A stretch of 40,713 nucleotides of DNA. Source: a bacterium. Lineage in GTDB: Archaea > Thermoplasmatota > Thermoplasmata > Lutacidiplasmatales > UBA184. The notes beneath the pieces are model-generated. The model saw only the letters and a list, made by a program, of their open reading frames with translations. It searched no databases and had not been told where the DNA came from. Of the stretch, positions 1 to 40,713 are shown one piece after another (the first letter of the stretch is position 1; every line of letters begins with the position of its first letter). The stretch covers positions 1 to 40,713 of the forward strand of contig DAIDCO010000014.1 in assembly GCA_027309555.1 (NCBI GenBank). The letters run 5' to 3'. Position numbers and translations under genes: made by a program.

Positions 1-37
1 GGTTAATGCCTTCCTGTAGCCTTGACGGACAGCGGAG

Positions 38-319
38 ATGACCATGACCGACCCCAAAACCGTGCCCGACCGCCGCGCCGCGATGAAGCGCCTTTTGTCC
101 GCGGGTCTGGCGGCCTCGCTGGGGGGATTGCCACCGGCGATAGCCCGCGCCCGGGGGCGGGGACGGCCCTCATCGAGCCGCGAGGCGCGGTCGACGGACG
201 CGACGGGGGTCCGCCGCACTCGCGGGCGCCCTCGACCGCGGCCCGGGACCCGGCGACGCGGGGAGGGGGGAACCGAGGTCGACGCGCGCTTCTTCCGCAC
301 CGGACGCTTCATGACGTGA
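38..319 (+). CDS. Possible short Tat-signal-like ORF, doubtful
   Basis: An open frame of 93 codons starts at an ATG preceded by GGAG. Its first 30 residues hold two closely spaced arginines, a hydrophobic stretch (LLSAGLAASLGGLPPAIA) and an Ala-rich end, which resembles a signal peptide. The remainder is arginine/glycine-rich, low in complexity and shows no family I recognise. It may be the start of an exported protein destroyed by a frameshift, or chance in GC-rich DNA. No other gene is visible between 1 and 408. Confidence 0.15.
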   Translation: MTMTDPKTVPDRRAAMKRLLSAGLAASLGGLPPAIARARGRGRPSSSREARSTDATGVRRTRGRPRPRPGTRRRGEGGTEVDARFFRTGRFMT

Positions 320-408
320 TCTTCCCTCCCCCTGCGGCGCGGAGTCCCGGAGCGGAACGGGGCAGATGAAGCCGCGCCCCGCCGGGCGGCGGGGCCGGAG
401 GGGGCGGT

Positions 409-1149
409 TCAGAATCCGCTCAGGAGTTCTTCGAGGGCCGCCCGCGGATCGGCGGCCCGCGTGACGGCGCTCGCGACGAGCACTCCCGAGCTCCCCAACT
501 CGATCGCCCGGCGGACGTCGCGGCGGTCGTGGACGCCCGCGCCGCAAAGCACGCGCGTCCCGGGGGCGACCGAGCGGGCCGCGGCTACGGCGCCCGACAC
601 TACGTCGGGCCGGGTGGTCGAGACGGCACGGTCGCCGCCGATCAGCTCGGGCGGCTCGACCGCGAGGTAGGGTGGCCGCGCCCGGGCCAGACGACGAACG
701 GCCGCCACGTCCCGCGCGCAGACCACTGCGACCAGCCCGAGCGCCGCCAGCCGGCGCACGGTATCGCGCACGTCCACGACGGGGATCGGATGCTCGGAGT
801 GATTCACGAGGCTTCCCCATCCGCCCGCGGCCCGCACCGCCTCGGGAGGTACGAAGCCGGTGTGGGCCCCGGCATCCACGCGATCGACATGCTGGGCGAG
901 GACCGGGATCGCCACGGCGGAGGCGACGCGGCCCAGGTCGGGAGTCGCCGGCGCGACCGCGACCGCGACCCCCGAGGCCTTCCCGAGCTCCTCGAGCAGA
1001 CGCGCGGTGCGTTCCGCCGCGGCGCCGATATGGCCGGGGTAGACCTTCAGGTTGAGCAGGAAGAGGGGGCTTCCGAGCCCTCCCGACTCAGTGGACGGCG
1101 GACGCGCGGGCGCGCTTCGGTCGGGAGCAGATAGCGTACTCGTCGCCAT
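409..1149 (-). CDS. tpiA: Triosephosphate isomerase, archaeal type
   Basis: Interconverts dihydroxyacetone phosphate and glyceraldehyde 3-phosphate in cytosolic glycolysis/gluconeogenesis. The 246-residue product has the short archaeal TIM layout: the substrate lysine in NLKVYPG, the catalytic histidine region NHSEHPI, the catalytic glutamate loop AVEPPELIGG, and a C-terminal phosphate-binding stretch around GAGVHDRRDVRRAIELGSS. The ATG at 1149 is chosen because it is preceded by GGGAGGT about 8 nt upstream. It adds about 20 residues before the conserved core and overlaps the upstream small gene by 62 nt in another frame. The two genes are probably cotranscribed from a promoter near 1333. The family is clear; only the exact start is uncertain. 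Confidence 0.9.
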   Translation of the reverse strand: MATSTLSAPDRSAPARPPSTESGGLGSPLFLLNLKVYPGHIGAAAERTARLLEELGKASGVAVAVAPATPDLGRVASAVAIPVLAQHVDRVDAGAHTGFVPPEAVRAAGGWGSLVNHSEHPIPVVDVRDTVRRLAALGLVAVVCARDVAAVRRLARARPPYLAVEPPELIGGDRAVSTTRPDVVSGAVAAARSVAPGTRVLCGAGVHDRRDVRRAIELGSSGVLVASAVTRAADPRAALEELLSGF

Positions 1150-1297
1150 CGAAGAAGACCTCCCGGTCGGGGTGTTTCCGTTGGAGCTCGGAGATGCGGG
1201 TGAGGACGTCCTCGAGGGTCGTGGACTCGTCATTCGGGTCAATCCTCAGGTGCACCGTCTTTTCGGGCCGCTCGGTCGTGTGACCCGTACCGGGCAT
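1088..1297 (-). CDS. Small acidic/charged protein of unknown function
   Basis: A 69-residue product that I do not recognise. Its centre (HLRIDPNDESTTLEDVLTRI, then SELQRKHPDREVFFDGDEY) reads like a folded small domain, with a strand, an amphipathic helix and a strand, rather than random GC-rich translation. The start at 1297 lies about 36 nt downstream of a TATA-like TTAAAG, giving a leader of only a few nucleotides. It runs into triosephosphate isomerase with a 62-nt overlap, so the two are likely one transcript. Function unknown. Confidence 0.6.
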   Translation of the reverse strand: MPGTGHTTERPEKTVHLRIDPNDESTTLEDVLTRISELQRKHPDREVFFDGDEYAICSRPKRARASAVH

Positions 1298-1329
1298 GAG
1301 GCACCGAAGGAGGCGGAACAGAACGAGGG

Positions 1330-1336
1330 CTTAAAG
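1330..1336 (-). promoter_or_regulatory. TATA-like box for the small protein/tpiA transcript
   Basis: Read on the minus strand, CTTTAAG is centred about 36 nt before the ATG at 1297, the spacing expected for an archaeal TATA box followed by a very short leader. Inference from position and composition only. Confidence 0.4.
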
Positions 1337-1511
1337 GCGTTTGAGTCGGCCTCCCCCGTTGCACCGGGCCCGTTCCGCGGTCCGCGGGGCACCCGGAGGG
1401 CCTCTCCTCGGACCGACGCGGGGGAAAGACGCGGAGAGGGCCTCCGCTCGCGGGCCCCCCGGGTCCGGAGCCGTGGCGGAGTGCTACGCCCACCCATGCC
1501 AAATCGTAACA

Positions 1512-1520
1512 GGTATAAAC
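1512..1520 (+). promoter_or_regulatory. TATA box upstream of acetyl-CoA synthetase
   Basis: GGTATAAAC stands out in GC-rich DNA, with its TATAAA centred about 45 nt before the ATG at 1561. Initiation some 25 nt downstream would leave a leader of roughly 20 nt. This is one of the clearest archaeal TATA elements in the window. Confidence 0.6.
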
Positions 1521-1560
1521 CGGGCTCCCGTGCCGTGGGCCACGGGGTGTCCTTTTCGAG

Positions 1561-3690
1561 ATGGCGCACGCTGGTTCCGAACGAGAGTCAGGAGAGACCA
1601 AGGACGACGAGCTACGCCTGAGCGAGGCGGAGATCGCGGTCCATTGGAAAGAGGAAGAGTACTTCCATCCGGTACCGAAGTTCGTCGGTCAGGCGAACCT
1701 GACGGACCCGGCCGTAATGGAGCGGTTCTCAGAGAAGAATTTCCCCGAGTGTTTCCGGGAGTATGCGGACCTCCTCACGTGGGACAAGTACTGGACGACG
1801 ACCCTCGACACCAGTAAAGCCCCGTTCTGGAAGTGGTTTGTCGGTGGGCGGCTCAACGTTTCGTACAACTGCGTAGACCGGCACCTCGCGAAGTACGGGA
1901 ACAAGGCGGCGATCGTCTGGGCTTCGGAAGCCGAGGACGAGCCGATCGTATCGATCACCTATCAGGAGCTGTACGTCCGAGTCAACGAGATGGCGGCATT
2001 GCTCCGGGACTTCTGTGGGCTCAAGACCGGAGACCGGGTCACGATTCACATGCCGATGGTGCCCGAACTTCCGATCACGATGCTGGCGTGTGCCCGGCTC
2101 GGCGTCATCCACTCGGTGGTCTTCGGAGGGTTCAGCGGGGAAGCGTGCGGGGCGAGGATCGTCGACTCGAAGAGCCACGTCCTCGTCACGATGGACGGCT
2201 ACTACCGCAGCGGGAAGCTCCTCGACCACAAGGTCAACGCGGACATCGCGGTGAAGAAGGCGGAGTCCGAGGGGCAGAAGGTCGAGAAGGTCCTCGTCTG
2301 GAAGCGTTTCCACGACAAGCTCTCGAGCCCCACGCCGATGGTGGCGGGCCGCGACTACTTCGTGAATGAGGAGCTGAAGAAGTTCCGCGGGGTCTTGGTC
2401 GCCCCCATATCGATGCCGGCCGAGGCACCGCTCTTCCTGATGTACACGAGCGGGTCGACGGGAAAGCCGAAGGGCTGCCAGCATTCGACCGGAGGGTACC
2501 TCGCCTACGTCACCGGGACGTCCAGGTGGATCCAAGACATCCACCCGACCGACAATTACTGGTGCATGGCGGACATCGGCTGGATCACCGGTCACTCCTA
2601 CATCGTCTACGGCCCGCTCGCCCTAGCCGCGACCAGCGTGATGTACGAAGGAGTTCCGACCTACCCCGACGCCGGAAGGCCGTGGCGCATCGCCGAGCGT
2701 CTCGGAGTCAACATCTTCCACACATCCCCGACGGCGATCCGGATGTTGCGGAAGCTCGGGCCCGACGAGCCGAAGAAGTACCACTATAACTTCAAGTCGA
2801 TGACGACGGTGGGCGAGCCGATCGAGCCGGAGGCCTGGCTCTGGTACTACCACACGGTCGGACGGGGCCAAGCGGCCATTACGGACACGTGGTGGCAGAC
2901 GGAGAACGGCGGTTTCCTCTGCTCGACGAAGCCTGCCATCGACCCGATGAAGCCGGGCAGCACCGGACCGCCGGTACCGGGGATTTTCCCGATCGTCTAC
3001 GACGAGCACGGCAAGGAGATCCCGGCCGGGTCCGGCAAAGCGGGGAACATCTGCATCCGGAATCCGTGGCCCGGACTCTTCCAGACGATCTGGGGCGACG
3101 ACGAGCGCTTCGTCAAGCAGTACTACGCCAAATACAACAGCAACAAGAGCTCGAAGGACTGGCGCGATTGGCCGTACTTCGCGGGCGACGGTGCGGTCTG
3201 GGCGAAGGATGGGTACATCCGAATCCTCGGCCGCGTGGACGACGTTATCAACGTCGCGGGCCACCGTCTCGGGACCAAGGAGCTCGAGTCGGCCTGTCTG
3301 ACCGTCTCCGAGGTCGCGGAAGCGGCGGTCGTACCGATCGTCGACCCGGAGCGCGGGCGCGTCCCCGAGGTCTACATCGCGGTCAAACCGGGGACCAAGG
3401 CCAGCGCGGAAGAGGTGGCGGCGAAGGTCACCCTCGCGATCGAGACCAGCATCGGTAAGATCGCACGGCCCCGCGCGGTACGGATCGTGCCGGACATGCC
3501 GAAGACCCGGTCCGGCAAGATCATGCGCCGCGTCCTCGCGTCGATCTCGAACCACATGGACTACGGCGACATCACGACGCTCTCGAACCCCGAGGTCGTC
3601 GAACAGATCCGCGTCCAGGTGCAGGGCGCCGGCCCCGTCGAGAAGAAGGTCGGCCCCGAGGACATCCGGCGGTTCGGCGAGACGACCTAG
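1561..3690 (+). CDS. acs: Acetyl-CoA synthetase (AMP-forming)
   Basis: Activates acetate with ATP and CoA to acetyl-CoA, AMP and pyrophosphate. The 709-residue length is near-normal for the family, with a slightly longer N-terminus. Visible ANL-superfamily motifs in order are the P-loop-like YTSGSTGKPKG from residue 295, TDTWWQTENG from residue 441 (adenine/acetate pocket), and the hinge GRVDDVINVAGHRLG near 557. The C-terminal PKTRSGKIMRR contains the catalytic lysine (K653) that is the target of reversible acetylation in bacterial Acs. The gene appears monocistronic behind a good TATA box. With the AceTr-family transporter at 13.0 kb it suggests acetate uptake and assimilation. A preference for propionate cannot be excluded, but the WWQTE pocket favours acetate. 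Confidence 0.96.
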   Translation: MAHAGSERESGETKDDELRLSEAEIAVHWKEEEYFHPVPKFVGQANLTDPAVMERFSEKNFPECFREYADLLTWDKYWTTTLDTSKAPFWKWFVGGRLNVSYNCVDRHLAKYGNKAAIVWASEAEDEPIVSITYQELYVRVNEMAALLRDFCGLKTGDRVTIHMPMVPELPITMLACARLGVIHSVVFGGFSGEACGARIVDSKSHVLVTMDGYYRSGKLLDHKVNADIAVKKAESEGQKVEKVLVWKRFHDKLSSPTPMVAGRDYFVNEELKKFRGVLVAPISMPAEAPLFLMYTSGSTGKPKGCQHSTGGYLAYVTGTSRWIQDIHPTDNYWCMADIGWITGHSYIVYGPLALAATSVMYEGVPTYPDAGRPWRIAERLGVNIFHTSPTAIRMLRKLGPDEPKKYHYNFKSMTTVGEPIEPEAWLWYYHTVGRGQAAITDTWWQTENGGFLCSTKPAIDPMKPGSTGPPVPGIFPIVYDEHGKEIPAGSGKAGNICIRNPWPGLFQTIWGDDERFVKQYYAKYNSNKSSKDWRDWPYFAGDGAVWAKDGYIRILGRVDDVINVAGHRLGTKELESACLTVSEVAEAAVVPIVDPERGRVPEVYIAVKPGTKASAEEVAAKVTLAIETSIGKIARPRAVRIVPDMPKTRSGKIMRRVLASISNHMDYGDITTLSNPEVVEQIRVQVQGAGPVEKKVGPEDIRRFGETT

Positions 3691-3954
3691 GCTCGGTAGG
3701 TCCCCTACCCCTTCCGCGGCGGCGCCCCGGGGGCCCTCCTCCGGCGGTGCCGCCCTTTCGCTCTTGGGAGCGTCTGGGGGCCGCCGCAGGGCGGCCGTGT
3801 TTTCGTGGGAACGGCGGAAACCCGGAGACCTCCCTCCTTCACCTCCCGGCCGGATGGCGCTGCGGAGGATCGCTCCGACCGCCCCGGACCGTGACCCCGC
3901 GAACCGCGCTATTGTAGCCGAATGCTCCTTCCGGCTCCCGGGGGACCGCGGTCG

Positions 3955-4293
3955 ATGGGGGCGCGAGCTCATCGTTGGGGAGCCCTCGCGTCGCGGTCGC
4001 GGGGGGGGAAGGGCGCGGCCCCCTCGCTTCGCGGCGGCACCGAGCCCACCGCGCTCGCGTTCTGGGACTCCCTCCCGGGCGTGGGACGACGCGTCGGAGT
4101 CTACCTCACCTTCGAGTCGGTCCGGGTCCTCCGCGAGCGCGAGGCGGTCGAACCCTGCGTCCGGGACCCCGCTCGCGACCTTCGGACCTTCCGGTGGTTC
4201 CGCTGGGTCGGTTTCGAGGTGACCGACGAGCGCGCGGTCGGGTGGTGGGTCGGCCGGGCGGGGGTCGGGGCTCTGCCGCCGTTCACGGACTAG
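3955..4293 (+). CDS. Hypothetical protein
   Basis: An unrecognised product of 112 residues from the ATG at 3955; an in-frame ATG at 3922 is an alternative. The first 30 residues are low-complexity. The second half (VGVYLTFESVRVLRE, later FRWFRWVGFEVTDERAVGWW) looks like a compact beta-rich domain with an unusual number of aromatic residues. A TATA-like CTATTGTAG at about 3908-3916 fits the 3955 start. It converges on the small zinc-ribbon gene ending at 4309. No function is assigned. Confidence 0.45.
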   Translation: MGARAHRWGALASRSRGGKGAAPSLRGGTEPTALAFWDSLPGVGRRVGVYLTFESVRVLREREAVEPCVRDPARDLRTFRWFRWVGFEVTDERAVGWWVGRAGVGALPPFTD

Positions 4294-4308
4294 CGGCTTC
4301 GGATCCGC

Positions 4309-4458
4309 TCACCCGACTTCGATGCGCGGATCCTTGAGGTCGAACCGGGTCCCGCACGCGGAACACTCGACGTAACAGTGCACGTCGCCCGAGACCGGCT
4401 CGCCGAGCGGTCCCCCGCAGTCCGGGCACTTCGGAGCCGGTCGCGAGGAGCTCGCCAT
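4309..4458 (-). CDS. Tiny zinc-ribbon protein
   Basis: A 49-residue product with a CPDC knuckle at residues 11-14 and a CSAC knuckle near 34-37, the spacing of a single zinc ribbon. The start ATG at 4458 follows the DUF998 gene by 54 nt on the same strand, so it is probably the third gene of a minus-strand operon beginning at 5418. Single zinc ribbons of this size are common in archaea and usually of unknown role; nucleic-acid or protein binding is the generic expectation. Confidence 0.7.
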   Translation of the reverse strand: MASSSRPAPKCPDCGGPLGEPVSGDVHCYVECSACGTRFDLKDPRIEVG

Positions 4459-4512
4459 GCTCGCCCGACCAGCCGAGGGCCGGCGCCCCTATCAAGCTTG
4501 GGCGCGCCGGGG

Positions 4513-5238
4513 TCAGGCGGACGGAGCCCTCGCCAGCGAACGGGAGGCAAAGGTCGGAATGCGCAAGAGGTGGACGGAAACGACGACGGCCCAGAGAAGC
4601 ACCGGCGCGACGACGAGACGCTCGATGCCCCCGACACCCCAGTCGGCCCAGAGGCCGCCCCACTCCCAGGCGCGGGCGCCGTAGAGCCCGAGCGCGACGA
4701 GGCCCACGAGTCCGGAGAGGACCGAGTAGGCCCGATAGCCGTCCCACCGCGTGTCGCGGAACATCGCGAACCCGAGCAGGAGCATCGCGAGGTTCGACCC
4801 CGCGAACGCGACGAGCGCGGAGATCGAGTGGACCGTGAGGTTGTAATCCTCGGGGGAAAGGCCGACTCCGATCGCCCCCAGCCCGGCCAGGACGAAGAGG
4901 CCGAGCCCGAGGCGACGGCTCGCGCGAGCGGGGAAGGCGGTCGGAAGGAGGAGTGCGCCGAGGATCAGGAGGGTCCCGAGCGCCACCGCCGAAGCGTCGA
5001 ACACGAGGTATCCGGGGGAGCAGACGTAGTGGGAGCTCGAGAGCGGGAAGCTGGCGCAGTGGATCGCCCCGAGGTCGCTGATGTAGTTCTGGGTGAGGCT
5101 GTAGGTCGGGGGGCCGTAGGCGAGCTGGGCCACGGCCATCGCGACCACGAACTGGACGACCCCGACGACCCAGAGCGCCGCCCCGTGATGCACCGAGCGG
5201 TGCACGAGCGGGCCATACCTCTCGCCGGCGGAGTCCAT
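4513..5238 (-). CDS. DUF998-family membrane protein
   Basis: A 241-residue polytopic membrane protein with about six hydrophobic segments. The N-terminal helix is followed by a loop with YSLTQNYISDLGA, characteristic of DUF998 proteins (Y-x-x-x-x-x-x-SDLG). A conserved HSISALVAFAGSNLAMLLLG segment follows, also typical of the family. The start ATG at 5238 has GAGG about 7 nt upstream. It is flanked within about 60 nt on each side by two tiny zinc-ribbon genes in the same direction, suggesting one operon. The biochemical role of DUF998 is not established. Confidence 0.8.
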   Translation of the reverse strand: MDSAGERYGPLVHRSVHHGAALWVVGVVQFVVAMAVAQLAYGPPTYSLTQNYISDLGAIHCASFPLSSSHYVCSPGYLVFDASAVALGTLLILGALLLPTAFPARASRRLGLGLFVLAGLGAIGVGLSPEDYNLTVHSISALVAFAGSNLAMLLLGFAMFRDTRWDGYRAYSVLSGLVGLVALGLYGARAWEWGGLWADWGVGGIERLVVAPVLLWAVVVSVHLLRIPTFASRSLARAPSA

Positions 5239-5274
5239 CCGATCCTCGTTCGAGATCGCGCCGAGCCGAAAGGC

Positions 5275-5418
5275 TCAGTCCCGGCGTGCGTTGCGCTCGT
5301 AGGAGGCGTCGCTCGTCAGCTTGAGCCGGGCCCCATCGCGGTCGCACGTCGGCTTTGCGCTCGGCGGAACGTCGATCACGTAGCCGCCCCCGCACTTCGG
5401 ACACTCGTAGTACGGCAT
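5275..5418 (-). CDS. Tiny zinc-binding protein, first gene of DUF998 operon
   Basis: A 47-residue product starting with a CPKC knuckle (residues 6-9); a single further cysteine (PTCDRDG, about residue 25) could make an incomplete three-Cys site. The ATG at 5418 has GGGAGG just upstream and a TATA-like element at 5449-5456, so this is the promoter-proximal gene. It is related in size and type, but not obviously in sequence, to the ribbon gene at 4309-4458. Function unknown. Confidence 0.65.
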   Translation of the reverse strand: MPYYECPKCGGGYVIDVPPSAKPTCDRDGARLKLTSDASYERNARRD

Positions 5419-5448
5419 GGTCCTCCCTCGGGTGTAGGGGGCACCCTC

Positions 5449-5456
5449 ATAAAACC
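5449..5456 (-). promoter_or_regulatory. TATA-like box for the DUF998 operon
   Basis: On the minus strand GTTTTATG is centred about 34 nt upstream of the ATG at 5418. It is A/T-rich in an otherwise GC-rich spacer and is followed by GGGAGG immediately before the start. Confidence 0.45.
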
Positions 5457-5521
5457 CTCGACCGCCCCCACCGCGGCCAAAATCCTATCCCCCATGGCCC
5501 CTCCGGGGCGCCGGGTCGACC

Positions 5522-6442
5522 GTGCCGCGCTCTCGGGTCGGGGTCGGTGCACGCCCACGGGCCCCGTCGGCGTCCGAAGCCGGAGCTCCCTCGGCGAGAT
5601 TCCGGACCCTCGACCGCTACCGTGCGACTCGCGAGTGGGACCGCTATGAGGGGACCGCCCAGCGCGAGCTCTGGAGGGAGCTGCGATACCGGTTCCTCGC
5701 CCGCCATGCTGTGACGGGAGCTTGGGCGCTCGATGTCGGCTCCGGCCCGGGCCGGTTCACGCCCCGGCTCGGCGCGCCGGGGTGCCGGCGGGTCGCGCTC
5801 GACCTATCGGGTGAGATGCTCGCGCTCCTCCCCGAGCGATGGGAGCCGCGCGGTCCCACGCACCCGGTCGCGGACCGCGTGCGGGGCGACGGGCTCCGCC
5901 CTCCGTTCTCCCCCGAGACGTTTGATGAGGTCGCGCTCCTCGGCAACGCTCTCGGTTTCGCCGGACCCGAGAGCGACCGACTGTGGTCGGCGGCCCACGA
6001 CCTCGTCACGGCCGGCGGGACGTTGATCGTCGAAGTGGCTCCGGGTCCCGGAGAGAAGTCGCGGTACCTCGCTCGCCTCCCGGCCTCGAGCGTCGCCCGA
6101 CTGCTCCGGTCCCCCCTCCCCGCCGTCCTCCCCCGCGTCGAGCGAGAATCGTTCGTGGAGATGCCGACGCGCCGTCGGGAAGCCGGATCGTTTCTGCGGA
6201 TCCCCGCCGCGCAGCTCGCCGCCCGGTTCCGGGATCTCGGCTGGGAGGTTCGGGAGACGCTCGCGGTGGCGCCCGCGCTCGGGGCCGACGCGGTGCGCGC
6301 GGAGGCGGCCCGACGCGATCCGAAATCGTGGGAGCACTTGCTACGGCTGGAGGAAGCGCTCGGCCAGCGTCCCGAGCGCTGGGAAGCTGCCGCCGCAGTG
6401 CTCCTCGCTGCCGTTCGTCCCAAGCTCGAAAGAAGCCCTTAA
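5522..6442 (+). CDS. SAM-dependent methyltransferase (class I)
   Basis: A 306-residue product with a Rossmann methyltransferase domain. Motif I is WALDVGSGPGRFTPRL near residues 67-82, the acidic end of strand 2 is in VALDLSGEMLALLP, and a motif near FDEVALLGNALGF marks strand 4. It resembles the Methyltransf_11/25 family. The substrate cannot be read from the sequence. A GTG start is used because no in-frame ATG precedes the fold; A/T-rich CAAAATCCTAT near 5479-5490 could be its promoter. Its stop codon overlaps the TATA-like element that may drive the next transcript. Confidence 0.8.
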   Translation: MPRSRVGVGARPRAPSASEAGAPSARFRTLDRYRATREWDRYEGTAQRELWRELRYRFLARHAVTGAWALDVGSGPGRFTPRLGAPGCRRVALDLSGEMLALLPERWEPRGPTHPVADRVRGDGLRPPFSPETFDEVALLGNALGFAGPESDRLWSAAHDLVTAGGTLIVEVAPGPGEKSRYLARLPASSVARLLRSPLPAVLPRVERESFVEMPTRRREAGSFLRIPAAQLAARFRDLGWEVRETLAVAPALGADAVRAEAARRDPKSWEHLLRLEEALGQRPERWEAAAAVLLAAVRPKLERSP

Positions 6443-6446
6443 GTAA
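6438..6446 (+). promoter_or_regulatory. TATA-like box upstream of the TnpB/coiled-coil region
   Basis: CTTAAGTAA is centred about 37 nt before the ATG at 6479 and overlaps the methyltransferase stop codon. It may be the original promoter of the gene now displaced by the TnpB element and would today read through TnpB into the coiled-coil gene. Confidence 0.4.
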
Positions 6447-6550
6447 CGGACCCACCCCATCCTACATCGAGTGCTTCCATGCCGAAGGTGCCGCCGGCAC
6501 CGAGTCGGCCACCGGCGGGACGTACGGTGACGATGTCGGCGAGCGCAAGC

Positions 6551-6568
6551 CCCCCTACTTGTAGGGGG
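6551..6568 (+). repeat. Left-end hairpin of the TnpB element
   Basis: CCCCCTA (6551-6557) is perfectly complementary to TAGGGGG (6562-6568) around a CTTG loop. Its position just upstream of tnpB fits the subterminal left-end stem-loop of IS200/IS605-group elements. Alternatively it is a transcription-related hairpin. Confidence 0.5.
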
Positions 6569-6622
6569 ATTAGCGGGCCCCTTATGGGCGTCGGGGACAT
6601 GAGAGGAGTGCTACCTCCGAAG

Positions 6623-7855
6623 ATGCACCAGTCGTTCAAGTACCGTCTCTACCCGTTCCCGAATCAGGAGCGAGAGCTACTGCGCCAGTTCGGGGAGTTG
6701 CGCTTCCTGTGGAACTACGCCCTCGAACGGCGGCAGGAGGCGTGGCGCACGGAGCAGCGATCGATCTCCTACGTGGACCAGTGTCGGGACCTCGCTCGGT
6801 GGCGTGCCTACGACCCGGAGGGTATCGGGAGGGTCTACGGCCACGTCGCCCAAGAGACCCTCGCCCGCCTTCACGACGCGTTCCAACACTTCTTCCGCCG
6901 CGTGAGAACGGCTGGCCGACCGGGCTTTCCCCATTACAAGCGGGAGATCACCTCGCTCACCTATCCCGACTCCAACGGGTCGGCGGTGATCGTCCCCGGG
7001 CGGAACGGGACGCGACGGCTGCGCTTGTCGATGCTCGGCGAGTTGCCAATCGAGGTCCACCGCGAGCCGCCGGCGGGTCGGGTCAAGACCTGCACGGTCG
7101 AGCGGGAGAGGGACCGTTGGTTCGCCATGCTCACCTACGAGATCGAAGACCCCACGTCGCCGCCTTCGACCCTGCCATCCGCGCCTATCGGCGTGGACCT
7201 CGGCCTTTCCCATCTGGCCACGCTCTCCTCCGGGGAGACGGTGGAGCCGCCGAAGTTCCTGCGCGCTTCCGAGCACCGTCTACGTCGCGCCCAGCGGGTC
7301 GTGTCGCGGAGGACGAAGGGCTCGCACCGACGGGAGAAGGCGAGGATGCGGCTGGCCCGGTGCCACGCGAAGGTGCGGGACCAGCGGAGGGACTTCGCGC
7401 ACAAGGTCACCTCGACGTGGGCGAAGCGCCACGACCTGATCGCCTTCGAGGACCTGTCCGTCCCATCGATGCTCGGCGACGCCCACCTGTCGAGGTCGAT
7501 CTCCGACGCCGGGTGGGGGATGCTCCGGCAGATGGCGGCCTACAAGGAGACCCGACGGTCGGGGCGGTACGTCGAGGTCCCGGCGAGCGGGACCACCCAG
7601 ACCTGCTCGGGATGTGGCCGCCTCCACGACCCACCGCTCACGCTTCGGGACCGCACGTACGAATGCCCGTGCGGTCTGCACATGGACAGAGACCTCAACG
7701 CGGCAAGGAACATCCTCGCCCGCGCGCTCGCCACAGTACCCGGGGGCACCGGGGAATCGACGCCCGTGGAGACGGGACCTCCACCGCACCGCAAGGGGCG
7801 GCGAGTCCGGTCGAAGAAGCGGGAACCGCCCCGGGACTCGGAGGTAGCACGATGA
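6623..7855 (+). CDS. tnpB: TnpB, RNA-guided RuvC nuclease of IS605-group element
   Basis: Homologue of TnpB, the omega-RNA-guided DNA nuclease ancestral to Cas12. From the ATG at 6623 the product has 410 residues, starting HQSFKYRLYPFPNQE, the typical N-terminus. All three RuvC acidic residues are present: D192 in GVDLGLSHLA, E276 in IAFEDLSV and D357 in DRDLNAARN. The zinc finger is also present (C328, C331, C348, C350). It therefore looks catalytically intact. The frame is open upstream to an ATG at 6479, so an extension of 48 residues from a host start is possible. The stop overlaps the next start as ATGA. The 3' end plus the right-end hairpin is where the omega-RNA is normally encoded. 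Confidence 0.93.
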   Translation: MHQSFKYRLYPFPNQERELLRQFGELRFLWNYALERRQEAWRTEQRSISYVDQCRDLARWRAYDPEGIGRVYGHVAQETLARLHDAFQHFFRRVRTAGRPGFPHYKREITSLTYPDSNGSAVIVPGRNGTRRLRLSMLGELPIEVHREPPAGRVKTCTVERERDRWFAMLTYEIEDPTSPPSTLPSAPIGVDLGLSHLATLSSGETVEPPKFLRASEHRLRRAQRVVSRRTKGSHRREKARMRLARCHAKVRDQRRDFAHKVTSTWAKRHDLIAFEDLSVPSMLGDAHLSRSISDAGWGMLRQMAAYKETRRSGRYVEVPASGTTQTCSGCGRLHDPPLTLRDRTYECPCGLHMDRDLNAARNILARALATVPGGTGESTPVETGPPPHRKGRRVRSKKREPPRDSEVAR

Positions 7856-10632
7856 GTCCCGGAGGAAGCCACCGAACTCGTTCGGTGGAGGATGTCACCG
7901 TTCCTACCTCGCAGGGCCGCCCGGCCTCCCGCAAGGCCCGCGCCCAAGGGGGAGCTGCGCCCGGGACCCGGTCGGTCACTGTCCCGTCGCGCGACGACCT
8001 CGAGCACGCGGAGAAGGACGCGTTGCTCCAGCTGCGGATCGGCCGGTCGGCGCACCTCTATGCGGTGTTCGTCTCCACCCTGTTGGCGCTCGACGGCGTC
8101 CTCCTGCTGTTCTTCTACCCCGAGCTCCCGAAGCTCGCCGCGCGGGAGATCGGGACGGTCGCGCTCGCCCACTCCTTCTACCTGCTCCTGCCCCTCGTCG
8201 CCGGTCTCGCGCTCGCCGGCATCGGCCTCGCCTCCAAGTGGGAGGTCTTCCAGCTCTGGCCGTGGGAGGCCCACTTCTCCACCTCGGTCAGCGCCGTGGC
8301 CGTGAACGCACTGCTCGCGGTCGTCTACGCGCTCCGCGTGGCGGGGGTCGCCCCGTTCGCGAGCCTCGCCCTGTTCCCCTGGTTCTTTCCGGCGGAGCTG
8401 TTCGGCCTCAGCCTCGCCCTGCTGGGGATCGTACTCACCTGGTCCGGCTGGACGGGCCGTCAGTGGGCCGCGGCCCTGACCGCGGTGCTCCCCGTAGCGA
8501 CCGGACTGTTCGCCTACTTCCCTCCCTCCAATACCACGGGGCTCTCGGATGCGCTGGCCGTGGGCCTTTTCCTCTCGGCGATCCTCTACCAGACGTCGGG
8601 CTCCTTCCTCCACCTCATCTCCTCGGGCACCCGGACGCACGAGCGGGAGCTCATCACCTCCGGCCAGAGCCGGATGTTCCGCTTCGCCGACGAGATCCGG
8701 CAACGGGAGGAGGCCGTCCACTTCCGCGAGGCCGCGGCCGTCCAGCGCGAGGCCGAGGTCGAGAACGGACTCCTTTCCGTGCGTCGGCAGACCGAGAGCC
8801 TCCGCCAGGCCCGAGCCCAGCTCGACGACCTCGAGGGGGACTACCGGGAGCGCTCGGATGCGGTCGCGGAGAAGGAACGTACGGTGGCCGGGCAGGCCGC
8901 CGAGACCGAGTCGCGATCGCGCCTCCTCGAGGACAAAACGGCGGCGCTCGAGCTCCGAGAGCAGGAGGTCGCCCGACTTCTCCCCCAGGTCTCGGCGCGC
9001 GAGAAACGGCTCGTCGAGCGGGAGGGCGAACAGACGAAGCGCGACGTAGAACTGGCCCAGCGGCAGCAGGACGTCGAGCGTCGCTCGACCGGGCTCGCCG
9101 AGTCCGAGGCGCGCCTCGAGTCGCGGCGCAAGGAGATCGACCAGAAGACGCAGGAGCTCCTGCGACGCGAAGGCGAGGTCACCGCCCGGGAGAGCTCCGT
9201 GAAGGCGACCCCCGTCGTCCCGACGGCGGTGAGCCACGACCTCACGGCCCGCGAAGTGAAGCTTCAGCAGTTCAAGACGGTCCTCGACGAGCAGAACGTT
9301 GTCCTAGGCCAACGCGCGCGCGACCTGGTCGAGCGGGCGAAGACCGTGGAAGCGGCGCAACGTCAATCGGCGGAGAAAGAGGCGGCGCTCGCCTCCCGCG
9401 AGGTCGCGACTCGGCAGCGGGAAGCCGAGCTCGGCGACCTCCTGAAGGCCGCGGACGAACGTCGGTCCCGCTACGAGGCCGCCGCAAAGGACTACGCCCA
9501 GCGCCTCGAGGAGCAGGGTCGGCGATCCGCGGAGGCCGCGCAGAAGGGCGCGGACCTCGAACAGCGCCTCAAGGCGCTTTCCGACCGAGAGGCGTCGCTC
9601 GGTGCGCGCGAGGACCGGCTTCGCACCGCGGTCGGCGCTCTCGAGCGCCGGGAGGGGCAGCTCACCGCCCGAGAGGCCGAGGTGCACGCCGCGGAGGCGG
9701 AAGTGAGCCTTCGCCGCCAGGCGATCTCGCGCGGAGACCTCCCCCTCGCGGGGCTGGCCGCGGTCGCCGTCGCGAGTAGCCCCGGGCTCGGCGGGCCGGC
9801 CCCCGGGCTCCGGAACTCCGGGGACGCCGCCGGGATCCGCGACCTCAGCTCCGCCGGGGACGGCGCGCCCGGGGCCCCGGTCACGCTCTCCACGCCCGCC
9901 GGCCGACGGTTCGCGGACCGCCTGCCGAGTGGAACGCCTCGGCTCGACGACCTCCTGCTCGGCGGCATCCCACCCCAAGGGCACGTCGTGCTCGTCGGGG
10001 ACGCCTTCGTGGGAAAGGAGGTCCTGCTCTATTCGTTCCTCGCGGAGGGGCTGAAGCGGGGCGAGCCCGTCGTCCTCGTGACGGCCGCCCGATCTCCCGC
10101 CGAGGTCTCCCAGGCCCTCGGAGTCGTGCTCCCCCAGTTCCGGGAGTACGAGCAGATGGGCATGGTCCAGTGGATCGACGCCTCGGGTTCGGGCGCCAGC
10201 GCCCGCTCGGGCCAAGCGGTGCTCAAGAGCTCGGACGACCGCGCGGGCATCCTCTCGAGCCTCGTGAAGGCGGCTGCGGCGGCCGAGGGGGAGCGTCACC
10301 GGGCGTTCCGGGTCGGATTCCTCGGGCTCTCCGCGGTCCTCGCTCACGGCGACGAGCGGGTCAGCTTCTCGTTCCTGCAGAACGTGGTCGGGATCTTGAA
10401 GCCGCGGAACGCGCTCGCGATGTACTCCCTCGAGGCCGGCGCGCTCTCCGAGCCGCAGGTCGAGACGCTCTTGAGCCGGATGGACGGGGCGATCGTCTTC
10501 CGCCAGGACCGCGACCGACTGGTCCTTTCGGTCCGGGGCTTCGGGGACGTCGAGACCCGCGACTGGATCGAATGCCGGGTGACCCCCCGGTCGCTCGTCA
10601 TCGGCTCGTTCGCGCTCGAACGGATCCGTTGA
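7852..10632 (+). CDS. Membrane-anchored coiled-coil protein with KaiC-like C-terminal domain
   Basis: A 926-residue product from the ATG that overlaps the tnpB stop (ATGA). Residues 1-60 are polar and disordered and include the element's right end. About six membrane helices follow (residues ~65-265), then ~370 residues of charged coiled coil rich in Glu, Arg and Gln. A Gly/Pro/Ala linker (~630-690) leads to a RecA/KaiC-like domain beginning LPSGTPRLDDLLLGGIP. Its Walker A is GDAFVGKE (716-723), with Glu where Ser/Thr normally follows Lys, so ATP hydrolysis may be lost. A GTG at 7884 is an alternative start. The layout suggests a membrane-tethered structural or signalling scaffold; no named family covers the whole protein. 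Confidence 0.8.
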   Translation: MSPGGSHRTRSVEDVTVPTSQGRPASRKARAQGGAAPGTRSVTVPSRDDLEHAEKDALLQLRIGRSAHLYAVFVSTLLALDGVLLLFFYPELPKLAAREIGTVALAHSFYLLLPLVAGLALAGIGLASKWEVFQLWPWEAHFSTSVSAVAVNALLAVVYALRVAGVAPFASLALFPWFFPAELFGLSLALLGIVLTWSGWTGRQWAAALTAVLPVATGLFAYFPPSNTTGLSDALAVGLFLSAILYQTSGSFLHLISSGTRTHERELITSGQSRMFRFADEIRQREEAVHFREAAAVQREAEVENGLLSVRRQTESLRQARAQLDDLEGDYRERSDAVAEKERTVAGQAAETESRSRLLEDKTAALELREQEVARLLPQVSAREKRLVEREGEQTKRDVELAQRQQDVERRSTGLAESEARLESRRKEIDQKTQELLRREGEVTARESSVKATPVVPTAVSHDLTAREVKLQQFKTVLDEQNVVLGQRARDLVERAKTVEAAQRQSAEKEAALASREVATRQREAELGDLLKAADERRSRYEAAAKDYAQRLEEQGRRSAEAAQKGADLEQRLKALSDREASLGAREDRLRTAVGALERREGQLTAREAEVHAAEAEVSLRRQAISRGDLPLAGLAAVAVASSPGLGGPAPGLRNSGDAAGIRDLSSAGDGAPGAPVTLSTPAGRRFADRLPSGTPRLDDLLLGGIPPQGHVVLVGDAFVGKEVLLYSFLAEGLKRGEPVVLVTAARSPAEVSQALGVVLPQFREYEQMGMVQWIDASGSGASARSGQAVLKSSDDRAGILSSLVKAAAAAEGERHRAFRVGFLGLSAVLAHGDERVSFSFLQNVVGILKPRNALAMYSLEAGALSEPQVETLLSRMDGAIVFRQDRDRLVLSVRGFGDVETRDWIECRVTPRSLVIGSFALERIR
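7869..7888 (+). ncRNA. Right-end hairpin, likely part of the TnpB omega-RNA
   Basis: A perfect 8-bp stem with a CTCG loop lies between GGAAG and GATGTCAC just after the tnpB stop. In IS605-group elements this right-end structure is the 3' scaffold of the omega-RNA, with the guide derived from the sequence beyond the element end (here after 7898). RNA boundaries cannot be read; only the hairpin is marked. Confidence 0.5.
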
Positions 10633-10681
10633 CCTCCGACCCAGCGCTCCCGCGCCGAGCCGAGGCGGGGCCCCGTCGGTG

Positions 10682-11659
10682 CTAACCCGAGTATTCGGTG
10701 GGGTCGGCGAGGTACCGGGGCTCCTCGCCTCGGAAATGGCGGGCGAGGTTCTCGAGCGCGGTCGCGAGCACCGAGTTGTCGACCCCCGGTCCCAACCCGG
10801 CGGAGTGGGGCGTGCCGAGGAAGTTCGGAAGGTCGGTGAACGGAAACCGGGAGGTGACGGTCCCGCGGGCAAAGTCCTCGTCCCACCAGACGTCGAGCGC
10901 CGCGCGGAATTCCGGATGGTCGCGAAGGTGCCGGTAGAGCGCCTCCTCGTCGACAGTCGCCGCGCGGCCGACGTTCACATAGACCGCGTCCGGTCGCATC
11001 GCGGCGAGGAGCTCGCTCCCGAGCGAGCCGCGGGTCGAACGCGTGAGCGGACGCGCATCAAAGACGAAGTCGGCGAGCGCGAGCGCCTCGGCGATGTGGT
11101 CGACCGGGTACATCGCGCGGCACCCGGGGGACATCCGGCCCGTCCGGTTCACTCCGAGGACCTCGGTCCCGAAGCCGGCCAGCCGCTCGGCGATCGCTCG
11201 ACCGATCTCCCCGAAACCCAGGATCACCGCGGTCCGTCCGAAGAGGAGCCGCTGCGCCGGCGCCGGGCGGAGTTGGCCCGCCCGCACTCGCGCATGGGCG
11301 GTGAGGAGATCCCGCGACAGCGCGAGCGCCAGCGCGAGCGCGTGCTCCGCGACGAACGGGGCATAGGCGCCGACGTTCCCGGCGATGCGGATCGTCGAGG
11401 GGAATCGGTCGAACGGAAAGCCGTCGAGCCCCGTATAGATCCGCTGGACGATCGAGAGCCGGGGCGTTGCCGTTACGTCGAACGCCGCGGATTCCCGCTC
11501 GAGCGATCCGACGAGCATCGCCTCCACGGCGATCCACTCGGCCGGAGTCGACCGATCGGCATACACCCAGGGGAGGTCGGGGAGGCGCTGGCCGATCGCA
11601 CGGTCGATCGCCTCCCGGGGACGAAGGGTCACGAGCAGGCGGGGGGCGACAGAGCCCAT
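10682..11659 (-). CDS. D-isomer-specific 2-hydroxyacid dehydrogenase
   Basis: An NAD(P)-dependent oxidoreductase of the D-2-hydroxyacid dehydrogenase family, 325 residues from the ATG at 11659. The dinucleotide motif GFGEIGRAIAERL follows the N-terminal lid. The catalytic arginine is in NVGRAATVDEEAL, the glutamate in DVWWDED and the histidine in GTPHSAG. The substrate (for example phosphoglycerate, hydroxypyruvate or a branched 2-oxoacid) cannot be decided; the lack of a C-terminal ACT domain argues against a long SerA. An upstream ATG at 11716 is an alternative start that would fit the bidirectional A/T-rich element at 11761-11769. It converges on the coiled-coil gene with 49 nt between them. 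Confidence 0.87.
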   Translation of the reverse strand: MGSVAPRLLVTLRPREAIDRAIGQRLPDLPWVYADRSTPAEWIAVEAMLVGSLERESAAFDVTATPRLSIVQRIYTGLDGFPFDRFPSTIRIAGNVGAYAPFVAEHALALALALSRDLLTAHARVRAGQLRPAPAQRLLFGRTAVILGFGEIGRAIAERLAGFGTEVLGVNRTGRMSPGCRAMYPVDHIAEALALADFVFDARPLTRSTRGSLGSELLAAMRPDAVYVNVGRAATVDEEALYRHLRDHPEFRAALDVWWDEDFARGTVTSRFPFTDLPNFLGTPHSAGLGPGVDNSVLATALENLARHFRGEEPRYLADPTEYSG

Positions 11660-11760
11660 GCCCGCCTCACGGGCCGCGCCGTCTTGAACCCGACGCTCCG
11701 GACCGTGAGGAGCCATTCGTGGGGCGTCGCGCACGATGCCGGGGCGCGGGGGAGGAGACC

Positions 11761-11769
11761 TACTAATAG
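11761..11769. promoter_or_regulatory. Near-symmetric TATA-like element between divergent genes
   Basis: TACTAATAG reads as a plausible TATA-like element on both strands. On the plus strand it is centred 29 nt before the GTG of the HAD gene, fitting a leaderless transcript. On the minus strand it is about 48 nt before the alternative ATG of the dehydrogenase at 11716. Confidence 0.4.
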
Positions 11770-11793
11770 TCCGCTTCCGCTCGGAATCGGTGC

Positions 11794-12576
11794 GTGCCGG
11801 CTGTAACACTCGACCTGTGGCACACGCTGATGTACCTTCGGCCCGAGGCCGAGGAGGAGTACATGCGAACCCAGGTCGCTCTGGCGACCGAGGCCCTCCG
11901 CGGGGCCGAGCGGAGGCCCGGGGCCACGGACCGCGACGATGCCGAGCTCGCAGCGGCGTTCGAAAAGGTCTACGCCGAGGCCGTAGCGGAGGCCGGGCGG
12001 GGTCGCACCGTGACTCCCGCCGAGCAGCTGCTCCGTGCGGGCGAGGCGACCGGCCGTCGCCCCCGGCCGGAGCCGTACCTGGAACGGCTGTCGAAGGTCG
12101 TCGCCAGCCTCCCCTTCGCGCGGGCGCCGTACGCCCTCGAGCTGCTCGCGACCCTCGAGGAAGAGGGGTACCACCTCGGCCTGATCTCGAATACCATTGG
12201 CGAGCCCGGGGCCTACCTTCGGCCGGTCTTGCGGTCCATGGGGCTCGACCGGTACCTGCGCGCCGTGGTCTTCAGCGACGAGCTGCCGTGGACGAAGCCC
12301 TCTCCCGAGATCTTCCGAAGGACCCTCGGCCTGCTCGATTCGACGCCCGGGGACGCGGTGCACGTGGGGGACGGCTGGTCGGACATCGAAGGCGCCCGCC
12401 GGGCGGGTCTCCGGGGGTCGATCCTGTTCACGGGGCTCCAGGAGTACGGCGCCCGCTACAAGGCGCTCTTCCTGCCCGCGACCTGGGACCGGCCCGCGAC
12501 CGACCATGTCGCGGAGCGTCTCGATCAGGTGGTCGACCTGATCCACGCGATACTGCCCACGGGGCGGAGCGGCTGA
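11794..12576 (+). CDS. HAD-superfamily hydrolase with DxW motif I
   Basis: A 260-residue protein of the haloacid-dehalogenase superfamily. Motif I is TLDLWHTL (residues 5-12): the nucleophile D7 is present, but the second aspartate that acts as general acid/base in phosphatases is Trp. Motif II is LISNT, motif III the lysine in TKPSPEIF, and motif IV HVGDGWSDIEGA. The helical cap lies between motifs I and II. Loss of the second Asp is normal in dehalogenase-like members and in some family branches, so it may not be a phosphatase. The GTG start at 11794 lies 29 nt after a TATA-like element, suggesting a leaderless mRNA. Confidence 0.85.
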   Translation: MPAVTLDLWHTLMYLRPEAEEEYMRTQVALATEALRGAERRPGATDRDDAELAAAFEKVYAEAVAEAGRGRTVTPAEQLLRAGEATGRRPRPEPYLERLSKVVASLPFARAPYALELLATLEEEGYHLGLISNTIGEPGAYLRPVLRSMGLDRYLRAVVFSDELPWTKPSPEIFRRTLGLLDSTPGDAVHVGDGWSDIEGARRAGLRGSILFTGLQEYGARYKALFLPATWDRPATDHVAERLDQVVDLIHAILPTGRSG

Positions 12577-12599
12577 GCGCCGAAGTCGGGCGAAGCCGC

Positions 12600-12872
12600 T
12601 CACTCCCCCATATGACGGGGGTTCGGGATCACCTTGGGCTGCTCGGCCTCCGAGGGCATCCCGGTCTTGCCCGCGACGATCTCGCAGTCCCTCCAACTGA
12701 CCCCTACGGTCACCTTCGGAAACGCGACCTTGAGGGTGTAGTTCGCGAGCTTACCGACCACCAGCCCCTGCGAGCCGGAAACGAGGTTCGGGTTCATCAC
12801 CGTAAGATCCCGAACGAGCACGACGCGGGTCTCCCCGAAGACGATCCGCTCGAGCTCCTTGTGGTCCTCCAT
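12600..12872 (-). CDS. Conserved-looking small hypothetical protein
   Basis: A 90-residue product with alternating beta strands (ETRVVLVRDLTVMNPN, then LANYTLKVAFPKVTVGVSW) and one cysteine. I do not recognise a family. The start ATG at 12872 follows a TATA-like GTTAAGG near 12901-12909 with a leader of only a few nucleotides. It converges on the HAD gene, with 23 nt between stops. Confidence 0.6.
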   Translation of the reverse strand: MEDHKELERIVFGETRVVLVRDLTVMNPNLVSGSQGLVVGKLANYTLKVAFPKVTVGVSWRDCEIVAGKTGMPSEAEQPKVIPNPRHMGE

Positions 12873-12972
12873 GGGCTCCCGCCGGGCGAGGCGAACGGTG
12901 CCTTAACGGTGACCCCTTTCCCCAGCCGGCCGGGGCTGGGTTCCCAGGAGGACGACGCCTCTTCTACTGTAA

Positions 12973-12982
12973 CGAATATTCG
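12973..12982. promoter_or_regulatory. Perfect 10-bp palindrome upstream of the acetate-type transporter
   Basis: CGAATATTCG is a perfect palindrome about 20 nt upstream of the presumed TATA box of the AceTr gene. It is A/T-centred in GC-rich DNA and could be a dimeric regulator site. No second copy was noticed near the acs promoter. Confidence 0.3.
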
Positions 12983-12997
12983 CCGTCGAAAACAGGA

Positions 12998-13008
12998 GTT
13001 ATGTAGTA
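12998..13008 (+). promoter_or_regulatory. TATA-like box of the acetate-type transporter
   Basis: GTTATGTAGTA is centred about 28 nt before the ATG at 13031, the spacing for a leaderless transcript. Confidence 0.45.
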
Positions 13009-13030
13009 GAACTGCGTCCGCCGCCGTAAC

Positions 13031-13699
13031 ATGCCAGCGTCTTCTGCGACGATGGAATCGGCACGAGGTATGGAGGAAGCTCCGGTGAAAGTGGAGGAGA
13101 AACCCGAGTGGTGGGCCAGCCCGGCCGTCGTGGGACTGATGGGATTCGGAACCACGACGATGATCGCGGGGCTGTCGAACCTGCCGAGCCCGTACGTGAA
13201 CGGTTTCGCCAACAACTGGGCCGTCTTCGGAATGGCCCTCGCGTTCGGCGGCATCGCCCAGTTCGTGGCGGGTGGGATCGCGCTGCGCAAGGGGAACATG
13301 TTCGCTGGCTCGGCGTTCATGGGATACGGGGCGTTCTGGCTGGCGTTCACTTGGATGCTGACCTCGTACGCGCCGGGGGCGATAGCAGCAGGTACCCCCA
13401 TCTTGTGGGCAGTGGCCGGGTTCGCGTTCGTCTGGATGATGTTCACCTTTACCTTCTTGATCAATGCGCCGAAGCATGGGTGGGGCATCTTCCTGGTGTT
13501 CCTGTTCCTGTTCATCGCGTTCATCTTGCTCGTGGTGAAGTTCGCGAGCCTCGCTGCGGGGCAGACGACCTTTACGGGCGACAACGGGGCGAACTGGGCG
13601 GTCGGTGGGGAGATCATCTTCGATGGGTTCCTCGCTTGGTACGTCGCGACGGCGGACCTGACCAACTGGAACTACGGCCGCAAGGTCCTCCCGGTCTAA
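13031..13699 (+). CDS. GPR1/FUN34/YaaH (AceTr) family acetate/succinate transporter
   Basis: A 222-residue inner-membrane protein with six hydrophobic helices. Residues 27-37 (WWASPAVVGLMGFG) correspond to the family signature around NPAPLGL, with SPAVVGL here. FAGSAFMGYGAFWLAF in the third-fourth helix region is also characteristic. Members move acetate, and sometimes succinate or ammonium, across the membrane. With acetyl-CoA synthetase in the same window, acetate uptake is the likely role. It has its own promoter with a leaderless arrangement, a palindrome upstream and a T-rich stretch after the stop. Confidence 0.9.
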   Translation: MPASSATMESARGMEEAPVKVEEKPEWWASPAVVGLMGFGTTTMIAGLSNLPSPYVNGFANNWAVFGMALAFGGIAQFVAGGIALRKGNMFAGSAFMGYGAFWLAFTWMLTSYAPGAIAAGTPILWAVAGFAFVWMMFTFTFLINAPKHGWGIFLVFLFLFIAFILLVVKFASLAAGQTTFTGDNGANWAVGGEIIFDGFLAWYVATADLTNWNYGRKVLPV

Positions 13700-13725
13700 G
13701 GTCGACCTCCGCGTCCGCGACCAAC

Positions 13726-13746
13726 CTTTTCCTTCTTCCCTTTTTC
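13726..13746 (+). terminator. T-rich terminator after the acetate-type transporter
   Basis: A pyrimidine run with TTTT, TTCTT and TTTTT blocks begins about 27 nt after the stop codon. Archaeal transcription ends at such U-rich tracts without needing a hairpin. Confidence 0.5.
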
Positions 13747-13747
13747 A

Positions 13748-14177
13748 ATCTCCTGGAGACGGCGCCGCACCAGAGCCTGACCACCGATTAGTTAGGGGTC
13801 ATGGGGTCGGCGGACCCCGCCCGCGGGGGCAACCCACCCGCTCAGCCCCTCGGATCTTGGGGGCGTCGGCGCCCCCTGGGTCGGGCCTGGATGCGATAGG
13901 GCCCCGTATCGCGTACTACCAGCGGCTTCAGATGCTCCCGAGGTCCCCGAACGAACGCCCCCTATCGAGGTACGCAAACCTCCAGGGAGCCGGGCGGCAG
14001 GACCGCGAGCCGTGCTTCGCTACCTTGGCGACGGGGACCCCCCCTCCAAGGCCATCCATGTTCCGAAGGTCTTCCCGGCGACGGCGGTGGGAACGATGAC
14101 CGCCGCCGAGTGCCGCCCCGGCTTGGCGGTCGAACGTCGGGATGCGAGGGTAGGGTGCCGAAGGAATCTGTGGGGCT
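13748..14177. other. Gene-free gap with two strong hairpins
   Basis: No convincing gene is seen in these 430 nt on either strand. There are two close inverted repeats: GGGGGCG (13859-13865) with CGCCCCC (13870-13876) around a TCGG loop, and GCGATA (13893-13898) with TATCGC (13907-13912). They may belong to the 3' end of the minus-strand zinc-ribbon transcript or to an unannotated RNA. Confidence 0.35.
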
Positions 14178-14864
14178 CTACTCGTCGGACCGGCGGCGCC
14201 GTCGCCGCTGATCGCTCCCCTCGTCGGACCCCTCGCGGTCCCGACCGTAGCGGCGGGGTCCACCGCGCGGCGATCCCCCATACGACGGTCGGCCCCGCGG
14301 CGGTCCGAACCGGCGCCCACCGGGGCGACCGCCGCCCCCATAGCGGGGCGGTCCCCGCGGAGAGTCGCTCCTCGGAGGCAGCGTGAAGCGGTTCCCACAG
14401 GCGTCGCACTCACCGACGAGCGACCCCTCGTCGTTGGTCGTAAAGCGCAGGGGGGCGCCGCACTGGCGGCACGGCCGACCACGCGGGAGTCCGCCTCCGG
14501 CGTCCCGGTCGAAGCTGGGAGCCCGGGGTCGCCGCTCGGTCCGCTCCTCGGACGGAGCTCCCCGGACGACGTAGATCGCGGTCGTCTCGCATTCGTCGCA
14601 CCGCGCCTCGAGCGAGCCATCGCTGCGCGCGCGAAACAGGAGAGGTCCCCCGCAGTCGGCGCATTCGGGGCCCCCTTCGGGAGGCTCCGGAGCAGCCGCG
14701 GAGGGAATGACCCCTCCTACCGCGGCTCCTTCGGGGATCGGGAGAGCGGCGCCCGCGACGAGGGTGAACTCGTGATGGCAGGCACCGCAGGTGCCCGTTC
14801 GTAACCGGACCTCTCGGTCCGTCAACTCGATCGCTTCGCCGCAGTCCGGACAGGTGTTCGCCAT
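14178..14864 (-). CDS. Three-zinc-ribbon protein with RG-rich C-terminal tail
   Basis: A 228-residue product from the ATG at 14864 (MANTCPDCGE). Three zinc ribbons are visible as paired knuckles: CPDC with CGAC, CADC with CDEC, and CRQC with CDAC. After residue ~155 the tail is almost only Arg, Gly, Pro, Tyr and Ser, with repeated RGGP/GGR/RYGG units, ending in an Arg-rich DQRRRRRRSDE. RG/RGG tails bind RNA and promote condensation in eukaryotic and some archaeal proteins. A role in RNA binding is inferred. The start codon is followed directly by the first ribbon, which supports it over the upstream ATG at 14897. Confidence 0.75.
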   Translation of the reverse strand: MANTCPDCGEAIELTDREVRLRTGTCGACHHEFTLVAGAALPIPEGAAVGGVIPSAAAPEPPEGGPECADCGGPLLFRARSDGSLEARCDECETTAIYVVRGAPSEERTERRPRAPSFDRDAGGGLPRGRPCRQCGAPLRFTTNDEGSLVGECDACGNRFTLPPRSDSPRGPPRYGGGGRPGGRRFGPPRGRPSYGGSPRGGPRRYGRDREGSDEGSDQRRRRRRSDE

Positions 14865-15016
14865 AGTACTACAAAAACGAAGTCGTTTGCCCCTCATTAC
14901 GTTCCCCTATCGACCCCGGGGGCCGGACGGCCATGCCAAAGGCGGGGAAGCACCGTCGCGGCCCCTCGCTTCGTCGACGGGTCCGCTCATCTCCCCCGGG
15001 GGCTTCGGCGGCCCGA

Positions 15017-15637
15017 ATGAGTTCGGCCCGGAGCCCGGCTCGCCCCGTGGTCGGACTCGACCTCGCCGGCAGTCCGGCGCGCGCGACGGGCTGTTGCGTT
15101 CTCCGATCGACACGATCGGTCCGGGCCTCGGTGCTCGGTTCGGACCGGGAGATCCTCTCCGCAGTCGCGGCGGTCGAGCCCGCGCTCGTCGTGATCGACG
15201 CCCCGCTCTCGTTGCCGCGGGGTCGGGCCACGATCGAAGACCGCTCGGGTCCCCACCTGCGGGCCTGTGACCGTGAGCTCCTTCGCCGCCGCATTCGATT
15301 CTTCCCGCTCACGCTCGGGCCCATGCGGATGCTCACCGCACGGGGCATGCGACTGGGGAGCGAGTTCTCCGACCGGGGTATTCCGGTGGTCGAAGGGTAC
15401 CCCGGCGGTTCCCAGGACCTGCTCGGCCTTCCGAGGAAGCAGGCCGGGATCCGCCGCCTCCAGCGGCGACTGCGCGAGGCCGGGCTGGGCGGCGACCTCC
15501 TTCGGCGGCCCCTGACCCACGACGAACTCGACGCGGTAACGATCGCCTGGGTAGGACGGATGTTTCTCCACGGGGACGCGGTGCTGATCGGGGACGCCGA
15601 TGAGGGCCAGATGCTGCTGCCGCGCGCCGATGCCTGA
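15017..15637 (+). CDS. DUF429 family protein (RNase H-like fold)
   Basis: A 206-residue product with the DUF429 signature: VVGLDLAGSPARATG at the N-terminus (first Asp of an RNase H-like fold), VVIDAPLSLP in the middle, the RACDRELLRRRIRFFPLT region, VVEGYPGG and a late THDELDAVTIAWVG. Members are widespread in archaea and bacteria and their activity is not established; a nuclease-like fold is predicted. An in-frame ATG at 14933 adds 28 basic, low-complexity residues and has an A/T-rich element at a fitting distance, so it is a real alternative start. Confidence 0.8.
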   Translation: MSSARSPARPVVGLDLAGSPARATGCCVLRSTRSVRASVLGSDREILSAVAAVEPALVVIDAPLSLPRGRATIEDRSGPHLRACDRELLRRRIRFFPLTLGPMRMLTARGMRLGSEFSDRGIPVVEGYPGGSQDLLGLPRKQAGIRRLQRRLREAGLGGDLLRRPLTHDELDAVTIAWVGRMFLHGDAVLIGDADEGQMLLPRADA

Positions 15638-16134
15638 CCGCGACGGGCGCGTACTGGCTCGGTCCGACGGTCGGGGGGGGGTTGGCTGCCCGCGCCGGGC
15701 GCAGCCGAAGGCGATCGCTTCGCCGGCGTGAAGCCGGCCTTACGTACGGCCTAAGTACGGGCGGACGGCATTCCTTTCCGGGAGAGAGCGGGAACACCTG
15801 CGAACCCTGACGCCGATCGTCCCCAGGAGAACGCCCCACGGAGAAGGGCTCTGAGGGGCTGGGTCGGTTCAAGGACTTCCCGCTCTCTCTGACCGGGCTC
15901 CCGCGAGGGGTAGGCGGCCGCTCCACCGGTGCGTCGATTGTGGCCCGAGTTCGCCTAGACGTGCAATGCGGTCGCCTCCCAGCTATCGAGCCGGGCCCGC
16001 TCCCGCTGTTCGCATGGCAGGGACGGTGGCCGTCCGGTGACGCGCCCGGCCCGAGTGCGGGCACCGACCTCGCCCGGCTGGTGGCTGCTGATGTGGCACG
16101 GCTGCCCGGGAAAGGCTCGCCGTCGGCTCTCGGC
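15638..16134. other. Gene-free gap containing a candidate structured RNA
   Basis: I find no convincing protein gene in these 497 nt. The only clear organisation is a nested inverted repeat from 15781 to 15890, listed separately, and a short repeat block TTACGTACGG/TAAGTACGGG at about 15740-15761. Confidence 0.4.
15781..15890. ncRNA. Candidate structured RNA (nested inverted repeats)
   Basis: A perfect 13-bp stem pairs 15782-15794 (GAGAGAGCGGGAA) with 15877-15889. Inside it GAACC (15802-15806) pairs with GGTTC (15866-15870), CCCAG (15822-15826) can pair with CTGGG (15859-15863), and GCCCC (15833-15837) with GGGGC (15855-15859), the last two partly exclusive. The result is a rod of about 110 nt. 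It lacks the signatures I know for SRP RNA, RNase P RNA, 5S rRNA or tRNA, and the transcribed strand is unknown. Confidence 0.4.
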
Positions 16135-16845
16135 CTAGCGGGCGGGCGTCGGGGCGGGGCGGGGCCAAAGCCCGAGCGCGATCGCGCCGCGAACGACCGT
16201 GAGGGCGACGACGAAGAGCGGCACTAGGAAGAGGTCGCCTCCCGGCCAAGTGTACCCGACCGCCTCGCCGCCCCAGAATACGGCGAACGAGAAGAGCAGC
16301 GACGTCGCCCCGAGCTTCAGCAGAGGGACCTTGATCTTTCGGATCCGATCCTGCACGACCGCCGTCGCCACCACGAGAACGAGGCCAGCGACCAGGGCGC
16401 CCACGATGGCCGAGAACCCGTAGCCGGCGGCGACGAGCGCGAGCAGGACCACGACCGTCTCGGTCGCCTCCACGGCGCCGACGGAGAAGCCTCCCGCGAA
16501 CTGCAGCGCACTCCCGCTCCCCGGGCCGTGTCCGGGTTTCTGGGGAGCGAGTCCCTGGGCGCGCCGGTACGTCCGCAGCGTGCTACGGAAGAGGAAGATC
16601 CCGAATCCGAGCAGCACGATCGCGGAGGCCCAGAGGAGGTAGTTCCGCGGGAACGCGAGGAGCAGCGCCCCAAACCCAAGGGCCACGAGCGCGACCGCGG
16701 TCGTGCCTCCGACGGCGCCGAGCGCGCCGTGCGTCACCGTGTGATGGTCGGCGCTGAGCGCGAAGACGAGCGCGACGACCTCGGTCATCTCGAGCAGCGT
16801 GATGAGGAACGCCACGAGGATCGCGGGTCCGTAGAGCTCGAACAT
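16135..16845 (-). CDS. COG4280-like membrane protein with internal repeat
   Basis: A 236-residue polytopic membrane protein with six to seven helices. The first half begins LVAFLITLLEMTEVVALVFAL and the second has GGFSVGAVEATETVVVLLAL. These paired Glu-containing helices indicate two homologous halves, reminiscent of UPF0016/LysE-type transporters. It matches my memory of uncharacterised membrane proteins of COG4280. The start ATG at 16845 has a strong GGGAGGG just upstream. Ion transport (a divalent cation or similar) is a guess from the paired acidic residues, not a demonstrated function. Confidence 0.7.
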   Translation of the reverse strand: MFELYGPAILVAFLITLLEMTEVVALVFALSADHHTVTHGALGAVGGTTAVALVALGFGALLLAFPRNYLLWASAIVLLGFGIFLFRSTLRTYRRAQGLAPQKPGHGPGSGSALQFAGGFSVGAVEATETVVVLLALVAAGYGFSAIVGALVAGLVLVVATAVVQDRIRKIKVPLLKLGATSLLFSFAVFWGGEAVGYTWPGGDLFLVPLFVVALTVVRGAIALGLWPRPAPTPAR

Positions 16846-16945
16846 CGTCCCTCCCCAACGGGGGCGGGGCGCGGTCCGAACGCGGCCCGTCCTCGGGGTT
16901 GGCGTCGGTCAATCCTCGCGGAGGATAACCTCTCGCGTTCCGGGC

Positions 16946-17578
16946 TCAGGCGTAGGCGAACGCGCCAACGCGGGAACGAACGACCGGGAGGCGTTCGGCG
17001 AGCGCGTCCACCACGTCCCGGACGTCTCGGCTCGTGAGGCGGCCGCGGAGCTCGAGCGTGGCGCTCGGCGACCGCTCCCGGTGGATCCGTCGGATCGTGG
17101 CGTCGGCGCGGTAGGGAGCGGTGCCCGAAAGTCGGACGGCGAACTCGCGCGCTCCGGAGATCTTCTTCCACGCGTCGCTCTTCAGCGCGCGCAGAAGATG
17201 CCCGACGGGTTCCGAGAGCTGTTCGTGCGCCGGTTCGGGCAGCGGGAGCCAACCTCCCGGCGCCACTTCCCAGTGATCGACGCGCTGGAAGCCGAGCGAC
17301 GCGAGGCCGTGCAAGAGGCCCGCCGTGAGACGGAGAAGGTCGCCGATCTCCACGACCTCCCGTTCGCGCAGAAGCGTCTCCATTTGTCGCAGGAGCGGGA
17401 GTGCGGGCTCGCGCACGACCTCGGGGTGGAGGTCGATCTCGAGACGGGCGTGCGAGAGCGCCCGGGTCCCTCGGGCCCGACGCGTCGGGGTGAACGTCGT
17501 GGGCCAGTCGAGGATCGAGGTCGGTCCGACGAGGTCCGGGGCGGACGTCGGCAAGGAGGCGCTTGCATGTCGAGCCAT
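16946..17578 (-). CDS. Hypothetical protein
   Basis: A 210-residue soluble product that I do not recognise. The central part (ARLEIDLHPEVVREPALPLL, then LTAGLLHGLASLGFQRVDHW) looks folded, with alternating helices and strands. The C-terminal part has ATLELRGRLTSRDVRDVVDAL. There is no cysteine cluster or membrane segment. An A/T-richer GATTTCACC at about 17601-17609 is at the right distance for a leaderless start at 17578. It lies about 100 nt upstream of the COG4280-like gene in the same direction and might be cotranscribed with it. Confidence 0.55.
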   Translation of the reverse strand: MARHASASLPTSAPDLVGPTSILDWPTTFTPTRRARGTRALSHARLEIDLHPEVVREPALPLLRQMETLLREREVVEIGDLLRLTAGLLHGLASLGFQRVDHWEVAPGGWLPLPEPAHEQLSEPVGHLLRALKSDAWKKISGAREFAVRLSGTAPYRADATIRRIHRERSPSATLELRGRLTSRDVRDVVDALAERLPVVRSRVGAFAYA

Positions 17579-17778
17579 GCGAGCGGGGGACGACCGATAG
17601 GTGAAATCCCTTCGGGTCGACCCGCGGCCGGAAGCGCGCGGATGTTCCGCCCCCGGGTCGGCCGACCGGACCCGGAAGCGAAGCGGTCGTTGCGGTATGG
17701 CGAGGAAGGTACCCGACTCTCCGCCCCACTTCGAAGTCCGTACGGAACTCGCAAGTAGGTTCGCGCGGTGGCGCGACC

Positions 17779-17985
17779 GTGTCCGCCACGTCCACCGCCC
17801 TCCTGGTCGTCGGAGTTCTGCTCGCCCTCGCCGGCGTCGCGTTCCTCGCGCTCGATGCGCTCCACATGGGCGATTCGTCGGGCATCGACCCGAAGGACGT
17901 GGGGATCCTGGTCGTGGGGATCCTCCTCGCCGTCATCGGCGCGGCGCTGGCGGGCCGCAAGAAAGTGTCCGTGCCCCCGGCCTGA
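17779..17985 (+). CDS. Small two-helix membrane protein
   Basis: A 68-residue protein with two hydrophobic helices (TALLVVGVLLALAGVAFLAL and VGILVVGILLAVIGAALAG) joined by a polar loop HMGDSSGIDPKD and ending in a basic GRKKVSV tail. It starts with GTG. Such double-helix small membrane proteins are frequent in archaea and mostly unstudied. Confidence 0.65.
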   Translation: MSATSTALLVVGVLLALAGVAFLALDALHMGDSSGIDPKDVGILVVGILLAVIGAALAGRKKVSVPPA

Positions 17986-18583
17986 GCGGACCGCGCGCGT
18001 CGGCGGAGTCCTGCCCGGATCGGGCGCGCGCCCACCCATGGCCGGTGAAGGCCGTGGACCGCTCCATCGAATCCCGCCCGGCCCGCGGTTCGCGATGGTG
18101 GCATTCGCTCCCCAGTTCCCGGAAAGAGCAGAGAACGGGAAGCGGATTCGAAGGTGGGCCAAGACGCTCGACGCGGTCGTCGTGATGTCCCCCGAGCGCT
18201 CGTCCTGCGGTTATGTCGACGAAGCTGCGGAAGAAGTCCCGGACTTCACCGACCCTCTTCAGGTCCGAAAAGGTAGTTCGAAGTGCAACGAAGCGCGCGC
18301 TCACCCATGCGCGGGGAAGTCCGGTCGAACGACCGGGCGATCCGGACGGCGTCGGACTTGGGGTACGGCACCGCCGCGTTCCTCGGCCCCCGATCTCGGT
18401 CTCCCTGACCGTCGCTCCCCATTGAGCGCGCTCGCCCGTGAGAGAACCCCGTCGGCCCTCGGACGGCCTCGGCCGGTGCCTCCGGGGTCTTTCCCCACCC
18501 GGGGCCGGGTCCTCGAGGGGGTCCACGAACGGCCCCCCTCGGTCAAATACCCCTGAACGGGTTGCACCGGTTCGGCCTGAGGC
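17986..18583. other. Gap without a convincing gene
   Basis: About 600 nt between the small membrane protein and the chorismate-utilising synthase. Open frames exist (for example plus-strand ATGs at 18094 and 18213) but none shows a recognisable motif or good start signal. The 18.1-18.3 kb part is less GC-rich than its surroundings. A TATA-like TCAAATAC sits at the right end. Confidence 0.3.
18543..18550 (+). promoter_or_regulatory. TATA-like box for the chorismate-utilising operon
   Basis: TCAAATAC is centred about 38 nt before the ATG at 18584, which would leave a leader of about 12 nt containing TGAGG near the start. Confidence 0.45.
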
Positions 18584-20698
18584 ATGGGAGTGGCATCACC
18601 GTCCGATTCCCGAGCGACGGATCCGGGGGTCCAGATGGCCCGGATGACCCTCCCGGCTTCCCTGTCGTCCCTCCACCGCGCCCTGGCCCGGCGAGCCCCC
18701 GGGGTGTGTCTCCTCGAGACCCTGGGTTCCCCGGGCCATTCCCTCCTCGTATGGGAGCCGGCCGCCATCATCCGCCTCGACGCCGGCAAGGTGCGGGTGG
18801 ACGCACGTCCCGGTGTGTCCCTGCCCCCGACCCCGCAGACCCACGCGCACCTTTTGACGTACCTCGACGCGGTGATTCGACGCTTTCAGCCCTCTGCCTC
18901 CTCCGGGGCGGTGGCTCCTCTTCCGTTCCTCGGGGGGCTCGTGGGGACCGTCGCCTACGACTGGGCGGCCGCTCAGGAGGGTCCCGATCGCCCCCGGGCG
19001 GCCGGAGTGCCCGACCTTTGGTTCGGCCTGTACGATCGCGCGGTCGTCGTCTCGCCGGACGGCGACGCGTGGCTCGTGGTGGTCCCATCGGTCCGGGGGG
19101 CCACCATGCCCGAGGTCCGCCGGAGTCTGGCCGGCGCCCTTCGAGCGGCCGCCCTCCCGGTTTCGGAAGTTCGGCCCCCTTCGGCGCCCCGGGTCACTTC
19201 GGACCTCCCACGCGCGGAGTTTGAGTCGTCCGTCCGAGAGGTCCGACGGCGGATCCGTGCGGGTTCCGTCTATCAGGTGAACCTCGCCCTACGGATGCGG
19301 GCTTCGGGGGTCGACCCGTGGAGGCTCTACGAACGCCTCCGAGAGCGCAACCCTAGCCCCTTCTCGGGGCTCGTCGCGACCGGGGACTTCACCGTCGTCT
19401 GCGCATCTCCCGAGCGGCTCCTGCTCGTCGTGCCGGACGGTCACGGGGATCGGACCGCTGCCACCCGACCGATCGCGGGGACGCGGCCGAGGGCTGCCGG
19501 ATCCCAGGATGCACGGAACGAGAGGGCGCTCCGGACCTCGCCCAAGGAACGGGCGGAACACACGATGCTGGTGGACCTCGGTCGGAACGACCTCGGCCGG
19601 GTGTGCGTCCCGGGGAGCGTCGAGGTGGATGAGTGGTTCACCGTCGAGCGGTATTCCCACGTCATGCATCTCGTCTCCAACGTCCGAGGACGGCTCCGTA
19701 CGGGGACGGGCGTGCGCGAACTGTTCCGAGCGCTCATGCCGGGCGGCTCGGTCACCGGCACCCCCAAGATCCGTGCCACGGAGATCATCGCCGAACTCGA
19801 GCCGATCCCGCGAGGAGCCTACACCGGTTCGCTCGTCTACCTCTCGTTCGACGGGAGGATCGACGCGAACCTCGTGATTCGCAGCGCGTACTTCCCCTTC
19901 GGGGGCGGAGAGGCTCACGTGTACGCGGGTTCCGGGATCGTCCACGCCTCCGACCCCGGACGCGAGTGGAGGGAGGCGCGTCGTAAAGCGGCGGTGCTTC
20001 TCGAAGCCATCGGGGACCGACCGTCGCGGGGGTTTCCCTGGGCTCCGCCACGCCTGGCTCGGTCCTGGACCCCACCGGTCCCGCGCCACCGCCACTCGGG
20101 CCGCCGCGTTCTCCTGATCGACAACTACGACTCGTTTACCCACAACCTCGCTCAGTACCTAGCGGCCCTCGGGGCCCACGTCGCGGTCGTTCGGAACGAC
20201 GGCGGCGGGGTGGACATGCTGCGTTCCCGGAGACCCACGCACGTCGTTCTCTCCCCCGGACCCGGGCGACCTTCCGAGGCCGGAATCACGGAGCGGGCGG
20301 TGCGCGCGTTCGAAGGGACCCCCCTCCTCGGGGTTTGCCTCGGTCACGAGGCGATCATCGAGGCGTACGGGGGAAGCCTACGGGAGGCACCGATCCCGTT
20401 CCACGGTAAGGCCTCGCTCGCGTACCGGGTCGTGGATTCGGGGGAGCAGGATATCTTGGCGGGACTCCCGACCGGGACCCTGGTGGGTCGATACCACTCG
20501 CTCGTGGCCGGTCGAGTGCCCCCTTCCCTCCGCGTCACTGCCCGTACCCAGGATCGACTGGTCATGGCTGTCCAACACCGGACCTTCCCCACGTACGGCG
20601 TGCAGTTCCACCCGGAGTCGATCCTGACGGAAAGAGGGATGGATATCCTGGACCGCTTCCTCGCCGTAACCTCTCCCGCGGAAGCGGAGGGACGATGA
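18584..20698 (+). CDS. Fused chorismate synthase components I and II (PabBA or TrpEG type)
   Basis: A 704-residue fusion. Residues ~20-490 are the chorismate-binding domain (component I), with PIAGT at 296-300, LVDLGRNDLGRV, MPGGSVTGTPKIRA and YTGSLVYLSFDGRID. Residues ~505-700 are a class I glutamine amidotransferase (LLIDNYDSFTHNLAQYL, catalytic C585 in GVCLGHE, then VQFHPES). It makes aminodeoxychorismate or anthranilate from chorismate and glutamine. PIAGT rather than PIKGT favours anthranilate-type chemistry; the overlapping downstream class IV lyase favours 4-aminobenzoate. I lean to aminodeoxychorismate synthase by context, with real doubt. The oxyanion-strand neighbour is GHE where GHQ is usual. 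Confidence 0.85.
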   Translation: MGVASPSDSRATDPGVQMARMTLPASLSSLHRALARRAPGVCLLETLGSPGHSLLVWEPAAIIRLDAGKVRVDARPGVSLPPTPQTHAHLLTYLDAVIRRFQPSASSGAVAPLPFLGGLVGTVAYDWAAAQEGPDRPRAAGVPDLWFGLYDRAVVVSPDGDAWLVVVPSVRGATMPEVRRSLAGALRAAALPVSEVRPPSAPRVTSDLPRAEFESSVREVRRRIRAGSVYQVNLALRMRASGVDPWRLYERLRERNPSPFSGLVATGDFTVVCASPERLLLVVPDGHGDRTAATRPIAGTRPRAAGSQDARNERALRTSPKERAEHTMLVDLGRNDLGRVCVPGSVEVDEWFTVERYSHVMHLVSNVRGRLRTGTGVRELFRALMPGGSVTGTPKIRATEIIAELEPIPRGAYTGSLVYLSFDGRIDANLVIRSAYFPFGGGEAHVYAGSGIVHASDPGREWREARRKAAVLLEAIGDRPSRGFPWAPPRLARSWTPPVPRHRHSGRRVLLIDNYDSFTHNLAQYLAALGAHVAVVRNDGGGVDMLRSRRPTHVVLSPGPGRPSEAGITERAVRAFEGTPLLGVCLGHEAIIEAYGGSLREAPIPFHGKASLAYRVVDSGEQDILAGLPTGTLVGRYHSLVAGRVPPSLRVTARTQDRLVMAVQHRTFPTYGVQFHPESILTERGMDILDRFLAVTSPAEAEGR

Positions 20699-21705
20699 CC
20701 TTGCCGAAGGTCGCATGGGTCGAAGGAGGCATCCTCCCCGGCGATCATCTCCGACTTCCCTCCGGGCTCCGGCAGGGAGATGGGGTCTTCGAGACGATCC
20801 GAACGTATGGAGGGGTTCCGTTCCGCTTCACCGACCACCTAGAACGCCTGCTCCAAGGCGCCCGGCACCTTGACCTGCCGGCCCTCCCATCCCTGGAGAT
20901 GCTCCGCGAGGCCGGGGAGAGCAGGCTCGCGGCGTGCAGGGCCGGGTCGGAGTCCCCGGAATGGGTCCTCCGTCCCTGCCTGTTCTCCGAGGACGGGAGA
21001 ACGGGCATCGTCGTCCTGGCCGATCCGTGGCCTTCCCCCGGCCCGTTCTCGGGAGAGACGAGCGTCATCACGGGGCTCTCGCCGTACCCCCATCCGGGGG
21101 CGTACCTCCGCCCCCCGGGGGCGAGCGCCCCCGTGAAGTGGCTGGCCCGCGGACCCCTGGCTCACGCGCTGAGAGCGGCGAGGATGTGCGGGTGGGACGA
21201 GGCGCTCCTCCGAAACGGAACGGGGGACATCGTGGAGGGGACGCGCTCGAACCTGTTCGTCGTGAAGGGCGGCCGGCTCATCGCGCCCGGCCCGGCGTCC
21301 GGAGCGCTACCGGGGATCACGCGAGGGATCGTCGTGGAACTGGCACTCGCCCGAGGGTACGACGTGGAGGATCGTCCCCCGGCTCCGAGCGAACTGGAGG
21401 GGGCGCCGGAGGCGTTCCTGACCTCGACGCTGCTCGGCGTGGCCCCCATCACGAGGTTCGGGAGCGTGCCGATCGGAGCCGGAGCGGGCGGAGGCCCGGT
21501 CACCGGGGAGCTTCGCGCCGCGTTCGAGGAACTGGTCCGTCTCGAAACGGGCGCCCGGAGCCGTACCGTGGGGAGTCGTGCTTCCCCCGATCCGGCCCCC
21601 GCCTCGGCCAGTACCGCTCCCTCCGGTCCCGAGGGACCGCTTACGGGTCGGGGGGCTTCAGCGCGGACGCGCTCACGAGTCTCGCGGCGACGCCGACGAG
21701 ACTGA
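20695..21705 (+). CDS. Class IV PLP enzyme, probable aminodeoxychorismate lyase
   Basis: A 336-residue fold-type IV PLP protein. SGLRQGDGVFETIRTYGG at the N-terminus is the family's typical start. The PLP lysine is K148 in APVKWLARG. IVEGTRSNLFVVKGGRLIAP and LPGITRGIVVELA form the cofactor-phosphate region. It overlaps the preceding synthase by 4 nt (ATGA), the usual partnership for 4-aminobenzoate formation; a branched-chain or D-amino-acid aminotransferase is the alternative. The last ~50 residues are low-complexity and Arg/Ser/Pro-rich and overlap the convergent channel gene by 65 nt. The true functional end is probably near residue 285. Confidence 0.82.
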   Translation: MTLPKVAWVEGGILPGDHLRLPSGLRQGDGVFETIRTYGGVPFRFTDHLERLLQGARHLDLPALPSLEMLREAGESRLAACRAGSESPEWVLRPCLFSEDGRTGIVVLADPWPSPGPFSGETSVITGLSPYPHPGAYLRPPGASAPVKWLARGPLAHALRAARMCGWDEALLRNGTGDIVEGTRSNLFVVKGGRLIAPGPASGALPGITRGIVVELALARGYDVEDRPPAPSELEGAPEAFLTSTLLGVAPITRFGSVPIGAGAGGGPVTGELRAAFEELVRLETGARSRTVGSRASPDPAPASASTAPSGPEGPLTGRGASARTRSRVSRRRRRD

Positions 21706-22840
21706 TCGCATCGTTCGCCCCGGCCCGCTGGAGCTTCGCGAGGGCGTGTTCCTGCTTGGCCAGCGCCACGATCCGCAGGCGGGAGCGGAGGCCGCGGGCC
21801 GTGATGACGGTGAGCAGGTTCTCGGCGTCGGACTCCTGCGCGGCGATGAGCGACCGGGCCCGATCGATGCCCACGAGCGCGAGGACCTCCTCGGACGAGG
21901 GATCCCCGAGATGCGTGCGGTACCCTTCGGCTCGCAGCACCTCGACCGCCTTCGAGTCGGTGGAGAGGAGGACCGACCGGACTCCCCCCACGCGCAGCGT
22001 CTCCGCGCACGCCCGGGCCTCCTCGCCCGTCCCGCAGATGATCACGTGGTCGCGGAGATCCTCCAACTGCGTGCGTTCCAGCCGCTCGGAGACCGCCTTG
22101 AGGCGGCGCTCCAGGAACGGTACGAAGAGGACCACGACCGCCGTTAAGAACGTTCCCACGCCGAACAGCACGAGGAGCACGGTGAACATCCGCGCGCCGT
22201 CCGTGGTGGGGACGTAGTTCGACCCGTTCGTGGAGATCGTCGTGACCGTAAAATAGAGCGAATCGAGCCAGTTCCCGATGACCGGGGCGAAGTCGTCCGC
22301 GAGCAGCCGGGATCCGACCATTCCGAAGAGCAGCGTGAGGAGCGCCGCGACGACAATGGTCAGCTGGGTCGCCTCGGGTCCCGCGCTCCCGGCCCCGCGG
22401 TAAAAGCCGGCACGGTACGGGTAGATGACGGCGACGACCAGGCTCGCCGCCCCGGCCGAGGCGATCGAGAAGACGTTGGGGCTCAATAGGGCGATCGAGA
22501 TCGTGAGCGCCGGCGCGAGGAGGGAGAACAGCCAGGCGATGGCGCTCCGATCGCGGATGCGGACCGCGAGCCCCATGAGCAAGAGGCCGGCGACCGCGTC
22601 GAACGGAGGGTCGAAGCCCGAGAGCGAGTCGTGGAAGAACGACGGTTCGGAGAGGCGGCCCGAGAGGAAGCCGAAGAGAAAGATCGCGGCGCCCGTGGAC
22701 GCCGTGAGGGCCCCGATCACCGACGGCCGGTAGACCAGCGGCTGTCGGCGGGCGCGGAGAGGGGGGCGGGGATCGACCGAGGAAGGGACCGGACCGCGGT
22801 GGTCTTGCACGACGTTGAACCCCAGCGTCCACGCTCCCAA
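21641..22840 (-). CDS. Potassium-channel-like protein with RCK (TrkA-N) domain and altered filter
   Basis: A 399-residue protein with about six membrane helices, then a cytosolic RCK domain starting HVIICGTGEEARACAETLR (Rossmann GxGxxA) and including LSTDSKAVEVLRAEG and IAAQESDAENLL. The pore region aligns well around LDSLYFTVTTIST and the following MFTVLLVLFGVGTFLTAVVV. However, the filter reads TNGSNYVP where TVGYGDxxP is expected. The start is a TTG at 22840, with a GTG at 22810 as alternative. It follows malic enzyme by 45 nt on the same strand. Selectivity for potassium is doubtful given the filter. Confidence 0.82.
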   Translation of the reverse strand: MGAWTLGFNVVQDHRGPVPSSVDPRPPLRARRQPLVYRPSVIGALTASTGAAIFLFGFLSGRLSEPSFFHDSLSGFDPPFDAVAGLLLMGLAVRIRDRSAIAWLFSLLAPALTISIALLSPNVFSIASAGAASLVVAVIYPYRAGFYRGAGSAGPEATQLTIVVAALLTLLFGMVGSRLLADDFAPVIGNWLDSLYFTVTTISTNGSNYVPTTDGARMFTVLLVLFGVGTFLTAVVVLFVPFLERRLKAVSERLERTQLEDLRDHVIICGTGEEARACAETLRVGGVRSVLLSTDSKAVEVLRAEGYRTHLGDPSSEEVLALVGIDRARSLIAAQESDAENLLTVITARGLRSRLRIVALAKQEHALAKLQRAGANDAISLVGVAARLVSASALKPPDP

Positions 22841-22885
22841 AAGCGTCCGGAGTGGAGTGGGGGGGAGTTCGAGCGATCCCGCGCC

Positions 22886-24736
22886 CTATACGCCGGTGCC
22901 GGAGTACACGGGGTACGTCGGGGTCCACTGGGTTCGGAGAACCCGAAGTCTGAGTTCCTCGGGGCTCGTGAGAGGGGCGTAGCCCGACCGCTGAGCCTCG
23001 AGACCCACCGCGACCGCGATCTCGACGGCGACCGGTCGGAGCTCGGCGATCGGGGGGAGCAGCAGCCCGTTCGGGTCGCTGACCGTAGGCGATTCTCCCG
23101 CGAGGGTCCGCGCCGCCACGAGGAACATCGCGTCCGTGATCCGCCGGGCCCGGCTCGCGATCGCGCCCAAGCCGAGCGCCGGGAAAACGTAGACGTTGTT
23201 GCACTGGGAGATGGGGATCGTCCGGCCGCCGAATCGTACCGGGGGATAGGGGGACCCGCTCGCGATGACGGCGCGGCCCCCCGTCCACTCGAGAAGGTCG
23301 GCAGGAGCGGCCTCCGACTTGGCGGTGGGGTTCGAGAGCGGGAAAATGACGGGGCGATCGACGTGGCGCGCCATCTCCCGGACCAGCGACTCGTCAAACG
23401 CCCCGGCGGCCGTCGAGAGTCCGATCAGGAGCGTGGGACGGACCTCCCGCACGACCTCGGCCAGTTGCAGGGCCTCCGCCGCGCTCCGCGCGCGCGGGGT
23501 CACCGCTTCCCGCGGGTGGGCATAGGCCCGTTGCTCGGGCTTGAGGTCGACGCGGTCCGCGTGGATGAGGCCGCCCCGGTTCACGAGCCAGAAGCGTTCC
23601 CGTGCCTCCCCGTCTTCGAGCCCGTCCTGCACCATCGCACAACGGAGCGCGTCGGCGACGCCGACCCCGGCGGCCCCCGCGCCAAAGATCACCACTCGCT
23701 GCTCGGAAAGCGGCACCCCGGTCACTTGGAGCGCGGAGAGGACCGTGCCGAGGGCGACCGCGCCCGTGCCCTGGATGTCGTCGTTGAACGTGAGCATCTT
23801 GTCCCGGTAGCTTTCGAGGATCGGTCGGGCGTGGGCGGCGCCGAAATCCTCCCACTGGAGCAGGGTTCCCGGGAGCTCCTCGCGCACGGCGAGAACGAAC
23901 TGCTCGAGGAACGCGTCGTACTCGGGACCGACGACCCGTTCGTGTCGCCAGCCGAGGTACTCCGGGTCGCGCAGGCGATCGGGGTTGTTCGTCCCGACGT
24001 CGAGCACGATGGGGAGGGTCCGTTCCGGACGGATCCCTCCGATGAGGGTGTAGAGCGAGAGCTTCCCGATCGGGATCCCGAGACCCCCGACCCCCTGGTC
24101 TCCGATGCCCAGGATCCGCTCTCCGTCCGTGACCACGATCACGTCGACTTCGGGGTTCGGACGGTGCTGGAGGAGGGGCCGGATCGAGTGGCGGAGGGGA
24201 TACGGAACGAAAAGTCCCCGCGGCCGCCGGTAGATGTGGCAGAACTCCTGACATCCGAGGGCGACGACCGGCGTGTACACGATCGGCGTCATCTCTTCCA
24301 TGTGGTCGAGCAGGAGACGGTAGAACAGGACCTCGTTCGTGTCCTGGAGGGCGCGTAGGTAGATGTGGCGCTCGAGGTCATCGGTCTTCCGGCGGTACGC
24401 CTCGTACGCCCGGACGACCTGCTGGTCCAACGTCTCGACCTGCGGCGGGAGCAGGCCGTGCAGGCCGAGGACCGTGCGCTCGCCGTCGGTGAACGCGGTA
24501 CCCTTGTTGAGGAGCGGAGTGTCGAGGAGGTCCGTTCCGCGGAGCCGGGGCAGCGGAGCGAGCGTCTCGGCAGGGAAAGAAAGGATCGGTCGGAGCGGCC
24601 CGGGGGCGATCGCCTCCATGATGACCGAACGGGTCCCGCGAGGAGATGTACCCGCGGTGAAGGCGGGTTGACGGCCAGGGGCTCGCTCGCCGGCTTCCGC
24701 GTCCCCCTGCCGGGCGGACGAGCCGAGGGGATCCAC
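22886..24736 (-). CDS. NAD(P)-dependent malic enzyme, large (MaeA/ME) type
   Basis: Oxidatively decarboxylates malate to pyruvate with NAD(P) reduction. The 616 residues match the long bacterial/eukaryotic malic enzyme type rather than the short archaeal one. Visible are the general acid tyrosine in PIVYTPVV, the lysine in GIPIGKLSLYT, the metal site FNDDIQGTGAVALG, and the NAD motif FGAGAAGVGVADALR. The C-terminal part includes IFPLSNPTAKSEA and SQCNNVYVFPALGLG. The GTG at 24736 sits about 28 nt after a TATA-like element, implying a leaderless mRNA; the in-frame ATG at 24619, just before the conserved region, lacks a ribosome-binding site. It may link C4 and C3 pools and supply NAD(P)H. Confidence 0.93.
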   Translation of the reverse strand: MDPLGSSARQGDAEAGERAPGRQPAFTAGTSPRGTRSVIMEAIAPGPLRPILSFPAETLAPLPRLRGTDLLDTPLLNKGTAFTDGERTVLGLHGLLPPQVETLDQQVVRAYEAYRRKTDDLERHIYLRALQDTNEVLFYRLLLDHMEEMTPIVYTPVVALGCQEFCHIYRRPRGLFVPYPLRHSIRPLLQHRPNPEVDVIVVTDGERILGIGDQGVGGLGIPIGKLSLYTLIGGIRPERTLPIVLDVGTNNPDRLRDPEYLGWRHERVVGPEYDAFLEQFVLAVREELPGTLLQWEDFGAAHARPILESYRDKMLTFNDDIQGTGAVALGTVLSALQVTGVPLSEQRVVIFGAGAAGVGVADALRCAMVQDGLEDGEARERFWLVNRGGLIHADRVDLKPEQRAYAHPREAVTPRARSAAEALQLAEVVREVRPTLLIGLSTAAGAFDESLVREMARHVDRPVIFPLSNPTAKSEAAPADLLEWTGGRAVIASGSPYPPVRFGGRTIPISQCNNVYVFPALGLGAIASRARRITDAMFLVAARTLAGESPTVSDPNGLLLPPIAELRPVAVEIAVAVGLEAQRSGYAPLTSPEELRLRVLRTQWTPTYPVYSGTGV

Positions 24737-24741
24737 GTGAC

Positions 24742-24778
24742 TATGGTTATTGCGGACTAGCTATTTATTCCAACCATA
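24742..24778. promoter_or_regulatory. Inverted repeat flanking the malic enzyme TATA box
   Basis: TATGGTT (24742-24748) and AACCATA (24772-24778) form an inverted repeat centred on the TATA-like AATAAATAGC (minus strand, 24760-24769). A regulator bound there would overlap promoter and start site. The 37-nt stretch is sharply more A/T-rich than its surroundings. Confidence 0.45.
24760..24769 (-). promoter_or_regulatory. TATA box of malic enzyme
   Basis: On the minus strand AATAAATAGC is centred about 28 nt before the GTG at 24736, supporting that start as leaderless. Confidence 0.5.
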
Positions 24779-25117
24779 ATGTATGTGCTATCGTAGTGGG
24801 TGAGCTTGTCGGGGGCCGAGTCGCCTTCCCCGACCCCGAGGTTCGCCAACGGTCGAGCGGCTGCGCCGCGAGTCGGAGCCGACCCGCGAACGCGGGGCGC
24901 TCCGGTCTCCCCGGGAGGCTGTTACTGGGTGGCTGGGAACCGGCACCGCATGCCGACCGAAAGCCGTGCGGCCGTGGACTTGGCGGGCGTAGTGGGCTGC
25001 GCCGTCGAGCCGAAGGAACGCGACGTTCCGCGCGACGTCGCGTTCTCAGGGCCGGAGCGGCGGCGCGGAAGTCGTTTCCTCCGAAAGCCCGAAAGCGCTG
25101 ACCGTGTTCTCGGAAGC
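24779..25117. other. Gap with a 10-bp-stem hairpin upstream of thioesterase
   Basis: No motif-bearing gene is seen here. The frame of the thioesterase stays open back to 24800, but the extra residues are low-complexity. GAACGCGACG (25017-25026) is perfectly complementary to CGTCGCGTTC (25037-25046) around a 10-nt loop. It may be a leader structure of the downstream gene. Confidence 0.35.
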
Positions 25118-25603
25118 ATGCCCGAGCTCGAGAATCCTGTAGAGAACCCCTGCTTCGGCTGCGGACCTTTCCACCCGCGCGGACTGCGGCTCCGGTTCGA
25201 GACGACCTCCACGGAGGACGGCCAGGAGGAGGTCCTCGCGAAGTTCGTTCCGAAGGCGGACGAAGTCGGGTGGCCCACGCTGTTCCACCACGGGCTCCAT
25301 TTCACGGTACTCTACGAGACCGCCTACTGGACGGCGCTTACGTTGGGGGGCAAGCTCTGGGTCAGCGGTGGGCCGCTCACGTACACCGCGGACCGACTTC
25401 CCCGGGTGGGCGTGGAACACGTCGCTCGCGGCCGGATCGTGCGGTCCGACCCTGACCGCCTCACGATCCGGTCCACGACGGCGACCGCGAACGGCAAGCC
25501 GTGCGGGACCCTCGAGTCGACGTGGTCCCCGGCCCGGCGCGCGGTGGTCGAGCGCGCCGGGATCCCGCTCCCCGAATATCTGGCCCGGGAGCTTTCCCCC
25601 TGA
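25118..25603 (+). CDS. Hotdog-fold thioesterase-like protein (PaaI/4HBT group)
   Basis: A 161-residue product starting MPELENPVENPCFGCGPFHP, then RGLRLRFE. The NPCFGCGPxxPxGL opening is characteristic of a hotdog-thioesterase subgroup, with the central helix near FHHGLHFTVLYETAYWTAL. Enzymes of this type cleave acyl-CoA thioesters; the acyl substrate is unknown. The ATG at 25118 is chosen because it lies directly before the conserved start; the longer open frame upstream is low-complexity. Confidence 0.75.
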   Translation: MPELENPVENPCFGCGPFHPRGLRLRFETTSTEDGQEEVLAKFVPKADEVGWPTLFHHGLHFTVLYETAYWTALTLGGKLWVSGGPLTYTADRLPRVGVEHVARGRIVRSDPDRLTIRSTTATANGKPCGTLESTWSPARRAVVERAGIPLPEYLARELSP

Positions 25604-25662
25604 CCCCACCCACCGATCTTGCCCGCTTTCGCATCCGTCCCCGCCGCGATGGGGCCGTTCGA

Positions 25663-26048
25663 TGCCGAAGGCTGAGGTCCCGGTGGAACGGCACGCCCGG
25701 TACCTGCTACTCGGTTCCGGATACGCTGGGGATCGCGTCACATCGAACGTCTCGTAGGTCGAGGAGGACGACGTTCGCGCGATCATCGACCCCGTTCGGG
25801 TCCGGGACCGGTCGGCGGTGCTCGGGCCCCTCACCCGCCGGGGAGTGCGCCCCTTCTCGATCACGGGCATCGTCTATTCGCCCCGTTCGACCTCGACCAC
25901 GGTCGATTCTATGACGCGTACGTGGAGTACTTTGGCCGCCTCGGGAACACACGCGTCCTGACCTCCCCATCGCGCCCGCTTCCCGAGCGCGCCCGTTTCG
26001 TGTGCTCGAACCCACGGAGGTCGGGGAGCTCGGGTTGGCCGGTTCACT
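25663..26048 (+). pseudogene. Decayed gene, family not recognised
   Basis: From the ATG at 25663 (MPKAEVPVERHARYLLLGSG) a frame runs to a TAG at 25755-25757 and then continues in the same frame as VEEDDVRAIIDPVRVRDRSA and RRGVRPFSITGIVYSP. Near 25880 the protein-like reading shifts frame to PFDLDHGRFYDAYVEYFGRL and GNTRVLTSP. The two segments look like natural protein, while the stop and shift break them. It may equally be a sequencing or assembly error. No function can be given. Confidence 0.4.
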
Positions 26049-26670
26049 GAACGAGCCGCAGAGGCCTCGGAGCCGAAGCGACATGGACCGGTCCCGACGC
26101 GGTGAGATCCGGGTGATGCTCGGCCGCCCACGACGATGTCCCACAGGAAAGCTCCCAGGCCGGCCGGGTCGTTCCCCCCGAGAGCGCTCCGGCCCGGACG
26201 GCGGGGTCGCGGTAGATCCGCACGGAGGCGGCGATCGCCGTGGATCCCCAGCTGCGGGCTCGTTCGAGCTCGTGGTGGGGGACTTCGCCGTCCGGCTCGT
26301 TCGAGAAGAAGCTCTCGGGGGCGAGGACCAAGCGTCCTCCGCGATGCTCCACCGCCCGGCGCAGCCGACGGACCCCCGACCCGGCGATCGCCGGCACTCG
26401 GTCCGTACGGGAATCGAAGACGGCCCAATTGAGCTGGTACATGGTGCGGTCGGTCAGCCCGTCGAGGAAGTGCCGGATGGTCCGGTCCAATTCGGAGCCC
26501 CCCGAAGCGCAGCCGAGAAAGACGAGCCCTGGGCCGCGCACCTCGCTCGGCCGGACCTCGGAGACCGGGCGGGCGCCATGTTCGTTCGACCACTCGACCG
26601 CGCTCGCGATCGAACGCGCGATTCGTGCGGTACTTTCGGAGCGTGATCCATAGAGGACGTAGACCCACAC
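26044..26670 (-). CDS. Flavodoxin-like domain protein
   Basis: A 208-residue product from a GTG at 26670. VWVYVLYGSRSESTARIARS at the start is a flavodoxin-type phosphate loop (G-S-x-S-x-S-T-A), and GPGLVFLGCASGGSELDRTI corresponds to the second loop. The remainder includes a WAVFDSRTDRVPAIAGSG segment as in flavodoxin-like families. A TATA-like element lies at 26702-26709, giving a leader of about 8 nt. An upstream in-frame start at 26748 would place that TATA inside the gene. It probably binds FMN and acts as an electron carrier, but the partner is unknown. Confidence 0.65.
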   Translation of the reverse strand: MWVYVLYGSRSESTARIARSIASAVEWSNEHGARPVSEVRPSEVRGPGLVFLGCASGGSELDRTIRHFLDGLTDRTMYQLNWAVFDSRTDRVPAIAGSGVRRLRRAVEHRGGRLVLAPESFFSNEPDGEVPHHELERARSWGSTAIAASVRIYRDPAVRAGALSGGTTRPAWELSCGTSSWAAEHHPDLTASGPVHVASAPRPLRLVQ

Positions 26671-26701
26671 GGCCGTACTCCGACCGGGGCTGGGTCGGGG
26701 C

Positions 26702-26709
26702 GTTATTTC
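26702..26709 (-). promoter_or_regulatory. TATA-like box of the flavodoxin-like gene
   Basis: On the minus strand GAAATAAC is centred about 35 nt before the GTG at 26670. Confidence 0.4.
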
Positions 26710-26887
26710 AGTGGGTAGTGAATCCGGTTTGACGGAATCCCGACGCAAGCGCGGCCGTACGGGTGACCCTCGGTTACTCGAAATGGGCGGTGCGACCCGG
26801 AAGGCTCACCGCTCGCTCGGGGAGGAAGTGGTCGGATCCTCGGTCGGACCATCCATCCCTCGCGACGAGGGAAAGGCCTGGCCCGGT

Positions 26888-27661
26888 TCAGGAAGCAGGT
26901 CCTTCGCTCCAGGGGTTGGACGCGCTTGAGCCGGGCCCGCCAGCCGCCCGGGCGCTCGGGGGGGCGAGCTCGGCGAGCCAGGGGAGCGTCGCGACCGCCT
27001 CGGCCATGGCAGCGGAGCGCCCATCGAACTGGCGCCACCGCCGCGGCGTGAGGGAGTCAAACCCCTCCACCGATTTCTCAAACCCGATTCCAAAGGCGAG
27101 GACGCTCACGGAGAAGAACAGCAGTACGATCGTCGGGAGGAGGAGAACGATGGCGACGTAGTTGACCCAGACGGTGCCGGTCGTGAAGCTGAGCCCCCAC
27201 AGCACCGCCGCGGCCAGCGCGAAGCCGGCGCCCCACAGCGCGGGACCCGCGGCATACGAGTGCACCCGCCCGTGTCGGCGCATCTCGTCCGCCGATTGAG
27301 CATACTCCTTGAGGACCCGGCCGAGGGGAGAGTCCGATTCAGGAGCTTGTCCCGATCCGCTATGGACCGCGACGGTCCGCGCGAGTTCGAGCTCGACCAA
27401 TCGGACCCGGGCGAAGTCCGCACCGAGCATGCTGCCGAGCCCGAACGCGACGAAGGTTCCGAGGATCAGAACGAGGGGAAGCCAGGCAGAATCCTGGTCC
27501 GCGAGCGGGGTGTTGACGCCCAGGAGAAGTAGTACGTAGACGACTCCCGCGAACAGCGCCACGATGAGCGCGCGGCCTTCCCGGCTGTCGGGAGCGGGGA
27601 CGGTAGGGATCCTGCGGGCGATACCAGCGAGCGATGAGGTCACTTTGCTCGAGGCGGACAC
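26888..27661 (-). CDS. Hypothetical four-helix membrane protein
   Basis: A 257-residue product with two hydrophobic helix pairs: LIVALFAGVVYVLLLLGV and WLPLVLILGTFVAFGLGSML, then ALWGAGFALAAAVLWGLSF and YVAIVLLLPTIVLLFFSVSV. These are separated by a charged cytosolic segment with RVLKEYAQSADEMRRHGR. The GTG at 27661 is preferred over the TTG at 27670 because a TATA-like TCTTTAAC at 27684-27691 (minus strand) is 26-28 nt upstream, implying a leaderless mRNA. Function unknown. Confidence 0.6.
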   Translation of the reverse strand: MSASSKVTSSLAGIARRIPTVPAPDSREGRALIVALFAGVVYVLLLLGVNTPLADQDSAWLPLVLILGTFVAFGLGSMLGADFARVRLVELELARTVAVHSGSGQAPESDSPLGRVLKEYAQSADEMRRHGRVHSYAAGPALWGAGFALAAAVLWGLSFTTGTVWVNYVAIVLLLPTIVLLFFSVSVLAFGIGFEKSVEGFDSLTPRRWRQFDGRSAAMAEAVATLPWLAELAPPSARAAGGPGSSASNPWSEGPAS

Positions 27662-27803
27662 GGAGCGCAAGAGGGGAGGAAGAGGTTAAAGAACCCTTGG
27701 GCGCACCGCGGCCCCCGGTTGGGCAGAAGGGGCGGCGCTCGGCGGCGACCGACCGTGCCGGCCGAGGAAAGGATTCTAATGCTACCACGTCACACGGGGA
27801 ACA

Positions 27804-28028
27804 ATGCCCTCCGTTCTTCACCCGTGCCCCGGATGCGGACACGATTCGATGGACGCGTGCTGGGCGGCCTCGAAGGAGATGCTGAAGCGCCATCGGGGGA
27901 TCTGCCTCGAGTGTCACGACGAGTGCTTGCCGAAACCGGGCACCCCGCACGCTAAGCCGAGGGCCCGCAAGCGGCCCGCCTCGGACGGGCCCGACCCGCG
28001 GCTTTTCTTTGCCTCGCCCCACGCGTGA
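27804..28028 (+). CDS. Small zinc-binding protein
   Basis: A 74-residue product with CPGCGHDSMDAC near the N-terminus and CLECHDEC in the middle, together able to form a zinc site. The tail is basic (KPRARKRP). A TATA-like TTCTAATG at about 27774-27781 lies 26-28 nt before the ATG, suggesting a leaderless transcript. It is divergent from the four-helix membrane protein. Role unknown. Confidence 0.6.
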   Translation: MPSVLHPCPGCGHDSMDACWAASKEMLKRHRGICLECHDECLPKPGTPHAKPRARKRPASDGPDPRLFFASPHA

Positions 28029-28214
28029 TGGTTCCGCTACCCGAAGCGCACCGTGCGTTGCCTGGCGCCTTGCCGGCGATCTCGCGGCTGGAGCGACCCT
28101 AAGCGATCAACGCGTGGCTCGGGTACCGTCGGGCTCGAACGGCGGCAAAGAGCGTCCGCCCTCCTACGGTCTTCCCGCGAAGAGCGCCGAATGCTCGTCG
28201 GTCGACGCTCGTCA

Positions 28215-28682
28215 TCACTTCCGTCCGCGGCGGGTTCGTCCCCTCGGCGCGGTGCGGCCGCGAGCCTTGGCGCTGGTCTTGGAGCGCGTGGAGGCAGGTG
28301 CCCTGCGTCGGGTCTCGGCTTGGATGAACGCGGTCGGAGCGCCAAGGAGCCAGTAGACGTTCCCGTCCGGATCGGCGAACTTGGCTATCCCTCCCCAGGA
28401 CTCCTTCCTGAGCGGCTCCGGGAACGCGACCCCCCCAGCTTCCATACGGTGCACCAGGTCCTCCAGATCGTCCGACACGAAGGCGATCCCCGTGTTCCCG
28501 GGTTGAACCGGCTCGAATCCCTCGCACAGGTGCAGTACGAAGCGGTCTCCCGGGGGAGCTACCATCACCGCATGGTCGCCCGTGCCCACCGTGTGCACGG
28601 CGAATCCGAGCTTTTCCTTCCACCATTCTGAGGCCTTCCGGGCGTTCGACACGGTCACAGCGCAGTCGGCGATCGCGATCAT
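28215..28682 (-). CDS. VOC (glyoxalase/bleomycin-resistance) family protein with basic tail
   Basis: A 155-residue product. The first ~120 residues are a vicinal-oxygen-chelate domain: ADCAVTVSNARKASEWWKEK, LGFAVHTVG, RFVLHLCEGF, NTGIAFVSDDLEDLVHRM and FADPDGNVYWLLG. The last 30 residues are Arg/Lys/Thr-rich and look disordered. These small proteins are metal-dependent dioxygenases, isomerases or resistance proteins; the reaction is not predictable here. A TATA-like CTAAATC near 28720-28727 fits the ATG at 28682. Confidence 0.8.
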   Translation of the reverse strand: MIAIADCAVTVSNARKASEWWKEKLGFAVHTVGTGDHAVMVAPPGDRFVLHLCEGFEPVQPGNTGIAFVSDDLEDLVHRMEAGGVAFPEPLRKESWGGIAKFADPDGNVYWLLGAPTAFIQAETRRRAPASTRSKTSAKARGRTAPRGRTRRGRK

Positions 28683-29006
28683 CGTCGGTCCTCGGTCCGA
28701 GGAACGCGAGACGGGGGATTTAGCCGCTCCCAAGGGGTCGTGCAACGGTAGCGGCGAGGGGGGCAAGGAGGTCGACCACCGATGCCGAACCGGGCCGACG
28801 GTGTCGGGGAGGGCGCGGCGCAGGCCCGCGTTCGGACCCCGAGCTCGGCGGCCGGAGCTACCCCCTGGCGCTGGGCCGAGGCGGTCACTCCTCCCGCCCT
28901 TCGGAAAGGGGAGCTCGAGCATCAACGGCAGTTGACCACACGGTTTTCTCCCGGGGCGGGCCCTCTCCCGGACGGGAGAGACGCGCTCTCTCGGGAACGA
29001 AGAAAC

Positions 29007-29552
29007 ATGGCGGGAATGGCGGAAGCGGAGATGCACGAGCCAGCGCACTTCGGCATCGAAGAAGCGAGGACCGAGGCGAACGGGATGTCGATGGTGGTCT
29101 TCTCGGGCGATCTCGACAAAGCGATCGCGGCGTTCATCATCGCGAACGGCGCGGCCGCGATGGACCTGCCGGTCTCGATGTTCTTCACGTTCTGGGGGCT
29201 CAACATCCTTCGACGGGAAGGGCCGGTCGCGCTGCCGGCCGCGAAGACGAGCACCGAGAAGATGTTCGGTCGCATGATGCCCCGGGGCCCGCGGCAGCTC
29301 AAGCTCTCGCAGATGAACCTCGCGGGGTTCGGCACCCGCATGATCAAGCGGCGGATGAGCGACAAGCACGTGATGGACCTTCCTCATCTCATCCAAGCTG
29401 CGCGCGACCAGGGGGTGCGCTTGATCGCCTGCACGATGACGATGGACCTGATGGGCATTCGCAAGGAGGAGCTGCTGGACGGGATCGACTTCGGCGGCGT
29501 CGGTACGTTCGTCGATTCCGCCGACCGTAGCCGGTCGACGCTGTTCGTCTAG
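29007..29552 (+). CDS. DsrE2/DsrE-like sulfur-transfer protein
   Basis: A 181-residue cytosolic protein of the DsrE/DsrF/DsrH-like (DsrE2) family. MVVFSGDLDKAIAAFIIANG is the typical start, FFTFWGLNILRR follows, and the conserved cysteine is C142 in LIACTMTMDLMG. The end is GIDFGGVGTFVDSA. Homologues relay persulfide sulfur together with TusA in sulfur-oxidising bacteria and archaea. It is 263 nt upstream of a TusA gene in the same direction and separated from it by a large hairpin, so it may be a separate transcript serving the same pathway. The ATG at 29007 precedes the acidic N-terminal extension; an internal start near MSMVVF is possible. Confidence 0.85.
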   Translation: MAGMAEAEMHEPAHFGIEEARTEANGMSMVVFSGDLDKAIAAFIIANGAAAMDLPVSMFFTFWGLNILRREGPVALPAAKTSTEKMFGRMMPRGPRQLKLSQMNLAGFGTRMIKRRMSDKHVMDLPHLIQAARDQGVRLIACTMTMDLMGIRKEELLDGIDFGGVGTFVDSADRSRSTLFV

Positions 29553-29562
29553 CGGACCGTTC

Positions 29563-29627
29563 GGCGCCTCCGTTCCCCCCGCTCCCCGTTCGGGCGCTCG
29601 CTCGGGGCGGGGTCGAACGGAGACGCC
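29563..29627 (+). terminator. Long hairpin after the DsrE2-like gene
   Basis: GGCGCCTCCGTTC (29563-29575) pairs with GAACGGAGACGCC (29615-29627) at 12 of 13 positions, with further C/G blocks pairing inside. It begins 10 nt after the stop. It could limit read-through into the TusA operon or act as a processing/stability element; there is no clear U-tract. Confidence 0.35.
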
Positions 29628-29815
29628 GGCTCGCAGGGGCCGAAGAACCTCTTCCGCAGTTCGTGAGAGAGGGGCCGGGTTCGGGAAGGGCCTCGAGCGC
29701 GAGGTGCTTATTCCTTCGAGGTGAAGCGCACTTTACACCGAGATACCGGCGAGGTCATGCCGGGTCCACTTTCCTCTCTTATCGTGGCCGCCGCCTGAAG
29801 CCGCTCGAGGAGCCG

Positions 29816-30076
29816 ATGACGATGGACGTAGAGCAGCTTCGCCACCTGAAGGTCGACAAGACGATCGATGCGCGCGGGGTCGCGTGCCCGGGCCCCCTCC
29901 TCGAAGCGAAGCGCGCGGTGACCGGCGTCCCGCTGCACGGGGTGATGGAGGTCATCTCCTCGGACGAGGGGACGACCGAGGACGTTCCGCTCTGGGCCCG
30001 GAAAGTGGGACACGACTACCTCGGAACGGTCCCGGATGCGGGGCTCTGGCACGTGTACGTTCGGAAGGAAAAGTGA
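29816..30076 (+). CDS. tusA: TusA-family sulfur carrier protein
   Basis: An 86-residue TusA/SirA-type protein with the sulfur-carrying cysteine C24 in ARGVACPGPLLEAKRAV, followed by the usual beta-alpha-beta fold. It carries persulfide sulfur between cytosolic enzymes. It is the first gene of a seven-gene operon; its stop overlaps the GTG of the MvhD-like gene (GTGA). The ATG at 29816 is used; the ATG two codons later is equally possible. A TATA-like CTTATCG near 29778-29784 may be the operon promoter. Its position with Hdr-like genes suggests its persulfide is the substrate or product of the Hdr-like complex (inference). Confidence 0.9.
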   Translation: MTMDVEQLRHLKVDKTIDARGVACPGPLLEAKRAVTGVPLHGVMEVISSDEGTTEDVPLWARKVGHDYLGTVPDAGLWHVYVRKEK

Positions 30077-30525
30077 CGGCCCCCGCCACCTCCGTGGGTC
30101 GCGGTCCCCGGGTGCTCGTCTTCTCGACGAACGCCATCTCGGACATGGGGATCGACCTCGCGGGAAGCTCCCACCTCGACTACCCCTCCGGGGTCGAGGT
30201 GATCCCGGTTCCCTGCTCGAGCGGGATCAATCCTCGCTGGATCCTCCACGCGATCCGGGCGGGGTTCGACGGGGTCTTCATCGCGGCCGACGGTCCCGAG
30301 TGCTCCTACCTCTCCGATTGCGTCGCCCGGACGGGGCATGTGGTCGACCAGGCCCAGGAGCTCCTGCGGCAGAACGGGCTCGACCCCTCGCGGGTCAAGA
30401 CCTCCGCCATCTGCTCGGTCTGCTCCGAGCCGTTCGTCAGCCACATGAGACAGTTCACGAAAGCGCTCGCGGGCCTTGCCTCCGTGCCCGGGACCCCTTC
30501 GGCCGTCGCGGCGGGGGCGGCATGA
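30073..30525 (+). CDS. MvhD/FlpD-like iron-sulfur protein lacking the N-terminal cysteines
   Basis: A 150-residue homologue of MvhD, the [2Fe-2S] electron-transfer subunit linking hydrogenase or formate dehydrogenase to HdrA. The order of conserved blocks fits: VLVFSTNAISDMGIDLAG, YPSGVEVIPVPCSSGINP, then GFDGVFIAADGPECSYLSDC. The usual CCNWCSYxGAD start is STNAISDMGID here, so those cluster ligands are missing. Cysteines at about 48, 77, 83, 114 and 117 (AICSVCSEPF) remain and could bind a cluster. It starts with GTG overlapping the tusA stop and ends overlapping the hdrA start. No hydrogenase or formate dehydrogenase gene is nearby, so it may pass electrons only within the complex. Confidence 0.78.
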   Translation: MTAPATSVGRGPRVLVFSTNAISDMGIDLAGSSHLDYPSGVEVIPVPCSSGINPRWILHAIRAGFDGVFIAADGPECSYLSDCVARTGHVVDQAQELLRQNGLDPSRVKTSAICSVCSEPFVSHMRQFTKALAGLASVPGTPSAVAAGAA

Positions 30526-33254
30526 ACGCCGCATCCCCGGCGACCCGGTACGATGTCCTGGTCCTCGGTGCCGGGGTCGGGGGGATGGAGTCGGCGCTCA
30601 CGCTCGGGGACATGGGGTACCAGGTCCTCGTCGTCGAGAAGGAGCCGAGCGTCGGCGGCCGGATGATCCTCCTCAGCAAGGTCTTCCCGACGCTCGACTG
30701 CGCGAGCTGCATCTCGACCCCCAAGATGGCGGCCGTGAACAACCACCCCCACGTACGGGCCCTCGTCTCCTCCGAAGTGAACGACATCACGCCACGGCCC
30801 GAAGGCGGATTTCTCGTCCACCTGACGCGCAAGCCGACGTTCGTGGACGCGGCGAAGTGCACGGGCTGCGCCCTCTGCGAGTCCGCGTGCACCGTCGCGG
30901 TCCCGGACGAGTTCAACTACGACCTGACGGCACGCCGGGCGGCGCACATCGCCTTCCCGCAGGCGGTTCCGAAGAAGGCGGTCATCACGCGCCGGGGCTC
31001 TTCCCCCTGTTCGTTCACCTGCCCCGCCGGCGTGAAGCCGCACGGCTACGTCTCGCTCGTGCGGTCCGGACAGTACGACGAGGCGTTCCGGCAGCATCTC
31101 GACGACGCTCCGCTCGTGGGGGTCCTGAGCCGCGCGTGCTACGCGCCGTGCGAGGAGGCCTGCTCGCGGAAGGAGCTCGAAGGACCGGTCTCCATCCGCG
31201 GGATCAAGCGGTTCATGTCGGACCGCTACTACGCCGCCCATCCCGTGCCCGAGTACGGGCCCCCCTCGGAGCGGAAAGGCGCCCGGGTCGCCATCGTGGG
31301 CAGCGGTCCGAGCGGGCTCGCGGCCGCCTTCGTCCTCGGACGGGCCGGGTACGACGTCACGGTCTTCGAGGCCGAGCAGGAGGCCGGCGGCATCCTGCGC
31401 TGGGGGATCCCTTCCTATCGCCTCCCGAAGGACGTGGTGGCGCGGGACCTCGCGAACATCACCGCGCTCGGGGTGAAGATCGAGACCGGCCACCGGGTGA
31501 CCTCCCTCGCCGAGCTCCAAGGGGCGGGATTCGGGGCGGTCTACCTCGCGACCGGCGATCGGGGCGGCCGCAAGCTCTCCGTGCCCGGCGAGGATCTCGC
31601 GGGCGTCTACGACGCGGTCGACTACCTGCACGAGCTCAACGCCGACCGCCCCCCCGACTTCTCGGGAAAGACGGTCATCGTGATCGGCGGGGGCAACGTC
31701 GCGATCGATTCGGCGCGCAGCGCCCGGCGCCTCGGCGCGCGGTCGGTCGAGCTCTTCTGCCTCGAGTCGAGGGCCGAGATGCCCGCCCACCCCTGGGAGA
31801 TCCAGGAGGCGGAAGAGGAGGGGGTCGTCGTCACGAACTCCTGGGGCGTCGGCCAGGTCCTCGGCTACGACCGCAAGGTCCTGGGAGTCGAGCTCGTCCG
31901 TTGCACCTCCGTCTTCGACGCGGAGCACCGGTTCCGGCCGACCTTCGACTCCTCCGTGCGCCAGAGCGTCCACGGCGAGGTCGTGATCACCGCGATCGGG
32001 CTCGCGCCCAACACGGGCGCCTTCGCCTCTCAGGTGGAGCTTCAGCGCAACGGCACCGTCAAGGTGGACCCCGAGACGCTCGCGACGAGCGTTCCGGGCG
32101 TCTTCGCGGGGGGCGACGCCGTCACGGGTCCAGCGATGATCGTGACCGCGATCGGCCAGGGAAAGCGCGCGGCGTTCTACATCGAACGGTTCCTGCGCGG
32201 GGAGCCGCTCGAGGGAGCCAAGTTCGACGACCGGCTGCCCGAGGTCGATGCCTCGACGGTCGCCGCCGAGGCGCGCCGCGACGCGGTGCCCCGACCGCCC
32301 GTTCCGATCCCGCGCCGGCCGGCCCTCGAGCGGGTCACGTCGTTCGAGCCGTACGAGGCCGTGCTGAGCGAGACCGAAGCGCGCACGAGCGCGAACCGGT
32401 GCTTGGACTGCGGCGTCTGCTCGGAGTGCCGCGAGTGCGTCCGCGCCTGCCCCGCGAACGCGATCGACCTTGACATGCGGGCGCGGACGGAGACGGTCGT
32501 GGTCCAGTCCGTCGCCCTCGCCACGGGATTCACCCCGTTCGATGCCCGCCAGAAGCCCGCGTTCGGCTTCGGTCGGTTCGCGAACGTGATCAACGGGCCG
32601 CAGATGGACCGGATCCTGGCCCCGACGCGCCCGTTCAACGCGGTCGTGCGACCCTCCGACGGGAAGGCGCCGAGCAACGTCGCGTTCGTCCTCTGCACCG
32701 GATCGCGGGACGAACAGGTCGGCAACCGGCTCTGCTCGCGCGTCTGCTGCATGTACTCGATGAAGCAGGCGCAGCTCCTCCTCGGCTCGTTGCCGCTCGC
32801 GGACGTCACGATCTACTACATCGACCTCCGCGCGTTCGGCAAGGGATACGAGGAGTTCCTCCAGCAGACGAAGGGCATGGGCGTGATCTTCCGCAAGGGG
32901 AAGGTCTCGCGGGTCGAAGAGACGGACGACCACGACCTCCTCGTCCACTACGAGGATATCGAAGGCGGCGGCGGGTCGACGGTCGCGCGGCACGACCTCG
33001 TGGTGCTCTCGACCGGCCTCCTCCCGAACCCGGGCGCCTTGGCCCTGTTCCCGAAGGGAGGTCTCGAGAAGGACGCGTACTCCTACGTCCGGGAGGTCAA
33101 CGAGGAGCTCGAGCCGGGGAAGACGACCCTCGAGGGGGTCTTCGTCATCGGGTCGGCGACCGCGGTCCGGGACATCCCGGACACGATCGTCCACTCCGAA
33201 GCGGCCTCCGCGCAGATCGCGGCGTACCTCAAGCGCGAGGGGGCGAAGGCATGA
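30522..33254 (+). CDS. hdrA: HdrA-like flavoprotein with inserted GltD/NfnB-type NAD(P)H module
   Basis: A 910-residue chimera. Residues 1-150 are the HdrA FAD start: GAGVGG 16-21, CASC 60-63, and CTGCALCESAC 113-123. Residues ~160-600 are a GltD/NfnB-like oxidoreductase: Cys-rich domain from C163, a second FAD motif VGSGPSG near 260 and an NAD(P) motif IGGGNVAID near 389. From 627 a six-cysteine stretch CLDCGVCSECRECVRACP precedes the rest of HdrA, with CTGSRDE near 725 and CSRVCCMYSMKQA. HdrA proteins house the bifurcating flavin in HdrABC; NfnB-type modules exchange electrons with NAD(P)H. The protein could couple NAD(P)H, ferredoxin and a sulfur substrate. It overlaps both neighbours by 4 nt. 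The long thioredoxin-like HdrA N-terminus is absent here and present in the next gene. Confidence 0.9.
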   Translation: MNAASPATRYDVLVLGAGVGGMESALTLGDMGYQVLVVEKEPSVGGRMILLSKVFPTLDCASCISTPKMAAVNNHPHVRALVSSEVNDITPRPEGGFLVHLTRKPTFVDAAKCTGCALCESACTVAVPDEFNYDLTARRAAHIAFPQAVPKKAVITRRGSSPCSFTCPAGVKPHGYVSLVRSGQYDEAFRQHLDDAPLVGVLSRACYAPCEEACSRKELEGPVSIRGIKRFMSDRYYAAHPVPEYGPPSERKGARVAIVGSGPSGLAAAFVLGRAGYDVTVFEAEQEAGGILRWGIPSYRLPKDVVARDLANITALGVKIETGHRVTSLAELQGAGFGAVYLATGDRGGRKLSVPGEDLAGVYDAVDYLHELNADRPPDFSGKTVIVIGGGNVAIDSARSARRLGARSVELFCLESRAEMPAHPWEIQEAEEEGVVVTNSWGVGQVLGYDRKVLGVELVRCTSVFDAEHRFRPTFDSSVRQSVHGEVVITAIGLAPNTGAFASQVELQRNGTVKVDPETLATSVPGVFAGGDAVTGPAMIVTAIGQGKRAAFYIERFLRGEPLEGAKFDDRLPEVDASTVAAEARRDAVPRPPVPIPRRPALERVTSFEPYEAVLSETEARTSANRCLDCGVCSECRECVRACPANAIDLDMRARTETVVVQSVALATGFTPFDARQKPAFGFGRFANVINGPQMDRILAPTRPFNAVVRPSDGKAPSNVAFVLCTGSRDEQVGNRLCSRVCCMYSMKQAQLLLGSLPLADVTIYYIDLRAFGKGYEEFLQQTKGMGVIFRKGKVSRVEETDDHDLLVHYEDIEGGGGSTVARHDLVVLSTGLLPNPGALALFPKGGLEKDAYSYVREVNEELEPGKTTLEGVFVIGSATAVRDIPDTIVHSEAASAQIAAYLKREGAKA

Positions 33255-34972
33255 CCGGCCGCAAGATCGGCGTCGTCGTCTGCGAGTGCGGCGGCAACAT
33301 CTCCGACTACGTCGACACCGAGAAGGTGCGCGCGGCGATTGCGCAGGAAGGGGACGTCGTCTCCTCCCACGTCCAGATGTTCGCCTGCTCGGACGCGGCC
33401 CAGCAGGACGCGATCCGCGAGATCCGGGAAAAGAAGCTCGACGGGATCGTCGTCTGCTCTTGCTCGCCGAAGCTTCACACGGCGACGTTCCGCGCGATGG
33501 CGGAACGGGCCGGGCTGAACCCGTACGAGTACACCCAGGTCAACATCCGCGAGCAGGACTCCTGGGCGCACACGCACGACCGCGAGGGGGCTACGGAAAA
33601 AGCGATCGAGCTCGCCCGGGCGGGCGTCGCGAAGACCGCGCTCTCCGAGCCGCTCGTCCGCCGACGGGTGGAGACGCTGCCGCAGGCGGTGGTAGTGGGG
33701 GCCGGGATCGCGGGCCTGCGGGCCGCGGTCGCCCTTTCCGACCTCGGTGTCTCCGTCCACTTGGTCGAAAAGGCAACCGCCCCCGGAGGGCAGGTCGCTC
33801 GATGGGGGAGCCTCTTCCCGAACGACAAGGTCGGCCGGGGGCTCGTCGACGAGCTCCTCAACGAGGTGCGCCGCCGCGAGAACATCCAGCTTTACCTTTC
33901 GACCGAGCTGGTCGAGAAGTCAGGGCGCCTCGGCGCCTTCGACGTCACGCTCCGGACCGCGACCGGGGCGGTCATACCGCTCAAGGTCGGCGCGATCGTG
34001 GTCGCGACCGGCTTCGACCCCTACGCCCCGTCCACCGGGGAGTTCGGCTACGGACTCGACGGCGTGGTCACGCTACCGGAGTTCAAGGAGCTCCTCGCGG
34101 CCCATCCCGCCCGCCTGACCTACCGGGGCCGGGACGTCCGGACGGTCGCGTACGTCTACTGCGTGGGGTCGCGCGAGACCGCACCCGGTTCTCCCCGGAC
34201 CTACTGCTCCCGCTACTGCTGCAGCGCCACCTCGCACATCGCGACGGTCGTCAACGGGCTCGACCCCTCGGTCCACCAGTTCCACCTCTTCCGGGACATC
34301 CGGACCTACGGCAAGTACGAGGCGCTCTACGAGAAGGCGCTCCGGGGCGGGTCGGTGTACCTCCGCTACTCGGAGGAGAGCCCGCCGACCGTGACCGAGG
34401 AGAACGGCGGTCTGGTCGTGAAGGTCCGCGATCAACTGCTGGCGGGGGAGGAAGTGGAGATCCGTCCCGACCTTGTCGTCCTCGTCACCGGCATGGTCCC
34501 CCGCGCGAACGACCCGCTCGTTCATGCGCTCAAGCTTCCGGTCGGCCAGGACGGGTTCTTCCGCGAAGTGCACGTCAAGCTGCGACCGGTCGAGACGGTC
34601 CTCGACGGGGTCTTCATCGTGGGCGCGTCGCAGGGTCCGAAGAACGTCGCGGAGAGCGTCGCCTCCTCCCTCGCGGGGGTCGCGAAGACCGGGGCGCTGC
34701 TCCTCAAGGGGTACGTCGATCTCGACCCGTTGGTCGCCCGGGTGGAACCGAACCTCTGCGCATGGTGCGACGAGTGCACGAAGGCCTGCCCGTACGGCGC
34801 GATCGACCGCGTGCGCCAGGGCGAGACGGAGGTCGCCGAGGTCAATGGGGTCCTCTGCAAGGGCGAAGGGGCGTGCGTGCCGGCCTGCCCGAAGGAGGCG
34901 ATCAGCCTCCTCGGCTACTCGAACGCGCAGATCTCCTCGATGATCGACGCGCTCGTGAAGGAGGCGACATGA
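33251..34972 (+). CDS. hdrA: Second HdrA-like subunit
   Basis: A 573-residue HdrA homologue. It begins with the HdrA N-terminal domain (KIGVVVCECGGNISDYVD and VVCSCSPKLHTATFR). The FAD motif VVGAGIAGLRAAVAL follows near 150, then CVGSRETAPG, CSRYCCSATSH and the C-terminal flavin-binding part. Two ferredoxin motifs end the protein. The first is complete (C503, C506, C509, C513), while the second reads CKGEGACVPACP, with Glu539 in place of the second cysteine. It overlaps the preceding hdrA and the following gene by 4 nt each. Two different HdrA-like proteins in one operon suggest a heteromeric complex, the first carrying the NAD(P)H site. Confidence 0.9.
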   Translation: MTGRKIGVVVCECGGNISDYVDTEKVRAAIAQEGDVVSSHVQMFACSDAAQQDAIREIREKKLDGIVVCSCSPKLHTATFRAMAERAGLNPYEYTQVNIREQDSWAHTHDREGATEKAIELARAGVAKTALSEPLVRRRVETLPQAVVVGAGIAGLRAAVALSDLGVSVHLVEKATAPGGQVARWGSLFPNDKVGRGLVDELLNEVRRRENIQLYLSTELVEKSGRLGAFDVTLRTATGAVIPLKVGAIVVATGFDPYAPSTGEFGYGLDGVVTLPEFKELLAAHPARLTYRGRDVRTVAYVYCVGSRETAPGSPRTYCSRYCCSATSHIATVVNGLDPSVHQFHLFRDIRTYGKYEALYEKALRGGSVYLRYSEESPPTVTEENGGLVVKVRDQLLAGEEVEIRPDLVVLVTGMVPRANDPLVHALKLPVGQDGFFREVHVKLRPVETVLDGVFIVGASQGPKNVAESVASSLAGVAKTGALLLKGYVDLDPLVARVEPNLCAWCDECTKACPYGAIDRVRQGETEVAEVNGVLCKGEGACVPACPKEAISLLGYSNAQISSMIDALVKEAT

Positions 34973-35220
34973 CAGGAAAGGCGAACTTGAGGAACCTTCG
35001 CGAGGTCCTCCGGGACGAGATGGTCGAGCGCGACCGCGTCGCCGAGCTCCTGCGCGGGGGCGCGAAGACCCTTCCCGAGATCGCCTCGGCGCTCGGCGCG
35101 CCCGAGGAGGAGGTCACGAAGTGGGTGATGGCGATGCGCCGATACGGCCGGATCCACGACCTCCCGAAAGCGCGCGCCGACGACTACTACCGCTACGAGC
35201 TCACGGGAGGTCCGAAATGA
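34969..35220 (+). CDS. Small helix-turn-helix-like protein within the Hdr operon
   Basis: An 83-residue product. RVAELLRGGAKTLPEIASAL, then GAPEEEVTKWVMAMRRYGRI is a clear winged-helix-type pattern (helix, turn, recognition helix), ending in KARADDYYRYEL. It has no cysteines. It overlaps the second hdrA and hdrC by 4 nt each, so it is made with the complex. It may be a regulator of the operon, or a small wHTH-fold structural subunit, since similar small proteins are encoded between hdr genes elsewhere; the sequence cannot decide. Confidence 0.75.
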   Translation: MTGKANLRNLREVLRDEMVERDRVAELLRGGAKTLPEIASALGAPEEEVTKWVMAMRRYGRIHDLPKARADDYYRYELTGGPK

Positions 35221-35525
35221 AGGTCGATCCCGATTTCCTCACAGCGCTGAACCTCGGCGGAGGGTTCGACGCGCGGATGTGCATGAACTGCGGCACCTGC
35301 ACGGCGCTCTGCCCGCTCGGCGTCGAGCTCCTGCCCCGGAAGCTGTTCCGGTACGCGCTGCTCGGCGATCGCGACCGGGTCCTCGGCCAGACGGAGACGA
35401 TCTTCAGCTGCCTGCTCTGCCGCATGTGCGAGTCGAACTGCCCCGCCGGCGTGCACATCGCGGAGAACGTACGGACGCTCCGGACGTACATCAATCGCGA
35501 GATACACGCGCTCGCGGAGGCGTGA
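35217..35525 (+). CDS. hdrC: HdrC-like ferredoxin subunit
   Basis: A 102-residue protein with two complete [4Fe-4S] motifs: C22, C25, C28, C32 (CMNCGTCTALCP) and C65, C68, C71, C75 (CLLCRMCESNCP), separated by the HdrC helical linker with PRKLFRYALLGDRD. It shuttles electrons between HdrA and HdrB. The length is short but typical of a cytosolic HdrC without membrane anchor. It overlaps the HTH gene by 4 nt and is followed 7 nt later by the HdrB-like gene. Confidence 0.92.
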   Translation: MKVDPDFLTALNLGGGFDARMCMNCGTCTALCPLGVELLPRKLFRYALLGDRDRVLGQTETIFSCLLCRMCESNCPAGVHIAENVRTLRTYINREIHALAEA

Positions 35526-35532
35526 GGCGACC

Positions 35533-36507
35533 ATGCCCGTTCCGATCAAGAGCACCCTCGGGATCCTCGGGGATAATCTCCGGAAGCGCCACAGCGCGCT
35601 CCCCCTCGGCCGGCGCAAGGTCACCGCCTGGACCCGCGGCCTCGGGATCCCTCGCGGCGGCAAGACCGTCCTCTACACTGGCCAGATGTGGCAGATGGTG
35701 CCCGCGATCAACGCCATGAGCCGTCAGCTCGCGAAGTACGAGCACTCCCGCATGGGTTTCCTCTTCGGCTTCGCGCGGTCGATGAACAAGCTGGTCAACC
35801 TGACCCCGCTCCTGGCCCGCACGAGCGCCCGAGAGCGGGAGGAGTACGACCGGCGCCTGCGGAACATCGCTCGCCTGCTCAAGGCAGCCGGGGTCGAGTT
35901 CGGCTACCTCTACGAGAACGACCTCTATGCGGGGGGTCTCGCCCATGACGAGGGGCTCGACCGGGGGTTCGTCGCGCACGCCGAGCGGGTCTCCGAAAAC
36001 CTCCGGCGCGCCGGCGTCGAGCGCGTGATCACCGTCGACCCCCACACGACCAACATGCTGCGGAGTGTCTATCCCAAGGTCGTGCCCGGTTTCTCGATCG
36101 CGGTGAAGAGCTATCTCGAAGTGCTCGCGGAGCGGGATTTCGCCCGGCGACGGTCGGTGGACCGCACCGCCACGATCCACGACTCCTGTGTCTACGCCCG
36201 CTACGAAGGGGTCGTCGACCAGCCCCGGAAGCTTCTGGCGGGAGCGGGGGTCCGCCTCTCCGAGCCCGAGCTCTCGGGAACGCTCACGTTCTGCTGCGGC
36301 GGGCCGCTCGAGACGCTCTTCCCGGGAAAGTCGGCCGAGATCGCGACGCGCCGTATCGAGCAGTTGGGGTCGGTGAACCGCCAGGTCGTGACGGCCTGCC
36401 CGCTCTGCCTCGCGAACCTCTCCCGCGTCGCGCCGCCCGAGACCGAGGTTCGGGACATCTCCGACTACCTGGCCGAGGCCTACTGTCCGACGGAGGCCCC
36501 CGCGTAA
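35533..36507 (+). CDS. hdrB: HdrB-like CCG-domain protein with one intact cysteine motif
   Basis: A 324-residue protein of the CCG (cysteine-rich) domain family, the catalytic-type subunit of Hdr-like enzymes. The second CCG motif is intact: C219 (HDSCVYARY), C254-C255 (FCCGGP) and C289/C292 (CPLCLANL). In the first half LYTGQMWQMVP, near residue 48, stands where YTGCMYQ-type cysteines occur in related proteins, and no other cysteines appear in the N-terminal half. Only one noncubane-type cluster is therefore expected. It is the last gene of the operon. In methanogen HdrB two such clusters cleave CoM-S-S-CoB; with one, a different disulfide or persulfide substrate is likely (inference). Confidence 0.85.
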   Translation: MPVPIKSTLGILGDNLRKRHSALPLGRRKVTAWTRGLGIPRGGKTVLYTGQMWQMVPAINAMSRQLAKYEHSRMGFLFGFARSMNKLVNLTPLLARTSAREREEYDRRLRNIARLLKAAGVEFGYLYENDLYAGGLAHDEGLDRGFVAHAERVSENLRRAGVERVITVDPHTTNMLRSVYPKVVPGFSIAVKSYLEVLAERDFARRRSVDRTATIHDSCVYARYEGVVDQPRKLLAGAGVRLSEPELSGTLTFCCGGPLETLFPGKSAEIATRRIEQLGSVNRQVVTACPLCLANLSRVAPPETEVRDISDYLAEAYCPTEAPA

Positions 36508-37139
36508 GGGGCTGCCCGGATGGGCCGGACGGCGATGCTTCGGCAGGCCCCGCTGCTCCCGTCGAGAAGCTCTGGCGCGGCCCACGCGATCCCATGGGCA
36601 GGCGGGGCACAACTCGGGGTCCGGTCGGTCAGCGCAAACGTCGGAGAGGGGACCTCACTCGATCGTTCCCACTTCCCTCTCTACGGCCGCGAGGCGCCCG
36701 TCAGGGTCCCACCTCACCCACGATCGGCAGCCGCCCGGAGCGGTCCGCTCTCGGCTCGAAACCGAAGCGCCCCCGCGGTGGCGACATCGATATGCGGCCC
36801 CACTATTCTTGTTTCTACGGACCTACTCTTCGGTGACCGGTCCCCGCCCCTCCCGGGACCGGATCGGAGGAGCTCCGCCGGGGAGGCCTCCGCGAGGCTG
36901 TGCGGGGGGAGAGCGGAGGATTTCCCATCGCCCCAAGGCGTCGTCGGATCCGGGCCCGACGGGAATGTCCCCACCGGGTCAACTACCGCGACGTTCGACC
37001 GGAAGCGCCTATGGCGGATCGAGGCCATCGCCCTCGATGCCGGAATCCCTGGCAGGGAAATGTAGACCCCCAGTGCTTGGCTTTATCTCCCCGAGAGACG
37101 GTGGAGGGCGGTCGATGCCATCGCTGGAATGGAATATCG
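36508..37139. other. Gene-free gap with one hairpin
   Basis: About 630 nt with no recognisable gene; the open frames are low-complexity. CCGGTCCC (36837-36844) pairs with GGGACCGG (36855-36862). A pyrimidine-rich, A/T-richer stretch at about 36799-36830 could hold a terminator for the Hdr operon or a promoter. Confidence 0.35.
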
Positions 37140-38630
37140 ATGAGTGCCATCCTCGACCTCCCGACTGAGGTCTACACATTCCTCAGCCGGCCGGCGCCGC
37201 AGACGATGCTCCTCCGGGGCCCTCCGGGTTCCGGGAAGACGACCCTCTCGCTCTCGTTGCTCGAGAACTTCCGGGGGGGTCGCTTCCTCATCTCGAGCCG
37301 GGTTTCGGCCGACGAGCTAGCACGCGAGTTTCCCTGGGTCGCGAATGGTAGCAGCATCCAGCTCGTCGACGTCACCCAGCGTTCCGGTACGCTCAAGGAG
37401 GCGGGACAGGTCATCTCCCACCTCGGCGACCTGATTCACGATCCGGACAAGGAGGAGGGTCTCCGGGGCCTGTGGCTTCCCCAACCCGTCCAGGAGGCGT
37501 GGAGCCGCGCCGACCCGGGCCACCCCTGCATGATCGTCATCGATTCCTGGGACGCGCTCGTCGAGCGGTACCTGGGAACCGCTGTTACGGGAAACGAACT
37601 TCCCGACCGGAGCGAGCTGGAGCGTCTCCTGCTCGACCAGATGAGCCGGGGTCCGATCTTCCTGGTGCTGGTCGTCGAGCGATCCGAGCGATCCCAACTC
37701 GACTACCTGGTCAACGCGGTCCTCGAGAGCGCCTCCAACGGCCAGACGGGACGCCCCGAGCGCTGGCTCTACCTCCGCAAGCTCCGGGGGACTCGAATCG
37801 ACAGCCCGGTCTATCCGTTCACGCTCGATGGAGCCCGGTTCCAGTGCATCGCACCGATGCCGGCGGGCCTGCTCGGCCGTAACCTCCTCCCCGAGGCCGA
37901 ACCGGAGGTTGTTCCCGGGACCCTCTGGCCCGGATGCTCGGACTTTGCCGCTGCCTTTGGCCGTCTTCGGGTCGGCCACCTCACGCTGGTGGAGCGGGAC
38001 CTCTCCGTGCCGACCGAAGCGCTGACCTTGCTGGTCCGCCCGATGGCGGGCCACGTGGCCCGAAACGGAGGACGCGTTCTCCACATCCTGCCCCCTAACA
38101 TCGGAACGGAGGAGGTGCTCCGGATGTACCGGGAGCTCCTTACCCGCGAGCAGATAGTCCGGCAGGTCCGGTTCCAGCTGAGCGCCCCCTTCCCGGACGT
38201 GCCGGAGGATCTGGCCAGGACGGTCATCCCTCCCCCGGTCTCCGACAGTCGAGGGACCGAGCCCCGGACTCCCGAGGCGGCCCGATTCCTGCAGGAGGCC
38301 GGCCGGCCGGGGTCGGCCAACCTTTCCATCGTCTGGGTCTCGGCGCTCCGGGCATTCGCCGCCGCCCGGGGCATCGACTACAGCCCGGATACGCTGCCCG
38401 GGCAGGCCTTCGCCTACTTGTCCGGCGCCCCTGCCCACTCGGTCTTCCTCGGACCGGACAACGACCCGCTGACCGCCTGCCTCCGAACGATGGCGGCGAT
38501 CCGGATCCGCTTGACGTCGAACGCGGGCCGAGTTTTTGCCTGGGGAGAGCAACCCACGACGCCGTCGTTCGTCCTCTCCGAGGGAGACGACGCCACGGGG
38601 AAGCCCTACCGCCTTCTCCGGGTCGTCTGA
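37140..38630 (+). CDS. KaiC/GvpD-like P-loop ATPase
   Basis: A 496-residue product. An N-terminal RecA/KaiC-like NTPase shows a full Walker A, LLRGPPGSGKTTLSLSLL (residues ~24-41), and a Walker B-like CMIVIDSWDAL near 130. A sensor region around IFLVLVVERSERSQLDYLV follows. The C-terminal half (from ~270) has no motif I recognise and may be a dimerisation or partner domain, as in archaeal GvpD-like proteins. The ATG at 37140 places the ATPase directly at the N-terminus. Unlike the coiled-coil protein at 7.9-10.6 kb its Walker A is intact. A role in signal transduction or transcription regulation is possible; no gvp genes are present. Confidence 0.75.
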   Translation: MSAILDLPTEVYTFLSRPAPQTMLLRGPPGSGKTTLSLSLLENFRGGRFLISSRVSADELAREFPWVANGSSIQLVDVTQRSGTLKEAGQVISHLGDLIHDPDKEEGLRGLWLPQPVQEAWSRADPGHPCMIVIDSWDALVERYLGTAVTGNELPDRSELERLLLDQMSRGPIFLVLVVERSERSQLDYLVNAVLESASNGQTGRPERWLYLRKLRGTRIDSPVYPFTLDGARFQCIAPMPAGLLGRNLLPEAEPEVVPGTLWPGCSDFAAAFGRLRVGHLTLVERDLSVPTEALTLLVRPMAGHVARNGGRVLHILPPNIGTEEVLRMYRELLTREQIVRQVRFQLSAPFPDVPEDLARTVIPPPVSDSRGTEPRTPEAARFLQEAGRPGSANLSIVWVSALRAFAAARGIDYSPDTLPGQAFAYLSGAPAHSVFLGPDNDPLTACLRTMAAIRIRLTSNAGRVFAWGEQPTTPSFVLSEGDDATGKPYRLLRVV

Positions 38631-39007
38631 CCCGGCCAGCTTTCCGGCTGGGTCCTCGCACCGTACACGTCCGCGGTTGCGGATGCCACGCGAGGCCCGC
38701 GACGGAGGACGGGCGGGCCTGTTCGAGATTCGGTACCGTCACCCCAGATTCCGTGGTGCGATGGACCGGTGCGAGCCGACCGGATGTCGGGGAGTAGCGT
38801 TTCCTGCGACCGTCCACGAACCCGACGCTGGGGAGCAAGGGCGCGTGGGTCTGCGATGGGTGACTGCCCGCGGCCGCGGGGAGACTGAACTCGCCGCCGA
38901 GTATCCGGGGCCGGGCCCTACCGTCCCGGTCCGAAAGAGCCCGTTGCTGAAGCGCCCCGTGAGAAGCGAGAAGTATCGCCGCCGGATCGCGGACTCGGTG
39001 ACCGGGG
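38631..39007. other. Gap without a confident gene
   Basis: A short stem CCAGC/GCTGG just after the ATPase stop (about 38636-38651) may assist termination. A plus-strand frame from an ATG at 38682 stays open into the next gene but is not recognisable. Confidence 0.3.
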
Positions 39008-39967
39008 TTGGATCGAGAGGAACCCGGAGTCCGGTGGCTCCTCCGGTCGAAAGACCCGTCCGTGCGGTACCTGACCCTCACCGACATTCTCGGAGAGTCC
39101 GAGGAATCCCATGAGGTGCGTGCGGCGAAGAAGCAGATTCGGAAGGGAGCTCGTCTTCGAGCGCTCCTTTCCGGCCAGCGAGCCGACGGAGGGTTTGGCG
39201 TCCACTGGTACAAGAAGTGGGCCGGCGCGACCTGGCGTCTCGTCTCCGCGGTCGAGCTGGAGGTCCCTCCCGATAGCGCCGTCGCCCACCGGGCGGCGGA
39301 TCTCGTGCTCGCCCGGCTCCCCTTGGCCCGGGCCGAACCTCACAAGGTCCGGGGCCGATACCGAGTTCACGCCTCCGTGTTCGGCAACCCTTTGGGTGCC
39401 TGCGCTCGGCTCGGCATGGCCGACGACCCTCGGGTCCGGCGTATCGCCCATTCGCTCGTCCGCTGGCAATGGCCGGATGGCGGGTGGAACTGCGACTCTT
39501 CGGAGGGGGCCCGGCACTCCTCCTTCTACGAGAGCCTCGCGACGCTCTGGGGACTGAACGAATACCTACGGGCCGCAAGGGACGACGCCGTCCGCCTGGC
39601 GGTCCGCCGGGCCGCCGAGCTCTTCCTGACCCATCGACTATTCCGGTCCTGCCACGGGGACGCGGTGATCGATCCGCGGTGGACGCGGCTCCACTACCCG
39701 GTCTACTGGCACTACGACATCCTGCAGGCGCTTCGAGTGCTGGATCGGGCCGGTAAGCTGGGCGACCCGCGTACGCGGGAGGCCCTCGACCTCATCGAGT
39801 CCAAGCGGGGGAAAGACGGCACCTGGCACGCGGAAGGACGCTTCTGGCGCCCGGGTCCCGTGAAGGCCGCCAATACCGAGGTCGTTGACTGGGGGGGAAG
39901 CGGGCCCAACGAAATGATCACGCTGAACGCTCTCCGGGTTCTCATCGGGTCGGGCCGGATCCCGTGA
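39008..39967 (+). CDS. Squalene-cyclase-fold (alpha/alpha toroid) repeat protein
   Basis: A 319-residue product with repeats of the prenyltransferase/squalene-oxidase type: GQRADGGFGVHWYKKWAG near residue 55, WQWPDGGWNCDSSEG near 155, and KRGKDGTWHAEGRFW near 260. Between them are paired helices (VRRIAHSLVRW, LATLWGLNEYLRAARDDAVR). The DXDD catalytic motif of cyclases is not visible and the length is about half that of squalene-hopene cyclases, so it is unlikely to be a cyclase. The start is a TTG at 39008, forced by a stop three codons upstream (38999-39001). The role is unknown; such toroids bind hydrophobic or peptide ligands. Confidence 0.75.
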   Translation: MDREEPGVRWLLRSKDPSVRYLTLTDILGESEESHEVRAAKKQIRKGARLRALLSGQRADGGFGVHWYKKWAGATWRLVSAVELEVPPDSAVAHRAADLVLARLPLARAEPHKVRGRYRVHASVFGNPLGACARLGMADDPRVRRIAHSLVRWQWPDGGWNCDSSEGARHSSFYESLATLWGLNEYLRAARDDAVRLAVRRAAELFLTHRLFRSCHGDAVIDPRWTRLHYPVYWHYDILQALRVLDRAGKLGDPRTREALDLIESKRGKDGTWHAEGRFWRPGPVKAANTEVVDWGGSGPNEMITLNALRVLIGSGRIP

Positions 39968-40099
39968 GACGGGACCGCCGGATGCTTCGGGCAATGGGAT
40001 GCGTCGCTCTGCCGTGCCGCGGCCAAACAGAAATGCCTTCGGTCCGTGCCCTCCCCCATCGCATCGGCGCGGACGTTCGGGAGATCCCATTCCTCTCTC

Positions 40100-40713
40100 C
40101 CGGATAATCGGAGTGGGGCCTAGGAGCCTGTGGCACAGCTCCGAACCGGCTTCGAGGAGCCTCGGTGCTGCTCGCTGTCTCGCCGATCGATGAGCGGGAC
40201 GGTCCCGGTACGCCCTATCCGAGCTGTGCTCGGTAGAGCTTCGTCAGGTTGTGGGTCAGGGCCCACAGCCTCCACTCCCCTCGAACCTTCTCGATCCCTC
40301 TCGTCAGGAACTGCCGCAGCCCTCGCCCTTGCTTGATCTGCCCGAAGGCCGGCTCCACGATGCACTTTCGTCGGCCGTAGTGGGCCCGTCCCCTCTCGCT
40401 CCGGACCTTCCGTTTCATCCGTTGGGTGAAGGTCTCATCGAGCGGCGGCCGCCCTCGGGGACACCTCTCCCGCTCGGCCTTCTTGCCCCGCTCCGGCGGA
40501 CAGTAGACGTCGATCCCCCGCCCCTCCACCGCGCGAATGGCCTCCTCGCTGAAGTATCCGGCATCCGCCACGATCTCTCCGGGCGGCGCTCCCAGGTGGG
40601 CGACCGTCATCTCCGTCATCGGGACCAGCTGTCGCTGGTCCTGCGGCGCCTGCGTGGCCTCGGCAGCCACGATGATCTGGGCCTTTTCGTCCACCATCGC
40701 TTGACAATTATAC
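40100..40713 (-). mobile_element. Right-edge insertion sequence (IS1182 family), partial
   Basis: The element is defined by the transposase gene entering from the right edge. The left boundary near 40100-40130 is a guess from the end of the coding region and the change in sequence character after the toroid gene. Confidence 0.5.
40215..40713 (-). CDS. IS1182-type DDE transposase, C-terminal part, cut by window edge
   Basis: The frame is open through the right edge, so the N-terminal part lies outside; the first visible codons read YNCQAMVDEKAQIIVAAEAT, matching the second-domain start of IS1182 (DUF4096/transposase 11-like) proteins. The second acidic catalytic residue is in IVADAGYFSE and the third in CIVEPAFGQIK. 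The protein ends ALTHNLTKLYRAQLG. It appears intact in the visible part. The end of the insertion sequence should lie between 39968 and 40214; terminal repeats cannot be confirmed without the other end. Confidence 0.85.
   Translation of the reverse strand, partial: YNCQAMVDEKAQIIVAAEATQAPQDQRQLVPMTEMTVAHLGAPPGEIVADAGYFSEEAIRAVEGRGIDVYCPPERGKKAERERCPRGRPPLDETFTQRMKRKVRSERGRAHYGRRKCIVEPAFGQIKQGRGLRQFLTRGIEKVRGEWRLWALTHNLTKLYRAQLG

Follow-up and report, generated by a model that had tools for sequence, protein, structure and literature searches.

Outside the Dsr and sHdr pathways, it is in our view still an open question in the field how sulfur bound to TusA connects to the electron carriers of the cell. 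The window (the whole stretch of DNA that was analysed, 40,713 nucleotides) raises this question for a particular operon, in which genes of two sulfur carriers, DsrE2 and TusA, stand together with those of an MvhD-like protein and of subunits of heterodisulfide reductase (Hdr) type. Does this operon belong to a known pathway, or does it encode a machine of its own? Judging from sequence comparisons, we give roughly even odds (probability about 0.5) that its product would be a cytosolic, TusA-dedicated oxidoreductase of the Hdr/Qmo type, equipped in this genome with an NAD(P)H module.

Gene content and occurrence of the operon

All eight genes named in the sequence-only reading were confirmed, in place and on the plus strand (Table 1). 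Gene names were checked with Pfam and NCBIfam profiles, which backed the subunit assignments; for the small 'HTH' protein nothing exceeded the Pfam cut-off, and its name was upheld by a confident winged-helix model. The last seven genes had been described as tightly joined, and each of the five successive junctions from TusA to HdrC is indeed a 4-nt overlap, followed by a 7-nt gap between HdrC and HdrB; TusA starts 263 bases downstream of DsrE2.

Table 1. Genes of the operon, with their positions in the window and the evidence for each assignment
Product	Position	Strand	Evidence
DsrE2-like sulfurtransferase	29007..29552	+	PF13686 (DrsE_2) E 3.6e-57
TusA sulfur carrier, CPGP motif	29816..30076	+	PF01206 E 2.6e-18
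MvhD-like subunit, GTG start	30073..30525	+	FlpD/MvhD E 8.5e-27
HdrA1, HdrA/QmoA-like flavoprotein with GltD/NfnB module	30522..33254	+	HdrA halves, Fer4_20 and Pyr_redox_2 between
HdrA2, HdrA-like, N-terminal and C-terminal ferredoxin domains	33251..34972	+	HdrA profile E 5e-131
Small winged-helix protein, no Cys	34969..35220	+	Model pLDDT 91.2; fold match SmtB/ArsR
HdrC, two [4Fe-4S] motifs	35217..35525	+	TIGR03290 E 7.4e-13, qmoC E 2.5e-11, both below cut-off
HdrB-like, one intact CCG domain	35533..36507	+	PF02754 once, residues 214-296, E 2e-10

A search with only a fragment of HdrA1 yielded 406 matches, and the best 80 loci were inspected, so the architecture derived from them is biased towards the query. 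Where the contigs reach, the order TusA-MvhD-HdrA(GltD)-HdrA-winged helix-HdrC recurs in nearly all of these best 80 of 406 loci, which span 16 phylum-level groups, comprising archaea and many bacterial groups; the carriers include sulfate reducers, Kiritimatiellota, Acidobacteriota, Chloroflexota and Thermoplasmata and, by name, Desulfofundulus, Desulfotomaculum copahuensis and Pontiella. Within the host's own family, 15 genomes have stretches that repeat the gene order. Conservation in both sets rules out chance or a local assembly artefact, and the predicted co-occurrence of TusA, MvhD-like and fused HdrA genes was borne out by the neighbourhoods, since they do travel together in relatives and across phyla. 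Of the best 80 of 406 loci, 77 have TusA upstream of HdrA1 (75 of the 76 with a long enough contig) and 64 have the winged helix (63 of 66), the second denominators leaving out loci whose contig ends too early; TusA was not seen in locus L093. Within the family, L038 has no DsrE2 match and L039 ends at a contig edge; in L049, HdrA1 is in pieces and HdrC gave no match. Distance matrices of the subunits (46 rows, shared phylogeny uncorrected) correlated at 0.90 for both HdrA1-HdrA2 and HdrA2-HdrB and at 0.73 for TusA-HdrA1, the weakest pair being TusA-HdrC (0.43).

A match to the DsrE2 query was absent from 10 of 44 loci longer than 15 kb, drawn from the best 80 of 406. Among the 37 f1 genomes, 12 DsrE2 matches exceeded 180 bits, every one in an operon-bearing genome and 11 at the operon itself; the sole match away from it is on contig C35 of genome G041.

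A constant core with exchangeable parts

The motif cysteine of TusA is kept in 77 of 78 homologues, and the single conserved cysteine of DsrE2, within CTMTMDLMGI, in 52 of 53. Canonical MvhD chains carry the cysteines of CNWC, MCSG and GC..GDC; from this set (CxxC, MCSG, GC..GDC) the MvhD-like subunit keeps two and has three new invariant cysteines instead, so that three of its five (C48, C77, C83, C114, C117) occupy non-canonical positions. All five columns are invariant in 79 of 79 homologues and also in alignment A4 (45 rows). The model of this subunit (pLDDT 83) resembles 5odc_D (TM 0.83 by target), and its cysteines may bind a different Fe-S cluster that takes no part in sulfur chemistry.

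The GltD/NfnB module of HdrA1 (residues ~157-560) is inserted within the inserted-ferredoxin region, with HdrA halves on both sides, which supports the NAD(P)H-binding module recognised earlier. An alignment of 75 rows from 81 sources, with proteins below 60% query coverage left out as in the alignments of the other subunits, contains 20 cysteine columns that are invariant in the rows covering them, and C742 is kept in 68 of 72. Aligned to 5odc_A, HdrA2 has neither an inserted ferredoxin nor the DCxxC pair, and by sequence the domains of one HdrA are divided between HdrA1 and HdrA2. QmoA and QmoB likewise divide the domains of one HdrA. The NAD(P) motif of HdrA1, CLES, has an acidic beta-2 residue, and of the 75 rows, 29 have an acidic version of this motif, 43 have RR and 3 differ from both; the window's GGGNVA (GXGXXA) would indicate NADP by the rule put forward in PMC12054007. 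Because of this rule and the mixed motif, the choice between NADH and NADP is uncertain. The idea that the cofactor type follows the end module was considered and dropped: the rows ending in QmoC have RR in 15 of 16 and another motif in 1 of 16, but the pairs are too few for a tree-aware test. The label 'NAD(P)H-type' fits the window's variant; it does not extend to three other archaea carrying a related operon (L168-L170), which have no GltD insert and in which the five MvhD cysteines are readable too. Since both the GltD insert and HdrB are dispensable in relatives, the label describes one variant.

At the other end of the operon, HdrC has eight cysteines that are kept in 65 of 65 homologues. 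HdrB has an intact CCG domain, with five cysteines (C219, C254-C255, C289, C292) kept in 48 of 48 rows, and a first half without any conserved cysteine among the same 48 rows, the cysteines of the first CCG domain having been lost. In the window HdrC is followed by HdrB; QmoABC has two HdrA-like subunits and a membrane cytochrome part attached to its HdrC. In 64 loci drawn from the best 80 of 406, the end module is HdrC plus HdrB in 47, a QmoC-like membrane protein in their place in 16, and another in 1, and it switched at least seven times on the HdrA1 tree. Three of the QmoC-like proteins were compared with the QmoC profile; they aligned over almost its whole length and scored 190-250 bits, short of the 300-bit cut-off.

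The small protein between HdrA2 and HdrC, whose best fold matches are of the SmtB/ArsR type (E 5.6e-4), is probably a structural adaptor. It could conceivably be the operon's own transcription factor, but its gene is placed mid-operon, a separate ArsR-type gene lies near 36 of the best 80 of 406 loci, and in L088 the winged helix is fused to a TusA-like domain, which lacks the TusA cysteine.

Known systems and alternative readings

An HdrA-GltD fusion by itself has already been described. HdrL of Desulfobacterium autotrophicum is an HdrA/glutamate synthase fusion with MvhD nearby, as in the operon, and HdrL1 and mvhD adjoin dsrABC (Strittmatter 2009, PMC2702500); type III HdrA, reported as nine sequences of ANME-1 and Bathyarchaeota among mcrA-bearing genomes, has GltD inserted in HdrA just as HdrA1 does (Lyu, Yu, Lu 2025, PMC12054007), and the main text of that paper does not mention TusA. 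By comparison, the operon adds TusA, a second HdrA, the winged helix, a one-CCG HdrB or QmoC, and a rewired MvhD. The YTD cluster of sulfur disproportionators is described as a YedE-related protein, TusA, DsrE and two or three hypothetical proteins (PMC12998232). For the whole arrangement, TusA + MvhD-HdrA-HdrA-HTH-HdrC-HdrB, no description was found in searches of the open PMC library.

NADH use has been proposed for type III HdrA (PMC12054007), and HdrB retains the full non-cubane motif, both of which would suit an electron-bifurcating NAD(P)H : ferredoxin/disulfide complex of the kind modelled for type III HdrA by Lyu et al.; TusA and DsrE2 would then only regulate, or bring sulfur to other sites, and would not themselves be redox substrates. 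We regard this as a less probable explanation, with something like one chance in four, since TusA is present in nearly every locus that reaches far enough, even in forms without HdrB or GltD, and since PMC12054007 argues that ferredoxin might be kept out by the GltD insert. The HdrABC-MvhAGD complex of methanogens (5odc, 8rvu) shares with the operon the HdrA domain set, the HdrC motifs and the MvhD fold; however, the operon has its HdrA split in two, an HdrB with one of two CCG motifs and an MvhD with moved cysteines, and none of its eight genes encodes a hydrogenase. The two-CCG HdrB of CoM-CoB HdrABC was not found in the operon, and the N-terminal, TrxR, inserted and C-terminal ferredoxin parts that CoM-CoB HdrABC unites in one HdrA are spread over HdrA1 and HdrA2. 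HdrB is left with a single active-site domain out of two, and the cysteines of MvhD are rearranged, so HdrABC-MvhD chemistry is not simply transferable.

QmoABC, QmoAB-HdrBC and 'type II Qmo', as described in PMC10504309, likewise combine two HdrA-like proteins with HdrC and HdrB or membrane QmoC, and some QmoC-ended members may have been counted there as type II Qmo. Another possible reading takes the product of the operon for a QmoAB-HdrBC complex that serves APS reductase as electron partner, either when sulfate is reduced or when sulfur is oxidised: its parts are of the same kinds as QmoAB plus HdrBC or QmoC, QmoAB-HdrBC has been described for Gram-positive sulfate reducers (PMC10504309), and AprA occurs in 24 of 49 hosts (the own genome and those of 48 of the 80 loci, the best of 406), including the own genome, where the only other HdrA2-like protein is sHdrA. 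However, the operon's neighbours are TusA and DsrE2, not AprAB, its HdrA1 has the GltD insert, and 25 of the 49 hosts are without AprA over the cut-off. A family test covered 37 genomes, namely the 16 operon-bearing ones, G263 and 20 further genus members among those listed. In it AprA showed no association, being present in 8 of 16 operon-bearing genomes and in 8 of 21 without an HdrB orthologue. Moreover, in five of five bacteria examined (G330, G344, G305, G310, G324) a different HdrA2-like gene, called QmoB-like by similarity and position only, lies 1-3 kb from aprA and the operon elsewhere. The family counts and the aprA neighbours weaken this reading, which we consider improbable. DsrA was found in 22 of the 49 hosts (scoring over the cut-off in 18, and as a divergent or fragmentary match in 4) and, within the family, in 5 of 16 operon-bearing genomes against 0 of 21 (Fisher p 0.010, relatedness uncorrected). 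The physiological role is not fixed by these counts, because DsrA is absent from the own genome and both DsrA and AprA are missing from 23 of the 49 hosts.

Membership in sHdr (hdrC1B1A-hyp-hdrC2B2 + lbpA, PMC6067878) was rejected. Both systems have TusA and DsrE family carriers and Hdr subunits, but the operon has one HdrB and HdrC, two HdrA, an NAD(P)H module and MvhD, and no LbpA or LplA, whereas the host's canonical sHdr locus, with LbpA, an LplA-like protein, two TusA and DsrE, lies on contig C70 and the operon on C20. As noted from the sequence, the window has no lipoate-binding protein; the genome's four PF01597 matches are spread over C29, C59 and C70, and C20 has none. Since the host carries this locus and AprA separately, the operon is not sHdr, and the proposal of a separate Hdr-like machine gained support from this and from the gene order conserved across phyla. 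A diverged sHdr complex that makes sulfite from TusA-bound sulfur in sulfur oxidation is likewise improbable: TusA, DsrE2, HdrA, HdrB and HdrC are of sHdr-like kinds, and the ArsR-type gene often nearby recalls the ArsR-type repressors that control sHdr in Hyphomicrobium (PMC12423496), but a second HdrB and HdrC are missing, GltD and MvhD are foreign to sHdr, and the genome already has its own sHdr locus.

Proposed chemistry and its meaning

In a TusA-dedicated oxidoreductase of the window's type, NADH (judging by the acidic residue of CLES) would give or take electrons at the GltD flavin, from which they could pass through ferredoxin-type clusters to the HdrA flavins and then, by way of HdrC, reach HdrB with its non-cubane cluster. 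Sulfane sulfur on TusA (TusA-S-SH / TusA-SH + HS-) would react at the MvhD-like subunit, a placement suggested by the constancy of TusA and the five-cysteine MvhD while HdrB and GltD come and go; DsrE2 might load or unload TusA. With HdrB as the end module, the substrate would be a soluble disulfide; with a QmoC-like end, it would be quinone. Electrons could run either way, NAD(P)H reducing the sulfur to sulfide or the sulfur driving reduction of NAD(P)+, quinone or a disulfide. In the GltD-less, QmoC-ended form no partners other than TusA sulfur and quinone can be made out, and for this form known redox potentials favour flow from sulfur to quinone. More tentatively, we suggest a modular enzyme family of archaea and many bacterial phyla whose Hdr/Qmo-type complex uses TusA itself as a redox substrate; the TusA persulfide would be formed or cleaved at the five-cysteine MvhD-like subunit, and the plug-in partners would be NAD(P)H (optional GltD) and quinone or a soluble disulfide (QmoC or one-cluster HdrB).

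The conserved operon is a concrete, testable candidate for coupling TusA sulfur to electron carriers, and its presence in Desulfofundulus, Desulfotomaculum copahuensis and Pontiella makes biochemistry feasible. It also presents Hdr and Qmo as a construction kit with one constant core, an exchangeable end and an optional insert. If the operon encodes an undescribed complex that trades electrons between TusA and a redox currency, it would represent a new branch of microbial sulfur handling.

Gene order and recurrence

Both the placement of the eight genes proposed in the sequence-only reading and their family names were confirmed, the names by profile matches. TusA, the MvhD-like protein, HdrA1, HdrA2, the winged helix and HdrC are linked in series by 4-nt overlaps, HdrC and HdrB are spaced by 7 nt, and DsrE2 lies 263 bases upstream of TusA. 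As contig C20, the window belongs to a genome of 2.04 Mb (114 contigs, 90% complete). Its nearest named relatives, among the best 80 of 406, are MAGs of Thermoplasmata, HdrA1 being 86% identical to that of locus L075.

When 300 genomes of the class were searched with HdrB, full-length orthologues (58-83% identity) were confined to the same family, with an additional fragmented one in G272, a genome of the same genus. The gene order matches in stretches of 15 orthologue-bearing genomes as far as their contigs extend, with five exceptions: the DsrE match is weak in L042 and L043 (32-33%) and absent from L038, L039 ends at a contig edge with the operon incomplete, and L049 has a fragmented HdrA1 and no HdrC match. 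The operon was absent from 25 further stretches fetched for weaker HdrB matches (28-42%), some of which hold other Hdr clusters. A second type of Hdr cluster was also seen in two genomes, G263 and G248 (see the table).

Named genomes were then scanned once with HdrA1 residues 41-260, and the best 80 of 406 relatives were taken. TusA was present at 77 of these loci (75/76 when only loci whose contig extends far enough are counted, L093 being the miss), MvhD at 79 (77/78; L088 the miss), HdrA2 at 69 (65/67), the winged helix at 64 (63/66; L109, scored as a miss, carries one outside the permitted position), and HdrC at 64 (64/66). The DsrE2 query matched at 53 loci, and at 34 of the 44 longer than 15 kb. 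Over 76 loci, the projected MvhD start lies a median of 1.5 bases beyond the TusA stop. Neighbours, grouped by single linkage and annotated from one representative per cluster, included an ArsR-type cluster (36/80), a small DsrE (23/80), and sigma-54 regulators (21/80).

An HdrA1 tree of 75 rows (the window and 74 loci) spans 16 phylum-level groups, seven rows, the window included, having no assignment. A branch with support of 99 separates the window and 16 Thermoplasmatota rows from the rest, with Chloroflexota rows and the unassigned L095 close to them; this topology, obtained by a quick search with a midpoint root only, is compatible with a single transfer into archaea.

Coordinates of features in the window and in related stretches
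Feature	Stretch	Position	Strand	Remark
Operon	window	29007-36507	+	
Transposase gene	window	6479-7852	+	IS605 OrfB/TnpB type
GvpD-like P-loop protein	window	37152-38630	+	downstream of the operon
sHdr locus	L161 (own-genome contig C70)	C70:30000-49900 and C70:46946-48730		AprA on the same contig
Paralogous locus	L088 (YP1.bin27)	8737-9690 and 9875-12658		TusA-like domain without the CPGP Cys fused to a winged helix, then HdrA1 with YRR motif (NADPH type); HdrA2 not found in the stretch
HdrA2-like frame, GltD-less form	L170 (G008)	11164-13085		broken, with one or more in-frame stops or shifts
Second-type Hdr cluster	L041 (G248)	16469-19673		HdrA2-, MvhD-, HdrC- and HdrB-like genes, 25-43% identical to the operon's
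Second-type Hdr cluster	L060 (G263)			same genes and identity range; additionally an HdrA1-like gene without GltD

Constant core and exchangeable parts

Canonical MvhD chains carry cysteines in CNWC, MCSG, and GC..GDC. The operon MvhD has lost the canonical first Cys pair and the GC, and its C48, C77, C83, C114, and C117 are invariant (79/79); its model (pLDDT 83) still has the MvhD fold, with 5odc_D as top match. In HdrB, C219, C254, C255, C289, and C292 are invariant (48/48), and no conserved Cys was found in the first half among the 48 rows. There, the protein reads DPHTTN where active CCG proteins read CPHC. The domains of one HdrA are split over two proteins, HdrA1 retaining DCxxC and an interrupted inserted ferredoxin, and HdrA2 the N-terminal domain and the C-terminal ferredoxin. 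The winged-helix fold is of the SmtB/ArsR kind.

Among 64 loci with HdrC in reach, the end module is HdrC plus HdrB in 47, a fused HdrC in 16, and another form in one (L125), with at least seven changes on the HdrA1 tree. The C-terminal part of the fused form has about 280 residues and 3-6 predicted hydrophobic segments; the three fused proteins tested (L168, L144, and L170) align to the QmoC profile over almost its full length, with scores below its cut-off. Three genomes of the same phylum (G096, G021, and G008) hold TusA, an MvhD that shares the five Cys, HdrA1 without GltD, HdrA2, a winged helix (identified by eye in L170), and a QmoC-like end; their DsrE match is weak in L168 and L169 and absent in L170. 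Since HdrB and GltD are missing from some relatives, the constant core consists of TusA, MvhD, HdrA1, HdrA2, the winged helix, and the HdrC part. As HdrB and GltD are optional, unlike TusA and the rewired MvhD, the sulfur chemistry would reside on the TusA-MvhD side, and HdrB, QmoC, and GltD would act as exchangeable electron partners. The winged helix is likely structural in role, because L088 has a Cys-less TusA-like domain fused to it.

For the GltD part, alignments were obtained to chains of the NfnA/NfnB type, of glutamate synthase, and of dihydropyrimidine dehydrogenase. An acidic beta-2 motif suggests NADH and an RR-type motif NADPH; the 75 HdrA1 rows comprise 29 acidic, 43 RR, and three other motifs. 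The window reads CLES, which points to NADH, whereas under the rule of Lyu et al. (GXGXXG for NAD, GXGXXA for NADP; PMC12054007) its GGGNVA would indicate NADP; the two criteria thus conflict. The HdrA-GltD fusion by itself is already known, from HdrL of Desulfobacterium autotrophicum (PMC2702500) and type III HdrA of ANME-1 and Bathyarchaeota (PMC12054007). QmoAB-HdrBC and a type II Qmo of unclear role are covered in PMC10504309; its main text mentions TusA twice, never beside Qmo. No description of the operon as a whole unit was found in searches of the open PMC literature.

Sulfur metabolism of the hosts

DsrA and AprA were sought in 49 hosts (the own genome plus those carrying 48 of the 80 loci). 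DsrA was found in 22 (18 above the cut-off, four divergent or fragmentary; seven further hosts with weak sulfite-reductase-type matches were excluded), AprA above the cut-off in 24, and either in 26; the genome search found no DsrA in the own genome. Among 37 family genomes, DsrA occurs in 5/16 operon-bearing genomes versus 0/21 without an HdrB orthologue (p 0.010, uncorrected for kinship). Divergent DsrAB stand in five of the 37, all operon carriers (L155-L160, L162, L163, L165, and L167); in L165, DsrM-, DsrK-, DsrC-, and DsrE-like frames adjoin them. The operon-bearing G248 has DsrAB with DsrM-, DsrK-, DsrE-, and DsrC-like frames (by eye).

The operon is probably not a partner of AprA. AprA occurs in 8/16 operon-bearing family genomes versus 8/21 without an HdrB orthologue; in the five of the latter eight that were searched with HdrA2 (G065, G080, G177, G221, and G239), a single match each was obtained, at the sHdrA level. 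In five bacteria (G330, G344, G305, G310, and G324), aprA has a different HdrA2-like gene at a distance of 1-3 kb, and the operon is elsewhere. In the own genome, the operon may nevertheless be tied to AprAB, since AprA is present and no HdrA2-like proteins were found beyond those of the operon and sHdrA.

The operon is most probably not itself an sHdr system (compared after PMC6067878), as the own genome has a distinct sHdr locus on C70. This contig carries HdrC1-HdrB1-sHdrA-HdrC2-HdrB2, two LbpA, an LplA-like protein, DsrE, an SQR-like protein, and two TusA (HdrB1, HdrB2, LplA, and SQR named from reading of the frames and not by profile). Judged by its gene content, this Thermoplasmata genome looks like that of a sulfur oxidiser using sHdr and APS reductase.
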